Shown piece by piece: positions 1 through 64,000 of a DNA stretch of 64,000 nt. The stretch covers positions 3,286,001 to 3,350,000 of the forward strand of contig NZ_CP061170.1 in assembly GCF_011751745.2 (NCBI RefSeq), given 5' to 3'. Numbering within the stretch: position 1 is the first letter of the stretch; each line of letters begins with the position of its first letter. Under the pieces are notes generated by a model, which worked only from the letters and a program-made list of their open reading frames with translations, was not told the DNA's origin and did no database searches. The translations under genes were made by a program, and so were the position numbers. This stretch comes from Paramicrobacterium fandaimingii. GTDB lineage: Bacteria > Actinomycetota > Actinomycetes > Actinomycetales > Microbacteriaceae.

Positions 1-1
1 C

Positions 2-100
2 GTGAATGAACCGACGACAATGCCGTGGGGCAACCGCTCACTGCTCTTCCGCGACCCAGACGGCAACCTCGTCAACGTCTTCACACCGCCAGCCCACTGA
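2..100 (+). CDS. VOC (glyoxalase/bleomycin-resistance) family protein, C-terminal fragment
   Basis: The gene enters from the left edge, so only the last 32 residues and the TGA are visible. The tail reads NRSLLFRDPDGNLVNVFTPP, which is the typical closing strand of vicinal-oxygen-chelate proteins (the RDPDGN turn before the final beta strand). The start, the metal ligands and therefore any substrate are outside the window. I see nothing else in the 209 bases between this stop and the convergent exporter gene that follows. Confidence 0.75.
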   Translation: MNEPTTMPWGNRSLLFRDPDGNLVNVFTPPAH

Positions 101-309
101 CAGAGCAGATCGCCCGTGCCGGAACGAGGATGCAGCGCCGAGCAGAGGATGCTTTCGGCGATTTCGTCCTTGCTTCGGCACTCTGTCCTTATCTCGGCAG
201 GCTGTGACGCTGACCCAGGCCCCGCAAAGCGGCTTCCGGGCGCAGCAGCGCAGGAGACGAACTCCGAGCGACGTACCTTCTCGGCACGTTGGAGCCGGCC
301 GGCATCCTG

Positions 310-1551
310 CTACCGCACGACGGGAATCGGGCGCGTCGTCAGATCGTCATTCTTGAAACCGATGATGAACACGGATGCCGCGAGCGAGACCGCGTAGAAC
401 GCGAACATGCCGAAGCCCATGCTGAAGCCATTGTCGGTTCCCGCTAGCCCCAAGAGCGGCGCCGACACGGCAGCACCGATGGTGCCGGCCGTGCCGATCA
501 TTGCTGCGGCGAGACCCGCCCGAGGCGCATGGTCCCAGAGCCCCATCGCCTGGTTGTTCGGAATGACCAGCTGCTGAAATCCAATGCAGAGCCACGCGAA
601 GATGGTGACGCCGACAAGCCCGAGCGATCCGGCGCTCACCATGATCAGCGTGGCCGACGTCAGCGCGCCCACCAGCCCGATGATCTGCACCTTGTGCGGC
701 ATGAAGCGCCGCAGCAGCAGCGGGCTGAGCGGGTTCATGAACAGCATCACGACGGCGCCCACCGCAAGAATCACGCCGTACACCTGCTCGGAGACGCCGT
801 ACCAGTCTTGAGCGACGAAGCTCAGCCCCGAGATATAGCAGAAGCTCGCGGCCATCATCGCCATCTGCGAGAGGGCGGCGCCGACGAACATGCGGTCAGA
901 GAAGAGAGCGGCGGCACCGGCGAACACGCGCGACTCGCGTAGCGGCACGCGCTCCGGCCGTGTTTCGGGCAGAAACAGCAGCCCGAGCACCACGAGCACC
1001 GCCGACATCACACCCTGTGCAATGAAAATGCCGTGCCAGTCGGTGCCAAGCAGAATGAGCGAGCCGATCAGGGGCGCGACGATGGGCGCGCTCATCGACA
1101 CCATCATGATCATCGAATAGCGAACGGATGCTGCGCGGCCATGCGAGATGTCGCGCACGATCGCCATGGCGATGCTCGGCGCGGCTGCCGATCCCACGCC
1201 CTGCAGGGTACGGAAGATGATGAGCAGAATCACGTTGCCGGCGAAGGCCGACGCGACAGAGAAGAGCACGTGCACAGACAGCCCGATGATCAGCGGCATG
1301 CGTCGCCCTCGGGCATCCGACAGCAGCCCAAACAGAAGCGATCCGACGCCCATGCCGAGCAACGACCCAGTCAGCGTGAGCTGAATCGTCGCCTCGTTTG
1401 TACCGAACTCGCGCGTGATCTCGGGCAGCGCCGGCAGGTACATGTCGACGGTCATTGGGCCGAGCGCCGCCATCACACCGAGCAGCACGATGAGCCCACG
1501 TTGCCGCTTGGGGCTCTCCGCAGCCTCGCTGCCTGTGCGGCGCGCGTTCAT
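310..1551 (-). CDS. Bcr/CflA-family multidrug MFS exporter
   Basis: This 413-residue protein has about 12 hydrophobic segments, the normal size for a drug:H+ antiporter of the Bcr/CflA branch of the major facilitator superfamily. The family hallmark DMYLPALPE lies at residues 36-44 in the first helix, and the loop 2-3 motif (GLLSDARGRR, 75-84) follows. It would act in the cytoplasmic membrane and expel small hydrophobic compounds; the substrate cannot be read from sequence. It stands alone on the minus strand, convergent with the VOC gene, with no local regulator. Confidence 0.85.
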   Translation of the reverse strand: MNARRTGSEAAESPKRQRGLIVLLGVMAALGPMTVDMYLPALPEITREFGTNEATIQLTLTGSLLGMGVGSLLFGLLSDARGRRMPLIIGLSVHVLFSVASAFAGNVILLIIFRTLQGVGSAAAPSIAMAIVRDISHGRAASVRYSMIMMVSMSAPIVAPLIGSLILLGTDWHGIFIAQGVMSAVLVVLGLLFLPETRPERVPLRESRVFAGAAALFSDRMFVGAALSQMAMMAASFCYISGLSFVAQDWYGVSEQVYGVILAVGAVVMLFMNPLSPLLLRRFMPHKVQIIGLVGALTSATLIMVSAGSLGLVGVTIFAWLCIGFQQLVIPNNQAMGLWDHAPRAGLAAAMIGTAGTIGAAVSAPLLGLAGTDNGFSMGFGMFAFYAVSLAASVFIIGFKNDDLTTRPIPVVR

Positions 1552-1693
1552 GCTCTCCTCGCGAGATGGTGGCGAATGTCATCGCGCCGCGGCGCGACCC
1601 CAGATTCCGGATGCCGGTTCCCGCCGCCCCGCGCACAACACGCCCAGCCTAGCGCCGCGGCCTCCGCGCGCTAGAACGGCACCGATTTCTCGT

Positions 1694-1873
1694 CTACGGC
1701 CGCTGACCCTGGTTGCGGAGCTCCGCCTGCACCTCCCTGTGGTGCTTTCGCAGTGCCGAGAGTACGCCGGCGCGGATGATCGCCCACATAACGAACACCC
1801 AAATGATGAACGCGAGGATGTACGCGCACACTGACGCGATGAGCATCAACGTTGCCTGATCTGTCATGTCCAT
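1694..1873 (-). CDS. Small single-helix membrane protein (59 aa)
   Basis: This short gene encodes 59 residues: a polar start (MDMTDQ), one hydrophobic helix of about 27 residues (roughly 8-34) rich in Ile, Val, Trp and Met, and a charged tail (LRKHHREVQAELRNQ) that could form a short amphipathic helix. I do not recognise a family. The clean helix-plus-charged-tail layout is why I call it. The ribosome-binding site is weak. ATG codons at 1873 and 1867 are both possible starts. The 254 bases between it and the PTS operon hold no supported gene. Confidence 0.55.
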   Translation of the reverse strand: MDMTDQATLMLIASVCAYILAFIIWVFVMWAIIRAGVLSALRKHHREVQAELRNQGQRP

Positions 1874-2127
1874 GCCGCCACAGTACCGAGCGATGTTCCT
1901 GCAGAGCTTTCACCGCCGCAACCAAACGAGACCCACCGCATAACTTAGGCGCAGTAGAAACGAACAGTTCGACGAAATGGGATAGCGACGCAGACGTGCG
2001 ACGCATGGACAGCCTCGTCGCCTGGGCGACGCTCTTTACTGCTTATCCGCCGCTCGAGGAGGCGGGGAGCGACGATCGACGTACGCGTCCCTCAATCTGA
2101 TTGTCGTCAGCGATCATGCTCGCCCAG

Positions 2128-2397
2128 CTACTCCACGTCGAGGTCTGTCTCCACGAGCGCAACGAGCTCGTCCAGCGCCGCGTCTGCGCCGTCGCCCTCG
2201 GCCTTCAGTGTGACGACGGTGCCGCGCGGCGCGCCCAGCCCCATGAGCGAGAGGACGCTGCCGGCGTTGAGGTCATCCCCGTCTGCGACCGAGATCGTTA
2301 CCGGGAGGCCGGTCTTCTGAACGGCCTGCACGAAGAGCTTCGCTGGGCGGGCGTGAAGCCCCGAGGCGCTGGCGACAGTGGCCTGTCGTTCCGACAT
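2128..2397 (-). CDS. ptsH: Phosphocarrier protein HPr
   Basis: HPr carries phosphate from enzyme I to the sugar-specific EIIA domains of the phosphotransferase system in the cytoplasm. The 89-residue product has the active-site histidine at position 15 in SGLHARPA and the conserved LMGLG segment around the regulatory serine. The start at 2397 is chosen because GGAG lies six bases upstream; an ATG four codons earlier has no ribosome-binding site. It is the last gene of the fructose operon, 36 bases after fruA. No enzyme I gene is in the window, so EI must be encoded elsewhere. Confidence 0.95.
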   Translation of the reverse strand: MSERQATVASASGLHARPAKLFVQAVQKTGLPVTISVADGDDLNAGSVLSLMGLGAPRGTVVTLKAEGDGADAALDELVALVETDLDVE

Positions 2398-2433
2398 GTG
2401 TTTCTCCATTCGTTGCAGCGAGGTGCAGCAGGG

Positions 2434-4482
2434 TCAGGCAAGAGCTGCGTCGGCATCGAGAGGCGCTTCGGCTGGTGCCGATTTGCGCACCCATTTCTTC
2501 AGCGCGATCAGCACAAGTGCCGCGACGACGGTGCCGGCGACAATCGCGAGGGTGAATCCCCAGAAGGGATGGATGGCGAAGAAGACGAACACGCCGCCGT
2601 GCGGAGCGAGGGACTGCACACCGAGGGCCATGCTGAGCCCTCCGGTGACGGCCCCGCCCAGCATTGACGCGGGAATGACACGGAACGGGTCGGCTGCGGC
2701 GAACGGAATCGCGCCCTCGCTGATGAACGACGCTCCGAGCAGCCACGCCGCCGTGCCGTTCTCACGCTCCACGGTCGAGAACGACTTTCGCGAGAGCACG
2801 GTTGACGCCAGTGCCATCGCCAGCGGAGGAACGATTCCTGCCGCCATCACCGCGCCCATGATCAGGTACGGCGCAAAGTTCGATGTCGACGCCGCAGCGA
2901 GCCCGGTTGTGGCGAAGACGTAGGCCGCCTTGTTGACCGGTCCGCCGAGGTCGAAGCACATCATGAGGCCGAGAACGACACCGAGAACCACAGCTCCCGC
3001 TCCGCTCTGCGACAGCCCTGTGAGCCAATCGGTAAGCGCGGTCATGAGCGCGGCGACGGGGCGCCCAAGGAAGAGGATCATGAGTCCCGAGGCGAAGATT
3101 GACCCGAGGAACGGAATAATCACCACGGGCATGAGCCCGCTGAGCCAGCGCGGAGCGTTGAACCGCCCGAGCCACCAGGCGATGAATCCGCCGAGGAAGC
3201 CTCCGATGATGCCGCCGATGAACCCCGCGTTCATGGTCACGGCAATTGCTCCGGCGACGAAACCGGGCGCGATCCCCGGACGGTCGGCGATCGCGAACGC
3301 GATGAATCCGGCAAGGACGGCGACGATGAACCCCATCGATGTCGACCCGATCATAAAGGCGACCGAACCCAGGTACTGCCCGAGCGGCCCCAGAGACGAC
3401 GTGATGTCTTCGGTCGGCAGCTGCCACAGCGAGTTCTCGACAATAACCGAGCTCGCGTTCTCGGTCACCTGGTAGCCACCGAGAAGGAATCCGAGTGCAA
3501 TCAGCAGACCGCCGCCGGCGACGAACGGGATCATGTAGCTGACGCCGGTGAGCAGCCACCGCTGAATCCGCTTCCCGACAGACTGAGCGGGCTGCGAACT
3601 TCCAGAACTGCCGCGGGACTCGGCGGATGCTGCGGGCACGCGCGCCGCGTTCGGATCGCTCGCTGCCGCGACAGCATCCTGAATCAGCTTGTGCGGCTGC
3701 TCAATGCCGCGCTTGACGCTCGCGCGGATCACCGGTTTTCCCGCGAAGCGCTGCGGGGTACGCACGTCGACGTCGACGGCGAAGATCACGGCGTCTGCCG
3801 CGTCGACGACATCGTCGGGCAACGCCTTGTATCCGCTCGATCCCTGCGGCTCAACCGAGAACTCGACACCGTCTTCCGCTGCCGCGGCAGTCAGCGCATC
3901 GGCGGCCATGAATGTGTGGGCGATGCCCGTCGCGCACGCTGTGACGGCGACGATGCGCGCGGGGTGCCCGTCGATGGTCGGACCATCGGGTTGCGTCACT
4001 TCCGTCGCCGGTGCGACAGCGGCAGCATCCTGTTCGTCAATGGCCTCGCTGACGATCGCCACGACATCGTCGGCGGATGCTGCGGAACGAAGCGCAGCGG
4101 TGAAGTCTTCCTTCATCAAGTGACGCGCCAGCTTCGAGAGCACGGCAAGGTGCTCTTCGGCCGCGTTATCGGGTGCGGCGATGAGGAAGACGAGGTCCGC
4201 GTCGCCGTCGGGCGCGCCGAAGTCGATGCCGGGCGCGAGCCTCGCGAACGCGAGCGACGCCTGCGTCACCGCCGGGCTCTTCGCGTGCGGAATCGCGATG
4301 CCACCGGGGAGACCGGTTTCATCTTTCTGCTCGCGCTCCCACGCATCGGCAGCGAGTGCGTCGGCATCGGTGGCGCGGCCCTGCGCGGCAACGCGCGCGG
4401 CGAGAGCGCTGATGACTGCTTTCTTGTCTGCACCGAGGTCAGCATCGAGGCTGACGAGTTCGGCTGTGATTGTCTGGGACAT
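2434..4482 (-). CDS. fruA: Fructose PTS permease, EIIABC fusion
   Basis: This 682-residue protein imports fructose and phosphorylates it to fructose 1-phosphate. Domain order is A-B-C. EIIA spans about 1-150 with the phospho-histidine at 66 (GIAIPHAKS). EIIB starts near 174 with the phospho-cysteine at 183 (AVTACATGIAHT). A linker rich in Ala and Ser follows, then the membrane EIIC from about residue 305 to 665. All three phosphotransfer elements needed downstream of HPr are on one chain. It sits between fruK (28 bases upstream) and ptsH on the same strand, which fixes the substrate class as fructose. Confidence 0.95.
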   Translation of the reverse strand: MSQTITAELVSLDADLGADKKAVISALAARVAAQGRATDADALAADAWEREQKDETGLPGGIAIPHAKSPAVTQASLAFARLAPGIDFGAPDGDADLVFLIAAPDNAAEEHLAVLSKLARHLMKEDFTAALRSAASADDVVAIVSEAIDEQDAAAVAPATEVTQPDGPTIDGHPARIVAVTACATGIAHTFMAADALTAAAAEDGVEFSVEPQGSSGYKALPDDVVDAADAVIFAVDVDVRTPQRFAGKPVIRASVKRGIEQPHKLIQDAVAAASDPNAARVPAASAESRGSSGSSQPAQSVGKRIQRWLLTGVSYMIPFVAGGGLLIALGFLLGGYQVTENASSVIVENSLWQLPTEDITSSLGPLGQYLGSVAFMIGSTSMGFIVAVLAGFIAFAIADRPGIAPGFVAGAIAVTMNAGFIGGIIGGFLGGFIAWWLGRFNAPRWLSGLMPVVIIPFLGSIFASGLMILFLGRPVAALMTALTDWLTGLSQSGAGAVVLGVVLGLMMCFDLGGPVNKAAYVFATTGLAAASTSNFAPYLIMGAVMAAGIVPPLAMALASTVLSRKSFSTVERENGTAAWLLGASFISEGAIPFAAADPFRVIPASMLGGAVTGGLSMALGVQSLAPHGGVFVFFAIHPFWGFTLAIVAGTVVAALVLIALKKWVRKSAPAEAPLDADAALA

Positions 4483-4510
4483 GGTGTCCTCCGCTGTCGG
4501 GCGTGAACGC

Positions 4511-5461
4511 TCAGTTCACGCGGTGGGTCTCGATGCCCGTTGTGGGCAGATCTTCGGGGCGCGGCGCCTGTGTGCCGGGGAGCGAAGCCGCGGCGGAGCC
4601 GTATTGGATGGATCGCCGGAGGCTGCCCTCGGCGTCGGCACCGTCATCCTGCGCGAGCAGGTATCCCGCCAGCGCGCTGTCACCAGCGCCGACAGTGCTC
4701 ACCACAGTGACGCGCGGTGCCGTTCCGACCCAGGCGCCTTCCGCAGTGACGAGCAGCGCACCCTGCGAACCGAGCGTGACGAGCGCGGCGGCCGCCTTGT
4801 CGGGGACGCAGCGTGCCGCGTGCGCGAGAGCCGTTGCAGCGCGATCCGAGTCGTCGGGAGCAAGCGATGCGCCGACGAGCTCAGCGAGTTCTTCGTGGTT
4901 CGGCTTGATGAGATCGGGGCGGGCGACGCCGACGACGTTTCGCAGGGCTGCTCCCGATGCGTCAACGGCAACGCGAGGCGCTTCGGCCCCGTGGTGTTCG
5001 CGCACGGCGGTGATCACGTCGGCGTAGAAGCTCGCGGGAGCCCCGGGGGGAAGCGAGCCGGCGAGAACGAGCCAGCCTGAACTCTCGCTGGCATCGACAA
5101 CGGCCGAGACCAGAGAATCGACGTCGGTCGAAGAAAGGAATGCTCCGGGAAGATTGACCTTTGTGGTTACTCCCTCGGGATCGACGAGAGTGATGTTCGA
5201 CCGTGCTACGCCATCGATGCGCACTGGACGTACGTCGACGTGTGCCGCGTCGAGCGCTCCCGCGTACGGGTCGCCGTCGGCCAGCGGAAGAACTGCGACG
5301 CTCTCGCCTCCCGCTGCAGCGACCACGCGGGCGACGTTGATGCCCTTCCCGCCCGCGTCTTCTCGCGTTGACACGGCGATCTGAACGTGGCCAGGTGCGA
5401 GGGGTGCTCCGAGTGTCACCGTCTTATCGAGGGAGGGATTCGCCGTGAGCGTGGTGATCAT
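4511..5461 (-). CDS. fruK: 1-phosphofructokinase (PfkB family)
   Basis: The enzyme phosphorylates the fructose 1-phosphate delivered by FruA to fructose 1,6-bisphosphate. The 316-residue sequence has the PfkB/FruK signatures: TANPSLDKTV at the start, GGKGINVAR at 37-45 and the C-terminal GAGDS with catalytic Asp near 261. Its start codon overlaps the stop of the upstream regulator by four bases (ATGA), so the two are translationally coupled. Confidence 0.94.
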   Translation of the reverse strand: MITTLTANPSLDKTVTLGAPLAPGHVQIAVSTREDAGGKGINVARVVAAAGGESVAVLPLADGDPYAGALDAAHVDVRPVRIDGVARSNITLVDPEGVTTKVNLPGAFLSSTDVDSLVSAVVDASESSGWLVLAGSLPPGAPASFYADVITAVREHHGAEAPRVAVDASGAALRNVVGVARPDLIKPNHEELAELVGASLAPDDSDRAATALAHAARCVPDKAAAALVTLGSQGALLVTAEGAWVGTAPRVTVVSTVGAGDSALAGYLLAQDDGADAEGSLRRSIQYGSAAASLPGTQAPRPEDLPTTGIETHRVN

Positions 5462-6237
5462 GCGATCTTCATCTCGACATTCGCCTCGTCAAGAGCTGTT
5501 TGCAGGCTGGCGTCCGGCTTGCCGTCGGTGACGAGCACATCGATCTGAGACAGCGTGGCAAAACTCACAAGTGCTTCGCGCCCGAGCTTCTCGACGTCGG
5601 CGACGACAATGGTTCGCCGCGCCGAGCGGATGATCTCGCGCTTGACTGAAGCTTCCTCGGCATCGGGGGTGCTGAGGCCGAACGCGGCCGAAAGTCCATT
5701 GACGCCGACGAAGGCGATATCGGGTCGCAGTCCCTCGACCGACCGCATGGTGCCCGAGCCGACCGCGGCTGCTGTGAGGCCGCGAATCTGACCGCCGATC
5801 AGCGTAAGTCCCACGGAGGGAACCTCCGAAAGCGGGTACGCGATGGCCAGCGAGTGCGTCACCACCTCGATATTCCCGTCGGCAAGCACCGGAATGAGTT
5901 GCTGCATGACGGCAGCGGTTGTGGTGCCGGCGTCGAAGAAGATGGAACCCTGGAAATCAGGCGGGATCAGGCCGCTCGCACGGCGGGCGATCGCTGCCTT
6001 CGCCGCGCTGTGCCGCTGGGTGCGGACGGAGAGCGACGGCTCGCTCGTGCTCGCCGTATCTGCGGGAACGGCACCGCCGTGAACGCGGCGGAGCACGCCG
6101 GCGCTCTCAAGATGATCGAGGTCTCGCCTGACCGTCTCGGTCGTGATGTCTAAGCGGCTCGCGAGGTCGACAACCGTCACGCGAGCGTCATCGCGCAGCA
6201 TCCGCTCTATGACGTCGTATCGCTCCGTTGCGTACAT
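5458..6237 (-). CDS. DeoR-family regulator of the fructose operon
   Basis: This 259-residue DeoR/GlpR-type repressor has an N-terminal winged helix (LDITTETVRRDLDHLE around 30-45) and a C-terminal phospho-sugar sensor domain with the DAGTTTAAV loop. I chose the start at 6237 because GGAGG lies four to five bases upstream; reading further upstream would run into the operator region. As first gene of a fruR-fruK-fruA-ptsH operon it most likely represses its own operon, with fructose 1-phosphate as the probable inducer (known for related regulators, inferred here). Confidence 0.9.
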   Translation of the reverse strand: MYATERYDVIERMLRDDARVTVVDLASRLDITTETVRRDLDHLESAGVLRRVHGGAVPADTASTSEPSLSVRTQRHSAAKAAIARRASGLIPPDFQGSIFFDAGTTTAAVMQQLIPVLADGNIEVVTHSLAIAYPLSEVPSVGLTLIGGQIRGLTAAAVGSGTMRSVEGLRPDIAFVGVNGLSAAFGLSTPDAEEASVKREIIRSARRTIVVADVEKLGREALVSFATLSQIDVLVTDGKPDASLQTALDEANVEMKIA

Positions 6238-6261
6238 CGCACCTCCAGGTTTCAAACACAT

Positions 6262-6288
6262 TACAACATTTGTATCTTGTTTTACAAG
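6262..6288 (-). promoter_or_regulatory. Twin palindromic operators upstream of the fru operon
   Basis: Two adjacent 13-bp palindromes lie 25-51 bases upstream of the regulator start: TACAACATTTGTA (6262-6274) and CTTGTTTTACAAG (6276-6288). They sit in an AT-rich stretch unlike the surrounding coding DNA, where a promoter is expected. Tandem TTGT-containing sites fit DeoR-family binding, so I infer that FruR binds here. Confidence 0.6.
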
Positions 6289-6385
6289 TGTTTTTCTTTG
6301 AATATCTTCTATTGTCTGCAGATGCGGTTTCTGGACTCATGACGACGAGTTCGCCAGAGCCCTGCATGTCGGTAGCCTGACGAGC

Positions 6386-7402
6386 ATGTTCCTTCTCCCC
6401 ATCGGGATCGTCTTCGGCGCGTGCTATCTGATTTCACGCCGGAGGGATCCGAGGCTACTGCGCAACGGTCCTTTTCTTGTTGCGGCGATCACGTTCGGCA
6501 TCATCGGCATTCTCGCGATCCTCGCCGAATACAACATCGTCGCCTCGATCCTGCTGTGGATCATTGCGCTCGCGATTCCACTCAGCATTCTCGTCTTCGG
6601 CATCGGCCTGATCGCCAACGGCGTCACGATGCTGCGTCGCGAGGGCCGCAGTCTTGGCCATCAGCTCTCGCTCATCGTCGGTGTGCTCGTGCTCGTGCTT
6701 CCGATTGTCGCGGTGGTTCTCGTCATGCAGTTCGGGCTGCCGGGGTTCTGGATTGCGGCGCTCATTGGCCTCGCTTCGGCGTATGCGAGTGTGGCGTTCG
6801 TATCGTTCGCCGTCTACTCGATCGTGTACGGGCGCATGCGACACACGTTTGCGCCGTCAGCCATCGTCATTCATGGGTCGGGACTCATTCGCGGGCGCGT
6901 CACCGCTCTGCTGCGAGGCAGGCTCGACCGCGGACTGCGGGTGTACGGCAGCGAGCTCGCGCGCGGCAATCGTCCTGTACTTGTGCCGTCGGGTGGGCAG
7001 GGTGACGACGAACCGCGCCCCGAAGGCGAGGCGATGGCAGAGTACATCAAGGAGCAGGGCGTGCCCGAGGCAGACATCGTCCCAGAAACGCGGTCGACGA
7101 GCACTCGCGAGAACATCGCCTACTCGGTTGAACTCCTCGATGCCGCTGATCGTTGCGGCCCGATCATGCTCGTCACGAGCGACTACCACGTGCTGCGCAC
7201 CGCGTCGCTGGCGCGGCGCATGAACGTCGACGCCCAGGTGGTGGGGTCTCGCACAGCGCGCTACTACGTGCCGAGCGCGTTCATTCGCGAGTTCGTCGCC
7301 CTCCTCGTCGAGAACCGTGTCGTGACGCTGATCGCGGTCGGCACGTTCGCGGTGCTGATGGTCGCGATCCTGGTCGGAACGCTCACCGCTGCCCTCGGGT
7401 AG
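6386..7402 (+). CDS. YdcF/ElyC-like membrane protein (DUF218)
   Basis: The 338-residue protein has four or five N-terminal membrane helices (about 1-155), an extracytoplasmic or cytoplasmic DUF218 domain (about 160-290) and a C-terminal helix (about 310-335). DUF218 landmarks are visible: SAIVIHGSG, the RSTSTRENI segment and TSDYHVLR. SanA/ElyC/YdcF proteins are linked to envelope integrity and antibiotic tolerance in other bacteria, but their reaction is unknown. An ATG at 6338 in the same frame is closed by a stop, so 6386 is the first usable start. It stands alone between two minus-strand operons. Confidence 0.8.
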   Translation: MFLLPIGIVFGACYLISRRRDPRLLRNGPFLVAAITFGIIGILAILAEYNIVASILLWIIALAIPLSILVFGIGLIANGVTMLRREGRSLGHQLSLIVGVLVLVLPIVAVVLVMQFGLPGFWIAALIGLASAYASVAFVSFAVYSIVYGRMRHTFAPSAIVIHGSGLIRGRVTALLRGRLDRGLRVYGSELARGNRPVLVPSGGQGDDEPRPEGEAMAEYIKEQGVPEADIVPETRSTSTRENIAYSVELLDAADRCGPIMLVTSDYHVLRTASLARRMNVDAQVVGSRTARYYVPSAFIREFVALLVENRVVTLIAVGTFAVLMVAILVGTLTAALG

Positions 7403-7417
7403 CGCACCTACGTCGCC

Positions 7418-7828
7418 TCAGTCGTAGGAGCGCGCCCTCACCCAGGGAATCGGCAGCAGGTCGGTGGGCGAGACCACGCCGACCTCGCCGCCGTCAGAGA
7501 CGATGACGCGGATGCTGTCGCCGAAGTTCGGCACCAGCTCACGACACACGCCACAGGGGTTGATCACGATCGGCACGTCAGCAGGGTCGAGACCGACGGC
7601 GACGATCGTGTCGACAGCATCCTCCCCCGCCATGCGCGCATTGGCGATCGCCGTCGGCTCTGCGCACACGTTCACGCGCGCCGTACTCAGGCTGAGCCCT
7701 GTATAGATCGCACCCGACGTTCCCCGCGCAGCGACGGCTACCCGATGCTGCCGGGAATCGTGCGCACGCACGAGCACAGCGGATGCCGCCTCGCACAGCT
7801 CGTCATCGGCACTCGTCAGCTTCTGCAT
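7418..7828 (-). CDS. Cytidine deaminase-like protein
   Basis: This 136-residue protein has the zinc-site motifs of the cytidine deaminase fold: CAEP (where most cytidine deaminases have CAER) and PCGVCRE about 36 residues later, giving three cysteine ligands plus the catalytic Glu. The Arg-to-Pro change after CAE is unusual and leaves room for a substrate other than cytidine. It is the last gene of the nine-gene XRE-cupin operon, 17 bases after the aldehyde dehydrogenase. It may deaminate a pathway compound or be a salvage enzyme caught at the operon end. The ATG at 7828 has GGGGAG upstream. Confidence 0.75.
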   Translation of the reverse strand: MQKLTSADDELCEAASAVLVRAHDSRQHRVAVAARGTSGAIYTGLSLSTARVNVCAEPTAIANARMAGEDAVDTIVAVGLDPADVPIVINPCGVCRELVPNFGDSIRVIVSDGGEVGVVSPTDLLPIPWVRARSYD

Positions 7829-7845
7829 GATCGTCACTCCCCGGC

Positions 7846-9282
7846 CTACTCGAGCCCCGTGTAGACAGTCTTCTCCCACGTGTAGAACTCGGTTGCCGTG
7901 TGCCCCTGCTCGCGGAACGTGTTGGACGATGAGTCCTTCACTCCCCCGAACGGCACGTGCAGGTCGAGCCCTGACGTCGGCCGGTTCACCTTCACGACGC
8001 CGGCCTGCACGCGGCTGGCGAAGTTTGTCGAGTACGCAAGGCTGTCAGTGCAGATGCCCGCGGTGAGCCCGTATGGCGAATCGTTGATCGCCGCGAGGCC
8101 CGACTCGTAGTCGTCGACGTCGAGCACCGCGACAACCGGGCCGAAGATCTCGTCTGTGGCGATCGGTGAGTCGTGCGCAACATCGGTGGCGACGACAGGC
8201 GCGAAGTGAAGTCCGTCGGCACTCGCGTCACCGTATGCCAGACGGGCACCGCCCGCGACAGCATCCTCAACCGCCGTGACATCTTGCTTAAGCTGCGCCT
8301 CGCTCACGACCGGGCCCATCGTCGTGCCCGCATCGAGGCCGTCGCCGGGAACGTAGGTGCTGGCGAGAGCCGTGAGCTCGTCGAGGAATGCCTGGCGAAC
8401 TCCGGGCGTCACGTAGACACGCGAGGTTGCCGTGCAGGCCTGGCCCGTGAGGCTGAATGCGCCGGCCGCGACGACCTTCGCCGCCTTCTTCGCGTCAGCA
8501 TCATCGAGAACGAGCACGCCGTTCTTGCCGCCCATTTCGAGCTGGGCGCGAGCGCGACGCGCACCGAGTGTCTGCTGCAGCTTCAGCCCGACGTTTGTCG
8601 ACCCGGTGAACGAGAGCGCGGCAACACGCGGATCATTCGCGAGTGCCTCGCCCACGACGCTGCCGCGCCCGTGAACGACGTTGAAGACACCGGCAGGCAG
8701 GCCCGCGTCGCGCAGCGCCAGCCCTAAGTGCGTCGCCGACATCGGGGTGATCTCGGCCGGCTTCAGCACCACGGCATTGCCGCTGACCAGCGCTGGGGCG
8801 GTCTTCCACGCCGGAATCGCGATGGGGAAGTTCCACGGTGTGATCAACCCGACGACGCCAAGCGCTTCGCGGCGCGTGGTCACCGTTGTGTTCGGCATTC
8901 CGCTCGGGAAGACCGAGCCGCTTGCCGACCAACCCAGCGATCCGAAGAACTGAAACACGCCGATCGCGCGCCCCACTTCGCCCTCGGCCTCAGCGCGCGT
9001 CTTTCCCTCTTCGCGCACGAGGTCTTCGGCGATCTGCGGCTTGCGCTCGGTGAGCAGCTGCGCCGCCTTCAGCAGAATGGCGCCGCGAACGGGCGCGGGC
9101 GTTGCGGCCCAGGCGCCCTGCGCGTCGACGGCGGCCGCGATGGCAGCATCCGTCTCGGTCTTTCCTCCGACGGGCGCGAGCACGGCGACATCGCCTGGAC
9201 GTGCGGGGTTGCGGCGTTCTTTGCCTGCATCGCCGAAGATCTCTCCGGCAATCAGGTGCTGGGCAACAGCGGGGGAGGTCAT
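7846..9282 (-). CDS. NAD(P)-dependent aldehyde dehydrogenase, ketoglutarate-semialdehyde type
   Basis: The 478-residue enzyme has the complete ALDH catalytic set: Asn151 (PWNFP), Glu249 (LEMGGKN) and the nucleophile Cys283 in GQACTATSR. The CTATSR context resembles the YcbD/GucD type that oxidises 2-ketoglutaric semialdehyde; this is recognition from memory, not a search. A DapA-family enzyme lies two genes upstream, and known routes (glucarate, pentonate, hydroxyproline) pair exactly these two families to make 2-oxoglutarate. The ATG at 9282 (MTSPAVAQ) is preferred over longer readings, which give an arginine-rich non-protein-like leader. Confidence 0.87.
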   Translation of the reverse strand: MTSPAVAQHLIAGEIFGDAGKERRNPARPGDVAVLAPVGGKTETDAAIAAAVDAQGAWAATPAPVRGAILLKAAQLLTERKPQIAEDLVREEGKTRAEAEGEVGRAIGVFQFFGSLGWSASGSVFPSGMPNTTVTTRREALGVVGLITPWNFPIAIPAWKTAPALVSGNAVVLKPAEITPMSATHLGLALRDAGLPAGVFNVVHGRGSVVGEALANDPRVAALSFTGSTNVGLKLQQTLGARRARAQLEMGGKNGVLVLDDADAKKAAKVVAAGAFSLTGQACTATSRVYVTPGVRQAFLDELTALASTYVPGDGLDAGTTMGPVVSEAQLKQDVTAVEDAVAGGARLAYGDASADGLHFAPVVATDVAHDSPIATDEIFGPVVAVLDVDDYESGLAAINDSPYGLTAGICTDSLAYSTNFASRVQAGVVKVNRPTSGLDLHVPFGGVKDSSSNTFREQGHTATEFYTWEKTVYTGLE

Positions 9283-9314
9283 GATGTGTCCTTTCACGAA
9301 GTTGAAGAGGTAGG

Positions 9315-10088
9315 TCAGAGTGTGCGAACGAGACCGCCGTCGACGCGCAGCGCGACGCCGGTGATGTACGCGGCTTGTCCGCTGCACAGGAAAGCTCCCG
9401 CAGCGCCGAACTCGCCGGGCTCACCGTAGCGTTCGGCGGGAATCGTCTGCTGCGAACGGCGCTGTGCCTCGGCAGGCTCGATGCCCTGCCGCTCGGCCTG
9501 CGCCGCGTCGAGCTGCGCGACCCGGTCGGTGGCAATGCGCCCGGGCAGCAGCAGGTTGACGGTGACGCCGTCTGCGGCAACCTCGGCGGAAAGCGTCTTG
9601 AGATAGCCGGCCAGTGCCGCGCGCCCGAGGTTCGACGAAGCAAGGTTCGCGATCGGCGACACGATGCCGCTGGATCCGACGGCGAGAATGCGCCCCCAAC
9701 CACGGTCGCGCATGCCCGGAAGCACGCGTGCCACGAGGTCTTGGCCCGGAGCGACGAGACGATCGAACGCGTCGGCGACATCGTCTGCGCTCGCGTCTGC
9801 GGCGGTACCTGGGCGGGGCCCTGGGCCGTTGATCACCAAAATGTCGATGGGGCCGAAGGATGCTGTCGCTCGCTCGAGCGCGGCGGCCCGCGAGTCGGCG
9901 TCGGTGACGTCGAGTTCGACGCCGATCGCCGACGGCAGCTCCGTGGCAATCTGCACGGCGACATCGCCGCGGCGCCCGGTGACGACGACGTTTGCGCCCT
10001 CGGCGGCGAGCGCCTCGGCGATCGCTCGCCCGAGCCCTGCGGTGGATGCCGCAACAAACGCGGTCTTGCCGTGAAGCTGCAGGTCCAT
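9315..10088 (-). CDS. Atypical short-chain dehydrogenase/reductase-like protein
   Basis: This 257-residue protein has the SDR Rossmann fold, but the catalytic residues are changed. At the expected YxxxK site it reads SNLGR: Ser152 in place of Tyr and Arg156 in place of Lys. NNAG is replaced by INGPG (86-90) and the cofactor loop is ASTAGLG. Ser139/Ser140 remain. A group of beta-ketoacyl-reductase-like SDRs without the tetrad is known, so it may bind a nucleotide or CoA substrate by another mechanism. Its start shares one base with the stop of the DapA-family gene (TGATG). Confidence 0.8.
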   Translation of the reverse strand: MDLQLHGKTAFVAASTAGLGRAIAEALAAEGANVVVTGRRGDVAVQIATELPSAIGVELDVTDADSRAAALERATASFGPIDILVINGPGPRPGTAADASADDVADAFDRLVAPGQDLVARVLPGMRDRGWGRILAVGSSGIVSPIANLASSNLGRAALAGYLKTLSAEVAADGVTVNLLLPGRIATDRVAQLDAAQAERQGIEPAEAQRRSQQTIPAERYGEPGEFGAAGAFLCSGQAAYITGVALRVDGGLVRTL

Positions 10089-11005
10089 CAGCGCACCTCC
10101 TGCGCGTCGAGTTCCGCGAGGTGGTCGGCGGCAATGGCATCGAGTTCCGCAGGAAACCCCGCGGCGGGCGCGCGCACGGCTGCCGAGGCGAAGAGGCCTC
10201 GGCGGCGGAACAGCTCCTTGCGCAGCGCGAGGGCGATGCCCGGCTGCTGCTCGAAGTTGATCAGCGGCAGGTAGGGAACAAGCTCGGCGCGAGCGGCCTC
10301 GGCATCCCCGGCCAACCACGCAGTGACGCAGCTGACGAGAGCTTCGGGGACCGAGAACCCGGTCATCGCGCCGGCAGAACCAGCGGCAAGCTCGTCGAGC
10401 AGCCCCTGCCCTCCGAGCCCTCCGAAGACGGAGACGCCGACGCGCGCCGTGATGCGCGCAATGGCAACGGCCGTCGGGGGCGCTTCCGCCTTGACTGCCG
10501 ACACGAAGGGGCTCGCCTCGACGACAGCGATGAGGTTGTCTGTCGAGATCGAGATGCCGCTGGACTTCGGGTAATCCTGCAGCACGACGTCAGCCCCCGT
10601 CGCTTCGTTGATGCGTCGCAGGTGGTCGATGACGACAGCAGGGCTTCCGGAGTTCGCCTGCACCATGACGGCCCGCAGCCGGTCTCCGACCGTTGCCTGC
10701 GCGTTCTCGATCTCTGCGATGGCGGGGGCGGTTGCGAGCGACGTGACTCCCGCGACGATCGGCAAGCTGCTGTTCTCGGCGACGACGCCGAGCACCTGCA
10801 TCCGCTCGCTCGCCGTGAGCGCGGCGGCTTCGCCGAACACTCCCAGCACGGTGAGCCCGGCGGCTCCGACCGATTCGTAGAACTGCACGAGGCGCACGAG
10901 GCTCGCGTCGTCGATCTCGCCGGCATCCGTGAATGGTGTGGCGACGACTCCCCACACCCCGCGAGCAAGAGGCTCGACGCGGTGCGCTGCAGTGTTCTCT
11001 GTCAT
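10088..11005 (-). CDS. DapA/NanA-family aldolase or dehydratase
   Basis: The 305-residue TIM-barrel protein belongs to the dihydrodipicolinate synthase family, which forms a Schiff base with a 2-oxo acid. The key residues are present: GVFGEA (55-60), Tyr145 in LQDYPKSSG and the Schiff-base Lys172 in SAVKAEAPP. The carboxylate-binding loop is GVFGE instead of the GTTGE of true DapA, and the catabolic context argues against lysine synthesis. With the semialdehyde dehydrogenase downstream it could release 2-ketoglutaric semialdehyde from a deoxy-oxo acid or a cyclic imine; this is inference. Confidence 0.85.
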   Translation of the reverse strand: MTENTAAHRVEPLARGVWGVVATPFTDAGEIDDASLVRLVQFYESVGAAGLTVLGVFGEAAALTASERMQVLGVVAENSSLPIVAGVTSLATAPAIAEIENAQATVGDRLRAVMVQANSGSPAVVIDHLRRINEATGADVVLQDYPKSSGISISTDNLIAVVEASPFVSAVKAEAPPTAVAIARITARVGVSVFGGLGGQGLLDELAAGSAGAMTGFSVPEALVSCVTAWLAGDAEAARAELVPYLPLINFEQQPGIALALRKELFRRRGLFASAAVRAPAAGFPAELDAIAADHLAELDAQEVR

Positions 11006-11009
11006 ACGA

Positions 11010-11813
11010 TCACTTCCCCGGCCAGACGGGCGTGCGCTTCTGTTGAAATGCGGCGACGCCCTCGGCCGAGTCTTCGCTGTCGAGCGCGTCAACAAGTGCG
11101 GGCAAACGCATCGCTCGTGCCTCGTGCGCGGTGAGATGGGCGGTGCGCGACACCATCTGCTTGACGGCTCTCACCGATGTGGGTGCGCAGGCGAGAACCT
11201 GCTCCACCCAGCGCTCGACGGCGGCATCGAGCTCCTCCGCCGCGACAACCTCATTGACGAGGCCCATGTGCGCCAGCTCGGCCGCGGGCGCCTTGCGGCC
11301 TGTGACGAGAAGGCTCATCGCCTGCGTGTACGGAACACGACGCACAAGCTGATGGATGCCGCCGTCCAACGCGAGCCGGCCGACCCGCGGTTCGGTGAGC
11401 CCGAACTGCGCACGATCGGCGGCAACGACGATGTCGGCACCCAGCACGATCTCCATGCCGCCGCCGAGAGCGTAGCCATTCACCTTCGCGATCACGGGAA
11501 CGTCGAGCGTCGTGCGCAGGCTGAGCCCGCCGAAGCCGTTGGGGTCAAGCTCCGCCCAGTATTCGAGGCCCGTCTTGTCGACAGCATCCGCCGACATGTC
11601 GGCCCCAACGCAGAACGCCTTCTCTCCGCCACCGGTGATGACGACAAGGCGCACGCGGTCGTCGGCTTCGATCGCCGCCCAGATCTCGTTGAGCTTCTTG
11701 TGCGTTGCCCGATCGACGGCGTTGAGCACACGCGGTCTGTCGATCACGACCGTGGCGACACCGCGATCGTCGACGTCGAACCTCACCTCATCGATCTGTG
11801 TCTCGTCGGTCAT
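11010..11813 (-). CDS. Enoyl-CoA hydratase/isomerase (crotonase) family protein
   Basis: This 267-residue crotonase has the two oxyanion-hole segments (FCVGADM near 67-73 and YALGGGMEI at 114-122) and both catalytic glutamates, Glu121 and Glu141, at the 20-residue spacing seen in true hydratases. It can therefore be expected to add or remove water on an enoyl-CoA. It overlaps the CoA-transferase gene by four bases, which suggests that it acts on the CoA thioester made by that enzyme. Confidence 0.88.
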   Translation of the reverse strand: MTDETQIDEVRFDVDDRGVATVVIDRPRVLNAVDRATHKKLNEIWAAIEADDRVRLVVITGGGEKAFCVGADMSADAVDKTGLEYWAELDPNGFGGLSLRTTLDVPVIAKVNGYALGGGMEIVLGADIVVAADRAQFGLTEPRVGRLALDGGIHQLVRRVPYTQAMSLLVTGRKAPAAELAHMGLVNEVVAAEELDAAVERWVEQVLACAPTSVRAVKQMVSRTAHLTAHEARAMRLPALVDALDSEDSAEGVAAFQQKRTPVWPGK

Positions 11814-13042
11814 TTCAACACCCCCAGTTCATGCAGACGACGAATCGCGTCGTCGTCGAAGCCGTTCTCGGCGAGGATCTCATCGTTGTGCTCGCCGAGG
11901 CGCGGAGCAACCCGACGCGCCGTCGCCGGCGTATCCGAGAGGTGAATCGGCGCGTTCAGCGTGCGGAACGTGCCAGCGGTCGGATGCTGCGACTCGATGA
12001 TCATGCCGTTTGCCGCCGTCTGCGCGTCGTCGAGTGTCTCGGCGAGCGTGCGAACGGGCGCATTGAGAATGCCTTCATCTTCGAGACGCTGCGTCCAGTG
12101 CGCTGTTGTGTTTGTCGCGAACGCTGCAGCGAAGATGCTGTGCAGCTCGGCCCGGTGCTCGCGCTGGGCGTCGATGTCGGCGAACTCGGGGCGCAGCGTG
12201 AGATCCTCATCGAGGTCGAGCGCCTGCGAGATGTGCAGAAGTGGGTCGGCAGCGAAACCACCGACGAGGCAGACGGCTGAATCTGTTGTGGCGAAGACAC
12301 CGGTCAGCGGCATGCGCCCCCAGTTCACCTCGAACCCGCGGTTCAGCTGCATCGCAGCCTCTTGCATCTGCATGTGAAGCATCGAGTCGTACATGGTGAC
12401 TTCGACCTTCTGCCCCTCGCCCGTCTCGTCGCGCGAGCGCAGGGCGAGAAGAATGCCCTGAAACAGGTGCATGCCCGTCGTGTAGTCACAGAGCGTCGTC
12501 GGGTAGACGGTGAGCGGATCGTCGTCTGAGCTGCGCCGCCACATCACGCCCGAGTATGCCTGGTTGATGACGTCTTGCCCGCCGAGCGACGAGTACGGCC
12601 CGGTGTTGCCGAAGCCCGTTCCCGATGCCCAGATGAGCCGCGGGTTGAGCTCTTTCAGCTCCTCGTACCCGAAGCCCATGCGCTCCATCACGCCGGCGCG
12701 GAAGTTGCTCACCACGACGTCGGCGCGCGCAATGATGTCGCGCATCACGGAGCGGCCGTCTGCCGATTTCGTGTCGATCGCCATGCCGCGCTTGTTGCGG
12801 TTGATCGAGAGGAAGATCGGGTTGTCCTGCCCGTCTTTGTCTGGGAGGGAGTTGCGCGATGTGTCACCGCGACCCGGCCGCTCCACCTTGATCACGTCGG
12901 CGCCGAAGTCGCCGAGGAGCTGCGTGCAGCTCGGCCCCATGAACACTTGGGTGAAGTCGACGACGGTGAGCCCGGCAAGCGGAAGCTCCCGCGGCGCAGT
13001 GGCCGCGGCATCCGCCTGCTCGTTCGCTGTCTGCATGGTCAT
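11810..13042 (-). CDS. CaiB/BaiF (type III) CoA-transferase, copy 1
   Basis: The 410-residue protein belongs to family III CoA-transferases, which move CoA between carboxylic acids through an aspartyl-CoA intermediate. The N-terminal signature VDFTQVFMGPSCTQLLGDFGA and the likely catalytic Asp157 in GGQDVINQA are present. It is clearly paralogous to the CaiB protein at 21.1-22.3 kb, with long shared blocks (GADVIK, NRNKRG, VVVSNFR, GVMER, QAYSGVM, GQKVEV). Four-base overlaps link it to both neighbours, so it is translated with the FAD enzyme and the crotonase. Confidence 0.9.
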   Translation of the reverse strand: MTMQTANEQADAAATAPRELPLAGLTVVDFTQVFMGPSCTQLLGDFGADVIKVERPGRGDTSRNSLPDKDGQDNPIFLSINRNKRGMAIDTKSADGRSVMRDIIARADVVVSNFRAGVMERMGFGYEELKELNPRLIWASGTGFGNTGPYSSLGGQDVINQAYSGVMWRRSSDDDPLTVYPTTLCDYTTGMHLFQGILLALRSRDETGEGQKVEVTMYDSMLHMQMQEAAMQLNRGFEVNWGRMPLTGVFATTDSAVCLVGGFAADPLLHISQALDLDEDLTLRPEFADIDAQREHRAELHSIFAAAFATNTTAHWTQRLEDEGILNAPVRTLAETLDDAQTAANGMIIESQHPTAGTFRTLNAPIHLSDTPATARRVAPRLGEHNDEILAENGFDDDAIRRLHELGVLK

Positions 13043-14403
13043 ACTCCCACCGTCTCCTCTTCGTCGATGGTGGCATTCTCTGAGGGGATGTCACCGGGGT
13101 CGGCGTTGTGCTGACGCATGCGCTGCTGAATCTCTTTCGGGTCGACGTTGCGCACGAGCGTGTTCTGCTCGATGGCGAGCGTCGCCGCAGACGCGACGGC
13201 CTGACCCATGGCCATGCACGGCGGAATCTCGCGCGACGACTTCTGCGCATCGGAGGTCGCCGAGTAGTGGCGTCCGGCGACGAGCAGCTGGTCGACGTTT
13301 GTGGGCAGAAGCGAACGGTACGGGTAGTAGTAGTCGCGGCCTCGGGCGACGGTGTCGCGGAAGTGGCGGCGCTGCGTGACGTCGTCTTTCGTCATGACGT
13401 ACTCGCCCTGCAGCAGGCGCGTCTGACGCACGCCCATCTGCGGCGCGGTGTCGATGACGAAGCTGTTCTCGAACCCGGGGAGAAACTCCCTGACGTACTC
13501 GACGGCCTCGGCGATGCGCTCGCGTGCCGCGAATTCAGCCTCGGTGAGCGATGCCGGGTCGGCGCCGTCGTAGCCGGACATGTGGGGCGCGTTGCACCAG
13601 ACGACCCCAGGCAACGGTGTTTTGAGCCACCACAGCTCCCACGCACCGCCGAGAATGCGCTTCACCTTGCGGTTGATGGCGCGCGCGCCCTTCGGGTCTG
13701 CCTGCTCGAACTCCTCGGCGCGCTTCGTGTCGACTCCGGCGAGGCGGAACACGAGAGTTGTGATGTAGCTACCGTGAATGAAGTCGGCTCCGGCTCGCGA
13801 GGCGACGTCGATGTCACCCGTTGTGTCGATGACGACATCGGCCATGTGCGCCTGCGGCCCGGCCTTCGTCTCGGCGATGACGCCCTTCATCACGCCGTCG
13901 TCGACGATGGGGCGCGAGAACCACGAGTGCAGCAGCAGGTTGACTCCCGACTCGCGAACGAGGTCATTCGACACGCGCTTCCACCCGTCCGGGTCAAAGG
14001 CGGCGGCGTAGCAGATGGGCTTCGGGTTGACGTGGGTGTGAAAGTCGAAGGTGCCGAAGCGCCCCCACTTGTTCCACAGCTCCCGCGATGCCTTGCGGTC
14101 TTCCGCAGGCGGAACGATGGCGAGGTCGAGCTTCTGCAGTCGTTCAATGTACTCGGAGACGACACCGGTGACGGTGATCTCCTGCCCATTGATCATGTCA
14201 TCGAGCACGAGCACCATTCCGCCCGAGGCCAGTCCGCCAAGCGAGGGGTAACGCTCAAGAAGAGTGACGGATGCTCCCGAGCGAGCTGCCGTGACGGCCG
14301 CGGCGACTCCGGCGGGGCCGCCTCCCACGACGAGCACATTTGAGCGAGAGGCAATCGGCGCTCTCAGGTCATCACTGGTGACGCGAAGATCGAGGGTTGT
14401 CAT
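13039..14403 (-). CDS. FAD-dependent oxidoreductase (FAD_oxidored type)
   Basis: The 454-residue flavoprotein opens with a dinucleotide-binding fold (VLVVGGGPAGVAAA, 23-36) followed by the ERYPSLGGLASGG stretch typical of the PF12831-type FAD enzymes that oxidise organic acids or sugar acids. A conserved C-terminal FAD segment (LLVAGRHYSAT) is present. No signal peptide is seen, so it is cytoplasmic. The ATG at 14403, eight bases after the transporter gene, is chosen because the fold begins soon after it. The ferredoxin encoded in the linked ABC operon is a possible electron partner. Confidence 0.85.
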   Translation of the reverse strand: MTTLDLRVTSDDLRAPIASRSNVLVVGGGPAGVAAAVTAARSGASVTLLERYPSLGGLASGGMVLVLDDMINGQEITVTGVVSEYIERLQKLDLAIVPPAEDRKASRELWNKWGRFGTFDFHTHVNPKPICYAAAFDPDGWKRVSNDLVRESGVNLLLHSWFSRPIVDDGVMKGVIAETKAGPQAHMADVVIDTTGDIDVASRAGADFIHGSYITTLVFRLAGVDTKRAEEFEQADPKGARAINRKVKRILGGAWELWWLKTPLPGVVWCNAPHMSGYDGADPASLTEAEFAARERIAEAVEYVREFLPGFENSFVIDTAPQMGVRQTRLLQGEYVMTKDDVTQRRHFRDTVARGRDYYYPYRSLLPTNVDQLLVAGRHYSATSDAQKSSREIPPCMAMGQAVASAATLAIEQNTLVRNVDPKEIQQRMRQHNADPGDIPSENATIDEEETVGV

Positions 14404-14411
14404 TGTGTTTC

Positions 14412-15710
14412 TCACTTTCCAACGTGAATGCCGTTGATACGGCGTGCGATGAGGTAGAAGATGACGCTGAGTGCTGAGAGCACGGCAACGTAGACGGGGA
14501 ACGCCCAGTCGAGCCCAAGGGAGTGGAACCACACGAGCAGGAACGATGCGGTGCCGCCGAAGATGGCGACGCCGAGCCCGTAGCCGAGCGATGTGCCTGC
14601 GCCGCGGTAGCTCTTGGGCATGAGGGATGCCGACACCACGTTGTAGAGCGTCATGTTGAGCACGAGCACGACCGAGCCGCCGAGCAGCACGGCGGCGAAG
14701 CCGCCGATTCCGGGCTGCACGTAGAGCAGCATCAGGAACACCGAGGGAATGACGAGGATGCGGGCGACGATGAACCACTGCGAGATGGCCCGGCCATCAA
14801 CGAGTCTGCCGACGACGAGGCTTCCGACAACGAGAACGATCCCGAGCACCGTGGTGAGGGCGAACACCGCCGTCGGGTCTTCCTGCATCGTCGATCGTGC
14901 CGAGTTGGGGAGCCCAACGTTCCAGGCGTAGTTGTACGCCTGCACGGCGCCGACGACGAAGATGATCGCGAGAACGCTGACCCAGCTCTTGCGCACGCCC
15001 ATCCAGACCGAGCCGGTGGTGGCCTGCGCGAGTTCATCCTTCTTCATGGTCTCGGGAAGGGTGCGGCGCAGGTAGAGAATGACGAAACCGAATGCCGCGC
15101 CGACGACGAACGGAATGCGCCAGCCCCACTCGCTCATTGCCCCGTCGCCGATGCTTGCCGAGACGATGAAGCTCACGAGCGGCGCGAGAAGAATTCCGAC
15201 GTTCACGAAGAACGAGATGATGCCGGCGACGAAGCCCTCGCGGCCTTCGGGCACGAGCTCAACGGCGTGCGCTGTCGAGAGCGGCGCCTCGACACCGGTG
15301 GAGATTCCCTGCACGACGCGGCAAAGCAGCAGGATGATAGGCGCCCAGATGCCGATCTCTGCGTAGGTCGGCGACACGGCGATCACCAATGTGCTGATGG
15401 CCATCATCGTGATCGACAGCATCATGATCTTGCGCCTGCCGATGCGGTCGGCGAAGGTTCCGAGCACCACGCCGCCGAGCGGGCGGAAGAGGAAGCCGAC
15501 GGCGAAGATCGCGAGAGCATCGAGCGTTGCGGTCACGGGGTCGACGCTCGGAAAGAAGTGGGGGCCGATATACGACGAGAGCAGCCCGAAGATCATCCAG
15601 TCGTACCACTCGAGGGTGTTGCCGAGGCCGAGTCCGAGAATGCCACGTCGAACTTCGGGCGTGAAACGCTCGCGTTTGCGGCCCTTCTTCGTGACGCCAG
15701 TGTCAATCAT
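14412..15710 (-). CDS. MFS transporter, metabolite:H+ symporter (MHS) family
   Basis: This 432-residue, 12-helix transporter has MHS hallmarks: GNTLEWYDWMIFG near residue 29-41, FLFRPLGGVVLG and the loop motif TFADRIGRRK. MHS members import organic acids and related zwitterions (citrate, ketoglutarate, shikimate, proline betaine). It is the first structural gene after the XRE-cupin regulator, and only eight bases separate it from the FAD oxidoreductase, so it probably brings in the acid that this operon degrades. The 118 bases upstream contain no convincing separate promoter. Confidence 0.88.
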   Translation of the reverse strand: MIDTGVTKKGRKRERFTPEVRRGILGLGLGNTLEWYDWMIFGLLSSYIGPHFFPSVDPVTATLDALAIFAVGFLFRPLGGVVLGTFADRIGRRKIMMLSITMMAISTLVIAVSPTYAEIGIWAPIILLLCRVVQGISTGVEAPLSTAHAVELVPEGREGFVAGIISFFVNVGILLAPLVSFIVSASIGDGAMSEWGWRIPFVVGAAFGFVILYLRRTLPETMKKDELAQATTGSVWMGVRKSWVSVLAIIFVVGAVQAYNYAWNVGLPNSARSTMQEDPTAVFALTTVLGIVLVVGSLVVGRLVDGRAISQWFIVARILVIPSVFLMLLYVQPGIGGFAAVLLGGSVVLVLNMTLYNVVSASLMPKSYRGAGTSLGYGLGVAIFGGTASFLLVWFHSLGLDWAFPVYVAVLSALSVIFYLIARRINGIHVGK

Positions 15711-15828
15711 GTTGCTCCTTAGTCAAGCGCCGTCATTGCAGCTTGAGGGAAGGCTCCATCGACGCCCGCCCGTGTGGGCGGCGCTGGAGGTGATGAATAG
15801 GATGCGGTGGGCACCGCGCTCTGCGGAC

Positions 15829-16437
15829 CTACCAGGTCGGCGGCGTGATCACCCAGATCGCTACGCACGTTTCGTCGTAGTCGTTTTTGTACCAGTGCGG
15901 AATCGTGGAGTCGAAGGTGATCGAATCGCCGGCTTCGAGCTGGTGCCTCTGGCCATTGAGGTACACATCTTTCTTGCCGGAGATGATGAGCCCGAACTCT
16001 TCGCCTCCGTGTGTGAACGGAATATCGCTGGTGTCGTGTCCAGGAGGAGTGACGACCCAGAGTGCTTCGAGGGTGCCGTTGAGGTCGGGGGTGAGCAGTT
16101 CGTATGCTGCTTCACCGACGGCTTCGGGGGCGACCCCCTTGAGATCTCTCCTGTCTGCTTTGCGCACAACGGGAGACCGTGTTTCTTCATGGCTGGGGAA
16201 CAGCTTCCCCACTGGGATCTCCAGACCATGTGCCAACTGCGCCATTGTCGTGAACGACGGGTTGGCAAGTCCTCTCTCGATCTGGCTGACGATCGCCGGG
16301 CTGAGGTGTGTGACCTCAGACAGCTCTTGCAGCGTGAGCCCCTTCTCCTTGCGGAGAGCGCGCACCTGCGTGCCGACACTCGTGAGGATCGCATCAACGG
16401 CCGGACCCGGCGATGTCTCGCTTGGTGTGAAGACCAT
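15829..16437 (-). CDS. XRE-family regulator with C-terminal cupin sensor
   Basis: The 202-residue protein joins an XRE helix-turn-helix (about 22-75: LTLQELSEVTHLSPAIVSQIERG) to a cupin domain (about 110-198, with HGGEEFGLIISG). Such HTH-cupin proteins sense small organic ligands and control the adjacent catabolic genes. Its promoter at 16472-16499 carries the same sequence as the promoter of the divergent ABC operon, which suggests that it regulates itself, the operon below it and the importer. Confidence 0.9.
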   Translation of the reverse strand: MVFTPSETSPGPAVDAILTSVGTQVRALRKEKGLTLQELSEVTHLSPAIVSQIERGLANPSFTTMAQLAHGLEIPVGKLFPSHEETRSPVVRKADRRDLKGVAPEAVGEAAYELLTPDLNGTLEALWVVTPPGHDTSDIPFTHGGEEFGLIISGKKDVYLNGQRHQLEAGDSITFDSTIPHWYKNDYDETCVAIWVITPPTW

Positions 16438-16468
16438 AAATGCAGCTCCTCGATCGATGGTGACAGAT

Positions 16469-16499
16469 TTTAGTATATTGAAGTTTTTTACTAGGTCAA
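16469..16499 (-). promoter_or_regulatory. XRE-cupin promoter with shared operator
   Basis: Reading the minus strand, -35 TTGACC (16494-16499) and -10 TATACT (16472-16477) are separated by 16 bases, both close to consensus. The 24 bases at 16469-16492 recur exactly, in opposite orientation, at 18002-18025. The spacer AGTAAAAAACTTCAA is identical in both promoters, and TAGTA/TACTA half-sites flank it. Identity beyond the promoter hexamers suggests an operator lying between and over them. Confidence 0.75.
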
Positions 16500-16521
16500 A
16501 TATTTTGCTGAAAGTCGGATC

Positions 16522-17094
16522 TCAATCAAGCAGTGCGGCGATGACACTGTCGAGTCTTTTGTGTATATCGGCTTCGTCTTCGTGAAAGTAGAGCAGCTGG
16601 GCAGCGAGGCCTTGTGCCAGTGCGAGCACTGCCCATGCGACGGTATCGGCGTCGACATGCTGGGGCACCTCTCCCTCGGACCGGGCGCGTGCAATGAGCG
16701 AAGCGAGCAGGTGGCGCACCTGCGTGTCGCTCTGGGCGATCGCCGCAGCCATCGCGGCATCCGAGAGAGCCACCTGCGCAAATGCGTCGCCCTGGCGCTG
16801 TGCCGTGCTGCGTTCCGCATCGAGGGGAAGGATTCCGAGCAGCAAGGCGACGAGCCAGCTGTGAAGTGTGGGGCGGCCCGGTTCGCCCGGTGGCAACGGG
16901 GCTGCACTCTCGCGCAATCGCGTGAAGGACGCGGCGAGCATGTGCTCCTTTGATGGGAAGGCCTTCTGCACCGAACCGAGAGAACAGCGTGCTTCTGTGG
17001 CGACAGCTCGAAATGAGAGTGCCGTCATTCCGTGACGACCGATGATGCGCAGCGCGGCGTCAGCGAGCTCCGTCTGACGCCGGGTGAGTTCCAT
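16522..17094 (-). CDS. TetR-family repressor of the CPBP protease operon
   Basis: The 190-residue protein has a TetR N-terminal helix-turn-helix (TALSFRAVATEARCSLGSVQKAFPSKEHML, about 24-52) and an alpha-helical ligand domain. The ATG at 17094 starts two bases after the stop of the upstream CPBP gene, so the two form one operon. The perfect palindrome in the operon promoter (17879-17915) is its probable binding site, giving autoregulation. The effector is unknown. Confidence 0.85.
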   Translation of the reverse strand: MELTRRQTELADAALRIIGRHGMTALSFRAVATEARCSLGSVQKAFPSKEHMLAASFTRLRESAAPLPPGEPGRPTLHSWLVALLLGILPLDAERSTAQRQGDAFAQVALSDAAMAAAIAQSDTQVRHLLASLIARARSEGEVPQHVDADTVAWAVLALAQGLAAQLLYFHEDEADIHKRLDSVIAALLD

Positions 17095-17096
17095 AT

Positions 17097-17861
17097 CTAC
17101 GAGGGTAAGTGATTCGCCGCGCGCCACATCACGAGCACGTAGGCAAGGATGACCGCACAGGCGATTCCGATGCCGACCAGCGCAGCGCTGGACGTGGTGT
17201 TTCCGCCGATGTAGTTGGCGAAATCCCACACCGCGTGCCACAGGATCGCCGGCCAAAGGCTGCCCGTCAACACCGTCAGCTCCGCAGCCGCCACCCCAAA
17301 GAGCGCGGCGAAGACCACCTGAAGAATTGCCTCCGGAATCGTCTGCCCTCCGGCAAGGTTCGCCAGGTGCAGCACGGCGAACATCACCGAGCTGCCAATG
17401 ATTGCCACTCGCACTCCGGCGCCTCTCAAGACAGCGATAATGATTCCGCGGAACCAGATCTCCTCATTGACGGCGACACAGAGCGTCAACACGGCGTAGG
17501 CGACAAGAACGATACCCGCCACTTTCAGGCCTTGCGTGGCAAGCACGAGCACGATGGTGATCAGCAGCGGCAGAAACCACAAGACTGCTCGACCACCCCG
17601 AGGAGCGCGGAATCCAAACTGTCGAAGGCTGGCGGGTGAAACCTTCATGACGATGACGCCGAGGGCTGCGCTGATTGCGGCACCGCCCGCAATCGTCAGA
17701 GCTGCTGTCGAGTCGCCTGCCTGCAGCACCTGTGACGCGGCAGACGCTGCGGCGGTGAAGAAGACAGGGACGAACGCGAACGCAATCGCCACCACCCAGC
17801 GATAGCGAACGGGCCACATTGCCGGCCCGGAACTGTCGATGCTCGTGTACGTGCTGGACAT
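17097..17861 (-). CDS. CPBP-family intramembrane glutamic protease
   Basis: This roughly 254-residue protein with about eight membrane helices carries the three CPBP (CaaX protease/bacteriocin-processing, Abi) motifs: NEEIWFRG, the FAVLHLAN histidine and HAVWDFANY. Members cleave within membranes; bacterial substrates are mostly unknown. A longer reading to 17945 would place the operator and promoter inside the gene, whereas the ATG at 17861 has GAAGGG six bases upstream and lies just after the promoter. It is co-transcribed with the TetR gene behind it. Confidence 0.82.
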   Translation of the reverse strand: MSSTYTSIDSSGPAMWPVRYRWVVAIAFAFVPVFFTAAASAASQVLQAGDSTAALTIAGGAAISAALGVIVMKVSPASLRQFGFRAPRGGRAVLWFLPLLITIVLVLATQGLKVAGIVLVAYAVLTLCVAVNEEIWFRGIIIAVLRGAGVRVAIIGSSVMFAVLHLANLAGGQTIPEAILQVVFAALFGVAAAELTVLTGSLWPAILWHAVWDFANYIGGNTTSSAALVGIGIACAVILAYVLVMWRAANHLPS

Positions 17862-17878
17862 TCTCATCCCTTCGCGGA

Positions 17879-17929
17879 ATACAGTCGTATTCCACTCAAA
17901 AGAATACGACTGTATCAGCCCGATGTCAA
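17879..17929 (-). promoter_or_regulatory. CPBP-TetR promoter with perfect 14-bp inverted repeat
   Basis: On the minus strand, -35 TTGACA (17924-17929) and -10 TATTCT (17901-17906) are 17 bases apart. A perfect inverted repeat, ATACAGTCGTATTC (17879-17892) and its complement (17902-17915), with a 9-base spacer overlaps the -10 and the start region. This is a typical TetR repression layout; the TetR gene is the second gene of the operon. Confidence 0.8.
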
Positions 17930-17994
17930 AGGATGATTCCGTCATCGCTGGCGGCTCAATGTTCCATAAACATTCACTTCTTTTCTGCGTTTGG

Positions 17995-18025
17995 TTGACT
18001 CAGTAAAAAACTTCAATATACTAAA
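17995..18025 (+). promoter_or_regulatory. ABC-operon promoter with shared XRE operator
   Basis: The plus strand shows -35 TTGACT (17995-18000), a 16-base spacer and -10 TATACT (18017-18022). Bases 18002-18025 are the exact complement of 16469-16492 in front of the XRE-cupin gene. The rest of the 421-base gap between the CPBP gene and the binding-protein start (17862-18282) holds the CPBP promoter, this promoter and about 250 bases of leader in which I see no gene. Confidence 0.75.
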
Positions 18026-18282
18026 TTTACTTTCACCGTTCCCGCACTCGCAGCATGTGCAGGAGCGGGCTTGGAGACCCCAGCACGGAAGTATTTGCAC
18101 CGCGCGCAATCGAAGAATCTGAGCGAACCGCCCTGCGCGACACCGCTCGAGCAGCATCCCTTTCCGTCCCCTGAGACAGCGGGGTGCCACCGCTATGCCC
18201 GGCACCCTGCATACCTCAGATCGTCATGTCTGTGCAGATGGACATGACACAACTCAGAAGCATCTCAACGAGGAGAGCACTC

Positions 18283-19345
18283 ATGTCCACATCTCAGTTT
18301 TTCACGCCGGAATCTGCTGGCGGGTGCCGGTTTGTCGGTCGGCGCCTTCGCACTCGGAACGTCGCTGCTCACCGCCTGCAGCGAGCCGGGTCGAGGGCCC
18401 GCTGGAAAAGGCGGCGGCGATGGCACGCCACTCGCACTGCAGCTTGGCTGGCTGATCAACTCCGGTCAGTTCGGCGAAGCGATCGCCCTCTCGAAGGGCT
18501 GGTACGACGACGCCGGCATCAGCTTCTCGATCAACCCGGGCGGGCCCAGCATCGACGGTATCGCGCTCGTCGCTGCCGGTGAATCGCAGATCGGCCAGAT
18601 CTCGTCGAGCCCCTCGCACATGCTCGCTCGGTCGCAGGGAATCCCGGTCAAGGCGTTCGCCGTCTGCGTGCAAGACCACCCGTACGCGTGGCTCTCCAAG
18701 CCCGAGAGCCCCATCGAGAAGCCCGAGGATCTCGTCGGCAAGACGGTCGGCGGCCCGGCGACATCCGACATTCTCGTCAAGGCGCTGCTCGCGGCGAACA
18801 AGATCAGCGAAGACGAGGTCGAGTTCGTCGCAACGGGAGAATCCGTCGCGCCTCTGATGACGGGAAAAATCGATGCCTGGGGAACCTGGCTCAACTCTCT
18901 CTCGCAGCGCCGCCCTCTCGGCGACGACTTCGTCTCGATGCGGCTCTCTGAAAACGGTGTTCCGCTCTACGGGTACATCTACTATTCAACAGACGACGTG
19001 CTCGAGAAGAAGTCAGACATCGTCAAGGAGTTCACCTCGGCGACGGCGCGCGGCTGGGAGTTTGCCTACGACAACGTCGCCGATGCGGCGAAGGCCACAG
19101 TAGAGATGTCGCCCGAGTCGAAGCTCAAGGACATTCAGGATGACGGCGAGGCGATGATGAAGTACGTCTTCACAAAGTCCACGGCCGAAAAGGGTTGGGG
19201 AACGATGGACAAGTCAATTTGGGAGAGCCAGATCAAACTGTGGGATGAGCTCGGACAGTTCAACTCCACACCTCCCACCGTCGATGACCTCGCCACTTGG
19301 GACATTCTCGACGCAACGGCCGACTCCCGTCCGAAGCTCGGCTAA
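18283..19345 (+). CDS. NMT1/taurine-type ABC substrate-binding lipoprotein with N-terminal frameshift
   Basis: The mature protein resembles NMT1/SsuA-type binding proteins for nitrate, sulfonates or thiamine-pyrimidine-like ligands (LQLGWLINSGQFGEAIALSKG, then VGKTVGGPATSDILVKALL). The only good start is the ATG at 18283, seven bases after GAGGAG, but it is out of frame with the rest. A run of five T at 18298-18302 explains this: with four T the gene would begin MSTSQFSRRNLLAGAGLS and lead into LLTACS, a textbook Tat lipoprotein signal. As written, only a TTG at 18332 without a ribosome-binding site or the arginine pair is available. It is either a sequencing error, a real mutation or a variable homopolymer. 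The frame is intact after the signal. Confidence 0.8.
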
Positions 19346-19378
19346 GGGCAGCGCATGCAGGTAAAAGAGGAAACCGCA

Positions 19379-20143
19379 ATGCAGCCCATCAGCATCGACG
19401 ACGTCGGCATCACGTTCGACACGACGGACGGTAAGGTCACCGCCCTCGAGGGCGTCTCGACGTCACTTGACGGCCAGAGCTTCACATCGCTGCTCGGCCC
19501 GTCTGGGTGCGGCAAGTCAACACTGCTGCGCATCATCGCCGACCTGCTCGAGCCGACATCCGGTTCGGTAAGCGTTCTCGGCGAATCCCCGGAGACGGCT
19601 CGCACGAGCCGCCACCTCGGCTTCGTCTTTCAGGATGCGGCGCTTCTTCCGTGGCGCGATGCCCTGAAGAACGTGACGCTTCCGCTCGAGATCGGCAATG
19701 GCAAAGTCACGGAGGACGACAAGAATCGCGGCCGCGAACTGCTTGCGCTCGTCGGCCTCGACGGGCGCGAAGGCGCATTGCCGTCGCAGCTCTCCGGTGG
19801 GCAGCGGCAGCGTGTGTCGATCGCCCGGGCGCTCATCACCAAGCCCAAGGTGCTGCTTATGGACGAGCCGTTCGGCGCGCTTGACGAGATTACGCGCGAC
19901 CGCCTCAACGAGGAGCTTCTGCGCATTTGGCAGGTGACGAACACGACGATCATCTTTGTCACGCACAGCATCGCCGAGTCTGTCTTTCTCTCGCAGCGCG
20001 TCGTGGTGATGTCTGCGCAGCCCGGCCGCATCCGTGATGTCGTCGACATCGACCTGCCCGACGCGAGAACCCGCGAGGTGCGCGCACTTCCCGAGTTCTC
20101 CGGGTACGTCACGCATCTGCGCAATCTTCTGGAAGGGGTGTGA
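19379..20143 (+). CDS. ABC transporter ATPase (taurine/nitrate type)
   Basis: The ATPase energises the importer encoded with it. About 254 residues include Walker A (GPSGCGKST), Q-loop (FQDAALLPW), signature LSGGQRQRVSIARA, Walker B (VLLMDEPFGALDE) and the switch histidine (FVTHSIAE). The ALLPW segment is typical of the SsuB/TauB/NrtD group. I favour the ATG at 19379 (AGAGGA upstream); an in-frame ATG at 19355 is possible. It lies about 30 bases after the binding protein and seven before the permease. Confidence 0.92.
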   Translation: MQPISIDDVGITFDTTDGKVTALEGVSTSLDGQSFTSLLGPSGCGKSTLLRIIADLLEPTSGSVSVLGESPETARTSRHLGFVFQDAALLPWRDALKNVTLPLEIGNGKVTEDDKNRGRELLALVGLDGREGALPSQLSGGQRQRVSIARALITKPKVLLMDEPFGALDEITRDRLNEELLRIWQVTNTTIIFVTHSIAESVFLSQRVVVMSAQPGRIRDVVDIDLPDARTREVRALPEFSGYVTHLRNLLEGV

Positions 20144-20149
20144 TCTGAC

Positions 20150-20977
20150 ATGGTCGGAACAAACACCGAAACCCTCGTGATGAGCGGCACGCGTCGCGGC
20201 ACCAAGCCAAAACCTCGACGCTCAGCGTTCAAACGGGTCGGGGCTCCGCTGTTGGCTGTCGTCGCGCTTGTCGTGCTCTGGCAGGCCGTGTGCGTCGTCT
20301 TCAACGTGCCGTACTACATCGTGCCGTCGCCTCTCGAGGTCGGCCAATCGTTTGGCGCGAACATCTCGACGCTGCTTGAGCACTCTGCTCCCACGGTGAT
20401 CGAGGCGGGCGCAGGGTTCCTCGTCGGAAACTCGATAGCGATTCTGCTCGCCGTGCTCTTCGTGCACTGGAAGGCGGCGGAAGACGCCCTCATGCCGGTC
20501 GCCGTCTTCATTCAGACGGTGCCGATCGTCGCCATCGCTCCCGTGCTCGTTCTGATGCTCGGAACCGGGTACGCACCGAAGATCGTCATCGCGGCGCTCA
20601 TCTCGTTCTTCCCCACCCTCGTCAACATGGTCAAGGGCCTCAAGGCCGTAGAGAAGGAGCATCTCGAGCTGTTCCGGCTGCTCTCGGCGTCGCGCTCCGA
20701 GACGTTCTGGAAGCTGCGCGTCTTCGCCTCGATGCCGTTCCTCTTCTCGTCGCTGCGCATCACGGCCACCACCTCGGTGATCGGCGCCATCGTCGCCGAG
20801 TGGATCGGCTCGCAGCGTGGCCTCGGGTACATGATCATTCAGGCGACCTACAACTTCGACACCCCGCTGCTGTACGCCACCATGATCATGGCGTCGCTTG
20901 TCGCCGTTGTGTTCTTCTCGATCGTCTCGGTGCTTGAACGCCTGTTCGTGACGTGGTCTGCTGAGTCCAAGATGTAA
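20150..20977 (+). CDS. ABC transporter permease (SsuC/TauC type)
   Basis: The 275-residue membrane protein has a basic N-terminus and about six helices. The cytoplasmic coupling loop (EKEHLELFRLLSASRSETFWKLRVFASMP) is the EAA-type contact for the ATPase. Sequence style and operon order (binding protein, ATPase, permease) match aliphatic sulfonate, nitrate and pyrimidine importers. One permease gene implies a homodimer. Confidence 0.9.
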   Translation: MVGTNTETLVMSGTRRGTKPKPRRSAFKRVGAPLLAVVALVVLWQAVCVVFNVPYYIVPSPLEVGQSFGANISTLLEHSAPTVIEAGAGFLVGNSIAILLAVLFVHWKAAEDALMPVAVFIQTVPIVAIAPVLVLMLGTGYAPKIVIAALISFFPTLVNMVKGLKAVEKEHLELFRLLSASRSETFWKLRVFASMPFLFSSLRITATTSVIGAIVAEWIGSQRGLGYMIIQATYNFDTPLLYATMIMASLVAVVFFSIVSVLERLFVTWSAESKM

Positions 20978-21081
20978 TCACGAGCCTCACAGCTTGGGGG
21001 TCGATGTCCGCCGGGAGGCGCGCATCGGCCCTCAATTCACCACCCGAACACCCAGACCACCCGAGTACCCAGGAGGATGCG

Positions 21082-22260
21082 ATGTCTCGACCATTGGATG
21101 GCGTCACCGTCATCGACTTCACGCAGGTGATGCTCGGGCCCTCCTGCACGCAGGCGCTCGGAGACTTCGGCGCCGACGTCATCAAGATCGAGCGTCCGGG
21201 GTCGGGCGACCTGTCACGCAGCGGCGTGCTTGCTCACACCGGGCAAGACAATCCCGTCTTTCTCAGTCTCAACCGCAACAAGCGCGGCATCGCGGTTGAT
21301 CTCTCGACGGATGCTGGTCGCGCGGTGATTCTCGATCTGCTGCGTGACGCCGACGTCGTCGTCAGCAACTTTCGCCCCGGCGTCATGGAGCGCCTCGGCC
21401 TTGACTACGACGCCGTATCGGCGATCAACCCGCGCATCATCTGGGCGGCGGGCTCGGGCTTCGGCGCGTCAGGCCCCTACGCGCACAAGGGCGGTCAAGA
21501 CATTCTGGGGCAGGCGTACTCCGGTGTGATGAAGCGATTGGCCGACCCAGAGCATCCGGTGTCGATCTATGCGACGCCGATCGCCGACTACACAGCGGGC
21601 CAGCATCTGGTGCAGGGCATTCTTCTCGCTCTGCTTCACCGCGAGAAGACGGGCGATGGCCAGAAGGTGGAGGTGAGTCTCTACAACTCGATGCTCGCTA
21701 TGCAGATGCAAGAGGCGACGACGCGCCTCATGTACGACCAGGAGCTCAATTGGGCGCTCATGCCCTTGAGCGGGTGCTTCCCGACGGCGGACTCCGAGAT
21801 CGTCATCGTCGGCGCGTTCAAACCGAATCCGCTGCGCGACATCTGCGCTGCGCTTGAGCTGCCCGATCTGTCGATCGAGGAGCGCTTCTCGACGCTCGAG
21901 AGGCTGAAGGAGAATCGACGCGAGATTCGGCAGCTCATCGCCGACCGGCTGAGGGAAGGCACGAGCGAACGCTGGCTCGCCGCGCTCGAGAGGGAAGACG
22001 TGCTCTGCGGGCCGGTGCGCAGCCTCGCCGAGGCGCTGGCCGACCCGCAGACCGCCCACAACAACATGATCATCGAGTTCGACGGCGGCAGCGGGCAGAT
22101 CGTCAAGACGATTGCGTCGCCCATCGCGATGTCGCAGGTGGCATCCGAGATTCGGCACACGCCGCCGCGGTTGGGTGAGCACAGTCGCGAGCTGCTGCTG
22201 GGGCTCGGGTACGACGCTGCCCGCATCGACGAGCTCGTCGCGAGTGGCGCCGTGCAATAG
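21082..22260 (+). CDS. CaiB/BaiF (type III) CoA-transferase, copy 2
   Basis: The 392-residue enzyme is a paralogue of the CaiB protein at 11.8-13.0 kb, with the same DFTQVMLGPSCTQALGDFGA start and a likely catalytic Asp140 in GGQDILGQAYSG. AGGAGG lies five bases before the ATG at 21082, which rules out the upstream in-frame start. It follows the ABC permease by 104 bases. Two related CoA-transferases under one predicted regulator may form a heterodimer or serve successive steps. Confidence 0.9.
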   Translation: MSRPLDGVTVIDFTQVMLGPSCTQALGDFGADVIKIERPGSGDLSRSGVLAHTGQDNPVFLSLNRNKRGIAVDLSTDAGRAVILDLLRDADVVVSNFRPGVMERLGLDYDAVSAINPRIIWAAGSGFGASGPYAHKGGQDILGQAYSGVMKRLADPEHPVSIYATPIADYTAGQHLVQGILLALLHREKTGDGQKVEVSLYNSMLAMQMQEATTRLMYDQELNWALMPLSGCFPTADSEIVIVGAFKPNPLRDICAALELPDLSIEERFSTLERLKENRREIRQLIADRLREGTSERWLAALEREDVLCGPVRSLAEALADPQTAHNNMIIEFDGGSGQIVKTIASPIAMSQVASEIRHTPPRLGEHSRELLLGLGYDAARIDELVASGAVQ

Positions 22261-22371
22261 CGGCCCAGCTTTTCGCTGCATACCTCCGGACAACGTGCAC
22301 CGGCACACCCCAGCACAATATCCGCAACTATGCACTGTATCCAGACAACGCCCCCGAAAAGGAGTGACGAC

Positions 22372-22683
22372 ATGGTTTACGTGATCGGATCGGCCTGTGT
22401 CGATGTGAAAGACCTCGCGTGCATTGACGCGTGCCCGGTCGACTGCATCTACATCGGCGAGCGCACCCTCTATATTCAGCCGGAGGAGTGCGTTGACTGC
22501 GGTGCCTGCGAACCGGTGTGCCCGGTCGAGGCAATCACCTACGTCGACGACGTCGAGCCCGAAGACGAGAAGTTCGTCGACATCGCGTACGAGCTCTTCG
22601 AGAAGGTCGGCTCCCCCGGTGGCGCAGACGCGCACGGCCCGGTCGAGGACCACCCGACGATTACCGCTCTTCCCCGACGCTGA
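22372..22683 (+). CDS. fdxA: 7Fe ferredoxin, FdxA type
   Basis: The 103-residue protein has eight cysteines in two sets: Cys9, 17, 21, 25 and Cys40, 43, 46, 50. The first set has Asp rather than Cys in the second position (CVDVKDLACIDACPVDC), the pattern of ferredoxins with one [3Fe-4S] and one [4Fe-4S] cluster. It may serve the FAD oxidoreductase of the partner operon, though it could also be a general electron carrier. AAAAGGAG precedes the ATG. Its last 23 bases overlap the end of the convergent SDR gene. Confidence 0.92.
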   Translation: MVYVIGSACVDVKDLACIDACPVDCIYIGERTLYIQPEECVDCGACEPVCPVEAITYVDDVEPEDEKFVDIAYELFEKVGSPGGADAHGPVEDHPTITALPRR

Positions 22684-23602
22684 CGCTACCGAGCAGCTCG
22701 GCCGTCGCCTCCCAGAGACGGGCCTCGCGAGCCCTGTCGAGGGCGAACGGTTCGACATCGCGCTGGCGTGTCTTCACAACGAAGGCGCCGTCGCGTAGGT
22801 GCGACCAGCGTTCGTCGAGCGTGACCGAGGCGAGCGCCGGCCCCGAGCGCGCGGGTGACGAGATGCCGGGAATGCGTTCAAGCATCCTCCCCACGCGCAG
22901 CATCGCAGCGCCCTGCTCGCGAAACAGGCCCGTCCCCGGCATGTAGCCGGGCTCAAAAACCGCGACGCCGACGCCGTCTGGCGCACGTCGTTGCAGTTCA
23001 TGCGCGTAGTAGAGCAGCGCGAGCTTCGAGTTCGAATACGCCACTCCGGCCGCGCGCGTCGTCGGCGTCTCGCCGGCGGCTAAGGGGGTCGCGAGTTCGA
23101 GCGGATCTCGCCACTGCGCAGGAGGCACCCCCAGAAGACGGCGAACCGCGTTCAGATGGTAGGTGTTCGAGCCGAGCAGAACGACACGCGACGGTGAAGC
23201 GAACGAGTCGAGCAGATCGCCGATCAGCTGGGCGTGGGCAAGGTAGTTGACAGCGAACGTGAGCTCGTAGCCGTCGGCCGATGCCCGTCGCGTATCGACA
23301 ACCGAGGCTCCGGCGTTCGCGACCAGGGCCCGCAGAGGTGCAACTGCTGCGGCATCCACGAGCTCTTTCACTCTCAAGCCAGCCGCTCGCACGTCTGAGA
23401 GCTGCGCGAGGTCCGCGGGAATCGTCTCAACGTGCGCTCCTTCCGCTCGGGCGTTCTCAGCAACGGCGTCGAGGCGCGGCCCCTCTCGCCCGACAAGCAG
23501 CAGATCGGGCCGCTGGGGCGCAGGACGGCGCGCCATCGCCATCACCGCCGAACGCCCCAGGCCGCCCGTCGGGCCGGTGACGAGCACCGTGCCAGCGCTC
23601 AC
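22661..23602 (-). CDS. Short-chain dehydrogenase (retinol dehydrogenase-like)
   Basis: The 313-residue SDR has TGPTGGLG for cofactor binding, VANAG and the active-site YSNSK. The long C-terminus is typical of retinol-dehydrogenase or protochlorophyllide-reductase-like SDRs; the substrate is unknown. The GTG start overlaps the stop of the upstream SDR gene (GTGA), so the two are coupled. It is convergent with fdxA. Confidence 0.85.
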   Translation of the reverse strand: MSAGTVLVTGPTGGLGRSAVMAMARRPAPQRPDLLLVGREGPRLDAVAENARAEGAHVETIPADLAQLSDVRAAGLRVKELVDAAAVAPLRALVANAGASVVDTRRASADGYELTFAVNYLAHAQLIGDLLDSFASPSRVVLLGSNTYHLNAVRRLLGVPPAQWRDPLELATPLAAGETPTTRAAGVAYSNSKLALLYYAHELQRRAPDGVGVAVFEPGYMPGTGLFREQGAAMLRVGRMLERIPGISSPARSGPALASVTLDERWSHLRDGAFVVKTRQRDVEPFALDRAREARLWEATAELLGSVSVGEER

Positions 23603-24306
23603 CAGGGAAGCACCCCCTGCGCCGAGACGAAGGTTCCGGTTGGGCCGTCCGGGCGCACCTGCGCCATCTTCACGATGATCGCAGCGCCCTCCTCGACGGT
23701 CTGCGTTCCCGTGCGACCGTTGAGATCGGTGTTCGTAAAGCCCGGCTCTACCGAGTTGATGCGAATGCCGGGGAACGCCTTCGCGTATTGGATGGTGATC
23801 ACGTTCACCGTCGCCTTCGATGCCGGGTAGCTGACGGCAGGGTAGAAGTGGGTGAAGCTCTCGGGGTCGCTAAGTCCCGAGAGTGTCGCAAGGCCACTCG
23901 CGAGATTCACGATGACGGCCTCGGTGGAATGCTGCAGCTGAGGCAGGAAAGCGCCGATCGTTCTCACCATGCTGAACGCGTTTGTCTCGAATGTCTCGCG
24001 CATCTCGTCGACCGTGGTGTCCGCCGGCGTTGGAATTGCGTTGCCCGCGAGGCGGGGCTCCATTCCCGCGTTGTTGATGAGAACGTCGAGTCCGCCCTCG
24101 CTCTCGATCGTCGCGGCGGCAGCGCGGACGGACGCGTCGTCTGTCACATCGATCTGCACGAACCGACCTCCGACGTCCTGTGCGGCAGCCCGACCCTTTG
24201 CCTCATCACGAGCCCCGAGATACACGGTGTGTCCTGCGGCGATGAGCTGTTTTGCTGTTTCTTTGCCGAGGCCCTTGTTGGCCCCGGTGATCAGTGTTGT
24301 TGTCAT
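23599..24306 (-). CDS. Short-chain dehydrogenase/reductase
   Basis: This 235-residue classical SDR has TGANKGLG at residues 7-14, NNAG and the catalytic YPASK. The ATG at 24306 places the cofactor motif directly after the start, as usual. It heads a two-SDR minus-strand operon and is divergent from an MmyB-type regulator 101 bases away, a pairing common in actinobacteria and suggestive of regulation. Confidence 0.87.
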   Translation of the reverse strand: MTTTLITGANKGLGKETAKQLIAAGHTVYLGARDEAKGRAAAQDVGGRFVQIDVTDDASVRAAAATIESEGGLDVLINNAGMEPRLAGNAIPTPADTTVDEMRETFETNAFSMVRTIGAFLPQLQHSTEAVIVNLASGLATLSGLSDPESFTHFYPAVSYPASKATVNVITIQYAKAFPGIRINSVEPGFTNTDLNGRTGTQTVEEGAAIIVKMAQVRPDGPTGTFVSAQGVLPW

Positions 24307-24407
24307 GCACCCAGCGTCACTCTTCGTCGCGCGCGCAGGCAGTCGTCTGTGTGTCGTAGGACTGCCAGGGCCAGGGCAGCGTGCGAGAACAGATGCACAC
24401 TTAAGGG

Positions 24408-25247
24408 GTGGAGAATTGGGATTTCGCGGGAGCCGTGCGGCGGTGGCGCGAACGAGTCGCACCGGATGCCGTCGGGCTGCCGGCCGGAGGGCGGCGCCGT
24501 GCTCCGGGCTTACGCAGGGAAGAGCTCGCGGGCCTCGTCGGCATCTCCGTCGACTACCTGACTCGGCTCGAACAGGGGCGCGCGACATCGCCGTCAGTCC
24601 AGGTTGTCGAGGCGCTTGCCCGCGGCCTTCGCCTCAGCGATGGCGAGCGCGAGCTGCTCTTTCAGCTCTCGGGCCAGCCCGCGCCGGGCAGCAACGTCGT
24701 CTCGGCACGCATCACCCCGAGCGTGCAGCGCATTCTCGATCGACTCTCGAACACCCCGGTCGCCGTCTACGATGCCGCGTGGACGCTCGTCACCGCGAAC
24801 GCACCGTACAACGCGCTGATGGGCGAGACGACGGCGTGGAGAGGAATCGAGCGCAACGCGGTCTGGCGCAACCTTGTCGGCCCAGGCAACCGCGCCGTCC
24901 ATACGCCAGACGAGAAGGCAGACCTCGAAACGCAGCTTGTCGCCGATCTTCGCCTCACTGCGGCGCGGTACCCCGCTGACCGGCGCACTCGCCAGCTGGT
25001 CAGCGAGCTCAGCGCCCAGAGCCCGCGTTTCGTCGAGCTCTGGAGCGCGGACGCTCCGGCACCGCGCCCCGGCCGGCACAAGGTCATCGACCATCCGTCG
25101 GTCGGCCGCATCGCGCTCGACTGCGACACTCTCGTTGTCGCTGAGGACGATCTGCGCCTCATGGTCTATTCAGCAGAGCCGGGCACCGACGACGCAGAGA
25201 GCCTCTCGCTCGCCATCGTGCTCGGAACGCAGCAGCTCGTTGAGTGA
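24408..25247 (+). CDS. XRE/MmyB-type transcription regulator
   Basis: The 279-residue protein has an XRE helix-turn-helix (RREELAGLVGISVDYLTRLEQGR, about 36-58) and the PAS-like MmyB ligand domain (about 100-270; TPVAVYDAAWTLVTANAPYNAL). MmyB-type proteins bind fatty-acid-like ligands in one known case. The GTG at 24408 is preceded directly by AAGGG, too close for normal ribosome binding, so translation may be leaderless. It probably controls the divergent SDR pair. Confidence 0.87.
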   Translation: MENWDFAGAVRRWRERVAPDAVGLPAGGRRRAPGLRREELAGLVGISVDYLTRLEQGRATSPSVQVVEALARGLRLSDGERELLFQLSGQPAPGSNVVSARITPSVQRILDRLSNTPVAVYDAAWTLVTANAPYNALMGETTAWRGIERNAVWRNLVGPGNRAVHTPDEKADLETQLVADLRLTAARYPADRRTRQLVSELSAQSPRFVELWSADAPAPRPGRHKVIDHPSVGRIALDCDTLVVAEDDLRLMVYSAEPGTDDAESLSLAIVLGTQQLVE

Positions 25248-25264
25248 CGCCCATCCGACTCGCG

Positions 25265-26140
25265 CTACCGGGACAGCAGCTCGCGAATCACCGCTTCGAT
25301 CTCGGCCGGCGACTCCTCGGCCATGAAGTGCCCCGCGTCGGTAGTGTCGTGCGCGAGGTTCGGCGCCCACCGTTTCCACAGCGCCGCGGCGTCATAGCCA
25401 AGCGCAGCACCCCAGTTCTGCTGCACAACGCTCACGGGCATCGCCAGCTGGGTTGCCAGGTCGGCATCCGCCTGGTCGTGCACGATGTCGATGCTCGCCG
25501 TCGCCCGGTAGTCGGCGACGATCGACGGCACAGCTCCCGCGCTCGCGTCGAGGTAGGCACGGCGATACTCCTGCGGAATCGACGCGGAGTTCTTCGTCCA
25601 CGCATCGAGGAAGTACCCAAAGAACGCCTCGGCGCTGTTCTCGATCATCGTCTCGGGAAGCCCAACAGGCTGCGCCATCAGAAAGAGATGAAAACCGACG
25701 GATGCCGAGACGCCCTGCAGCGCGTTCCAGCTGTCGAGTGTCGGCAGCACATCGAGAAACGCGGCGTGCGTCACGGCGTCTGGGTGGTCCATCGCCGCGC
25801 GAAACGCAACAAGCGCCCCGCGGTCGTGACCGACGAGAGCGAAGCGGCTGTGCCCGAGCGCGGCGGCAACGGCGACAGCATCCGCCCCCATCGTGCGCTT
25901 GGAATACGTCTGCCCGTCATCGACCGGTTTGTCGCTCGCTCCGTACCCACGCAGGTCGGGAACGATCACCGTGTGGTCGGCGGCGAGTGCTGTGGCGACG
26001 TGCCGCCACATCAGGTGAGTCTGCGGAAAGCCGTGCAGCAGCACGATGGGGCTGCCGCTTCCGGCGACGGCAACACTCAGACGGGTGCGGTCTGCGGCGG
26101 GGATGCGGTGGTAGTCGAATCCGGGAATGGCGAGGGTCAC
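25265..26140 (-). CDS. Alpha/beta hydrolase, haloacetate dehalogenase/epoxide hydrolase type
   Basis: The 291-residue hydrolase has an aspartate nucleophile (Asp106 in GHDRGA) rather than serine, an oxyanion HGFPQTHLMW motif and the catalytic His near 271 (DAGHFMAEE). This set is typical of fluoroacetate dehalogenases and soluble epoxide hydrolases. The GTG at 26140 is chosen because AAGGA lies six bases upstream; longer in-frame readings run into the divergent gene's coding region. It is divergent from a BTAD regulator. Confidence 0.87.
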   Translation of the reverse strand: MTLAIPGFDYHRIPAADRTRLSVAVAGSGSPIVLLHGFPQTHLMWRHVATALAADHTVIVPDLRGYGASDKPVDDGQTYSKRTMGADAVAVAAALGHSRFALVGHDRGALVAFRAAMDHPDAVTHAAFLDVLPTLDSWNALQGVSASVGFHLFLMAQPVGLPETMIENSAEAFFGYFLDAWTKNSASIPQEYRRAYLDASAGAVPSIVADYRATASIDIVHDQADADLATQLAMPVSVVQQNWGAALGYDAAALWKRWAPNLAHDTTDAGHFMAEESPAEIEAVIRELLSR

Positions 26141-26188
26141 TGTGGTTCCTTCTGTTGTCGGTGTGTAGTTTCCACGGTGCCCAAGGGC

Positions 26189-26210
26189 GATCAGCAGCTG
26201 ATCAGCAGCT
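26189..26210. repeat. Tandem 11-bp direct repeat between hydrolase and BTAD regulator
   Basis: GATCAGCAGCT occurs twice head to tail (26189-26199 and 26200-26210) in the 105-base divergent promoter region. SARP/BTAD regulators are known to bind direct heptamer repeats with an 11-bp period, exactly the spacing seen here, so it is a likely operator of the adjacent regulator. Confidence 0.65.
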
Positions 26211-26245
26211 GGGGGCGTGCGATTCTCTGCCCGTAGACTCGCCTC

Positions 26246-28183
26246 ATGGCCACGCTGCAGGTTCTCGGCCCGATGCTGGCGCGCAATTCCGCCGGTGAGG
26301 CGATCTCGCTTCGCGGCCCGAAGCACCGCGCGGTGCTTGCGCGACTCGCCATCGCCCGCGGCCGCACCGTGCCTCTCGCTGTGCTCATCGACGACCTCTG
26401 GAATGAGGCTCCTCCCCCGCGGGCTCGCGGATCGATCCGCACCTTCGTCGGCGATCTGCGACGGGCGCTCGAACCCGATCGGCCGCCGCGAGCGCAGCCA
26501 GCGCTTCTCGTGACCGAGGCGACGGGCTATGCGCTCAGGCTGGGAGAGGATGCCGTCGATGCGACGCGCTTCGAGCGCACTGTCGCCGACGCGCGCACGC
26601 TGGGCCCGAACGACGCCGCCGCGGCCCTGCACGCCGCGCTTGCCGAGTGGCGCGGCCCTGCCTACGCCGATTTCTCGGAAGAACGGTGGGCCGCGGCCGA
26701 GCGCTCACGCCTGACGGAGCTGCGGCTGAACGCCGTCGAGGCGTCTGCCGACGCACGCATCCGGCTCGGCTGCCCCGGCGAGGTGGTGCCCGATCTCGAC
26801 GCCCACGTCACAGACAATCCGTGGCGCGAAGAGGCGTGGCGGCTGCTCGCTCTGGCGCTCTACCGCTCGGGAAGACAGAAAGACGCGCTCGATGTTGTGC
26901 GGCGAGCGCGTGCGCGCCTCGCCGACCAGCTGGGGCTTGATCCCGGCGACGCGCTGGTGCGCATGGAAACCGAGATTCTCACGCATTCCGACACGCTGGG
27001 ATCGCCGACGAGCCCACCGGATGCTGCGAGTACGGTGTGGGCGAAGGCAGCGGCGAGCTCCTCCGGCGGTGCCGCCCTCGGCGCTCGGGCGCGGCTGCGC
27101 TCGACAGTCGATCTGCTGCGCAGCCTCGCCATCGCGGGAGGCGATGGTCTCAAGGCAGCCCAGCAGCAGCGCGTCGCGACGATCACCGCGGCCGAACAGC
27201 TTGGCGACCCTCAGCTCACCGCGCGGGTGATCGGCTCGTACGACGTGCCGGCGATCTGGGCGCGCTCTGACTTTCCAGACCTCGCTGCGCAGGTGGTCGC
27301 CGCCGCCGAGCGCACACGTGCTTCACTTCCCGTCACGGGTCAGGATGCCGCAAAGGCACGGCTTCTCGCGACAATCGCCCTCGAGTCCCGCGGCGGCGGC
27401 AAGCCCCGCAGCCGGAAGGCGGCCAGCGAGGCCGAGTCACTCGCGCGCAGTCTCAATGACCCGGCGCTTCTCGCGTTCGCGCTGGGCGGCGTGTTTATGC
27501 AGAGCTTTCACCGCGCGGGGCTCTCCCCGACGCGCGACGCCATCGGAGCCGAGCTGATCACCCTGTCTGCCCGCAACGACCTCCCCGCCTTCGAGCTTCT
27601 CGGTCGGCTCATCAGGCTGCAATCCAGCTGCGCACGAGGCGACATCGCGGGCGCTGACGAGCAGGCCGCCGCCGCGGACGCTCTCGCCGAGCGCTACGAA
27701 TCGCCGCTGATCACCGTGTTCACTACCTGGTACCGCGCGCTGCGCCTCGCGCTCACGGGAGCCGAGGCATCCGAGGTCGCTGCCGCGTACCGCGCCGCCG
27801 CCCCGCTGCTCGATCGCTCCGGAATGCCGGGCATGCAGCGTGGTCTGCTCGAGTTGGCGCTGCTCAGCGTGCGCGTGCAGCACCACCTCGCCCTGCCCGA
27901 GCCGGGCACGACGGATTGGGGCCCGTACGCTCGCTGGGTCGAACCGCTGCTGCTCGCCGAATCGGGCGCCAAGGATGCCGCGAGGGCAGCGCTGCGCGAT
28001 CTCCCTGTTCCTCCCGCCGACCACCTGCTCGAGGCGCTGTGGACCCTCGTCGCCCGCGCGGCCGAGGCTGCGGCAGACGACGAATCGCTGCAGCGCGCCC
28101 GCGACGCGTTGCGACCGGCACGTGGCGAGCTCGCGGGGGCGCAGTCGGGCCTTCTCACCTTTGGCCCGGTCGTCACTCGGTGA
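26246..28183 (+). CDS. BTAD/SARP-type (AfsR-like) transcriptional regulator
   Basis: The 645-residue protein starts with an OmpR-like winged helix (about 1-90, including LRGPKHRAVLARLAI and RGSIRTFVGDLRRAL), followed by a bacterial transcriptional activation domain (about 95-245). A long helical, alanine-rich repeat region resembling TPRs fills the rest. There is no NB-ARC ATPase, so it is a medium-sized SARP relative. It is divergent from the dehalogenase-like hydrolase and probably activates that gene. Confidence 0.85.
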   Translation: MATLQVLGPMLARNSAGEAISLRGPKHRAVLARLAIARGRTVPLAVLIDDLWNEAPPPRARGSIRTFVGDLRRALEPDRPPRAQPALLVTEATGYALRLGEDAVDATRFERTVADARTLGPNDAAAALHAALAEWRGPAYADFSEERWAAAERSRLTELRLNAVEASADARIRLGCPGEVVPDLDAHVTDNPWREEAWRLLALALYRSGRQKDALDVVRRARARLADQLGLDPGDALVRMETEILTHSDTLGSPTSPPDAASTVWAKAAASSSGGAALGARARLRSTVDLLRSLAIAGGDGLKAAQQQRVATITAAEQLGDPQLTARVIGSYDVPAIWARSDFPDLAAQVVAAAERTRASLPVTGQDAAKARLLATIALESRGGGKPRSRKAASEAESLARSLNDPALLAFALGGVFMQSFHRAGLSPTRDAIGAELITLSARNDLPAFELLGRLIRLQSSCARGDIAGADEQAAAADALAERYESPLITVFTTWYRALRLALTGAEASEVAAAYRAAAPLLDRSGMPGMQRGLLELALLSVRVQHHLALPEPGTTDWGPYARWVEPLLLAESGAKDAARAALRDLPVPPADHLLEALWTLVARAAEAAADDESLQRARDALRPARGELAGAQSGLLTFGPVVTR

Positions 28184-28215
28184 TCAGGGTGCAAGACGAG
28201 CTGGATTTTCGTACC

Positions 28216-30333
28216 TCACCCTTCGCCAGGAACGGGCGCCTCGACGAACTCACCCTCGCGCGCACCACGCCTGTTCGGCGGCTCGACCTCGGCAGCGTCG
28301 AGGAATGAACGGGCGAGCACCGTGCCCGAGCCGTCGGCCAGCCAGATGAGCAGCCGCCCCGGTTCGTGCCGCGCAGGCACCGTCATGGTGACAGCATCCG
28401 AAAGCTCGAATGGAACCACGTGAACAGTGCTTGAGGAGGTTTCGTGGCGATACGGCACCTCCGCAATTCGCGCTCCAGCGCTCAGCCAGGCCGCGTGAAG
28501 GCACCCACTCACCGTGCTGGCGCCGTGGTGCGAAACATGCACATCGAGCGTGAATTTCTCTGCGGGCGGCTCGATGTCAGCACCGGCACGCAGCGGCAGC
28601 ATGTCGAGAACCAGCACGGTCTCGGCATTCACAGCTGCCGGAACGCAGCCACCCCAGTCTTTGCGGCGCCGGTCCTCCGTTAGCAGCCCGGCGCCCTCGT
28701 GCTCAACGTCGGCGAACTCCGTGTAGATGTAGCCAGCGAAACGATCGTGCCTCCGCATCTCCTGGGTCTCCCAACGCAGATGCCAAGCTCGCTCGAGGCT
28801 CGTGAACCCCTCGCCATACTCGCCGTTGACGATCGGAACACCGTGTCGAGGAAACTCCGACGTCCCATAGAGCGACTTATCGACGATGAAGTCAGGGGCG
28901 AGCCTGACAGGAAAGGTCTCCCGCGTGCCCTCGGCGATCTCCGCCATCGCGTGCTTCCACGTCGCCAAGTCGGGTTCGTAGTAGTGCCAGTCGACAATAT
29001 CGCTCTTGACATGCGACCAGCCCGAGTTCTCGATGATGGGGCGAGTATCGTCAAGCGTGCGAAGCCGATCGTATGCCCGCACTGCCGCCTCGGCACGCGC
29101 TGTGCTACCCGGAATGTCCCAGTCGAGACCCCACTCTTCGTTGTACAGCCCCCAGATCACGATGCTGGGGTGGTTGCCGTCACGCTCCACCATCGCGGGA
29201 AGCTGAGCGTCGAATGCCTCCGCAGCTTCAGCGGAGAACCTGCTCGGACACGCTGGCTCTGCCCACACGAGGGTTCCGGTGACATCGGCCTCATGCAGCC
29301 AGAGCGGCTCCTCAAACTTCAGATGTTTGCGCACGAGGTTGTAGCCGAGCTCACGCGCCAAATGTATGTCGCGCTGCAGCGCCTCATTTGTCGGCGCCGT
29401 CAGCCCGGTGTCGGGCCAGTAGCCCTGGTCGAGAACGCCGCGCATCGAGAAGCGAGTGTCGTTGAGGTACAGACACTCTCCGCGCACCTCGATGCGGCGG
29501 AGCCCTGTTGTCACGATAACGCTGTCGGGGAAGCCACTTCCGTCGTCAACGGTGACCTCGACCCGATACAGGTGCGGGCTCTCGGGTGACCACAGCTGCG
29601 GTTCGTCGATCTCGATGCGCCCGCGCAAGCGCCCTGAGCCGTCGGTTTCCAGCTCGATGCCCGCATCGGCTCCGACAAGACGCGCGCGCACAGCGGCATC
29701 CTGTTGTCCTCTCAGCGTCACCGCGATGCCGATGCCCGTGAGGCTGTCGCCGCGCACCTCGACGGTCTCGGCGTAGGTGGCCCCCCGCGCTTCGAGCCAC
29801 ACGCTCTGCCAGATTCCCGATGTCGGGGTGAACGCGACGCCGTCGTAGTCGTCACGGGGAATCGAGCGCTGCTTGCCGTGCGGAATCGCACGCTTATCTG
29901 CCGGAGCCTCGACCTCAACGGTGAGCTCTGCATCAGCTCCGACGGAAAGATGATCCGTGAGATCGATCTCGAATGATTCGTATCCGCCGACATGCTCTCC
30001 GACGATCGCGCCGTCGATCAGCACGACGGCGCGGTGGTGCACGGCACCAAAGCTCAGCACGATGCGTGAGCCAGCCCACTCCGATGGCGCCTGGATAACG
30101 CGGCGATACGTTCCACTCTCAAGCCAAGTCCGATGGATGCCGGAAGCCTCCGTCTCCCAGGCAAACGGCACGGTGATCGGCGCCACGATACCGTCGGCGC
30201 TGAAATCCCAGCGGCCGTTCAACGACACCCACCGCGCAGAACGGTCGCGATCGGGCCGCGGGTACTCGGGCCGCGGAATCGGTGCTCCGACGGCGGGATC
30301 GATATCGATGGTGTCGGTCGAGGAGAGGGACAT
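28216..30333 (-). CDS. Glycoside hydrolase family 2 enzyme (beta-galactosidase/glucuronidase-like)
   Basis: The 705-residue enzyme has an N-terminal jelly-roll (about 30-185), an Ig-like domain (about 185-285) and a TIM barrel (about 285-600). The acid/base is Glu399 in LYNEEWG and the nucleophile Glu505 in VNGEYGEG, at GH2 spacing. No signal peptide is present, so it acts on imported oligosaccharides in the cytoplasm. It is the last gene of the ABC operon; whether it cleaves galactosides, glucuronides or mannosides cannot be decided from sequence alone. Confidence 0.9.
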   Translation of the reverse strand: MSLSSTDTIDIDPAVGAPIPRPEYPRPDRDRSARWVSLNGRWDFSADGIVAPITVPFAWETEASGIHRTWLESGTYRRVIQAPSEWAGSRIVLSFGAVHHRAVVLIDGAIVGEHVGGYESFEIDLTDHLSVGADAELTVEVEAPADKRAIPHGKQRSIPRDDYDGVAFTPTSGIWQSVWLEARGATYAETVEVRGDSLTGIGIAVTLRGQQDAAVRARLVGADAGIELETDGSGRLRGRIEIDEPQLWSPESPHLYRVEVTVDDGSGFPDSVIVTTGLRRIEVRGECLYLNDTRFSMRGVLDQGYWPDTGLTAPTNEALQRDIHLARELGYNLVRKHLKFEEPLWLHEADVTGTLVWAEPACPSRFSAEAAEAFDAQLPAMVERDGNHPSIVIWGLYNEEWGLDWDIPGSTARAEAAVRAYDRLRTLDDTRPIIENSGWSHVKSDIVDWHYYEPDLATWKHAMAEIAEGTRETFPVRLAPDFIVDKSLYGTSEFPRHGVPIVNGEYGEGFTSLERAWHLRWETQEMRRHDRFAGYIYTEFADVEHEGAGLLTEDRRRKDWGGCVPAAVNAETVLVLDMLPLRAGADIEPPAEKFTLDVHVSHHGASTVSGCLHAAWLSAGARIAEVPYRHETSSSTVHVVPFELSDAVTMTVPARHEPGRLLIWLADGSGTVLARSFLDAAEVEPPNRRGAREGEFVEAPVPGEG

Positions 30334-30335
30334 AT

Positions 30336-31265
30336 TCAGCCTTTCACGCTTCCTGCGAGGATGCCGTTGATGAAGTGACGCTGGAGAACAATGAAGAGAA
30401 CCAGCAGAGGGATGAGCGCGATAGAGCTCGCGGCAAGGAGTTCACCCGTCACTGTGGCGTAGTCCGCGCCGATGCGGTTGCCCGTGATGTTCTGCGAGAG
30501 AGTCGAGAGCACCACCTGCAATGTCGCCATCTGGTCGGAGTTGGCCACGACGACGGGCCAGACGAAGTCGTTGTAGATATTCATGATCGTCAAGACGGCC
30601 AGGCCGGCGAGCCCTGGGCGGATGACCGGCACGACCACGCGCCAGAAGATGCCGAATTCGCTGCAGCCGTCAACGCGTGCTGCGTCGAGCAGCTCGTCGG
30701 GCACGGCGCTGATTACCTGTCGCATCCAGAAGATCGCGAAGGCATCGATCGCGCCGGGCAGAATGAGCGCCTGGTACGTGTTCACCCAGCCCAGCATCTT
30801 CATCTCGAGCAGAAGCGGAATGATTAGCACGATCACCGGCAGCATCAAGGTGATGAGCACGGTTCCGAAGATCAGGTTCTTTCCCCTGAACTCGTACTTC
30901 GCGAACGCGAAGGCGGCGAGCGGGGCGAAGAAGAGGGTGATCGTTCCCTTGACGACCAGCACCACCGCCGTGTTGAGGAACCCGTTTCCGATGGGAACGT
31001 CGTGGAACATCGCGATGTAGTTGTCGAGAGTAAACGAGGTCGGATCGAAGACGAGCGGATCCGTGATGATGTCGTTCGCCGGCTTGAAGGCCGAGAGCAG
31101 CGCCCACGCAACCGGTGCCAGGAACGCCACCATCAGCACCAGAAGAAAGATGTGGCTTCCCACGCGCAGGCTCGGCCGGTCTCGGGGCGCCCGACGATCG
31201 GAGCGAGGCGTTTGCGTCTGCTCATCAGCTGTCATTGTTGTCGTTGTGCGATCGATATCTGTCAC
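30336..31265 (-). CDS. Carbohydrate ABC permease, MalG type
   Basis: The 309-residue permease has six helices and the MalG-type EAA loop (PDELLDAARVDGCSEFGIFWRVVVPVIRPG). A charged, threonine-rich N-terminus of about 35 residues precedes the first helix. Only two bases separate it from each neighbouring gene. It forms a heterodimer with the MalF-type protein. No ATPase is encoded in this cluster, so a shared MsiK-type ATPase encoded elsewhere is likely, as is common in actinobacteria. Confidence 0.92.
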   Translation of the reverse strand: MTDIDRTTTTMTADEQTQTPRSDRRAPRDRPSLRVGSHIFLLVLMVAFLAPVAWALLSAFKPANDIITDPLVFDPTSFTLDNYIAMFHDVPIGNGFLNTAVVLVVKGTITLFFAPLAAFAFAKYEFRGKNLIFGTVLITLMLPVIVLIIPLLLEMKMLGWVNTYQALILPGAIDAFAIFWMRQVISAVPDELLDAARVDGCSEFGIFWRVVVPVIRPGLAGLAVLTIMNIYNDFVWPVVVANSDQMATLQVVLSTLSQNITGNRIGADYATVTGELLAASSIALIPLLVLFIVLQRHFINGILAGSVKG

Positions 31266-31267
31266 TG

Positions 31268-32185
31268 TCAGTCCTTCGCTCTCAGCAGCCGGACGAAGAA
31301 CAGCGAGAGCACCATCACGAGAATGACGAGCAGGAAGGAGTTCGCCGCTCCCGTTCCGAGGTCGGCGCGCGTGATGTGGTTGTAGAGGTAGTACCCAGCC
31401 GTTGTCGTCGAGCTGTATGGTCCGCCTTGCGTGACGACGAACGGTTCAGCGAACATCTGGAAGACAGCGAGCGTCTGCAGAACGACGGCGAACATGATCG
31501 TGCGGCGAAGTAGCGGAACGGTGATGCTCCACAGCTGACGCAGTCGCGATGCGCCGTCGAGCTCCGCGGCTTCGTAGAGCGCGTTGTCGATCGACTGCAG
31601 CCCAGACAGCACAATGATGATGATGAACCCCGTGGTCTTCCAGAGGAACAGAAGCGCGAGTGTGGGTTTTGCCCAGGCGCTTGTGGTGAGCCAGCCGATC
31701 TCGGGAGCACCAAACACGCCGAGCACGGCGTTGATTGCCCCGTGTCGCTGGTCGAACAGCACGACCCAGATCTGGGCGACGGCGACGAGCGGAGTCACGA
31801 ACGGCACGATGAATGCCACACGGTACATTCCGCGCATACGCAGCTTCGCCGAGTTGAGAAGCACAGCGACGACAACGGCGATGACGACCTGGATGGGAAC
31901 GATCAACAGCCACAGGACACCGGAGTTCGCGAGAGAGTTCCAGAACGCCGGACTCGTGAGCAAATACGTATAGTTGCCCCAGCCCACCCACTCCGCGGCA
32001 CCGGTCCCGCGCCAGTTCGTGAAGCTCAATCTCGCGGTGAAGATCAGCGGGTAGATGCTGAACGCGAGAAAGATGGCGACGAACGGGGCGACGAACACAT
32101 ACGGTGCGGCGCGGCGTCTGACTTTCGCGACGGACGGTCGGCGGCTGGTGTGCCGGTCCGCGGAGGGGAGAGCAGTGGTTGTCAT
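31268..32185 (-). CDS. Carbohydrate ABC permease, MalF/UgpA type
   Basis: The 305-residue permease has six helices and the coupling motif (DNALYEAAELDGASRLRQLWSITVPLLRR). It follows the binding protein by 13 bases and precedes the MalG-type partner by two, the standard CUT1 order. Confidence 0.92.
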   Translation of the reverse strand: MTTTALPSADRHTSRRPSVAKVRRRAAPYVFVAPFVAIFLAFSIYPLIFTARLSFTNWRGTGAAEWVGWGNYTYLLTSPAFWNSLANSGVLWLLIVPIQVVIAVVVAVLLNSAKLRMRGMYRVAFIVPFVTPLVAVAQIWVVLFDQRHGAINAVLGVFGAPEIGWLTTSAWAKPTLALLFLWKTTGFIIIIVLSGLQSIDNALYEAAELDGASRLRQLWSITVPLLRRTIMFAVVLQTLAVFQMFAEPFVVTQGGPYSSTTTAGYYLYNHITRADLGTGAANSFLLVILVMVLSLFFVRLLRAKD

Positions 32186-32198
32186 GTCGTTGCGTATG

Positions 32199-33563
32199 TC
32201 ACTGTCGATCGATCAGGTTCTTCTGAATGGCGTCAGACGATTGGCTGATTACCTGTTCTGGGGTGAGATCGCCATCGAGCATCCGCTGAATATCGTTTCC
32301 GAGATACTCAGCTGCGCCGCTCCACCACGGCGGAATGGAGGTGCCGCTGGGGATCTGAGCTCCCGCTTTCGTCGCGACTTCCCAGAGGTCTTGCCCACCG
32401 AGTGCGTCAACGGGCTCGAACAGAGGAGAGGCCGGGTCCGCCGCCGGAAGATACGCCGGAATCGACGTGTTCAGACCGTTGGGGTAAACATCGTTCGGAC
32501 CCCACACCGCTGAATATCCGGCTTCGTCGTACATGAGGAACTCGTAGAAGAGCCACGCGAGTTCGGAGTTCTCGCCATCCTTGGGCAGGACGAATGATGA
32601 TCCACCCATCGCTCCGCTCCGAGCACCGCCGTCTTCCCAGGCGGGAAGCTGCATTGCCTTCCAGTCTCCGCTCGTCTCGGGCAGCAGTTGCTGAGGCGCG
32701 AAGCTGAACCAGATCGCCCATGGGTAGAAGACTTGGTTTCCGTTCTCGAGTTCAGCAATGTCGGTCGGCGTCAGGTATTCGGCGCGCGTGCCGAGCCCCT
32801 CGGAGCGAACGGTGTCGAGGAACGTGAGGATCTTCTCGTACTCAGGGCTGTCGAGACGAAGCTCGCCGTCAGCATTCGCAATCGATGTGCCGAGCTGGCT
32901 CGCGTACATTTCGAGCTGCAGTTGGCCGAGGAACGCCGACTGCTCGAGATGGATCGGATGCGAATCGGGATTCACCTCCTGGTACGCGCGTGCCGCGTCG
33001 AGAAGATCGTCGTAGGTCTCGATTGCGCTCACGTCCACGCCCGCTTCATCGAGGGCTGCCGCGTTATAGAAAAGCAGTCCTGGGTCGAGGTCATAGGGAA
33101 CCCCATAGATATCGCCGTCAATCGTGTTCACGTCGACCTTCTGCGGGGCGATGTCGTCGACGTAGGGGCCGAGAACGTCGCTGAGGTCCCAGAGGTACTC
33201 GGCGTAGCCACTGACCATCGCATCGTCGAGAAACACGCCATCGGGCACATTGGTTCCGGTGATGAGCGTGTTCTGAAGTTTGGCGTCGATATCAACGGCC
33301 TGGTGATTGACGGTGATGTCGGGATACTTCTCGTTGAAGTCGTCAATGACGCCGTCGAAGACTTCAAACAGATCGCCCGAGCGATCCCAGATCGTGATCT
33401 CGCCTTCGGGGTTCTCAGAGCTTGGAGCTTGCAGGCGATCGGATGCTGTTTCGTCGACGCCGCCTGTGATGTCGGGGCCGCAGGCCGTCAACGCCAGCGT
33501 TGCGACGGCGATCGCGCTGACGGTGACGAGGCGGGGGCGGCGCCGGGTCGGGTTGGGGTACAT
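32199..33563 (-). CDS. Sugar ABC substrate-binding lipoprotein (CUT1)
   Basis: The 454-residue extracellular binding protein starts with an arginine-rich n-region, a hydrophobic core and a lipobox ending at Cys28 (LALTAC). The mature part has the CUT1 features ITIWDRSGDLFEVFDGVIDDFN and GVPYDLDPGLLFYN. The ATG at 33563 has AAGGGAG five bases upstream. It is the first gene of the importer-GH2 operon and is divergent from the LacI regulator. Confidence 0.92.
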   Translation of the reverse strand: MYPNPTRRRPRLVTVSAIAVATLALTACGPDITGGVDETASDRLQAPSSENPEGEITIWDRSGDLFEVFDGVIDDFNEKYPDITVNHQAVDIDAKLQNTLITGTNVPDGVFLDDAMVSGYAEYLWDLSDVLGPYVDDIAPQKVDVNTIDGDIYGVPYDLDPGLLFYNAAALDEAGVDVSAIETYDDLLDAARAYQEVNPDSHPIHLEQSAFLGQLQLEMYASQLGTSIANADGELRLDSPEYEKILTFLDTVRSEGLGTRAEYLTPTDIAELENGNQVFYPWAIWFSFAPQQLLPETSGDWKAMQLPAWEDGGARSGAMGGSSFVLPKDGENSELAWLFYEFLMYDEAGYSAVWGPNDVYPNGLNTSIPAYLPAADPASPLFEPVDALGGQDLWEVATKAGAQIPSGTSIPPWWSGAAEYLGNDIQRMLDGDLTPEQVISQSSDAIQKNLIDRQ

Positions 33564-33592
33564 GGACACTCCCTTGTGAATTTTCCAACGTA

Positions 33593-33629
33593 TGCAAACT
33601 GTAGCGGACGTTTGCACACGTTGCAAACG
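33593..33629. promoter_or_regulatory. LacI-type operator half-sites between importer and regulator
   Basis: A palindrome CGTTTGCA (33609-33616) / TGCAAACG (33622-33629) lies 14 bases before the LacI gene, and another TGCAAAC half-site at 33593-33599 faces it. Three copies of one half-site in a 79-base divergent region fit binding by the adjacent LacI protein. A minus-strand promoter TTGCAA-N17-TACAGT overlaps them. Confidence 0.7.
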
Positions 33630-33642
33630 ATAGGATGAACTC

Positions 33643-34656
33643 ATGCCAGCAACACTTCGCGATGTCGCAGAGCGAGCCGCTGTCTCGGTTCGCACCGTTT
33701 CAAACGTTGTGAGCGGCTATGAGCACGTGAGCGCACGCATGCGCGCAAAGGTGCTCACGGCGATCGAGGAACTCGACTATCGCGCCAATCCCGTTGCCCG
33801 CACGCTGCGCACCGGGCGCACGGGAATGCTCGGTCTCGTGGTGCCCGAGATTACCGTTCCGTACTTCAGCGAACTGGCGCGTGACGTCATCAACGCGGCA
33901 GCCGAATATGGGTATCGCGTGATGATCGATCAGACGGGCCACGATCACGAACGCGAGCGCCAGCTGCTCACGGGCGATGACCGCACGATGCTGTTCGACG
34001 GTCTGCTGTTCAGCCCGCTCGTCACAAAGTCGGAGCTGCTCGAGATGCACGGCTCAACGAAAATGCCTCTCGTGCTGTTGGGCGAGCACGAATTCGATGG
34101 CAGCTACGACCATGTAGCGATCGACAACATCGCGGCCGCGAAGGATGCCGTCTGTCACCTGATTGAGATCGGGCGCACTCGCATTGCGGCGATCGGAACG
34201 CAGCCGCTTGAGGAGTACGCGACGCCGCTGCAGCGTTCCGCCGGCTACACCGCAGCCCTCGACGAAGCAGGGATCGAGACGCGCTCGGAGTACGCCACGA
34301 CGGCCGCCCACTACAGCCGGGGTGACGGATATGCCGCCGCGCAGGCGCTGCTCGAGCTTTCGCCCCGACCCGACGCGATCTTCTGCTTCTCGGATCTTCT
34401 TGCCATCGGTGCCATGCGCGCAATCTTCGATGCGGGCCTTCGCGTTCCCGAAGACATCGCCGTGATCGGCATTGACGACGTTGACGAGGGCCGATTCACC
34501 CGTCCAACGCTCAGCACCGTATCGCTCGACACCCCATTCATCGCCCGTGAGGCGGTGCGCCGCATCGTGACGCGCATCGACGACCCGAGCACGGCGGCCG
34601 AAGAAGTCATCGCTCCGCACCGACTCGTCGTGCGTGAAAGCACTCAGACGCCCTAG
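33643..34656 (+). CDS. LacI-family repressor of the sugar importer operon
   Basis: The 337-residue protein has a LacI helix-turn-helix (TLRDVAERAAVSVRTVSNVVSG, 4-25), a hinge helix (ANPVARTLRTG) and a periplasmic-binding-protein-like sensor with the closing IAVIGIDDVDEGRFTRP segment. It is divergent from the CUT1 operon and should repress it until the imported sugar or its GH2 product binds. Confidence 0.93.
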   Translation: MPATLRDVAERAAVSVRTVSNVVSGYEHVSARMRAKVLTAIEELDYRANPVARTLRTGRTGMLGLVVPEITVPYFSELARDVINAAAEYGYRVMIDQTGHDHERERQLLTGDDRTMLFDGLLFSPLVTKSELLEMHGSTKMPLVLLGEHEFDGSYDHVAIDNIAAAKDAVCHLIEIGRTRIAAIGTQPLEEYATPLQRSAGYTAALDEAGIETRSEYATTAAHYSRGDGYAAAQALLELSPRPDAIFCFSDLLAIGAMRAIFDAGLRVPEDIAVIGIDDVDEGRFTRPTLSTVSLDTPFIAREAVRRIVTRIDDPSTAAEEVIAPHRLVVRESTQTP

Positions 34657-34803
34657 ATTCTGCGCTTGAGAAGGCACTCTTTCGTCGCGTTCATGTCCGG
34701 TTCGACGAGTGCGTTTTCGGGCACTGATTCGAGCTGCTGCCGTGTCGGTGCCGCGTGTCACACTGAGATCACACCGCAGGCTCACCGATTCGAAAGTATT
34801 GCC

Positions 34804-35244
34804 ATGGTCCGCTTTCAGCTCGTCATCGACTGCACCGACCCTGAGCTTCTCGCCCGTTTCTGGGCCGAGGCGCTGCACTATCGGCTTGAGCCGCCGCCCG
34901 CCAGCTTCGATGACTGGAACGACTACTGGCGCAGCGTCGGCGTGCCCGAAGACGAGCTCGGGGTTGGCTTCGACTCCATCGTCGATCCAGCCGGGGTTGG
35001 GCCGCGCATCTGGTTTCAGATCGTGCCCGAGAAGAAGTCGCTGAAGAACCGTCTGCACCTCGACGTTCGGGCGAGCGGCGGGCGCAGCACTCCGCTGCGT
35101 GAGCGCAAGCAGCTCATCGATGCCGAGGCCGCGCGCCTGTCCACGTTGGGCGCCACGGTCACCCGCGTGCTCGAGACGGAGGGACTCGACCACTACGCCA
35201 TCGCGCTGCTCGACCCGGAGGGCAACGAGTTCGACATCAACTGA
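34804..35244 (+). CDS. VOC/glyoxalase-like domain protein
   Basis: The 146-residue protein (MVRFQLVIDCTDPELLARFWAEAL) has the Glyoxalase_6-type VOC fold, with paired beta-alpha-beta-beta-beta units and the ending ALLDPEGNEFDIN. The reaction is unknown. The ATG at 34804 fits the family start; longer in-frame readings add unrelated residues. It is convergent with the GntR gene, with only six bases between stops. Confidence 0.85.
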   Translation: MVRFQLVIDCTDPELLARFWAEALHYRLEPPPASFDDWNDYWRSVGVPEDELGVGFDSIVDPAGVGPRIWFQIVPEKKSLKNRLHLDVRASGGRSTPLRERKQLIDAEAARLSTLGATVTRVLETEGLDHYAIALLDPEGNEFDIN

Positions 35245-35250
35245 GCGGCA

Positions 35251-36012
35251 TCATCGCCGAGAAAGCAGCGAGGTCACACGCAGCCGTCCCGAATGAATCC
35301 AGACGTCGGAGTACTCGATCGGGCGGTCGTCCGAAAGATAGGTGACCTGCTCGAGGTACTGAACGGGCGAACCCGTGGGCAGGTCAAGGTACTCGGCGAC
35401 GCTGCCCTCGGCGGCGCGCGCACTGAACGTACGCCGCGCCGACGCGATCTTCAGACCGAACTGACCCTCAAGCGTGCCGAAAAGGCTGGCTTTCGAGAAG
35501 TCCACATCCACGATTCCCGGGGCGAGGTCTGCGCGGACGTAGTTGTAGAGCAACGCCACGGGACCCTCCGCAGCGCTGCGGCGTCGCACGAGCTTCAGTA
35601 CCGAGCCGCCTCGTGCGACGTCGAGCAGTGCTGCGATGGGGCGCGGCGGATCGATGAGCGTTGCCTCGATCACCTCGGTCGTCGTCTCGATTCCCTGCTT
35701 GGCGAAGTCCTCGGTCAGCGTGCTCAGCTTCTGGGCAATCGCCGGCTCGATCGTCGTCGACGTCACGAACGTGCCGCGACCACGCACCTGCTTCAGCAGG
35801 CCCTCCTCGATCAACGTGGTCATCGCACGTCGAAGCGTTCCGCGGCTCACGCCGAGCTCTGACGCAAGCTCCGGTTCGCTCTTCAGGCGGTAGTTCGCCG
35901 GCCATTCCCCCGACGCGATCCGTGTGCGAAACCGATTTGAGATCTGCGAGTGAATCGCCACGGGCAGTTCGCGTTGGATCCCCGACCCGCGTGCGGCGGC
36001 GCTCTCCCCCAC
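35251..36012 (-). CDS. GntR/HutC-family regulator with UTRA domain
   Basis: The 253-residue protein has a winged-helix DNA-binding domain (about 18-85: LASELGVSRGTLRRAMTTLIEEGLL) and a UTRA ligand domain (about 95-250). The GTG start at 36012 has GAGGAG five bases upstream. It lies downstream of the ribose-type operon on the same strand, separated by a strong hairpin, so it may be partly read through from that operon or have its own promoter. A sugar phosphate is the likely effector. Confidence 0.88.
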   Translation of the reverse strand: MGESAAARGSGIQRELPVAIHSQISNRFRTRIASGEWPANYRLKSEPELASELGVSRGTLRRAMTTLIEEGLLKQVRGRGTFVTSTTIEPAIAQKLSTLTEDFAKQGIETTTEVIEATLIDPPRPIAALLDVARGGSVLKLVRRRSAAEGPVALLYNYVRADLAPGIVDVDFSKASLFGTLEGQFGLKIASARRTFSARAAEGSVAEYLDLPTGSPVQYLEQVTYLSDDRPIEYSDVWIHSGRLRVTSLLSRR

Positions 36013-36041
36013 GGTTACTCCTCACTCTTCGGCTACTAACA

Positions 36042-36085
36042 AGTATCACCGCCTGCCCGGCAGAGTCGAAGCAGGCGGTGATACT
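36042..36085 (-). terminator. Perfect 15-bp hairpin between deoC and gntR
   Basis: AGTATCACCGCCTGC (36042-36056) pairs exactly with 36071-36085 across a 14-base loop, starting seven bases after the deoC stop. It probably terminates or attenuates the ribose-type operon. The U-tract is weak (ACTTGTT), so an operator role for the adjacent GntR protein is not excluded. Confidence 0.65.
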
Positions 36086-36091
36086 CGCGGG

Positions 36092-36802
36092 TCAGTAGCT
36101 TGTTGTGTTCTCGTCGCCCGTGTCGCTGATGATCTCCATGCCGGCGCTCGTGCCGAGAAGAACCGCGCCCGCGTCGATGAGGCTCAGCGCCTGCTTGTAC
36201 GCCTTAATCGAACCAGATGCCTTCACCTTGACGCCATCGCGTGCGCGCTCGGCGAGATAGCGGATGCTGGCGGGGTTCGCCGTTTCGATCTGACCGCTCG
36301 AGGCGTTCTTGAGGAAGGCAGCTCCGGCCTCCATCGCGAGCTCCACCGCTGTCTCCTTCTCGGCATCCGTAAGCAGAGGAAGCTCCAACATCACCTTGAC
36401 GGGGATGCCGCTTGCCTGCACGACGCCGGCGATGTCATCGCGAAACGCGTCATACATTCCGCTCTTGAGCCACCCCACCTGCACACCGATGTCCAACTGC
36501 GTTGCACCCAGCTTGGCGATCGATTCCGCCTCTGCGGCCTTTCCCGCACTCGTCATCACGCCGACGGTCGGAAAGTCCAGTGCTGTCGCGAGCTGCACAC
36601 CCGTGCCGGAGAGTTCTCCGGCGACTTCTCGAACCCACGACGCGGGAACCATCGCCGCGTTGAATCCGTGCTCGATCGCCTCGCGTGCGTGCGCGATCAT
36701 CTCGTCTCGGGTAACGCCCGTTTCAATCTTCGTGTGTTGAATGTACGGCGCGAGTTCTGCCGGCGACAGGGTAGCTGTGCCCGTCGCAGTGGTGTCAGTC
36801 AT
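36092..36802 (-). CDS. deoC: Deoxyribose-phosphate aldolase family protein
   Basis: The 236-residue TIM barrel retains the DERA catalytic set: Asp104 (QLDIGVQVG), Schiff-base Lys165 (AAFLKNASSG) and proton-relay Lys194 (VKVKASGSI). DERA splits 2-deoxyribose 5-phosphate into glyceraldehyde 3-phosphate and acetaldehyde. The start motif HTKIETGVT differs from the usual DHTLLK, so a related sugar phosphate is possible. It is the sixth gene of the rbs-like operon. Confidence 0.85.
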   Translation of the reverse strand: MTDTTATGTATLSPAELAPYIQHTKIETGVTRDEMIAHAREAIEHGFNAAMVPASWVREVAGELSGTGVQLATALDFPTVGVMTSAGKAAEAESIAKLGATQLDIGVQVGWLKSGMYDAFRDDIAGVVQASGIPVKVMLELPLLTDAEKETAVELAMEAGAAFLKNASSGQIETANPASIRYLAERARDGVKVKASGSIKAYKQALSLIDAGAVLLGTSAGMEIISDTGDENTTSY

Positions 36803-36827
36803 ATCGTTCTTTCTCTTCGTAATGGTC

Positions 36828-37283
36828 TTAAAGCTTCGAGGCGTAGTAGTCAGGCACGATGATTCCCTCGCCACCAAACCAGCGAGGAACGTCGACTCCG
36901 CAGTAGAGCCCGATGTTTCCCCATGGTTCAAAGGCACCCGTTCTCACGATCACTTTCGCCTGCTTGGCGAGCTCGCCGAGCATGTCCGCATGCGTGCGGG
37001 TCGTGAACTCGGCATCCGTGAACTGCTGCTGAAGCCACTCCTCGAGGTGTGGGCTGTTGGTCGTGACGTCTTCTGCGCGCACCACCCCTTCGACGATGAG
37101 TTCGTCAGAGATGAGGCTCAGCACGGTTCGGAGGTCAGGCAGATTCTCGGCAATGGCCAGGTCCACTCGATGCGTCGTGCGCGGAATCGGGAATCCCGCG
37201 TCAACGACCATCAGAAGATCGGTGTGTCCCAGCGTGGCCAAGGCGCCGCTCAGTTCCACATTGAGTATGCCGTTGCGTTTCAT
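36828..37283 (-). CDS. rbsD: RbsD/FucU-family sugar mutarotase
   Basis: The 151-residue protein matches RbsD/FucU pyranases, which interconvert sugar ring forms after import: MKRNGILNVELSGALATLGHTD at the start (catalytic His20) and WGNIGLYCGV near the end. Its ATG overlaps the TGA of the ATPase gene (ATGA). In context it converts imported ribose or a related sugar to the form used by the kinase. Confidence 0.9.
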   Translation of the reverse strand: MKRNGILNVELSGALATLGHTDLLMVVDAGFPIPRTTHRVDLAIAENLPDLRTVLSLISDELIVEGVVRAEDVTTNSPHLEEWLQQQFTDAEFTTRTHADMLGELAKQAKVIVRTGAFEPWGNIGLYCGVDVPRWFGGEGIIVPDYYASKL

Positions 37284-38812
37284 TTCGTTCCCTTCGTCGG
37301 AGTCGGCTCGCCTGCTGACGCGTTGGTGGCGAGCGCCATGATTGATTCCTCGGTCGCCTCGCGTGATTCCACGACGCCAGCCACCGTGCCTTCGCGCATC
37401 ACGAGGATGCGGTCGGTCGCCGTCAGCAGTTCGGGCAGGTCGGACGACGAGCAGACGATGGCGACGCCCTTCTCTGCCAGTCCGAAGAGCTGTTCGTAGA
37501 TCTCGACCTTCGCCCCGACATCGACGCCGCGCGTCGGCTCGTCGAGCAGGAGCACCTCCGGGTCGATGGACATCCACCGGGCCAAGAGCGCCTTCTGCTG
37601 GTTGCCTCCCGAGAGGTTCGTGATCGGGGTGTCGAGGCTCGCTGTCTTCACGCGCATCCGCTCGGCCAGCGTCTGAGCAGCGCGAGACAGAGTGCCCTTC
37701 TGAACCAGCCCAGCTTTCGAGTGCGTGCGGGTTTTGAGCACCCCGATGTTCTCGCCAACGGTCATTGTCGTCAAAAGGCCCTGAGCACGACGCTCTCCCG
37801 GCAGGAAGCCCAGCTTGTGCCCAACACTGGCAATGGGCGAGCGTGCATCGTACGGTGTGCCGCCCAACGAGACGCTGCCTGAGCGAGACTTCTCTGCACC
37901 GAAGATGTTCGCGAGCAGTTCGACGCGGCCAGAATCCGGCAGCCCGGCTATGCCGAGAATCTCGCCGGGGCGTACGTCGAACGACACGTCGTTGTGACGT
38001 CTGCCGCTCAGCTCGGTAACGGTGAGCGCGGGCGCGCTGCCCGCTGTCGATGGCGCTGTCCGCCCGTCAAAGTGGCCGAGTTCCCGGCCGACCATGGCAG
38101 AGACAACGTCGTCAGGCGTCACCTCGTCACGACGCCACGAGGCCACATGCTTGCCATCGCGCAAGACTTCGAGTCGGTCGCAGAGCTCAAAGATCTCCGG
38201 CATCCGGTGAGACACGTAAACCATCGTTGTGCCGTTCGCCTTGAGCTTCTTCATGAGGGTGAAGAGCCTGGATGCTTCAGCCGGCGTGAGCATTGCCGTC
38301 GGCTCATCCAGAATGAGCACGTTGCACCCGCGAGCGATGGAGCGCGCGACGACGACGAGCTGCTGAATGGCAAGGTCGAGCGTGCGAACGCTCGCACCCG
38401 GGTCGATGTCGAGGTCAAGCTCCGACAGCAGAGCTCGGGCCTGAGCATCCATCTGTCGCTGTGAGGGAAAGAGCCGCGATCCCGGCTCGATCCCCGCGAG
38501 AATGTTCTCTGCGACAGTGCGATCCTGCAGCAGCGACAGTTCTTGCGGCACGATGGCGATCGAATGCTTCGTCAGCACGGTGTTCGGATCAAAGCTCTGG
38601 ATCTTCTGCCCCTTGACGATGACCTCGCCCGAGCTCGGCGGCTGAAGTCCGGCGAGGATCTTCAGCAGAGTCGATTTTCCCGCGCCGTTCTCGCCGACCA
38701 GACCCGTGACGTCACCCTCGACGATGTTGAAGCTGACGCTGTCGAGCGCTTTGACCGGACCGAAGTTGCGCGAGAGCTCTCGCATCTCGACGAGTGGGGT
38801 GGGGGACGGCAT
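37280..38812 (-). CDS. rbsA: Sugar ABC ATPase, two nucleotide-binding domains (RbsA type)
   Basis: The 510-residue ATPase has duplicated ABC domains. The first has Walker A GENGAGKST and Walker B LILDEPTA. The second has a degenerate Walker A region (GLPDSGRVELL), signature LSGGNQQK and LLLDEPTRGVD. This is the standard arrangement of CUT2 sugar importers. It shares one base with the binding-protein stop and overlaps rbsD. Confidence 0.92.
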   Translation of the reverse strand: MPSPTPLVEMRELSRNFGPVKALDSVSFNIVEGDVTGLVGENGAGKSTLLKILAGLQPPSSGEVIVKGQKIQSFDPNTVLTKHSIAIVPQELSLLQDRTVAENILAGIEPGSRLFPSQRQMDAQARALLSELDLDIDPGASVRTLDLAIQQLVVVARSIARGCNVLILDEPTAMLTPAEASRLFTLMKKLKANGTTMVYVSHRMPEIFELCDRLEVLRDGKHVASWRRDEVTPDDVVSAMVGRELGHFDGRTAPSTAGSAPALTVTELSGRRHNDVSFDVRPGEILGIAGLPDSGRVELLANIFGAEKSRSGSVSLGGTPYDARSPIASVGHKLGFLPGERRAQGLLTTMTVGENIGVLKTRTHSKAGLVQKGTLSRAAQTLAERMRVKTASLDTPITNLSGGNQQKALLARWMSIDPEVLLLDEPTRGVDVGAKVEIYEQLFGLAEKGVAIVCSSSDLPELLTATDRILVMREGTVAGVVESREATEESIMALATNASAGEPTPTKGTK

Positions 38813-39837
38813 TAGTCCTCCACCGTGGCGTCGTCGAGATTGTCTTTGGTGATGATCTGCGCGCCTGTGTCTACGCCTTCAATGGCGGTGCCATTCTGCA
38901 GGAAGTCGTTGAGAACCTTGACGGCCTGGTAGCCCTGCTCAGTCGGGTTCTGGCTGATCGTGAACGTGACAACGCCTTCTTCGATATAGCCAGCAGTCGT
39001 CGAGAGCAGATCGAATCCAACCATCGAGATCTCACCGGCTTTACCCGACTGCGCGATCCACTTGGCAGCCGCCGTCGTCGAGCAGCAGTCAAGACCGGCG
39101 ATTGCCACCACATCCTTCTGCCCCGCCATTGTCGATGCAACGGTGTTGTACGCTTCGCTGGGCTCATTGCCCACGTTCACCGGACCGACAACCTCGAGGT
39201 CGGTGTCTGCGAGTGCCTCTTCGAATCCACCGAAGCGGTCGTGCGACCACCCCGCGCCAGTGTCGAGCGAGAACACGACGACGTTGCCCGAGGGCTCGTC
39301 ACCAAGGGTCTTCAGCAGTTCCTCTGCTTCTGAGGCACCCGACGCCTTGAGGTCCTGGCCGACAAATCCCATCTGATCTGAACCGGGATTGTCCGTGTTG
39401 AACGAAATGATGGGGATGCCTGCGTTGTACGCCTGCGAGATCACCGGCTTCAGAGCGTCGCTCGATGCCGACGAAACGGCAAGACCATCGACGGCCTGCT
39501 GCTGAATCAGAGTCTGGAGTTCAGATACCTGCTTTGCTGCGTCTCCACCGGTCGGCCCGATGAGGCTCGCATCGACGCCAAGCTCTTCTCCTGCCTTCTC
39601 CATTCCCGCCTTGATCGGGGTGGCGAATGCGAGCGAGGGATCGTGGTAGCTCAGCTTGATCCGCATCGGCTCACCGTCATCGATGCGCTCCTGAATGTAA
39701 TCGGCAAGTTCGAAGCCTCCCTCGTCGTCACCGGAGTTCGCCGGTGTGATGGCACCGCAACCGGCCAGTACCATCGCGCTTACTGCCGCCACTGCGCCTG
39801 CAGCCAGCAAACGACGGGCTTTACTCTTCACAGACAT
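38812..39837 (-). CDS. rbsB: Sugar ABC substrate-binding lipoprotein (RbsB type)
   Basis: The 341-residue binding protein has a lysine/arginine-rich n-region and a lipobox ending at Cys27 (VLAGC). The mature domain is of the ribose/galactose type, with the DAAKQVSELQTLIQQQAVDGLAVSS segment. CUT2 operon context supports a pentose ligand; the exact sugar is not readable. Confidence 0.88.
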   Translation of the reverse strand: MSVKSKARRLLAAGAVAAVSAMVLAGCGAITPANSGDDEGGFELADYIQERIDDGEPMRIKLSYHDPSLAFATPIKAGMEKAGEELGVDASLIGPTGGDAAKQVSELQTLIQQQAVDGLAVSSASSDALKPVISQAYNAGIPIISFNTDNPGSDQMGFVGQDLKASGASEAEELLKTLGDEPSGNVVVFSLDTGAGWSHDRFGGFEEALADTDLEVVGPVNVGNEPSEAYNTVASTMAGQKDVVAIAGLDCCSTTAAAKWIAQSGKAGEISMVGFDLLSTTAGYIEEGVVTFTISQNPTEQGYQAVKVLNDFLQNGTAIEGVDTGAQIITKDNLDDATVED

Positions 39838-39909
39838 CGGTTCTCCTTTGGTCCGAAAAAACGTGGATAGTGGTGATGCAAATGGGCCTGCTGTTTTAAG
39901 ACCGGCGAG

Positions 39910-40914
39910 TTACGCCTTGGTTTTGCGGCGGCGTTGCCAGGTATCGGTGGCGACAGCGGCGATGATGACGAGGCCGGTGACGACCGTCTGCCAGAACGAT
40001 GAGATGCCGTTGATGTTGAGGATGTTCTGCAGCAGACCGATGAACGCCACACCGATGATCGTTCCCCACATGGTTCCCGACCCTCCGAAGAGCGCGGCGC
40101 CACCGATGATGACGGCGGAGATGACGGTCAGCTCAAGGCCCGTGCCGGTCACGCCCTGCACGTATGAGAGGAACGACAGTCCGAGCACTCCCGCGGCGGC
40201 AGCGGTGAGCCCCGCGATGATGAATGCCGTGAGCTTGACGCCCTTCACCTCGATGCCGACGAGGCGGGCAGCTTCGGGGTTGCCGCCGACGGCGTACGTG
40301 TTGAACCCGAGGCGCGAACGCGACAGCAGCACCACACCGAGTGCGGCAATGACCGCGAAGACGACGAGCTGCATGGGGATCACGCCGAACAGGTTCCCCT
40401 GCCCGATCAAGTTGAATTCGGCCACGCCTGCCTGGCTCGCGCTCAGCGAGATTGGAGCGCCGTCAGAGATCAAAAGGGCGACGCCGCGGAACACGCTCAG
40501 GGTTCCCAGCGTGACGATGAAGCTTGGAACGCCGAGCATAACGACGGCAAGACCGTTGAGCAGACCGGCAACGGCGCCGACGGCAAGACCGATCACGACG
40601 GCAAGCGGCCAGGTGGTTCCACTCTCAATCGCGAGTCCCGTTGAGATGGCCGACAGCGCGTAAACGGACCCGACAGACAAGTCGATTTCGCCGTTGACGA
40701 TCACGAATGTCGCGCCGATCGCCATGATTCCGATCTGGGAGATCTGCTGGCCGACCGAGAACAGGTTGCCCGCCTGCATGAAGCTCGGCGAGAGCACCGC
40801 ACCGAGAATGAAGAGCAGCACGAGTGCCGCGAATACTCCCGCTTCGCGAGCGTGGAGCAGCTTCTTCGGGTCAAATGATGCGCGCCGTGGGGCTGTGGCT
40901 GTCGCTGAGGTCAC
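39910..40914 (-). CDS. rbsC: Sugar ABC permease (RbsC type)
   Basis: The 334-residue permease has eight to ten helices and CUT2 motifs (VNGEIDLSVGSVYALSA, VVMLGVPSFIVTLGTL). The GTG start overlaps the kinase stop by four bases. A 72-base gap to the binding-protein gene is the only loose junction in the operon. Confidence 0.9.
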   Translation of the reverse strand: MTSATATAPRRASFDPKKLLHAREAGVFAALVLLFILGAVLSPSFMQAGNLFSVGQQISQIGIMAIGATFVIVNGEIDLSVGSVYALSAISTGLAIESGTTWPLAVVIGLAVGAVAGLLNGLAVVMLGVPSFIVTLGTLSVFRGVALLISDGAPISLSASQAGVAEFNLIGQGNLFGVIPMQLVVFAVIAALGVVLLSRSRLGFNTYAVGGNPEAARLVGIEVKGVKLTAFIIAGLTAAAAGVLGLSFLSYVQGVTGTGLELTVISAVIIGGAALFGGSGTMWGTIIGVAFIGLLQNILNINGISSFWQTVVTGLVIIAAVATDTWQRRRKTKA

Positions 40915-41828
40915 TGAGACACTCCGATCGTGGAATTCAAGTCATGTTGTGTAGGGAGGGCCGGAACGACACCGCTCGTGGCGACCGTGTAGGCGCCCGC
41001 TTTTGCCGCAAACTGGGCGGCTTCGCGAAGCGAGCTTCCGCCGGCGAGCGACACAACGAGTGCTGCATTGAATGAGTCGCCCGCTCCGGTCGTGTCGACG
41101 ACCTGCGTCGCGAGAATAGGGTCGATGTGCCCGACCTCGCCGTTCTCTACGGTGATCGCACCGTCCGATCCGCGCGTCAAGACGACAGCGCCGTCCACCC
41201 GCTCGGCAATCAGCCGCGCGAGTCCCTCGTCGTCGCCGGGCGCGCGATCGAGATCGAGGATGATGCGGGCCTCTGTCTGGTTGGGGGTGATGATGTCAAC
41301 GGTGGCCAAAAGTTCGGCGTTCAGAGGTCGAGCCGGCGCCGGGTTGAGCACCGTGCGAATGCCCTCTTCCCGACCGATGCGCAGCGCCGCCGCCACGGCC
41401 GACAGCGGAATCTCCATCGAGACGAGAACGATGTCAGACGCCGCGATCTCGCCGCGGAATGATTCGACGTGGCTCGCATCGAGAAGGTCGAGCGCGCCGG
41501 GAGCGATGGCGATGCGGTTCTCGCCCGAGGGCTCCACCATGATGAAGCCCGCCATTGTGGGGGCGTCGTCAGAGATCAGGATGCCCGAGGCATCGACTCC
41601 CTCTTTTTCCCACAGCTCACGAGCGGCACGGCCGTAATCGTCGGTGCCGATTGCCGTCAGCAAAGACACGTCGGCACCGAGCCGTGCTGCGCCGATCGCC
41701 TGGTTCGAACCTTTGCCACCCGGGCCTTCTTCGAAGGCGTCACCGGTCAGAGTCTCGCCCGCTCCCGGCATCCTCGGCACTCGCATGGTGAGGCCGACGC
41801 CATAACTTCCGATTACTGCAATCTTCAT
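40911..41828 (-). CDS. rbsK: Ribokinase-like PfkB sugar kinase
   Basis: The 305-residue PfkB kinase has GGKGSNQAIGAARLG (the ribokinase start signature) and DTTGAGDSFNA, with the catalytic Asp in the latter. It would phosphorylate the imported sugar to its 5-phosphate, feeding the DeoC-like aldolase or the pentose phosphate pathway. It is the first gene of the operon. Confidence 0.9.
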   Translation of the reverse strand: MKIAVIGSYGVGLTMRVPRMPGAGETLTGDAFEEGPGGKGSNQAIGAARLGADVSLLTAIGTDDYGRAARELWEKEGVDASGILISDDAPTMAGFIMVEPSGENRIAIAPGALDLLDASHVESFRGEIAASDIVLVSMEIPLSAVAAALRIGREEGIRTVLNPAPARPLNAELLATVDIITPNQTEARIILDLDRAPGDDEGLARLIAERVDGAVVLTRGSDGAITVENGEVGHIDPILATQVVDTTGAGDSFNAALVVSLAGGSSLREAAQFAAKAGAYTVATSGVVPALPTQHDLNSTIGVSQ

Positions 41829-41880
41829 CGATCTGTACCAATTTGTATGTGGACAACTATGTACATGAGAGTATGCAAGG
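41829..41880 (-). promoter_or_regulatory. Promoter/operator region of the ribose-type operon
   Basis: This AT-rich stretch upstream of the kinase holds the palindrome ATGTACAT (41859-41866) flanked by related TATG repeats (TGTATGTGG and GTATGCAA). It is the obvious place for the GntR regulator of this operon to bind. I cannot place -35 and -10 boxes with confidence. Confidence 0.45.
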
Positions 41881-41964
41881 GCCGCGGGGGAAAGTCAATT
41901 TTGGGTGAAAGGCAGGCCACAGTCTCACTGATGACGTGCAGGATCGGCGGCCTACTGCACAGAG

Positions 41965-42003
41965 CACAGGGCCCGTGCCGCATGACGCGGCACGGGCCCT
42001 GTG
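41965..42003 (-). terminator. Perfect 17-bp GC-rich hairpin terminator
   Basis: CACAGGGCCCGTGCCGC (41965-41981) pairs exactly with 41987-42003 across a five-base loop. It lies 56 bases after the stop of the 42060-42683 gene and ahead of the ribose-type operon promoter, so it separates the two units. It has no long U-tract, as is common in high-GC actinobacteria. Confidence 0.8.
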
Positions 42004-42059
42004 TCACCCGCAGCGTCGGCCCTTCCGAACAGACGCGTTGGGCGCTTTCCCGAATCTGC

Positions 42060-42683
42060 TCAGGCGGAGAGCGTGTCGACGCCGAGGGAGAAGTCCAGAT
42101 TTCCCACCCCGTTGTTGGCGAGTGCCACCGAGAGCAGGCCTGCTCCCTCCAGCCAGTGCGCCATCTTCAAGCCACCGGCGTCCAACGGCTGCAGCCCGAG
42201 GCTCGTGATGAACGTCTCAACACGCGCCTTGGCCTGCGCATCGTCGCCCGCGATGAAGACAGCAGGGCTCCCCTTCTCCAGAACATGACGGAAGATGGTG
42301 TTGAAGCCCTTCATCACACTGGCGCTGGCTGGCACCACCTTCGCGACTTCCTGCGCGATCGAGGTCTCTTCGCTGTGATCGAGCCCGTCGAATGTCGCGT
42401 TGAAGGGATTGCTGATGTCGACGATCGCCTTGCCCGCGAGAGACTCTCCGAACTGGGAGGCCGCCGGAACGACCCCGTCGGCCAACAGAGCCAGGATGAC
42501 GATGTCGCCGACCGGGGCTGTCCCCCACTCTCCGGTCGTTGCTCCCTCGCCGAGACTCTCGGCGAGGGCAACGGCCTTCGACGTGTCGCGGGCGAGGATC
42601 TCAACCGTGTTACCGCCGGCGAGCGCCCGCGCGCCGAGCGTACGGGACATGTTTCCCGCACCGATGATGCTGATGCTACTCAT
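42060..42683 (-). CDS. NADP/F420-dependent oxidoreductase-like protein (NpdG/ProC-N fold)
   Basis: The 207-residue protein is a Rossmann-type reductase (ISIIGAGNMSRTLGARAL) of the group containing F420:NADPH oxidoreductases, with VDISNPFNATFDGLD and a helical C-terminus. It may transfer hydride between NADPH and a deazaflavin or act on a small substrate. It is second in a two-gene operon after an SDR. Confidence 0.8.
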   Translation of the reverse strand: MSSISIIGAGNMSRTLGARALAGGNTVEILARDTSKAVALAESLGEGATTGEWGTAPVGDIVILALLADGVVPAASQFGESLAGKAIVDISNPFNATFDGLDHSEETSIAQEVAKVVPASASVMKGFNTIFRHVLEKGSPAVFIAGDDAQAKARVETFITSLGLQPLDAGGLKMAHWLEGAGLLSVALANNGVGNLDFSLGVDTLSA

Positions 42684-42716
42684 GATGTTTCCTGCTTTCG
42701 TTGTGTGGATTGTGGT

Positions 42717-43451
42717 CTATATCGCGGTGGTGCCACCGTCGGCGACGAGCTCCATCCCGTTGATGTAGCTGGAGTCGTCGGAGGCGAGGAACAGGGCCGT
42801 TGTGGCCATCTCATCGGGGCGACCCATCTGGCCTCGGGGAATGAGCGACTCGAACTGACGCATTGTCTCCTCGTCGAAGAGCTCTTCCTGCTTGGCCGTG
42901 GCGACCTGGCCTGGGGTTAGGACGTTGACGCGAATGCGACGGTCCTTGAGCTCATTGAGCCAGACGCGTGCCCAGGCCTGCTGCACGGCCTTGCTTCCGG
43001 CGTAGACACTCCAACCGGGGAATGCCCCGAGGGAGGCGTTGGACCCGGTCATCAAAATGGAACCGCCGTCGTTGAAGAGCGGAAGCGCCTTTTGAACGGT
43101 GAACATGGTGCCGCGGGCGTTGAGCCCGAAGGCGGCGTCGAACTGGGCTTCTGTCACCTCGCCGAGCATGCCGGGTTCACCCACGCCAGCGCTTGCCCAC
43201 AGCACGTCGATGCTGCCCTTCTCGCTCTTGACGGTCTCGTACAGTCGGTCAAGGTCGTCAAGGTTCGCGGCGTCGCCTTGCACGCCCGTGACGTTGCGGC
43301 CGATGTGCTGCACAGCCTCATCCAGCGCATCCTGGCGGCGGCCGGTGATGAAGACGTATGCACCCTCATCGACGAACAGCTTTGCGCCAGCCAGGCCCAT
43401 GCCGGTTGTTCCGCCCGTGACGACCACTACCTTGCCGTCAAGCTTTCCCAT
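42717..43451 (-). CDS. Short-chain dehydrogenase/reductase under TetR control
   Basis: The 244-residue classical SDR has TGGTTGMG, WASAGVGE in place of NNAG, and YAGSK at the active site. AAGGAG lies five bases before the ATG at 43451. It is divergent from a TetR gene across a promoter with repeated GTACACCGA sites and leads the operon with the NpdG-like reductase. Confidence 0.88.
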   Translation of the reverse strand: MGKLDGKVVVVTGGTTGMGLAGAKLFVDEGAYVFITGRRQDALDEAVQHIGRNVTGVQGDAANLDDLDRLYETVKSEKGSIDVLWASAGVGEPGMLGEVTEAQFDAAFGLNARGTMFTVQKALPLFNDGGSILMTGSNASLGAFPGWSVYAGSKAVQQAWARVWLNELKDRRIRVNVLTPGQVATAKQEELFDEETMRQFESLIPRGQMGRPDEMATTALFLASDDSSYINGMELVADGGTTAI

Positions 43452-43500
43452 CGTTGCTCCTTCGGGTTGTGGTGCGATGCGCACCAGGGGATGCCGATGC

Positions 43501-43573
43501 TAAGTACACCGATCTGTGTGGATAACATACACGGCGCGTTGCCCTCGCGCAACTATGTACACCGAACGTTACC
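43501..43573. promoter_or_regulatory. TetR/SDR divergent promoter with two GTACACCGA operators
   Basis: TAAGTACACCGA (43501-43512) and TATGTACACCGA (43554-43565) flank a minus-strand promoter, TTGCGC (43547-43552)-N17-TATGTT (43524-43529). GTTACC follows at 43568-43573. On the plus strand TATGAT (43583-43588) is a possible -10 for the TetR gene. The same layout recurs at 57979-58052. Confidence 0.7.
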
Positions 43574-43594
43574 TTTTCGGGGTATGATGGTGCC

Positions 43595-44206
43595 ATGACG
43601 GAGTTAGAGAAGGGCCCAACGGGCCGCCGCCGCGGCCGGGGCGCCCGCGAGCGCATCCTCAGCGCGTCCCAGCAGCTCTTCCGCGATCAGGGCATCAATC
43701 AGACCGGTATGGATCAGCTGTGTGCGGCGGCCCAGGTCTCCAAGCGCACGGCATACCAGCACTTCGCAGGCAAAGACGAGCTGATCGCCGAGTACCTGCA
43801 GCAGGTCGACCCCACAGTGATGTCGAGCATTTTTGACAGCCCAGACCTCAGCCCGCGCGAGAAGCTCCTCGCGGTGTTCGACATGCGTCCCACCAACCCG
43901 ATGTGCCCGTACATCTCGGCGGCTGTCGAGCTGCACGATCCCGAGCACCCGGCGTCGCAATACGCCAGCGAGTACAAGAAGGCGGTCGCCGCGAAGCTCG
44001 CGAACGCCGCACGTGAAGCTGGCGCAGCAGACCCTGAGCAGCTCGGCGAGCAACTCGCACTGCTGCTCGATGGCGCCGCGGCACGCACGCGAGTTCTCAA
44101 CGCCAACGCCTTCCCCACTGCAGCGGCCATCGCCGTCACGCTCATCGACAGCGCGATCGCCGCTGCGTCACGCGACCACGGGCACCGGGAGACCGTCTCG
44201 CGCTGA
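43595..44206 (+). CDS. TetR-family repressor
   Basis: The 203-residue protein has a TetR helix-turn-helix (INQTGMDQLCAAAQVSKRTAYQHFAGKDEL, about 30-59) and a C-terminal ligand domain with the cysteine-containing MCPYISAAVEL segment. It is divergent from the SDR-NpdG operon and probably represses it and itself through the GTACACCGA sites. The copy of those sites in front of the CPBP gene at 57.9 kb suggests a second target. Confidence 0.9.
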   Translation: MTELEKGPTGRRRGRGARERILSASQQLFRDQGINQTGMDQLCAAAQVSKRTAYQHFAGKDELIAEYLQQVDPTVMSSIFDSPDLSPREKLLAVFDMRPTNPMCPYISAAVELHDPEHPASQYASEYKKAVAAKLANAAREAGAADPEQLGEQLALLLDGAAARTRVLNANAFPTAAAIAVTLIDSAIAAASRDHGHRETVSR

Positions 44207-44246
44207 CCGAGCATCACGACAACGCCCTAGCCGGTCGTGCCGCGTG

Positions 44247-45932
44247 TCAACGGGCGATCGCTCCCACAATCTCTTCGACAAAGCGTTGAACGGCGACGCT
44301 TCCCGGGTCTGCCTGACCGACTGAGCGCTCCTGCTGCCACGCGGCACGGCCCCGCTTCGACTGAAGCCGCGTGGTCGACTCCACTGTCGATCGCGCCACG
44401 GCGGCGACCTCGCTGAGCGGCACGCGGGCTTCGACGGCGCCCGCAACGGCGTCGAGCACGTCGAGGAGAGTCTTGTCTCCGACCTCGGCTCCGCCGCGCT
44501 CGGCAATGCGATCGACCACAGCGCGCAGCAGCGGCGCCACGCGGTCGCTCGTCAGATCCGCGTCGGGAGCAAACGTCTCGGCAGCGCCGATCAAGCCGCT
44601 GCCGACAAGCGCCGCGAACGTCGATGGGTTCGCCGCGGAGAACGCGAGCCCCGTCGTGGTCAGGATGCTTCGAGCGTCCGCGTCTTCGGGCAGGTCCGAA
44701 AGGGCAGCGACGACGGCGGCGCTTCCCGCCGACACGGTGATTCCCAGGTCGCCGTCTCCCAGAGCCGCATCGAGGTCGCGCAGCTCGTCCGTGTGCGCCG
44801 CCATGTTCGGCAACGCGGCGAGCAGCGCGTCACGCAGCGCACTTCGCGTTCCGGTGCGCCCGACGTCGACAGCGCTTGAGCTCGCAGCATCCGTGTCGCT
44901 TTCCGTTGGCGCAACGTCGATGTCGGAGACCTCTCCCTGCTTGAAGAACGGCGACGCGGCGGGGTCGCCCAGCAGCTCTTTGAGCTCGCCGTCGAGCTGC
45001 ATGATGGAGAGAGACGCCCCGGCCATCTCGAGGCTCGTGACATACTCGCCGATCAGCCGGTAGGCGATGGTCACGCCACGCTCGGCGAGAACTCGGTGAA
45101 CCCGGCGGTACACGACGTAGAGCTCCTCGAGCGGAGTCGACCCCAGGCCGTTCACCAGCACGGCAACGCACGTGCCGTCTGTGAGATCAAGCTCGGTGCC
45201 AAGCCGCTCGAGAAAGCGGTCGGTGATCTGGTCGGCGGCCTCGAGCGGGCCGCGGTGTGTGCCCTTCTCCCCGTGGATTCCGACGCCGATCTCCATGTCG
45301 CCCTCGTCAAGCGAGAACGTCTCTTCGCCCGCGGCGGGCAGCACCGTCGGAGACAGGCCGACCCCCATCGTGCGCGTTGCCGCTGCCGCCTTGCTGGCGA
45401 CACGCTCGACATCGTCGAGCGACCAGAGGCGGTCGGCCGCGGCACCCGCCGCTTTGTAGACGAGCACGAGCCCGGCGACGCCGCGCCGCGTGGGCTCTTT
45501 GCCCGCAGGCGCCGACTCGATGTCGTCCGTGCCCAGCACCGTGCGCACGTCGATGCCTTCGGATCGGCAGAGGTCGGCCGCCATGTCGAAGTTGTACACG
45601 TCTCCGCCGTAGTTGCCGTAGAGATAGAGCAGCCCGGCCCCCGACGAGACAGCGACGGATGCTGCGTGAATCTGCGCAGACGACGGCGACGAGAAAACAT
45701 TGCCGACGGCGACGGCCGAGCACAGCCCTTTACCGACGTACCCGAGGAAGAACGGCAAGTGCCCTGAGCCGCCGCCGGTGACGATTGCCACCCGACCCTC
45801 TGCGGGAGCATCCGCTCGAACCAGAGCTCGCCTGTCGCGTGTCGCAGACCTCAGCTGGGTGCCGTGCGCGAGGAGTATTCCGTCGAGAACCTCGTCGACG
45901 AAGCCGTCTGCCGTATTGATGATCTTTCGCAT
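44247..45932 (-). CDS. DhaK-DhaL fused ATP-dependent dihydroxyacetone/ketose kinase
   Basis: The 561-residue fusion has a DhaK domain (about 1-330) with His58 in GGGSGHLP, Asp111 in GNYGGDVYNF and substrate-binding His220 (GVGIHGEKG), and a DhaL domain (about 365-560) with the ATP/Mg motifs LGDGDLG and GDKTLLDVLDA. In dihydroxyacetone kinases the second motif is normally GGGSGHEP; Leu in place of Glu next to the active site suggests a different ketose, perhaps a tetrulose (inference). It is the last gene of the sugar operon. Confidence 0.88.
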   Translation of the reverse strand: MRKIINTADGFVDEVLDGILLAHGTQLRSATRDRRALVRADAPAEGRVAIVTGGGSGHLPFFLGYVGKGLCSAVAVGNVFSSPSSAQIHAASVAVSSGAGLLYLYGNYGGDVYNFDMAADLCRSEGIDVRTVLGTDDIESAPAGKEPTRRGVAGLVLVYKAAGAAADRLWSLDDVERVASKAAAATRTMGVGLSPTVLPAAGEETFSLDEGDMEIGVGIHGEKGTHRGPLEAADQITDRFLERLGTELDLTDGTCVAVLVNGLGSTPLEELYVVYRRVHRVLAERGVTIAYRLIGEYVTSLEMAGASLSIMQLDGELKELLGDPAASPFFKQGEVSDIDVAPTESDTDAASSSAVDVGRTGTRSALRDALLAALPNMAAHTDELRDLDAALGDGDLGITVSAGSAAVVAALSDLPEDADARSILTTTGLAFSAANPSTFAALVGSGLIGAAETFAPDADLTSDRVAPLLRAVVDRIAERGGAEVGDKTLLDVLDAVAGAVEARVPLSEVAAVARSTVESTTRLQSKRGRAAWQQERSVGQADPGSVAVQRFVEEIVGAIAR

Positions 45933-45933
45933 G

Positions 45934-47013
45934 TCACCCTCCGTCGTAGTCGCGCTTCAGCACGGGCTGCACGTCGCCGTTGTCGATGAGCGCAGTGTCG
46001 TCGGCGAACAGGCTACCGCCGCCCCGCAGGTCTTTGACGATGTCCCAGTGAATTGTCGACTCGTTGAGTCCGCCGCACTGTGGGTACGAGCGGCCGAGAG
46101 CGATATGCACGGTGCCGAGAATCTTCTCGTCAAGCAGCAGATCACCCGTCATCGTCGTCATTGCCGGGTTGGTTCCGATTCCCAGTTCGCCAACGGTGCG
46201 CGCTCCCGGAGTCTCCAGAATGCGCGAAACGAACTCACCGCCCTCGCGTGCACGTGCATCGGTGACGACCCCGCGCTCAAACGTGAGGTCGAGATCGGTG
46301 ATGCGAGCACCGCCGAACCAGAACGTTCCCGGAAACCGGATGCTGCCCTCGACACCGTCTTCGCGCGGCGCTGTCGCGATCTCGCCGTCAGGCAGATTGG
46401 CGTCCCCAGCGAAGGGCACCCAGGTTCGACCCGTGCAGTTGAGCGTCAGGTCGGTGTCGGCATCCTGAATTCGCACAATCGATGTCTCGTCGAGCTGCGC
46501 GCACAGCGTCTCGAGTGAACGCTTGTGCGCCGACCACTTCGCGAGCGTCGATGCGAAGAATTCGGCCATGAGATCGGCGTAGCTCACGTTGATGAGCTCG
46601 GCCCATTCCGGGCTGGGCACTCGAACGAGCGTCCATCGGGTGTTCTGCCAGCGTGCCGTCGACACGGTGCCCTTGCCCGCGCGCTGCAGGCTGAGGCGAC
46701 GCTCGTCGATGGTGTCGGGCGGCGCGATCATGCCGCGAAAAGAGACGTGAACGTCCGCCCAGTTCATCGAGGCGAGCTCCATGGGCCCCGGGGCTCCGAG
46801 CACGGCGTCTGAGGCGAAGTCGAGAGCGTACCTGTCGTACGTCTCGTCTGTGAGCTGCACCTGCGGGAGCCCACCACGGCGATATACCTCGCGAACGAAG
46901 GCGTCTGCCGCCTCGACGACGGCGGGCGACGTGATGAAGATGCTGACGCGACTCCCCTCGGTCACCTCGTTGACGTTGGCAAGATGCGCAGCCAGTTCGG
47001 GCCACCTGCTCAT
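45934..47013 (-). CDS. M29-family (thermophilic) metallopeptidase homologue
   Basis: The 359-residue protein resembles AmpS/PepS aminopeptidases of family M29. Likely metal ligands are visible in GELGIGTNP, GTVHIALGRSYPQCGG and TIHWDIV. A peptidase is out of place between two sugar kinases, yet it is tightly coupled: ATGA overlap with the FGGY kinase and one base to the Dak gene. It may hydrolyse an amide or peptide-like bond of the imported compound or be a repurposed hydrolase. Confidence 0.82.
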   Translation of the reverse strand: MSRWPELAAHLANVNEVTEGSRVSIFITSPAVVEAADAFVREVYRRGGLPQVQLTDETYDRYALDFASDAVLGAPGPMELASMNWADVHVSFRGMIAPPDTIDERRLSLQRAGKGTVSTARWQNTRWTLVRVPSPEWAELINVSYADLMAEFFASTLAKWSAHKRSLETLCAQLDETSIVRIQDADTDLTLNCTGRTWVPFAGDANLPDGEIATAPREDGVEGSIRFPGTFWFGGARITDLDLTFERGVVTDARAREGGEFVSRILETPGARTVGELGIGTNPAMTTMTGDLLLDEKILGTVHIALGRSYPQCGGLNESTIHWDIVKDLRGGGSLFADDTALIDNGDVQPVLKRDYDGG

Positions 47014-48530
47014 TCGGGCTTCTCCTCTGTCGTGAGTCGAGCGCGGCTGAGCGCGCGGTAGGTCGAAAGAAATTCGTCGTGAGCTCGGCGCAGCGTCTCG
47101 ACGGCCGGGTCGCCACTCGACCGCGGCGTGATCGTGGAGTCGATGGACACCCAGTTTTCGCGAACCTCGGCCTTTGTCGTGACGGCAAGGCCGAGCGCGG
47201 CGAGAATGACGTCGCCGTAGGCGGCACCGATGGTCGCAGCGCAGTTCTGCTCGAACCCGAGAAGGTCGCTCACGGTCTGCACGAGTACGTCGTTCTTCGT
47301 GCCGCCACCGATCGCCATGACCCGCGTCGGCTCCATGCCGATCTCGGCGTAGGCGCCGACCGCCGAGACGACGGAGTGCGCAACCCCCTCGACGACGGCG
47401 CGGGCCAGCTCGGCCCTCCCCGTTGTGAGAGAGAGACCCGTGAACACGCCGCGAGCATCGGGATCGTGAAACGGCGTGCGTTCGCCGCTGAAGTGCGGAA
47501 TGTGCACGACGCCGCCAGCCCCCGGGCGCGCGTCGTGCACAAGCTGCATGAGCGACGAGAACAGGGCGTCGTCGCCCTCCCCTGTGTCCAGCCCCAGCAT
47601 GTCGGCCGCCCACCGCGTTGCCGTTCCCGCCGTCGACGTTCCAGCGGCGAGAACGTAGCTGCCGGGGAAGGCGAATGGCGCCGACCACAGAACGGCGTCG
47701 GCGACCGGCTCAGACACCACTCGAATCATGTACCCGCTCGACCCGTACATGAGCATGAGGTCGCCGTCGTCCATGACGGATGCTCCGACGGCCTCGGCCA
47801 CGGCATCCGTTGTTCCCGTCAGCACCGGCGTTCCCTCGGGGATGCCGGTCTCGGCGGCGCTTGCCGCGGTCACCGTTCCCGCCACATCGCTCGACCAGCG
47901 AATCGCGGGCAGCTGATCGGGGGTCACGATGTCGTCGAAGCCGGTGAGGTCCCAGCATCCGCCTGCCAGATCGTAGAACGGGTGGTAATACCCGGCAGTC
48001 GCATGATCGATCACGACCTCGCCGGTGAGTGTGGCCACGAGAAAACTCTGACTCGTCATGTACCACCGCGCTGCCTCGGCGATCGCGGGCTCGTTCTCGA
48101 CGATCCACGCGACCTTCGGCCCGGCCGATTGGCTTGTGAGGGTGTTGCCCGAGCGGCGAAAGATCTCGTCGCGACCGATGCGACGCTCGAAGTCGGCGAT
48201 CTGTTCGTCCGCCCGCGTGTCGACCCCGTAGAGAATAGCGGGCCGCAGAGGGTTGAGCTCGGCGTCGACCGGCAGCACGCAGGGTCCGATGGCGCTGCAC
48301 GCTACAGCCAGAATCTCATCGCCCGTGCTCATGGTGCTGACGAGCTCGCGCGACACACTCGCGAAGTCGTTCCACCAGATGTCGATGGCATCGTGCTCGA
48401 CGTGGCCCGGCTGCGGCGTGCTGATGCCGTGACGCGAGCGAGCTGTCGCGTGAACGACGCCGTTTGTGTCGACGAGCACCCCTTTGGTCTCGTACGTGCC
48501 GATGTCAACGCCAAGCAGCAGTGCCGTCAC
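47010..48530 (-). CDS. FGGY-family carbohydrate kinase (xylulokinase-like)
   Basis: The 506-residue kinase has the actin-like ATPase fold of FGGY kinases: GVDIGTYETKGVLVD at the start, TGTTDAVAEAVGA in the middle and the GGGTKNDVLVQ ATP site. The GTG start overlaps the permease stop by four bases. It probably phosphorylates the sugar or polyol brought in by the LsrB-like importer. Confidence 0.9.
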   Translation of the reverse strand: MTALLLGVDIGTYETKGVLVDTNGVVHATARSRHGISTPQPGHVEHDAIDIWWNDFASVSRELVSTMSTGDEILAVACSAIGPCVLPVDAELNPLRPAILYGVDTRADEQIADFERRIGRDEIFRRSGNTLTSQSAGPKVAWIVENEPAIAEAARWYMTSQSFLVATLTGEVVIDHATAGYYHPFYDLAGGCWDLTGFDDIVTPDQLPAIRWSSDVAGTVTAASAAETGIPEGTPVLTGTTDAVAEAVGASVMDDGDLMLMYGSSGYMIRVVSEPVADAVLWSAPFAFPGSYVLAAGTSTAGTATRWAADMLGLDTGEGDDALFSSLMQLVHDARPGAGGVVHIPHFSGERTPFHDPDARGVFTGLSLTTGRAELARAVVEGVAHSVVSAVGAYAEIGMEPTRVMAIGGGTKNDVLVQTVSDLLGFEQNCAATIGAAYGDVILAALGLAVTTKAEVRENWVSIDSTITPRSSGDPAVETLRRAHDEFLSTYRALSRARLTTEEKPE

Positions 48531-49660
48531 GGCGACCCCACCTTGTCTGCGCTCTCGTCTGCGTCATCGCCCACGTTCGACATCGAGGCGATGTTGCGCG
48601 TCTGGGTCGAGGCGACGTACCGCGTTCGTCGCCGGAACCTGAGCTGGTCGAAGACCATGACGCCGATCAGAATCACGCCCTGGGCAATGGAGTACTCGTA
48701 TGACGACAGCCGAATCGCGTTGAACCCGGACTGCACGACCTGCAGCACGAGCGTTGCAAGCACAACGCCCGTCACGGTTGCGAACCCGCCCATGGGGTTG
48801 GTTCCTCCGAGCACCGCGATCACGATGACGAGCAGCACGTACGACGTTCCGTAGTCCGCGCTCGCTGTTGGATTGCGGGTGACGAACAGCACGCCGGCGA
48901 GCCCGCCGAGAAGCCCGGTCGTGAGGTAGGTGCCGTACAGCACGGAGGCGCTGCGGATGCCTGAGAAGCGCGCCGCAGCGGGGTTCGCTCCCTGCAGCTG
49001 CGTCTTGCGCCCGAACGGCGTGCGGTTCACCAGAAGCCCGATGACGATCGCGACGACGATGAATAGCAGAAACAGCACGGGGATGCCGGCGACCGTCGCC
49101 TTGCCAACGCCGGACAGCGCCTGCGGGGCGCCGTAGAGAGTCTTGCCTCCCGTCCACACGATGGCGATGCCATTGAAGATCTGCATCGTTGCAAGGGTGG
49201 CAAGGATCGGCGTGATTCCCACGGTGCTGATCAGAAAGGCATTGATGAGGCCGCCCAGAACGCCGACGGCGATGCCGACGAGAACGATCAGGCCGCCGAG
49301 CGACTCGGCGAGTGCCGGATCGTTTGCGACTACCCCCGTGTACAACGTGCTGATCGTGATGGCCGTGAGGTTGGCAATCGACACGAGCGAGAGGTCGATT
49401 CCCCCTGTCAGCATCGCGAGCGTCATGGCGATGGCGAGAATTCCGATCTCGGGCGCCGACACCATGATGTTCTGCAGGTTGAGCGGGTTCATGAACACCC
49501 GCGGGTTCATTATGGCGAACAGCGCGAATGCGATGACGAGCAGCACGAGCATCCGGCCGATTCCGCGGTCGACGTGGATGTGCGAGATCCACGTGCGCAC
49601 CGTGTTGTCGACGCGCGTGTTGAGTTGCGCCGCTGTGGATTGCTGAGTTCGAATAGGCAT
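48527..49660 (-). CDS. Sugar ABC permease (CUT2), second subunit
   Basis: The 377-residue permease has eight to ten helices and the CUT2 motif LTGGIDLSLVSIANLTA. A hydrophilic N-terminus of about 35 residues precedes the first helix. Together with the next permease it forms a heterodimeric channel, as in AI-2 and rhamnose importers. Confidence 0.9.
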   Translation of the reverse strand: MPIRTQQSTAAQLNTRVDNTVRTWISHIHVDRGIGRMLVLLVIAFALFAIMNPRVFMNPLNLQNIMVSAPEIGILAIAMTLAMLTGGIDLSLVSIANLTAITISTLYTGVVANDPALAESLGGLIVLVGIAVGVLGGLINAFLISTVGITPILATLATMQIFNGIAIVWTGGKTLYGAPQALSGVGKATVAGIPVLFLLFIVVAIVIGLLVNRTPFGRKTQLQGANPAAARFSGIRSASVLYGTYLTTGLLGGLAGVLFVTRNPTASADYGTSYVLLVIVIAVLGGTNPMGGFATVTGVVLATLVLQVVQSGFNAIRLSSYEYSIAQGVILIGVMVFDQLRFRRRTRYVASTQTRNIASMSNVGDDADESADKVGSP

Positions 49661-49663
49661 CGT

Positions 49664-50695
49664 CTACGCCTCCACTGTGTCGAGTACGAACGTTCGTCGT
49701 GACGCGCGTCGTGCCGAGAGCGCCTGAATTCCCACACCGACGACAAGCAGAAGGCCAACGGCCGCGCGCTGCCAGGCGGTGGGCACGCCCATGAGAAGCA
49801 GACTGTTGTTGATCAGCTGCACAAGCACAACGCCGAGCACGGTTCCGAGAACCGAGCCGCGGCCGCCGAAGATGGATGCTCCGCCCAGCACGACAGCGGC
49901 AATCACATCGAGCTCGGTGCCGACGATGTCTTGCGGGTTGGCGTTGCGGTTCAAGATCACGTGGATCAGCCCGCCGATCGCCGCGATCGCGCCGACGAGC
50001 ATGTAGAGGACGATCTGGAATCGCACGACGGGAAAGCCGGCGCGACGGGCTGCCTCGGTGTCGCCGCCGATGGCGTAGATTCCGCGGCCGAACATCGTTC
50101 TGCGCAGCATCCATGCGACAAGAAGCACGAGCACGGCGACGGGCACGATCAGAAGCGGAAGATAGGAGCGGCTGCTCTCGATGGCGATGAGGTTCGCCGT
50201 CGAGAGGCTTGCCATGCTGTCGGGCAGCTGCGCAATGTAGCGTGAGCCGACGTAGACGAGAAGGATGCCGCGGAAGATTCCCTGGGTGGCCAGGGTGACG
50301 ATCAGCGTCGGCAATCGAAACCGGGCGATGACGGCGCCGTTGACGAGGCCGAGCATGGCACCGATGACGCACGCGATGATCAGCACGCCGATGATTCCCG
50401 GGTCGAACTGCCCCTGGTGGGCAAAATGCACAGTCGTGTACGCGGCGAAGATGGCGATCGCGGCGAACGAGACGTCGATGCCTCCCGAGATGATCACCAG
50501 CAGCACCGCGATGGCGAGAACGCCCGGCACGAGCGCAGAACGCATAATCGAGAAGAGCGTGTGCACGGTGAAGAACGACGGGCTCATGAGACTCATCACA
50601 ATGACGAGCACAACGATGATGATCGCGAGCACGCCCTCGTTGTTCGCGCCGCTCAATCGTGACGCGAGTGTTTTCATGCGGTTTCCGAGTGTCAC
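49664..50695 (-). CDS. Sugar ABC permease (CUT2), first subunit
   Basis: The 343-residue CUT2 permease has the motif VIISGGIDVSFAAIAIFAAYT and about eight to ten helices. It overlaps the ATPase gene by four bases and lies three bases before the second permease. The two permeases differ clearly, so this is not a recent duplication. Confidence 0.9.
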   Translation of the reverse strand: MTLGNRMKTLASRLSGANNEGVLAIIIVVLVIVMSLMSPSFFTVHTLFSIMRSALVPGVLAIAVLLVIISGGIDVSFAAIAIFAAYTTVHFAHQGQFDPGIIGVLIIACVIGAMLGLVNGAVIARFRLPTLIVTLATQGIFRGILLVYVGSRYIAQLPDSMASLSTANLIAIESSRSYLPLLIVPVAVLVLLVAWMLRRTMFGRGIYAIGGDTEAARRAGFPVVRFQIVLYMLVGAIAAIGGLIHVILNRNANPQDIVGTELDVIAAVVLGGASIFGGRGSVLGTVLGVVLVQLINNSLLLMGVPTAWQRAAVGLLLVVGVGIQALSARRASRRTFVLDTVEA

Positions 50696-52194
50696 GCGGC
50701 CATCACCTCCTGAATGCGCTGGGCGTCGATCTGTTCACTGTCGAACTCGGCGACGATCGAGCCCCGGCGAACGATGATGACGCGGTTGCAGATCGAGACA
50801 AGCTCGGGCACGTCGTCAGAGATCATGATCACTCCCATACCGTCGCGGGCGGCCTCACGAAGGATCGCGAGAATCTCGTTCTTCGACCCGACATCGACGC
50901 CGACGGTGGGCCCGTTGAGAATGAGGATCTTTGGTTTCGTTGCAAGCCACTTGGCAAGCACAACGCGTTGCGCGTTGCCTCCGGAGAGCGAACGAACAGG
51001 AGCGGCGACACTGGGCGCCTTGATTTTCAACCTCGTGAACAGCGTCGAGATCGTCTGGGCGATGCGCTTCTGGCTGAGAACGACCTTTCCCCGAGCATGG
51101 GTGCCAAGCGAGCTCGCAATGATGTTGTCGGCAATGGACTTCTCGAGAAACAGCCCCTGCGTCAGCCGGTCTTCGGGCACATAGCCGATCCCCGCCGAGA
51201 TAGATGATCGGATGCTGCCAAGACGCAGCGCCTGGCCGTTGATCGTCACCGTCCCCGAGTCGGGTTTCAACAGTCCGAAGAGTGCTTCGACGATCTCGCC
51301 GCGACCCGATCCGAGAAGACCCGTGATGCCGAGAATCTCCCCCGGGGCAAGGTCGAACGAGACGTCGTTGAATGCGCCGGGCAGATCGAGCCGCGACACG
51401 TCGAGCAGAGGGGCGCCCGGTTCGCCGAGAGGGTTCACCAGCCGTGTGGTGTCGACATCTCGACCCGTCATGGCCACCGTCAGCGACTGCACGCTGTACT
51501 CGCGGGCATCTCCACTCGCAACCATGCGCCCGTTGCGCAGTACGGTGATGTCCTGAGACACCTCGAGCACCTCGTCGAGCTTGTGGCTGACGAACACAAT
51601 GGCGACGCCACGCTCCTGCAGCGTGCGCACGAGAGCGAAGAGCCGCTCCACCTCAGAATGCGTCAGCGCGGTTGTCGGCTCGTCCATGAAGAGAATTCGA
51701 GCGTCCTGCACGAGAGCGCGGCAGATCGCTGTGAGCTGGCGGTCGGCAACGGAGAGCGTCTCAACGTCGGCGTCCAAGTTGAGAATGAGCCCCAGCTCAT
51801 CGACGATGCGCTGGGCATCGGGGCGGCTGCGGGCGCGATTGAACAGCTTCTTCTGCGACGCGATCGCTGCCGGAATAACGATGTTCTCTGCGACGGTGAG
51901 GTTGGGAAACAGCGAGAAATCTTGGTAGATCACCTGAATGCCCGCACGCAACGCGCGGGCGGGAGTGATGCGGTTGATCGACTCGCCGTCGATCAAGATT
52001 TCCCCACCGTCCGGAGCCTCAACACCGCTGATGATCTTGATGAGCGTTGACTTGCCGCTGCCGTTCTCGCCGGCGAGGCAGTGCACGCGCCCGGGCAGAA
52101 GTGACATTGACACCCCGTCGAGCGCCGTCACCCCGCCGAATACTTTGACGATGTCGCGCACCTCGAGTACGGGCGCGTCAGTGCGTTCGGCCAT
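50692..52194 (-). CDS. Sugar ABC ATPase, two nucleotide-binding domains
   Basis: The 500-residue CUT2 ATPase has a first domain with GENGSGKST and ILFMDEPTTALTH, and a second with LSGGNAQRVVLAKWL and a Walker-B-like ILILNGPTVGVDVGS. In that second domain Asp-Glu of the Walker B is replaced by Asn-Gly, which should disable hydrolysis at that site, so one ATP site may be non-catalytic. The ATG at 52194 has AAGGA five bases upstream. Confidence 0.9.
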   Translation of the reverse strand: MAERTDAPVLEVRDIVKVFGGVTALDGVSMSLLPGRVHCLAGENGSGKSTLIKIISGVEAPDGGEILIDGESINRITPARALRAGIQVIYQDFSLFPNLTVAENIVIPAAIASQKKLFNRARSRPDAQRIVDELGLILNLDADVETLSVADRQLTAICRALVQDARILFMDEPTTALTHSEVERLFALVRTLQERGVAIVFVSHKLDEVLEVSQDITVLRNGRMVASGDAREYSVQSLTVAMTGRDVDTTRLVNPLGEPGAPLLDVSRLDLPGAFNDVSFDLAPGEILGITGLLGSGRGEIVEALFGLLKPDSGTVTINGQALRLGSIRSSISAGIGYVPEDRLTQGLFLEKSIADNIIASSLGTHARGKVVLSQKRIAQTISTLFTRLKIKAPSVAAPVRSLSGGNAQRVVLAKWLATKPKILILNGPTVGVDVGSKNEILAILREAARDGMGVIMISDDVPELVSICNRVIIVRRGSIVAEFDSEQIDAQRIQEVMAA

Positions 52195-52206
52195 TGTTGT
52201 CCTTTC

Positions 52207-52237
52207 GGCGGTGGGGCTTCCTTGGAGCCCCACCGCC
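52207..52237 (-). terminator. Perfect 12-bp hairpin between binding protein and ATPase
   Basis: GGCGGTGGGGCT (52207-52218) pairs exactly with 52226-52237 across a seven-base loop, 18 bases after the binding-protein stop and 12 before the ATPase start. Such intra-operon hairpins are known to stabilise the upstream mRNA or terminate part of the transcripts, giving excess binding protein. Confidence 0.75.
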
Positions 52238-52255
52238 ATGCCTGGGATTAAAGGA

Positions 52256-53293
52256 TCAGAAATCGAAGTCGTTGACGTTGTCCGCGTCGACTTCGATCGC
52301 GGCATCACCGACGTACACGTTGTCGAAGCCCTCAAGCTTCGTCAGCGACTCGTAGCCCTCGATTCCAAGGTCTGTGCCTTCCTCAATCTGCTCTCCGCTG
52401 GCAAGCAGCTCGGCAATCTTCAGCTGCGCTTTTCCGGCGAGCGCAGGGTCCCAGAAGAACGCCTTGTCGATTGATCCGTCCTCGAGATACTTTTTGGCGA
52501 CAGACGGGATGCTGGTGCCCATCACGCAGACGCTGTCTTCAAGACCGGCCTCCTGAACGGCGCGGGCGATGCCGGCAGCGTCAGTTCCCGCTGAGCCTTG
52601 GAAGCCCTTGAGGTCGGGGTATTTTGCGAGCAGCTCCTTTGCGCGCTGGTAGGCGACGTTCTCGTCTTCCTTGCTCTCGATCGGGTCCTCGACGCGTTCC
52701 ATGTCGGGGTACTCGGCCTCCTGCTTCTCCTGCGCCCCGCCAACCCACTCCATGTGGGTCTTCGCTGTGAGTCCGCCGACGAACGAGACGTACTGTCCCT
52801 CTTCGCCCATGCACTGAGCGAGGTTGTCCATGATCTGCGCGCCGTAGGCTTTGTTGTCGAAAGCTTCGATGTCGATGTCGGCGTTCTCGATGCCCGCGGC
52901 CTCGTGGGTGACGACGATGATCCCCTGATCCCGCGCCTGCTCAAGAACGGTCTCGAGCGCCTTTGGCGAGTTCGGAACAACGGTGATCGCCGTTGGCGCC
53001 TGAGGGATCAAGTCCTGAATGATCTGAATCTGCTTCTCGGGGCTCGCATCGTCTGCGCCCTCCTGACGAGCATCGATTCCTGACTCGTCTGCGAACTCAT
53101 TGACGCCGATTTCCATCCGGTCGAACCAGCCGACGCCGGTGATCTTGACGACGGTCACCATCGTCATGTCTTCGGGCGATACGTCTCCGCCGTCGTCTGT
53201 TCCTCCTCCGCCGCCACCAACGGTTCCGCAGCCGGTGAGAGCGAGAAGGGCGACGGCCCCGAGCGCGAGGCCCGAGGCGAATTTGCGATGCAT
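52256..53293 (-). CDS. Sugar ABC substrate-binding lipoprotein (LsrB/RhaS-like)
   Basis: The 345-residue binding protein has a lipobox ending at Cys22 (LALTGC) and a glycine-rich linker. The mature domain resembles the LsrB/RhaS group (VKITGVGWFDRMEIGVNEFA; VVTHEAAGI). The ATG at 53293 with AAAGGAG five bases upstream is preferred to the GTG two codons earlier. It is the first gene of a seven-gene importer-kinase operon. Confidence 0.9.
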   Translation of the reverse strand: MHRKFASGLALGAVALLALTGCGTVGGGGGGTDDGGDVSPEDMTMVTVVKITGVGWFDRMEIGVNEFADESGIDARQEGADDASPEKQIQIIQDLIPQAPTAITVVPNSPKALETVLEQARDQGIIVVTHEAAGIENADIDIEAFDNKAYGAQIMDNLAQCMGEEGQYVSFVGGLTAKTHMEWVGGAQEKQEAEYPDMERVEDPIESKEDENVAYQRAKELLAKYPDLKGFQGSAGTDAAGIARAVQEAGLEDSVCVMGTSIPSVAKKYLEDGSIDKAFFWDPALAGKAQLKIAELLASGEQIEEGTDLGIEGYESLTKLEGFDNVYVGDAAIEVDADNVNDFDF

Positions 53294-53360
53294 GTGCACT
53301 CCTTTGTGTGATATTCCCTCAACCTGGTGGGGTATCGGGATTAAATTACAGCCCTTCTGG

Positions 53361-53390
53361 AACCTAAATGCATCTGTGGCAATTTGTCAA
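53361..53390 (-). promoter_or_regulatory. Promoter of the LsrB-like importer operon
   Basis: On the minus strand, TTGACA (53385-53390), an 18-base spacer and TAGGTT (53361-53366) form a plausible promoter in an AT-rich gap. Upstream of it lies TTGTTGTTATTTCACAC (complement of 53404-53420), which resembles DeoR-type TTGT repeats. The BtpA promoter at 54261-54290 has the same -10 and spacing. Confidence 0.55.
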
Positions 53391-53442
53391 TCAAACGGCA
53401 ATGTGTGAAATAACAACAATCTGGTAACGCGGTGGCGTCAGG

Positions 53443-54222
53443 TCAGCGAGCGGGGATGCACCTGACTTCGACGCCAGCCGCGCGAAATCCCGTGAGAGCC
53501 GGGTCGTCAGCGTCACCGTCCGTGACAAGCGCAGTGATCTCGCCAGGAGCCGCAACGTTCATCAGCTGAACGCGTCCGAGCTTTGACGCGTCAGCGACAA
53601 CGATCACGCGGTCAGCGGTCTTCATCGCCGCCTTCTTCACAGCGCCCTCTTCGCCGTTGTAGTCGGAGAGTCCTCGCTTGCCATCGACTCCGGCAACCCC
53701 CATGACGAACACGTCGCAGTTGTACTGCGCAAACGAGGAAACCGACGGCGCGCCGATGAGGCTCAGCTCCCCTGGCCGCACCACCCCGCCCGTCATCACG
53801 ATCTTCGTGTTTGGCTCATCGTGAAGCTCGAGCGCAACGAGGATGCTCGGCGTGATGATGGTGAGGCCAAGGCCGCGCCCCTTGATCGCGCGCGCCACGG
53901 CGAGCACCGTGCTTCCACTGTCGAGAACAACGGTCTCGCCCGGCTGCAGCAGCTCAACGGCGGCGGCGGCGATATGTGCCTTCTCGCGTGCTCCCATCAG
54001 CGCGCGCGAGGTGAATGTTGGCTCCGCCGCTTTTCCGCGCGAGGCGATTGCGCCACCGACGACGCGTCGAACGCTTCCCTTCTCCTCGAGCAGCTCAATG
54101 TCGCGTCGAATCGTCATCTCAGACACATCGAACTCCAGTGCGAGCGTGCGAAATTCGGCCTCTCCGTCTGCCAGAACTCGCTGCTCCACACGCGCACGCC
54201 GCTCCTGAGCATCCATCGCCAT
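53443..54222 (-). CDS. DeoR-family regulator of the sugar cluster
   Basis: The 259-residue DeoR/GlpR-type protein has the winged-helix motif FDVSEMTIRRDIELLEEKG and the VLDSGSTV sugar-phosphate loop. It lies between the importer operon and the divergent BtpA gene and can regulate both. The start at 54222 (GGAAGGGAA upstream) is chosen; a second Met follows two codons later. Confidence 0.9.
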   Translation of the reverse strand: MAMDAQERRARVEQRVLADGEAEFRTLALEFDVSEMTIRRDIELLEEKGSVRRVVGGAIASRGKAAEPTFTSRALMGAREKAHIAAAAVELLQPGETVVLDSGSTVLAVARAIKGRGLGLTIITPSILVALELHDEPNTKIVMTGGVVRPGELSLIGAPSVSSFAQYNCDVFVMGVAGVDGKRGLSDYNGEEGAVKKAAMKTADRVIVVADASKLGRVQLMNVAAPGEITALVTDGDADDPALTGFRAAGVEVRCIPAR

Positions 54223-54260
54223 CGTTCTTTCCCTTCCGATCCTCAAACGCAGACCGTATC

Positions 54261-54290
54261 TTGTGTTAATTGTTCACTTGTGGTTAGGTT
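54261..54290 (+). promoter_or_regulatory. Promoter region of the BtpA gene with TTGT repeats
   Basis: TTGTGT (54261-54266), an 18-base spacer and TAGGTT (54285-54290) match the importer promoter layout. TTGTG repeats at 54261, 54279 and 54292 (18 and 13 bases apart) are candidate DeoR contacts. Confidence 0.5.
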
Positions 54291-54339
54291 CTTGTGAATT
54301 CATACCATCGCCTCTGAATCAGAGTTGAAACGAGGAACA

Positions 54340-55161
54340 ATGACCAATTGGCTTACCGACGTCTTTGCATCACCGAAACCCGTCGTGGGGATGCTTCATC
54401 TTTCCGCACTGCCCGGTGACCCAGGCTACGACTCCAACGCCGGTATCTCTGCCATCGTCGACCGCGCAAAGCGAGAGCTGGGTGCGCTTCAGAGCGGCGG
54501 CGTCGACGGGGTGCTGATCTCCAACGAGTTCAGCCTCCCCTACCTGACCGACACCGAACGGATCACCTCCGTGACAATGGCACGGGTCATCGGCGAGCTT
54601 AACCGAGACCTTGCGGTTCCCTACGGTGTCAACGTGCTGTGGGATGCTCGAGCGTCGATCGATCTTGCTGTCGCCACAGACGCGGCGTTCGTCCGTGAGA
54701 TCTTCACGGGCGTCTATGCGAGCGACTTCGGTCTGTGGAACACGAATGTCGGCGAGGTAGCTCGTCATCGGCATCGCATCGGGGCCGCTAACGTCAAGCT
54801 GTTCTTCAACATCGTTCCGGAGTCCGCCGCGTACCTGGCGTCGCGCGACCTCTCTTCTGTCGCGCGCTCGACGGTGTTTGCAACGCTCCCCGATGCCCTC
54901 TGCGTCTCGGGTCTCACCGCAGGCGCGCCGACCGACACACAATCGGTGTCGATCGTGAAGCAGGCGGCGGGCGACGTCCCGGTTTTTGTGAACACGGGCG
55001 TGAAGGCCGAGAACGTTGCAGACCAGCTGTCGGTCGCCGACGGCGCCATCGTGGGAACGTATTTCAAGAAAGACGGAAGGTTCGAAAACTCTGCGGACCA
55101 GTCGCGCGTCGAGCAGCTCATGTCAGCCGCGCGGTCGTACCGGACGCAAGCCGCTGCGTAG
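54340..55161 (+). CDS. BtpA/SgcQ-family protein
   Basis: The 273-residue TIM-barrel-like protein has the BtpA signature KPVVGMLHLSALPGDPGY near the start and GVNVLWDARASIDLAVATDAAFVR. BtpA was first linked to photosystem I, but non-photosynthetic members such as SgcQ occur in sugar-utilisation clusters and are of unknown function. The ATG at 54340 has CGAGGAA upstream. It is divergent from the DeoR gene and is probably a pathway enzyme. Confidence 0.88.
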   Translation: MTNWLTDVFASPKPVVGMLHLSALPGDPGYDSNAGISAIVDRAKRELGALQSGGVDGVLISNEFSLPYLTDTERITSVTMARVIGELNRDLAVPYGVNVLWDARASIDLAVATDAAFVREIFTGVYASDFGLWNTNVGEVARHRHRIGAANVKLFFNIVPESAAYLASRDLSSVARSTVFATLPDALCVSGLTAGAPTDTQSVSIVKQAAGDVPVFVNTGVKAENVADQLSVADGAIVGTYFKKDGRFENSADQSRVEQLMSAARSYRTQAAA

Positions 55162-55213
55162 CAGTGGAACGCAGACGCCGTCGTGCTCAGAGTCAGCGCG
55201 CTGTGTGTGGGCA

Positions 55214-56110
55214 TCAGGCGAGCACCTCCGTCCATACGTCAACAGTGCGGCGCAGCATGGGCACGACGGCGTCATCGCGCATCTCGTGCGCGGGCATCAC
55301 TTCAATGAACAGCGAGCTGTTCGGCCATTCACCCTCGGCCAGGGCCGCGGCGACACGCGTCGGGTTCACTCCGACGGCCGGGTCGGTCTCGTCGAAACCT
55401 GCGTGCATATCGGCATCCGGACGCGAGTACTGCAGCTGCAGCATTGGGTTGGTTTTCCAGCGCGTCTCAAACCACGGGGCAAGCGCATCGTCATCGTCGC
55501 GTGAGGCCATGGCGACAGGATGCCCCACGTCGAAGCAGAGCTGCCAGGGAACGGATGCTGTCGCCAGCGAGCTCTCAAGCGCCAGCGCGTTCTCGCGCAC
55601 CGACCCCGGCTCACGCGAGACAGCCATGTTCTCGAACAGCAGCGTTGCCAGGCCCTCGTTTTCTGCGCGCTGCGACAGTCGCAGCATCCGATCGCGAAGC
55701 TCGTCCATTGCCCTTTCACGACGTGCGGGATCGCTCGCTGTCGGCACGGAGAGCGCCCCGATGTGCCCGCCAACGGATCGCACCCCGGCGATTCCACCCA
55801 GCACGATCAGGCTCTCGTACCACGCCTCGGCCGCATTACGTGCGTCTTCGTCGTCGTCCAAGAGAAGGCTCGTCGAGTACGCAGCGAGACCGGTGAAGAT
55901 CGAGTCAAGCTCGACACCGGCCGTGTCGCATGTCGCCGCAAAGCGACGAACATACTCCCGCGACTCCGCCGATCGAGGGTCGGCGAGCGGCACGTTGTCA
56001 ACGCTGAGCTGGCACACCTGTAGGCCGAGCTCCTCGCCGACGATGCACAGAATGTCATCGGGCCGCGTCCATCGTTTCACCGCGAAGCACGTGTTGATGC
56101 CAAGTGTCAC
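55214..56110 (-). CDS. Sugar phosphate isomerase/epimerase (xylose-isomerase-like TIM barrel)
   Basis: The 298-residue protein is an AP_endonuc_2-type TIM barrel. Probable metal ligands are Glu in LLFENMAVS, Asp/His in CFDVGHPVA and Glu near the end (FIEVMPAHE). Such enzymes isomerise or epimerise free or phosphorylated sugars. It is convergent with the BtpA gene and divergent from the IMPase-like gene; context places it in the same sugar pathway. Confidence 0.85.
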   Translation of the reverse strand: MTLGINTCFAVKRWTRPDDILCIVGEELGLQVCQLSVDNVPLADPRSAESREYVRRFAATCDTAGVELDSIFTGLAAYSTSLLLDDDEDARNAAEAWYESLIVLGGIAGVRSVGGHIGALSVPTASDPARRERAMDELRDRMLRLSQRAENEGLATLLFENMAVSREPGSVRENALALESSLATASVPWQLCFDVGHPVAMASRDDDDALAPWFETRWKTNPMLQLQYSRPDADMHAGFDETDPAVGVNPTRVAAALAEGEWPNSSLFIEVMPAHEMRDDAVVPMLRRTVDVWTEVLA

Positions 56111-56217
56111 TGACGCTGTCCTCCCTGACGCCCGCCGTTTTGTCCACCCTAGCTGAGATTTTCTCGCACAGCCTTGCTACCGTGTGAGGTTCTTGCACGT
56201 TTGTGATCGGAGCCACA

Positions 56218-56994
56218 GTGCACGCATCAATTGACGAAGACCTGCTCGCCATCGCTCGTGGTGCGGCCAAGGCCGGTGCCTTGATTCTCGACGACTCAGT
56301 GGGGGCGCACATCAGCGTCACGGCGAAGAGCGAGCTGGGCGACGTCGTCACCGATGTCGACCGTCGTGCCGAGCAGACCATTCGCAGTTACCTCAGCGCC
56401 CGCCGCCCAGACGACGCGATTACCGGCGAAGAATACGAGGCAACGGGCGGCGATGCCTCCCGCTATCGCTGGTCGATCGACCCGCTCGACGGCACGTCAA
56501 ACTTCGTGACGGGCATCCCCTACTTCGGGTCGTCTGTCGCGGTGCAAGACGTCGCGACGGGGCGTTGGATCGCCGGGGTTGTCAACGCCCCTGTTCTGCG
56601 CCAGGAGTACTTCGCGCAGCAGGGCGTCGGCGCGTGGCTCCTGTCACGCGGAAGCACGGTGCAGCTCACCGGGCCCGACCCCGACGCCAAAACCGTGTTG
56701 TTCGGCACGGGGTTCTCGTACAGCAGCGACATGCGTGCTCGCCAGTTCGCCGAGCTCCCTCTCTATATGCAGAACTTCACAGACGTGCGAAGCGTCGGCT
56801 CGGCAGCGCTCGGACTCTGCATGGCGGCAGACGGCTCCACGAGCGCGTTCGTCGAGACCGATCTCTACGAGTTCGACTGGGCAGCAGGCGCTCTCATCGC
56901 CGAAGAGGCCGGGCTCACAGTGATACGCCCAGACGCACACCGTGGTGGCATCTGGGCGTATCCGGATCACATCCCGCTGACGATTCCCGACTAG
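56218..56994 (+). CDS. Inositol-monophosphatase-family phosphatase
   Basis: The roughly 258-residue enzyme has the IMPase metal motifs: ITGEEYEATGG, DPLDGTSNFVTGIP and EFDWAAGALIAEEAG. It would remove phosphate from an inositol, sugar or nucleotide substrate using Mg2+. The GTG at 56218 has GGAG five bases upstream and is preferred to the GTG at 56203. It is divergent from the isomerase gene and may belong to the same pathway. Confidence 0.88.
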   Translation: MHASIDEDLLAIARGAAKAGALILDDSVGAHISVTAKSELGDVVTDVDRRAEQTIRSYLSARRPDDAITGEEYEATGGDASRYRWSIDPLDGTSNFVTGIPYFGSSVAVQDVATGRWIAGVVNAPVLRQEYFAQQGVGAWLLSRGSTVQLTGPDPDAKTVLFGTGFSYSSDMRARQFAELPLYMQNFTDVRSVGSAALGLCMAADGSTSAFVETDLYEFDWAAGALIAEEAGLTVIRPDAHRGGIWAYPDHIPLTIPD

Positions 56995-57015
56995 GCGAAG
57001 AATCGCGATGCTCTG

Positions 57016-57927
57016 TTACCAGGGGTGCGCTTCGATCATGCGCTTCCGGGCAGAACCGCGGACGGGAACCACGTAACCGCGCCGGTAGGCCACCCACATG
57101 AACGCGGTGGTAGCCAGCACGCCGAATACCACGGCGTAGATGCTTGCCTCCGGCCCGAAGTCGCCTCCGGTGAGCAGTGCGGGGCCCGACGTCGTTGCGT
57201 CCAGCAGCCCCGTCGGAGCACCACTTCCCGAGAGCTCGGTGCTGAAGATGGCGCTCGCGGCGAGGTTCCAGCCGAAGTGCAGCCCAATCGGCACCCACAG
57301 CTTGCGGGTCGCGATGTACGCGGCGGTGAGCATTCCTCCGGCCTCGATCGCGATCGCGAGGGCCCCAACGAGCGTGGCGTTTGCGTTCAGCAGGTGAACA
57401 AGGCCAAAGAGCAGACCGACCAGCACCAGAGCGATCCACGTGCCCGTCCATTCTTCGACGATCCTAAAGAGGATGCCGCGGAAGATCAGCTCTTCGGACA
57501 CCGCGGCACCTGCCATGAAGCCGAGCAGCCCGAGGGCGGTCGCGGGGTCTCCCAGGCCATTGATCGTGTAGTAGCCGCCGAGCGCGATGAGCGCAATGAC
57601 GGCACCAAACAGCGCGATTCCCGCTGGAGCGCTCCAGCCAAGGGCAGGCGCAGCGGCCTTCAAGCCCACCTCCACCGGAGCACGATGCTCAGTGCGCCGG
57701 ACGACCCAGGCATAGACGGCGATCGCCAAGACGCCCGTCGCCAGGCCGATGCCGAACGTCAACCACGGGTGCCCTCCAACCGCCGCACTGATCAGACGGG
57801 CAACGACAACGGCCGCGAGCACGGCAAGCAGCTGCCACAGCAGCCGCATGCCCACTCCCCAGCGTCGTCCTTCGGTGTGTTTCTGCTGCGGCGGGCGGGT
57901 GACCGCCGGGCTGTCGAGGTTATTCAT
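57016..57927 (-). CDS. CPBP-family intramembrane protease, second copy in the window
   Basis: The roughly 303-residue protein has about eight helices and the CPBP motifs SEELIFRGILFRI, FGLVHLLNAN and HFGWNLAAS. It is longer than, and only distantly similar to, the copy at 17.1 kb. Starts at 57927 or 57930 follow GGGAG; upstream in-frame reading would cover the promoter. The promoter (57979-58052) is a near copy of the one controlled by the TetR gene at 43.6 kb. Confidence 0.83.
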   Translation of the reverse strand: MNNLDSPAVTRPPQQKHTEGRRWGVGMRLLWQLLAVLAAVVVARLISAAVGGHPWLTFGIGLATGVLAIAVYAWVVRRTEHRAPVEVGLKAAAPALGWSAPAGIALFGAVIALIALGGYYTINGLGDPATALGLLGFMAGAAVSEELIFRGILFRIVEEWTGTWIALVLVGLLFGLVHLLNANATLVGALAIAIEAGGMLTAAYIATRKLWVPIGLHFGWNLAASAIFSTELSGSGAPTGLLDATTSGPALLTGGDFGPEASIYAVVFGVLATTAFMWVAYRRGYVVPVRGSARKRMIEAHPW

Positions 57928-57978
57928 CATCACTCCCAAGAGGGCCGATGATGCCGTGAACACCTGACGTGTCACTCC

Positions 57979-58052
57979 TAAGTACACCGACCTGTTTGTG
58001 TAACGTACAACACAAGCATCGGTAGCGCAACCTATGTACACCGATTGTTACC
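57979..58052 (-). promoter_or_regulatory. CPBP promoter, near copy of the TetR/SDR promoter
   Basis: TAAGTACACCGA (57979-57990), minus-strand -10 TACGTT (58002-58007), 17-base spacer, -35 TTGCGC (58025-58030), TATGTACACCGA (58033-58044) and GTTACC (58047-58052) occur in the same order and almost the same spacing as at 43501-43573. No TetR gene lies nearby. Confidence 0.7.
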
Positions 58053-58119
58053 ATGCGTGGCGCTATGAGTTCGAGCGAAAGTAGAGAACAGCCCCGCAGC
58101 GACGTGAGCGTGGCCCCGC

Positions 58120-58812
58120 TTACGCGGCGTTCGAGCCGCGGTCATCCGACAGTGCTGCCTTGAGGTCCACCGACGTGTCGTCGGCCAGAATCTCGAGCGT
58201 GCCCGCCTCGAACTCATCGAGCGCAATGCGCACAATGTCTTCGGGGCGGTGCTTCGGAATGTCGAAGGAACTCGTCATGTCGGTGTCTGTGCTGGCCATG
58301 AACATCGAACTCACCTGCGTTCCGGCACCCGCCAACTCAGCGCGCAGCCCATTCGTCATCGCCCATACCGCCGCCTTCGACGCGCCATACGAGTTTGAGT
58401 GATCGAGCGCGAGCCATGCCATCACAGACGACACATTCAGCATCGCGCCGCCGCCGTTTCTCGCGAGCACCGGAGCGAACGCGCGCACCATGTTGAGGGT
58501 GCCGAAGTAGTTCACCTCCATCTCCCGGCGAATGTCGTCGAGCGTGCCGTCGCTCAGTCGCGAAAGGGTCGAGACTCCGGCGTTGTTGATGAGAATGGAT
58601 GCTGTCGACGCGACGCGTGCCGCCTCGGCGGTCTGCTCGGCATTCGTGATGTCGAGGGGCAACGCCTCGACGCCGTCAATGTCGATGTTCCGCGGGTCGC
58701 GCGCCCCCGCGAACACCCGCGCGCCGCGCGCCACGAGCTGTCGAGCGAACTCGCGCCCCAGGCCCCGGTTCGCTCCCGACACAATCGCTACTGCACCGTT
58801 GAGTGCCACCAT
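58120..58812 (-). CDS. Short-chain dehydrogenase/reductase under MerR-type promoter
   Basis: The 230-residue classical SDR has SGANRGLG at residues 12-19, NNAG and the active-site YGASK. The ATG at 58812 lies just before the cofactor motif; AAAGGAAC is upstream. A promoter element shared with the MerR gene (58873-58906) precedes it, so MerR control is likely. The substrate is unknown. Confidence 0.87.
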   Translation of the reverse strand: MVALNGAVAIVSGANRGLGREFARQLVARGARVFAGARDPRNIDIDGVEALPLDITNAEQTAEAARVASTASILINNAGVSTLSRLSDGTLDDIRREMEVNYFGTLNMVRAFAPVLARNGGGAMLNVSSVMAWLALDHSNSYGASKAAVWAMTNGLRAELAGAGTQVSSMFMASTDTDMTSSFDIPKHRPEDIVRIALDEFEAGTLEILADDTSVDLKAALSDDRGSNAA

Positions 58813-58872
58813 TTCCCTTGTTCCTTTCGGTGTGATCTCGCCGGTTCCGCATCTGGTGCGGCGGCGACACAC

Positions 58873-58906
58873 TCACCGTAGAATGTGACGCTAACGTCAG
58901 AGTCAA
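58873..58906 (-). promoter_or_regulatory. MerR-type promoter element, copy 1
   Basis: On the minus strand TTGACT (-35, 58901-58906) is followed by the palindrome-like TGACGTTAGCGTCA (58886-58899) and a downstream TCTACGGTGA. A closely matching 34-base element lies at 59509-59542 in front of the MerR gene. MerR regulators bind such dyads between widely spaced promoter boxes. Confidence 0.65.
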
Positions 58907-58927
58907 GTCCTGAGCAATCGTGGGCCG

Positions 58928-59365
58928 TCAGACCCCAGCTTCCGTGCCCGCGGCCTGCTCGTACCCGAGCTCGAGCAGAGCTGCCCGGAGCTTCTCCGCT
59001 GCGGCATCCAGCACCGACTCGTCTTTCTCAAGCGAGACGTTGGTGAAATCAAAATCAGACATGCTCCAGACCGGGGCGACGTGGATGTGCAGGTGCGGCA
59101 CGTCGAAGCCGGCGATGACGACTCCGGCTCGCGGAGCATGCCACGCCCGCTGCACTCCTTTGCCAATTGCCTGAGCCACCTCCATGCACCGGCGCAGAGT
59201 GTCGCCGTCGGCATCCGTCCACTGGTCGACCTCGAGCCGCGGGACGACGAGCGTGTGACCTGGCTTCAATGGCGAGGTGCTGAGAAACGCTGTGACCTCG
59301 GGATCGTTCCAGACGAACCGCCCGGGGAGATCTCCGGCGATAATTCGCGAGAACAAGGTAGTCAT
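58928..59365 (-). CDS. HIT-family nucleotide hydrolase/transferase
   Basis: The 145-residue protein has the histidine triad HLHIHVAP and the family start SRIIAGDLPGRFVW. HIT proteins cleave nucleotide phosphoramidates or dinucleotides. AAAGGA precedes the ATG. The 143 bases upstream to the MerR-type element contain no supported gene, so transcription may start at that element with a long leader. Confidence 0.92.
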   Translation of the reverse strand: MTTLFSRIIAGDLPGRFVWNDPEVTAFLSTSPLKPGHTLVVPRLEVDQWTDADGDTLRRCMEVAQAIGKGVQRAWHAPRAGVVIAGFDVPHLHIHVAPVWSMSDFDFTNVSLEKDESVLDAAAEKLRAALLELGYEQAAGTEAGV

Positions 59366-59508
59366 AGATCAATGTCCTTTCGTTTTCACGAGCTGCGCTT
59401 TCACTCGAACGCACCGAAGCCGGTGGTGCGGGGAACAGTTTGGCGACTGAAACCGTTGACGCGATGGTGAGTGGCCGGAACTCCGGCGCTCCGGACGGAA
59501 CGTTACAG

Positions 59509-59542
59509 TCACCGTAGATCATGATGCTAACGTCAGCGTCAA
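59509..59542. promoter_or_regulatory. MerR-type promoter element, copy 2
   Basis: This copy reads TCACCGTAGA, then TGATGCTAACGTCA (59522-59535), then CGTCAA (59537-59542), matching copy 1 at about 29 of 34 positions by eye. It lies 38 bases before the MerR start and upstream of the HIT gene, so it may control both directions. Confidence 0.6.
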
Positions 59543-59580
59543 TCCGCGACGAGAGGCGCTCTCGCAGAGAGGATCGGGCA

Positions 59581-59964
59581 GTGCTAAGCATCGGAGCAGT
59601 CGCCACCGCAGCAGGAGTCACCCCGCGCGTTGTTCGGTACTACGAGCAGAGCGGGCTGCTGGTCTCAGAACGCACCGCAGGGGGCCAGCGGCGGTACCCC
59701 GAGTCGGCCATCGAACGCGTCGAGTTCATTCAGCACCTCATTCGCGCGGGCCTCACGACTGAGGTCATTCGCGACCAACTTTCGTGCGTGAACTCGCGCA
59801 TCGCAACGCCATACACCATCGCGAAGCTCACGGCGCAGCGCGAACACATCGCGCAGCGCGCCGGCGAGCTGATGCGCATGGAGCAGCGCCTCACCGACCT
59901 CATCGACTCGGCGCAGCGGACCATCGCCCCAGAGAATGAGGCTCACGAGTCGATTGGCGCATAG
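59581..59964 (+). CDS. MerR-family transcriptional regulator
   Basis: The 127-residue protein has the MerR winged helix (LSIGAVATAAGVTPRVVRYYEQSGLL) and a dimerising coiled coil. Apart from Cys48 mid-protein it lacks the cysteine cluster of metal sensors. The GTG at 59581 has AGAGGA seven bases upstream. It probably controls itself and the SDR through the paired elements. Confidence 0.9.
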   Translation: MLSIGAVATAAGVTPRVVRYYEQSGLLVSERTAGGQRRYPESAIERVEFIQHLIRAGLTTEVIRDQLSCVNSRIATPYTIAKLTAQREHIAQRAGELMRMEQRLTDLIDSAQRTIAPENEAHESIGA

Positions 59965-59996
59965 TCGCAACGCTACGCATTTTCGTTTATTTCGAT

Positions 59997-60009
59997 TACA
60001 CTGAGTGTA
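59997..60009 (+). promoter_or_regulatory. Antitoxin operator/-10 at the start codon
   Basis: TACACTGAGTGTA is a 13-bp inverted repeat ending on the first base of the antitoxin ATG. TACACT (59997-60002) is also a good -10, placing the transcription start at or next to the ATG, so the message is probably leaderless. The overlap fits autorepression by the HTH antitoxin. Confidence 0.55.
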
Positions 60010-60524
60010 TGACTGGATCAGCGACAGCTCGTCCGCGTACCTATTTACCTCCCGCGACTGAACAACGCCGCGAGGTGATTGACTTCGCCAGGATCCTCCG
60101 CACGAGCGAGCCAAGCCCCGGAGAACAGCGTACGGCGCAGCTCGTCGGACCCGATGGTCAGAAACGAGATGTTCCAGACGAGATCTTCGCGGTACTTGTG
60201 CAGGTTGCAAACGCTCTCGCACAGGGAAGCGGAGTGACTGTCGTCCCGAACCAAATGACACTCACGACGCAAGAAGCAGCAGATTTTCTCGGGATCTCAC
60301 GCCCGACGCTGGTCACCTATTTGGAGCGCGGAGAGATTCCCTTCTCGCTTGTTGGCAGGCATCGCAGAGTGGAGCTCAAGAATGTCCTCGCGTTCAGCGA
60401 GAGACAGCAGTCACAAACACGAGCATCCCTGGCAGAAATCACGCGAACGACACAACAGATGGAACCTTTGCTCGCAGACGTAGAACTTCCGAGCCTCAAG
60501 CGGATGAGCGAGTTCGACGACTGA
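60009..60524 (+). CDS. HTH (excisionase-type) antitoxin of a PIN toxin pair
   Basis: The 171-residue protein has an excisionase-like helix-turn-helix (LTTQEAADFLGISRPTLVTYLERGEIPFSLVGRHRRV, about 84-120) in the middle and an acidic C-terminus (MSEFDD). It lies one base upstream of a PIN-domain gene, the layout of VapBC-like toxin-antitoxin modules, and should bind both DNA and the toxin. Base composition here is clearly lower in GC than nearby genes (about 53 percent by hand count against about 73 percent in the next gene). Confidence 0.85.
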   Translation: MTGSATARPRTYLPPATEQRREVIDFARILRTSEPSPGEQRTAQLVGPDGQKRDVPDEIFAVLVQVANALAQGSGVTVVPNQMTLTTQEAADFLGISRPTLVTYLERGEIPFSLVGRHRRVELKNVLAFSERQQSQTRASLAEITRTTQQMEPLLADVELPSLKRMSEFDD

Positions 60525-60525
60525 A

Positions 60526-61077
60526 ATGTCATTCCCCGCACTACTCGACACGAATGTCTTGTATGGCGGATATCTTTGCGACTTTTTTCTCCGACTCGCA
60601 GAGCGACGAATCTACCGGCCACTCTGGTCGGAGGCGATCCTTGGGGAGCTGAGCAAGAATCTTCTGCTTCGGTTCGAAACCGCGGCAGTCGAACATCGAC
60701 TCTCAAGTATGCGAGAGAGTTTCCCTGATGCCCTCGTGGCGGGATATGAATCACTTATCCCGGGGATGACCTGCGACGATAAAGACAGACATGTTCTTGC
60801 CGCAGCTATTCGGGGTGGCGCGCAAGTACTGGTCACCTTCAATCTCGACGACTTCCCGCCCGCATCGTTAGTCAGTCTCGACATTGAAGCGGTACACCCA
60901 GACCAGTTTCTCCTTGATCAGCTTGACCTATACCCGGGACAGGTGACAAGCGCACTCGCAGCCTGGTCCCGGGACTGCCAGAACCCGCACCTCTCGGCAC
61001 CAGAGCTTCTCACCTTTCTCGTGAAATCAGGGGTGCCACAATTTGCGACCGAAGCGTTTCGCTATCTGGATTCCTGA
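60526..61077 (+). CDS. PIN-domain ribonuclease toxin
   Basis: The 183-residue PIN protein has acidic residues for metal-dependent RNA cleavage: Asp8 in LLDTNVLYGG, Glu36/Glu41 (SEAILGEL), Asp85/Asp87 (CDDKDRHVLAA) and TFNLDDFP. It is larger than classic VapC (about 130 residues), with an extra C-terminal helical part from about 125. It starts one base after the antitoxin stop without its own strong ribosome-binding site, as expected for coupled translation. Confidence 0.87.
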   Translation: MSFPALLDTNVLYGGYLCDFFLRLAERRIYRPLWSEAILGELSKNLLLRFETAAVEHRLSSMRESFPDALVAGYESLIPGMTCDDKDRHVLAAAIRGGAQVLVTFNLDDFPPASLVSLDIEAVHPDQFLLDQLDLYPGQVTSALAAWSRDCQNPHLSAPELLTFLVKSGVPQFATEAFRYLDS

Positions 61078-61117
61078 CAAAAGTCGCGACCGATACCTCA
61101 GCACCGATCGAGATGCA

Positions 61118-62626
61118 TCACACCTCTACGCGGTCGAGCCTGATCGCGACCTCGAAGCTACGGCGCCACGGCAACGTCAGTGACGTGACCGTCCAGTCGC
61201 CACCCGGGAGGGTGTCGCGCAGCATCCGGTTCATGTCGTCACGAATGACCGAACGGGCGTGATCGACGCGCGAGTCGTCGGCGAGCGGGAAGCGGTCGGG
61301 GAAGAGATCCGCGCCCTTCTCGCTGCGGATCACCGCCTGGTACGCGTAGTCGTCGAGCAGACGCGTGAGCAGCGCCCGCCGCGACGCATCGGCATCGAAG
61401 CTGCCCGACGCACGCCCCGCCTCGCCCGCAACGCACAGTGCGATGACGCTGCCGATCGTGTTACCTGCGGTGTTCCAGGCGCCAAACGCCTCGAGGTGCT
61501 CGAGCAGCCCCGCGGCGGCGAGACGCGTGAGCAACTCGGCGTCTGCGCCGTTGGGAAACCGCACGTCGGCGAGCGCCACACGGCTGCCCTCATCGAGAGA
61601 GCGCCGCACCAGCTCGACGGTGGCGTCGGCGGCATCCAGGTCTGGCGTCTCGGGGTACCCGCGAAACATGTCGTGCCGCTCGGGGTCGGGCGCATGCAGC
61701 ACCAGCACGATGTCGGCCTCGGACTCGGCGCGCTCCGCCCCGGCTGCGCGAATCTGCCGATCGACAGACTCACCGAGAGGACCGTTTTCGAACGGCGGTA
61801 CCCGGTCGAACCCGCCCTCTTGCGCGGTGCGCGCGGCGAATGACGGGTGAATGCGATCGACCGACGCGATGGCGCGGGCGACGAGAGCGGCGCCCACTTC
61901 GTCTGCCCCGGGGTACATGAGCGCGTCCCGCGCGCCGGGAAGAAAGCGCATCCAGTGCCGCAGCCACACCTGCTCGGCCGAGCCGGCAGCGAACGTGGCT
62001 GTGTCGTCTGCCGTGATCGCGAGAAAGTCGATGGTGCCCTCGTTGCGCAGCAGCAGCGCGTTCATGTTCACCATGTGATTGCGCGCGCGGCGCGAGGCGT
62101 AGTCAGAGAGGATGCCGTCTGGCACGTCGATCAGCGAATCGAGCTGATCGGTGACCGTGCTGTCGAGCTGCTGGTGCAGGGCGCCGCCCAGCGTGTGCAG
62201 GTCTTTGCCGTAGTCCTTCCAGTACTCGGGCTCTTCGGCATTTGAGTACGAGTTGCTCGCGCGCATCACGAGGCTGACGGCGAAGATGGTGAGCTCGGGC
62301 CGCGACCGTTTGATCTCGCGCAGCACATCGAGCCGTGCAACGACGTCGCGCACCGAGTCGTGCGACGTTCGACTCGCGATCAGCCCTCCGTAGAGCAGCA
62401 TGTCGATCGAGACGACAAGGTGCGTCGTGTTCGGGTCGCTCGCCCTCTCGCGCAGCCAGGCGGCGAGAGCATCCGTGTCGCCGGATTGCCGGTAGGCGGG
62501 CAGCATTGCCGTGTCGGGCACGTCGAGGGCGACGCCGGCGACGTTGGCGACGTCCCCGGGCAGCAGCACGTTGACGGGGCGATCGTCGAGGGGCAGCAGG
62601 GCGATTCGGCGGTCGGTGGAGTTCAT
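61118..62626 (-). CDS. DUF4127-family protein
   Basis: The 502-residue protein matches the DUF4127 pattern: RIALLPLDDRPVN at the start, VVSIDMLLYGGLIASR and NAEEPEYWKDYG. I know of no established function for this family. It is cytoplasmic (no signal peptide), follows a HutC-type GntR gene by 14 bases and shares its regulator region with a sugar-binding lipoprotein, which suggests a role in sugar or glycan use. Confidence 0.85.
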   Translation of the reverse strand: MNSTDRRIALLPLDDRPVNVLLPGDVANVAGVALDVPDTAMLPAYRQSGDTDALAAWLRERASDPNTTHLVVSIDMLLYGGLIASRTSHDSVRDVVARLDVLREIKRSRPELTIFAVSLVMRASNSYSNAEEPEYWKDYGKDLHTLGGALHQQLDSTVTDQLDSLIDVPDGILSDYASRRARNHMVNMNALLLRNEGTIDFLAITADDTATFAAGSAEQVWLRHWMRFLPGARDALMYPGADEVGAALVARAIASVDRIHPSFAARTAQEGGFDRVPPFENGPLGESVDRQIRAAGAERAESEADIVLVLHAPDPERHDMFRGYPETPDLDAADATVELVRRSLDEGSRVALADVRFPNGADAELLTRLAAAGLLEHLEAFGAWNTAGNTIGSVIALCVAGEAGRASGSFDADASRRALLTRLLDDYAYQAVIRSEKGADLFPDRFPLADDSRVDHARSVIRDDMNRMLRDTLPGGDWTVTSLTLPWRRSFEVAIRLDRVEV

Positions 62627-62640
62627 TGCATCCTGTCTGG

Positions 62641-63363
62641 TCAGGTGGAAAGTCGGTTGATCGAGAGGTCGTACGAGTAGCGGTCGCCCCGGTAGAGCGA
62701 CTCGGCGTACTCGATGGCGCGGCCGCGCTGGTCGAACGCGGTGCGCTGCACGTTGAACGCGGGCGAGAACGGCGGAACCCGCAGCAGCTCTGCCGTCGCC
62801 TCGTCGAGAACGACGGCGTGAATCGTCTGGTCGGCGCGCTCGGGGCGAATGCCGTAGCGGTCGCGCAGTTCGCGGTAAAGCGAGTCTTCGGTCATGCCGT
62901 TGGCGAGGCCGGGGACGAGGGCTGCGGGAACATAGGAGTGCTCGAGACACATGGGGCGACCGTCAGCCGTGCGCACGCGCATGATGTGCACGACCTCCTC
63001 GGCGGGGCTGAGGCCGAGGGCGAACCCGATGCGCCCTCCGGCACCCTCGAGGGTGATCTGCGTCTCCGACGACCCCGGCGTGAGGTCACGCGCGAGCATG
63101 TCTTCAGAGAACGAGTGAAACTCGAAGGTCTTGCTGATGCGCGGCTCGCTCACAAAGGTGCCCGCACCCTGGATGCGGTAGACGAGGTGGTCCTTCTCGA
63201 GATCATCGAGTGCCTTGCGAACGGTGACGCGTGTGACGCCGAGCGCCTCTGCCAGGTCGCGCTCGGTTGGCAGGCGCTCGTCGGGCTGCAGACCAGCGGA
63301 AATGAGATCGACGAGGTACTCACGCACCTGTGTGTGCTTTGTCTGACGCGCTGTCCCCGACAC
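62641..63363 (-). CDS. GntR/HutC-family regulator with UTRA domain
   Basis: The 240-residue protein has a winged helix (about 10-72: LAEALGVTRVTVRKALDDLEKDHLVYRIQGAGTFV) and a UTRA sensor domain (about 85-238). The GTG at 63363 has AAAGGAG five bases upstream. It is divergent from a sugar-binding lipoprotein gene across two TGGTnnnnACCA sites, typical HutC-subfamily operators, and likely regulates both directions. Confidence 0.9.
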   Translation of the reverse strand: MSGTARQTKHTQVREYLVDLISAGLQPDERLPTERDLAEALGVTRVTVRKALDDLEKDHLVYRIQGAGTFVSEPRISKTFEFHSFSEDMLARDLTPGSSETQITLEGAGGRIGFALGLSPAEEVVHIMRVRTADGRPMCLEHSYVPAALVPGLANGMTEDSLYRELRDRYGIRPERADQTIHAVVLDEATAELLRVPPFSPAFNVQRTAFDQRGRAIEYAESLYRGDRYSYDLSINRLST

Positions 63364-63381
63364 ATCGGCTCCTTTGCAAAA

Positions 63382-63458
63382 TGGTTATGACCAATCTTGA
63401 CGTGCGAGGTACTTCTGTGTCAATATTCTCGACATCCGCTTTAATTGGTATATACCAG
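63382..63458. promoter_or_regulatory. Two HutC-type operators (TGGTnnnnACCA)
   Basis: TGGTTATGACCA (63382-63393) and TGGTATATACCA (63447-63458, perfect palindrome) lie in the 132-base divergent region, one next to each gene. They match the dyads bound by HutC/DasR-type GntR proteins, so the adjacent regulator should bind both. Confidence 0.75.
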
Positions 63459-63495
63459 TTTACTCTCTGCCATAGCCAAAGATGGAAAGGGCACC

Positions 63496-64000
63496 ATGAA
63501 GAACAGCTTCTTCACAACCTCACGCTCGCGCCGATTGGGCGCCATAGCGATCGCCACGACAGCAGCGCTCGCGCTGGCCGGATGCTCGGGAGGCGGTGAA
63601 TCCGACGGCCCGACGACGCTCAAGTTCTCGTATCTCTGGTCTGGACCCGAGGCCAAGGTTCTCGAGACGATCATCGACGACTTCAACGCGAGTCAAGACG
63701 ACATCGTCGTCAAGGGAGTTTCGAGCCCCGACCAGCAGAAGCAGCTCACATCGATGTCGTCGTCAAACGGCTCGTTCGACATCTCAGACAACTTCGGTGA
63801 GAACGTCGGCTCGTGGGCGGCGAAGGGCGTTCTCGCTCCGCTCGACGAGTACATCGAGTCGGAGGGCATCGACCTCGACGACTTTGCGCCGGCCGCGCTC
63901 GACCAGATGGAGCACGACGGCCAGACCTACGCCCTGCCCATCGCGGTGCACAGTTTCCAGTTGCTCTACAACAAGACGCTCCTCGACGAGGCAGGCGTCG
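63496..64000 (+). CDS. Sugar ABC substrate-binding lipoprotein, 5' part
   Basis: This gene runs off the right edge; 168 residues are visible. It has a basic n-region (TTSRSRR), a hydrophobic core and a lipobox ending at Cys30 (LALAGC). The mature start is of the CUT1 type (LKFSYLWSGPEAKVLETIIDDFNAS, later YALPIAVHSFQLLYNKTLLDEAG). The ATG at 63496 has GAAAGG five bases upstream. It is divergent from the GntR gene and is probably the first gene of an importer operon continuing beyond the window. Confidence 0.9.
   Translation, partial: MKNSFFTTSRSRRLGAIAIATTAALALAGCSGGGESDGPTTLKFSYLWSGPEAKVLETIIDDFNASQDDIVVKGVSSPDQQKQLTSMSSSNGSFDISDNFGENVGSWAAKGVLAPLDEYIESEGIDLDDFAPAALDQMEHDGQTYALPIAVHSFQLLYNKTLLDEAGV

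Follow-up and report, generated by a model that had tools for sequence, protein, structure and literature searches.

Do two operons that are kept apart by an unrelated pair of genes answer to a single regulator? The question is raised by a 64,000-nucleotide stretch of the Paramicrobacterium fandaimingii genome (contig NZ_CP061170.1, positions 3,286,001 to 3,350,000; hereafter the window, numbered from its first base), in which the 24 bases of 16469-16492 are exactly the complement of 18002-18025. Read along each promoter, both copies give AGTAAAAAACTTCAATATACTAAA, preceded by TTGACCT at one copy and TTGACTC at the other, that is, by TTGAC and two variable bases; taken as one inverted repeat, the two copies match over 31 nt at 94%. 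Each copy consists of TTGACY, 16 bases, and TATACT, so that two promoters are oriented away from each other. An earlier sequence-only reading of the window had described the identity, the GTCAA that follows after two variable bases, and outward promoters with TTGACC or TTGACT, a 16-base spacer and TATACT, and direct comparison of the sequences bears out these details. The 24-mer is rare: at up to three mismatches, none of 100 dinucleotide shuffles of the window contained any match. Spread to unrelated promoters, which the same reading had named as evidence against a dedicated site, was not seen, since the whole 3,622,163-bp genome holds only the two copies at up to three mismatches and the reversed control gave none.

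The promoter-operator on the minus strand, at 16469-16499 (TTGACCTAG-TAAA-AAAC-TTCA-ATATAC-TAAA), ends 31 bp before the ATG of a gene for a 202-aa XRE-cupin protein, the proposed repressor (15829-16437, minus strand; HTH_3 7e-13, Cupin_2 2.8e-17), and is predicted to span the -35 box, the spacer and the -10 box. Behind this gene, on the same strand, lie those for an MFS transporter of the metabolite/H+ symporter type (14412-15710; below the NCBIfam cut-off), a FAD-dependent oxidoreductase (13039-14406; PF12831; start inferred from homologues and approximate), a first family III CoA-transferase (CoAT1, 11810-13042), an enoyl-CoA hydratase/isomerase family protein (ECH, 11010-11813), a DHDPS-family lyase (10088-11005), a short-chain dehydrogenase (SDR, 9315-10088) and an aldehyde dehydrogenase (ALDH, 7846-9282), the last three with inferred starts. 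The plus-strand promoter-operator at 17995-18025 (TTGACTCAG-TAAA-AAAC-TTCA-ATATAC-TAAA) lies 257 nt before a conserved ATG at 18283 and heads plus-strand genes for an NMT1/THI5-like substrate-binding protein (SBP, 18332-19345; in comparison with relatives, the frame is displaced at its 5' end), an ABC ATPase (19355-20143), an ABC permease (20150-20977) and a second family III CoA-transferase (CoAT2, 21004-22260). Judging by gene spacing, each operon probably forms one transcript. The next Pfam-matching frames at both ends lie on the opposite strand (6386-7402, plus; 22661-23602, minus), and therefore the regulon, put at about 15 genes in the sequence-only reading, shrinks to 8 + 4 = 12, while the proposal that both operons form one regulon is supported.

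The families encoded give some indication of the chemistry. The second and third best PDB sequence matches of the DHDPS-family lyase are L-2-keto-3-deoxyarabonate dehydratases, and the closest NCBIfam models of the ALDH are 2,5-dioxovalerate and alpha-ketoglutarate semialdehyde dehydrogenases, below cut-off; a PDB search with the ALDH at 1e-90 returned no match. Together these families point towards alpha-ketoglutarate semialdehyde chemistry at scores that reach no curated cut-off. The importer shares its SBP, ATPase and permease families with NMT1/THI5-like importers of the taurine, aliphatic sulfonate and HMP types but, unlike these, is followed by a CoA-transferase gene. Its SBP scores 53.5 bits against a cut-off of 163.5 for the SsuA family and 48.6 against 304.25 for taurine, and no NCBIfam cut-off was reached by the importer proteins among the matches listed (for the ATPase, the best 25 of 186). 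A literature search on the gene set found no related publication.

We consider it highly probable that the XRE-cupin protein, as a dimer, represses its own eight-gene operon and the four-gene ABC/CoA-transferase operon and that a metabolite releases it. Both sites would be sigma-70-type promoters with the operator built into the spacer and the -10 region (TRAA-N4-TTYA-N6-TDAA). The dimer would bind each site and keep RNA polymerase off, silencing the catabolic and the importer genes until binding of a pathway metabolite to the cupin domain released it. The protein is the obvious candidate regulator of both sites. Such a scheme would provide a catabolic cluster of unassigned substrate with a testable regulator, operator and target set, and would join an ABC importer to the same pathway.

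There is precedent. According to PMC7901475, Pseudomonas XRE-cupin proteins are local repressors with core-promoter sites beside their own genes; those of P. aeruginosa with determined regulons are repressors, their sites are palindromic where the motif was determined, and two PsdR binding sites lie around the psdR gene. The regulator described here shares the HTH and cupin architecture of P. aeruginosa ErfA, PauR, PsdR, PA0535, PA1359, PA1884 and PA4987 and, as in those repressors, has a predicted core-promoter site beside its own gene (PMC7901475). Targets are likewise few and near the regulator gene, with two copies in 3.62 Mb, whereas the pathway and the phylum differ and a two-gene unit separates the two targets; the likeness is one of architecture and site position. 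The position and rarity of the sites and their linkage to the XRE gene fit repression from core-promoter sites as in P. aeruginosa, and the system can be regarded, with good support from sequence comparison, as a further case of the known local XRE-cupin repressors and thus as an ordinary local regulon. Among NCBIfam models, the best-scoring for the regulator is PuuR, which controls putrescine catabolism in E. coli; at 68.1 bits, the match to this equivalog (NF007408) falls far under the 211-bit cut-off. The gene content of the cluster is also unlike that of the puu genes.

Conservation across genomes shows which bases of the site matter. Orthologues of the XRE-cupin protein (E <= 1e-55, own genome included) occur in 10 of 398 genomes of the family, 6 of 396 of the order and 2 of 394 of the class, in 15 distinct genomes. 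The upstream regions of the relatives give the pattern TRAA-N4-TTYA-N6-TDAA, with TTGAC four bases ahead in promoter copies; in the resulting composite, TTGAC-N4-TRAA-N4-TTYA-N6-TDAA, the -10 box lies inside N6. The sequence-only reading had deduced a likely dedicated regulator site from the identical spacer. This is supported, but the spacer as such is not conserved; what is conserved is three 4-base arms, two within the spacer and one past the -10 box. Between the ABC-side and XRE-side 24-mers, one base differs in G003 and G004 and four in G001: the perfect match between the copies is peculiar to this genome, and the arm pattern, not the 24-mer, is conserved. Within 150 bp upstream of the XRE gene, the best match has no mismatch at 12 of 15 loci, one in G144 and two in G082 and G701, and at most 1 of 300 shuffles matched as well for 13 of the 15 (10% for G082, 4% for G701); these figures are descriptive, as these upstream regions also supplied the pattern, and the loci were chosen by presence of the XRE gene, which makes the co-occurrence of site and gene partly one of construction. 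The right half alone (TTYA-N6-TDAA) is weak, with 1-6% of shuffles as good in 14 loci and 88% in G701. Inspected by eye, the 31-nt site on the XRE side is set off from the flanking sequence, and the ABC-side leader has conserved blocks too.

Four of the five plasmid matches formed a held-out set, searched over 220 bp. The pattern occurs without mismatch and with TTGAC in place on Rhodococcus qingshengii pLP1 (0 of 300 shuffles), without mismatch at an upstream copy in Arthrobacter StoSoilB13 (1 of 300) and with one mismatch at an upstream copy in Arthrobacter ERGS1:01 (1.3% of shuffles); the Streptomyces mirabilis locus fits poorly (three mismatches, 15% of shuffles). Such upstream copies recur. 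In G542 and G705, an arm copy with no mismatch precedes the promoter copy by about 40 bp, and these copies, like those of StoSoilB13 (no mismatch) and ERGS1:01 (one), are free of -35 and -10 boxes and, read by eye, differ in N6. The third arm of the promoter copy is degenerate (TTAT or TTGT) in all four and in G082. Since arms are found apart from promoter boxes, it does not seem to be RNA polymerase for which they are kept. In G410, in which the XRE gene is placed after the ALDH gene, a copy with one mismatch is also found upstream of the MFS gene.

The three arms also admit a more elaborate reading, to which we give a rather low probability: a compound operator, together with a possible wider XRE-cupin code in actinobacteria and a possible second signal. 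Here TRAA-N4-TTYA and TTYA-N6-TDAA would overlap as imperfect palindromes with the middle arm common to both, and could be read either by a single asymmetric XRE-cupin dimer or by two dimers one after the other. Both halves are imperfect palindromes and only partly self-complementary, with a mean of 0.62-0.68, a value given without a random baseline. The arm code may be wider among actinobacterial XRE-cupin proteins, an example being locus L018 of G089. Upstream regions (200 bp) of 22 non-orthologous XRE-cupin genes gave at least three mismatches in 21 cases and none in one, L018, whose XRE-cupin protein is 38% identical and is preceded by TGAA-N4-TTCA-N6-TGAA. The pair of genes between the operons, for a CPBP-family and a TetR-family protein, also reads towards the XRE operon, which could give a second signal access to the catabolic genes.

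How closely the sites keep to the XRE gene bears on whether they belong to the XRE-cupin protein or to some other regulator with its gene elsewhere, for example a global catabolite regulator. The composite (TTCA form, at most one mismatch) matched 13 times in 134 related genomes against once for the control. Twelve of the 13 lie at XRE-cupin or ABC promoters, in G000-G004, G020, G029 and G111, that is, in eight of the nine genomes known to carry the XRE orthologue; G082 gave no composite match in this search, although its XRE gene is present. The thirteenth match, in G064, has a mismatched -35 box and is the only one in a genome from which no orthologue is known. At zero mismatches, the 22-bp arm pattern (TTCA form) matched 25 times in the 15 ortholog-bearing genomes and the reversed control 5 times; XRE or ABC promoters account for 15 of the 25, spread over 11 of these genomes, and the other 10 lie elsewhere. 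G082, G111, G144 and G701 have no exact match at the XRE gene. In its own genome the exact pattern picks out precisely the two sites, fewer than would be expected of a global regulator. Because XRE-cupin binding is itself inferred, another regulator has some room, and with these distributions we rate that explanation very unlikely. At one mismatch, the pattern matched 27 times in the whole genome against 13 for the control, so weak further targets beyond the two sites are possible. One of these matches includes a palindrome, TGGTATATACCA, at 63441-63462, which is probably an unrelated operator.

The same distributions bear on a simpler view, in which the copies are similar strong housekeeping promoters or a recent copy of one promoter region and no dedicated operator exists. 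TTGAC and TATACT differ little from the sigma-70 consensus and the copies are only 1.5 kb apart, as this view would have it. However, the arms lying outside the boxes are shared between genera and found again in the Rhodococcus plasmid, copies in G542, G705 and StoSoilB13 lack promoter boxes, and all but one of the composite matches are at XRE or ABC promoters; a copy made recently in this genome alone is excluded because G001, G003 and G004 have both copies. The chance that the view is right is slim.

The cluster itself was found in Microbacteriaceae, elsewhere in the order, and on plasmids of Rhodococcus and Arthrobacter, and the gene arrangement XRE-MFS-FAD-CoAT1-ECH-DHDPS-SDR-ALDH is found in 12 of 15 neighborhoods. 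In G144, CoAT2 lies between the XRE and MFS genes, inside the XRE operon. In G701 (L055 6859-9536), the SBP, ATPase and permease genes lie within the XRE operon in the MFS slot, so that one transporter is swapped for another, which supports one pathway. Since importer and MFS carrier alternate at a single position, depending on the genome, the two may transport one and the same compound or related ones. The ABC/CoAT2 operon of G001 and G003 diverges from the XRE gene; about 500 bp separate the coding regions, both sites are present and no TetR or CPBP gene lies between. In G002 and G111 CoAT2 alone is divergent. The SBP orthologue (E <= 1e-60) is limited to 4 of 398 family genomes (G000, G001, G003 and G004, close relatives and not independent), all with a site on both sides. 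Loss of a site in relatives that keep both operons, a second outcome that would have spoken against the sequence-only reading, was not observed: both sites are kept in three of three (G001, G003 and G004), these being the relatives in which the two operons were found arranged divergently. On plasmid pLP1, IS elements lie on the upstream side of the cluster. Among the plasmid copies, L120 matches ECH and L121 matches CoAT1 only as two separate pieces, and neither gene appears in the gene table, which is incomplete.

Layout also bears on the sign of regulation. The XRE-cupin protein could bind both sites and activate, or the sites could cooperate through a DNA loop, as two sites per locus recur, either as divergent promoters or as tandem copies. 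Yet the sites overlap the -10 box and the spacer, a repressor's position, and the P. aeruginosa proteins with determined regulons in the source cited above repress. The divergent sites are 40 bp apart in G002 and G111, 156 bp in G003 and 190 bp in G001, and with the intervening pair 1535 bp in the window and 1615 bp in G004. This range from 40 bp to 1615 bp led us to reject a loop as the main mechanism, as site distances are not conserved, and activation or looping is in sum highly improbable.

Repression of both operons by the XRE-cupin protein also accommodates the intervening pair, which lies outside the proposed regulon and encodes, on the minus strand, a TetR-family regulator (16522-17094) and a CPBP (Rce1-like) membrane protease family protein (17097-17867; start inferred). 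Among the 15 neighborhoods, it separates the operons in the window and G004 only. The two operons would once have formed one divergent pair, with the CPBP-TetR unit, probably self-regulated, now between them. Later insertion is the simplest reading because G001, G002, G003 and G111 are without the pair at that place. Operon proteins of the window are closer to G003 than to G004 (MFS, 96 versus 91%; ALDH, 93 versus 86%) and its XRE protein is closer to G004 (96 versus 93%), so loss in G003 or exchange of a segment is possible. That the regulon is intact across the pair would be because each half carries its own operator, making it a case of a divergent regulon that holds together in this way across a two-gene unit. 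Control of both operons by the TetR protein, suggested by its gene lying between the sites, is scarcely credible and was rejected: at E <= 1e-25 its orthologue is found in 2 of 59 genomes (G000 and G004) and not in G001, G002 or G003, of which G001 and G003 keep both sites, and the pair has its own inverted repeat of different sequence upstream of the CPBP gene. That repeat, a perfect 14-bp repeat with a 9-bp gap at 17879-17915 (imperfect in G004), is perhaps the TetR operator and may serve the CPBP-TetR pair itself.

The 257-nt leader at 18026-18282, ahead of the ABC operon, has conserved blocks within the genus. A riboswitch was rejected, with no Rfam match to E 5 for the leader and none in the window at gathering scores; the leader fold has a z of -2.07, and 8 of 200 shuffles were as stable. 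The leader was matched in 7 of 98 genomes, and outside G000, G001, G003 and G004 the three matches measure 37, 33 and 30 nt and, by eye in context, look like chance, one lying at the start of an apparent coding frame. A short ORF was also rejected, its frame, by eye, not being kept in G003 and G001. At 18262-18340, translation from the conserved ATG (18283) leads into a frame other than that of the SBP. Over these bases the window differs in length from G001, G003 and G004, whose SBP copies are intact and carry an SRRNLLAGAG-type signal, and the frame break in the window reflects either a sequencing error or a displaced start.
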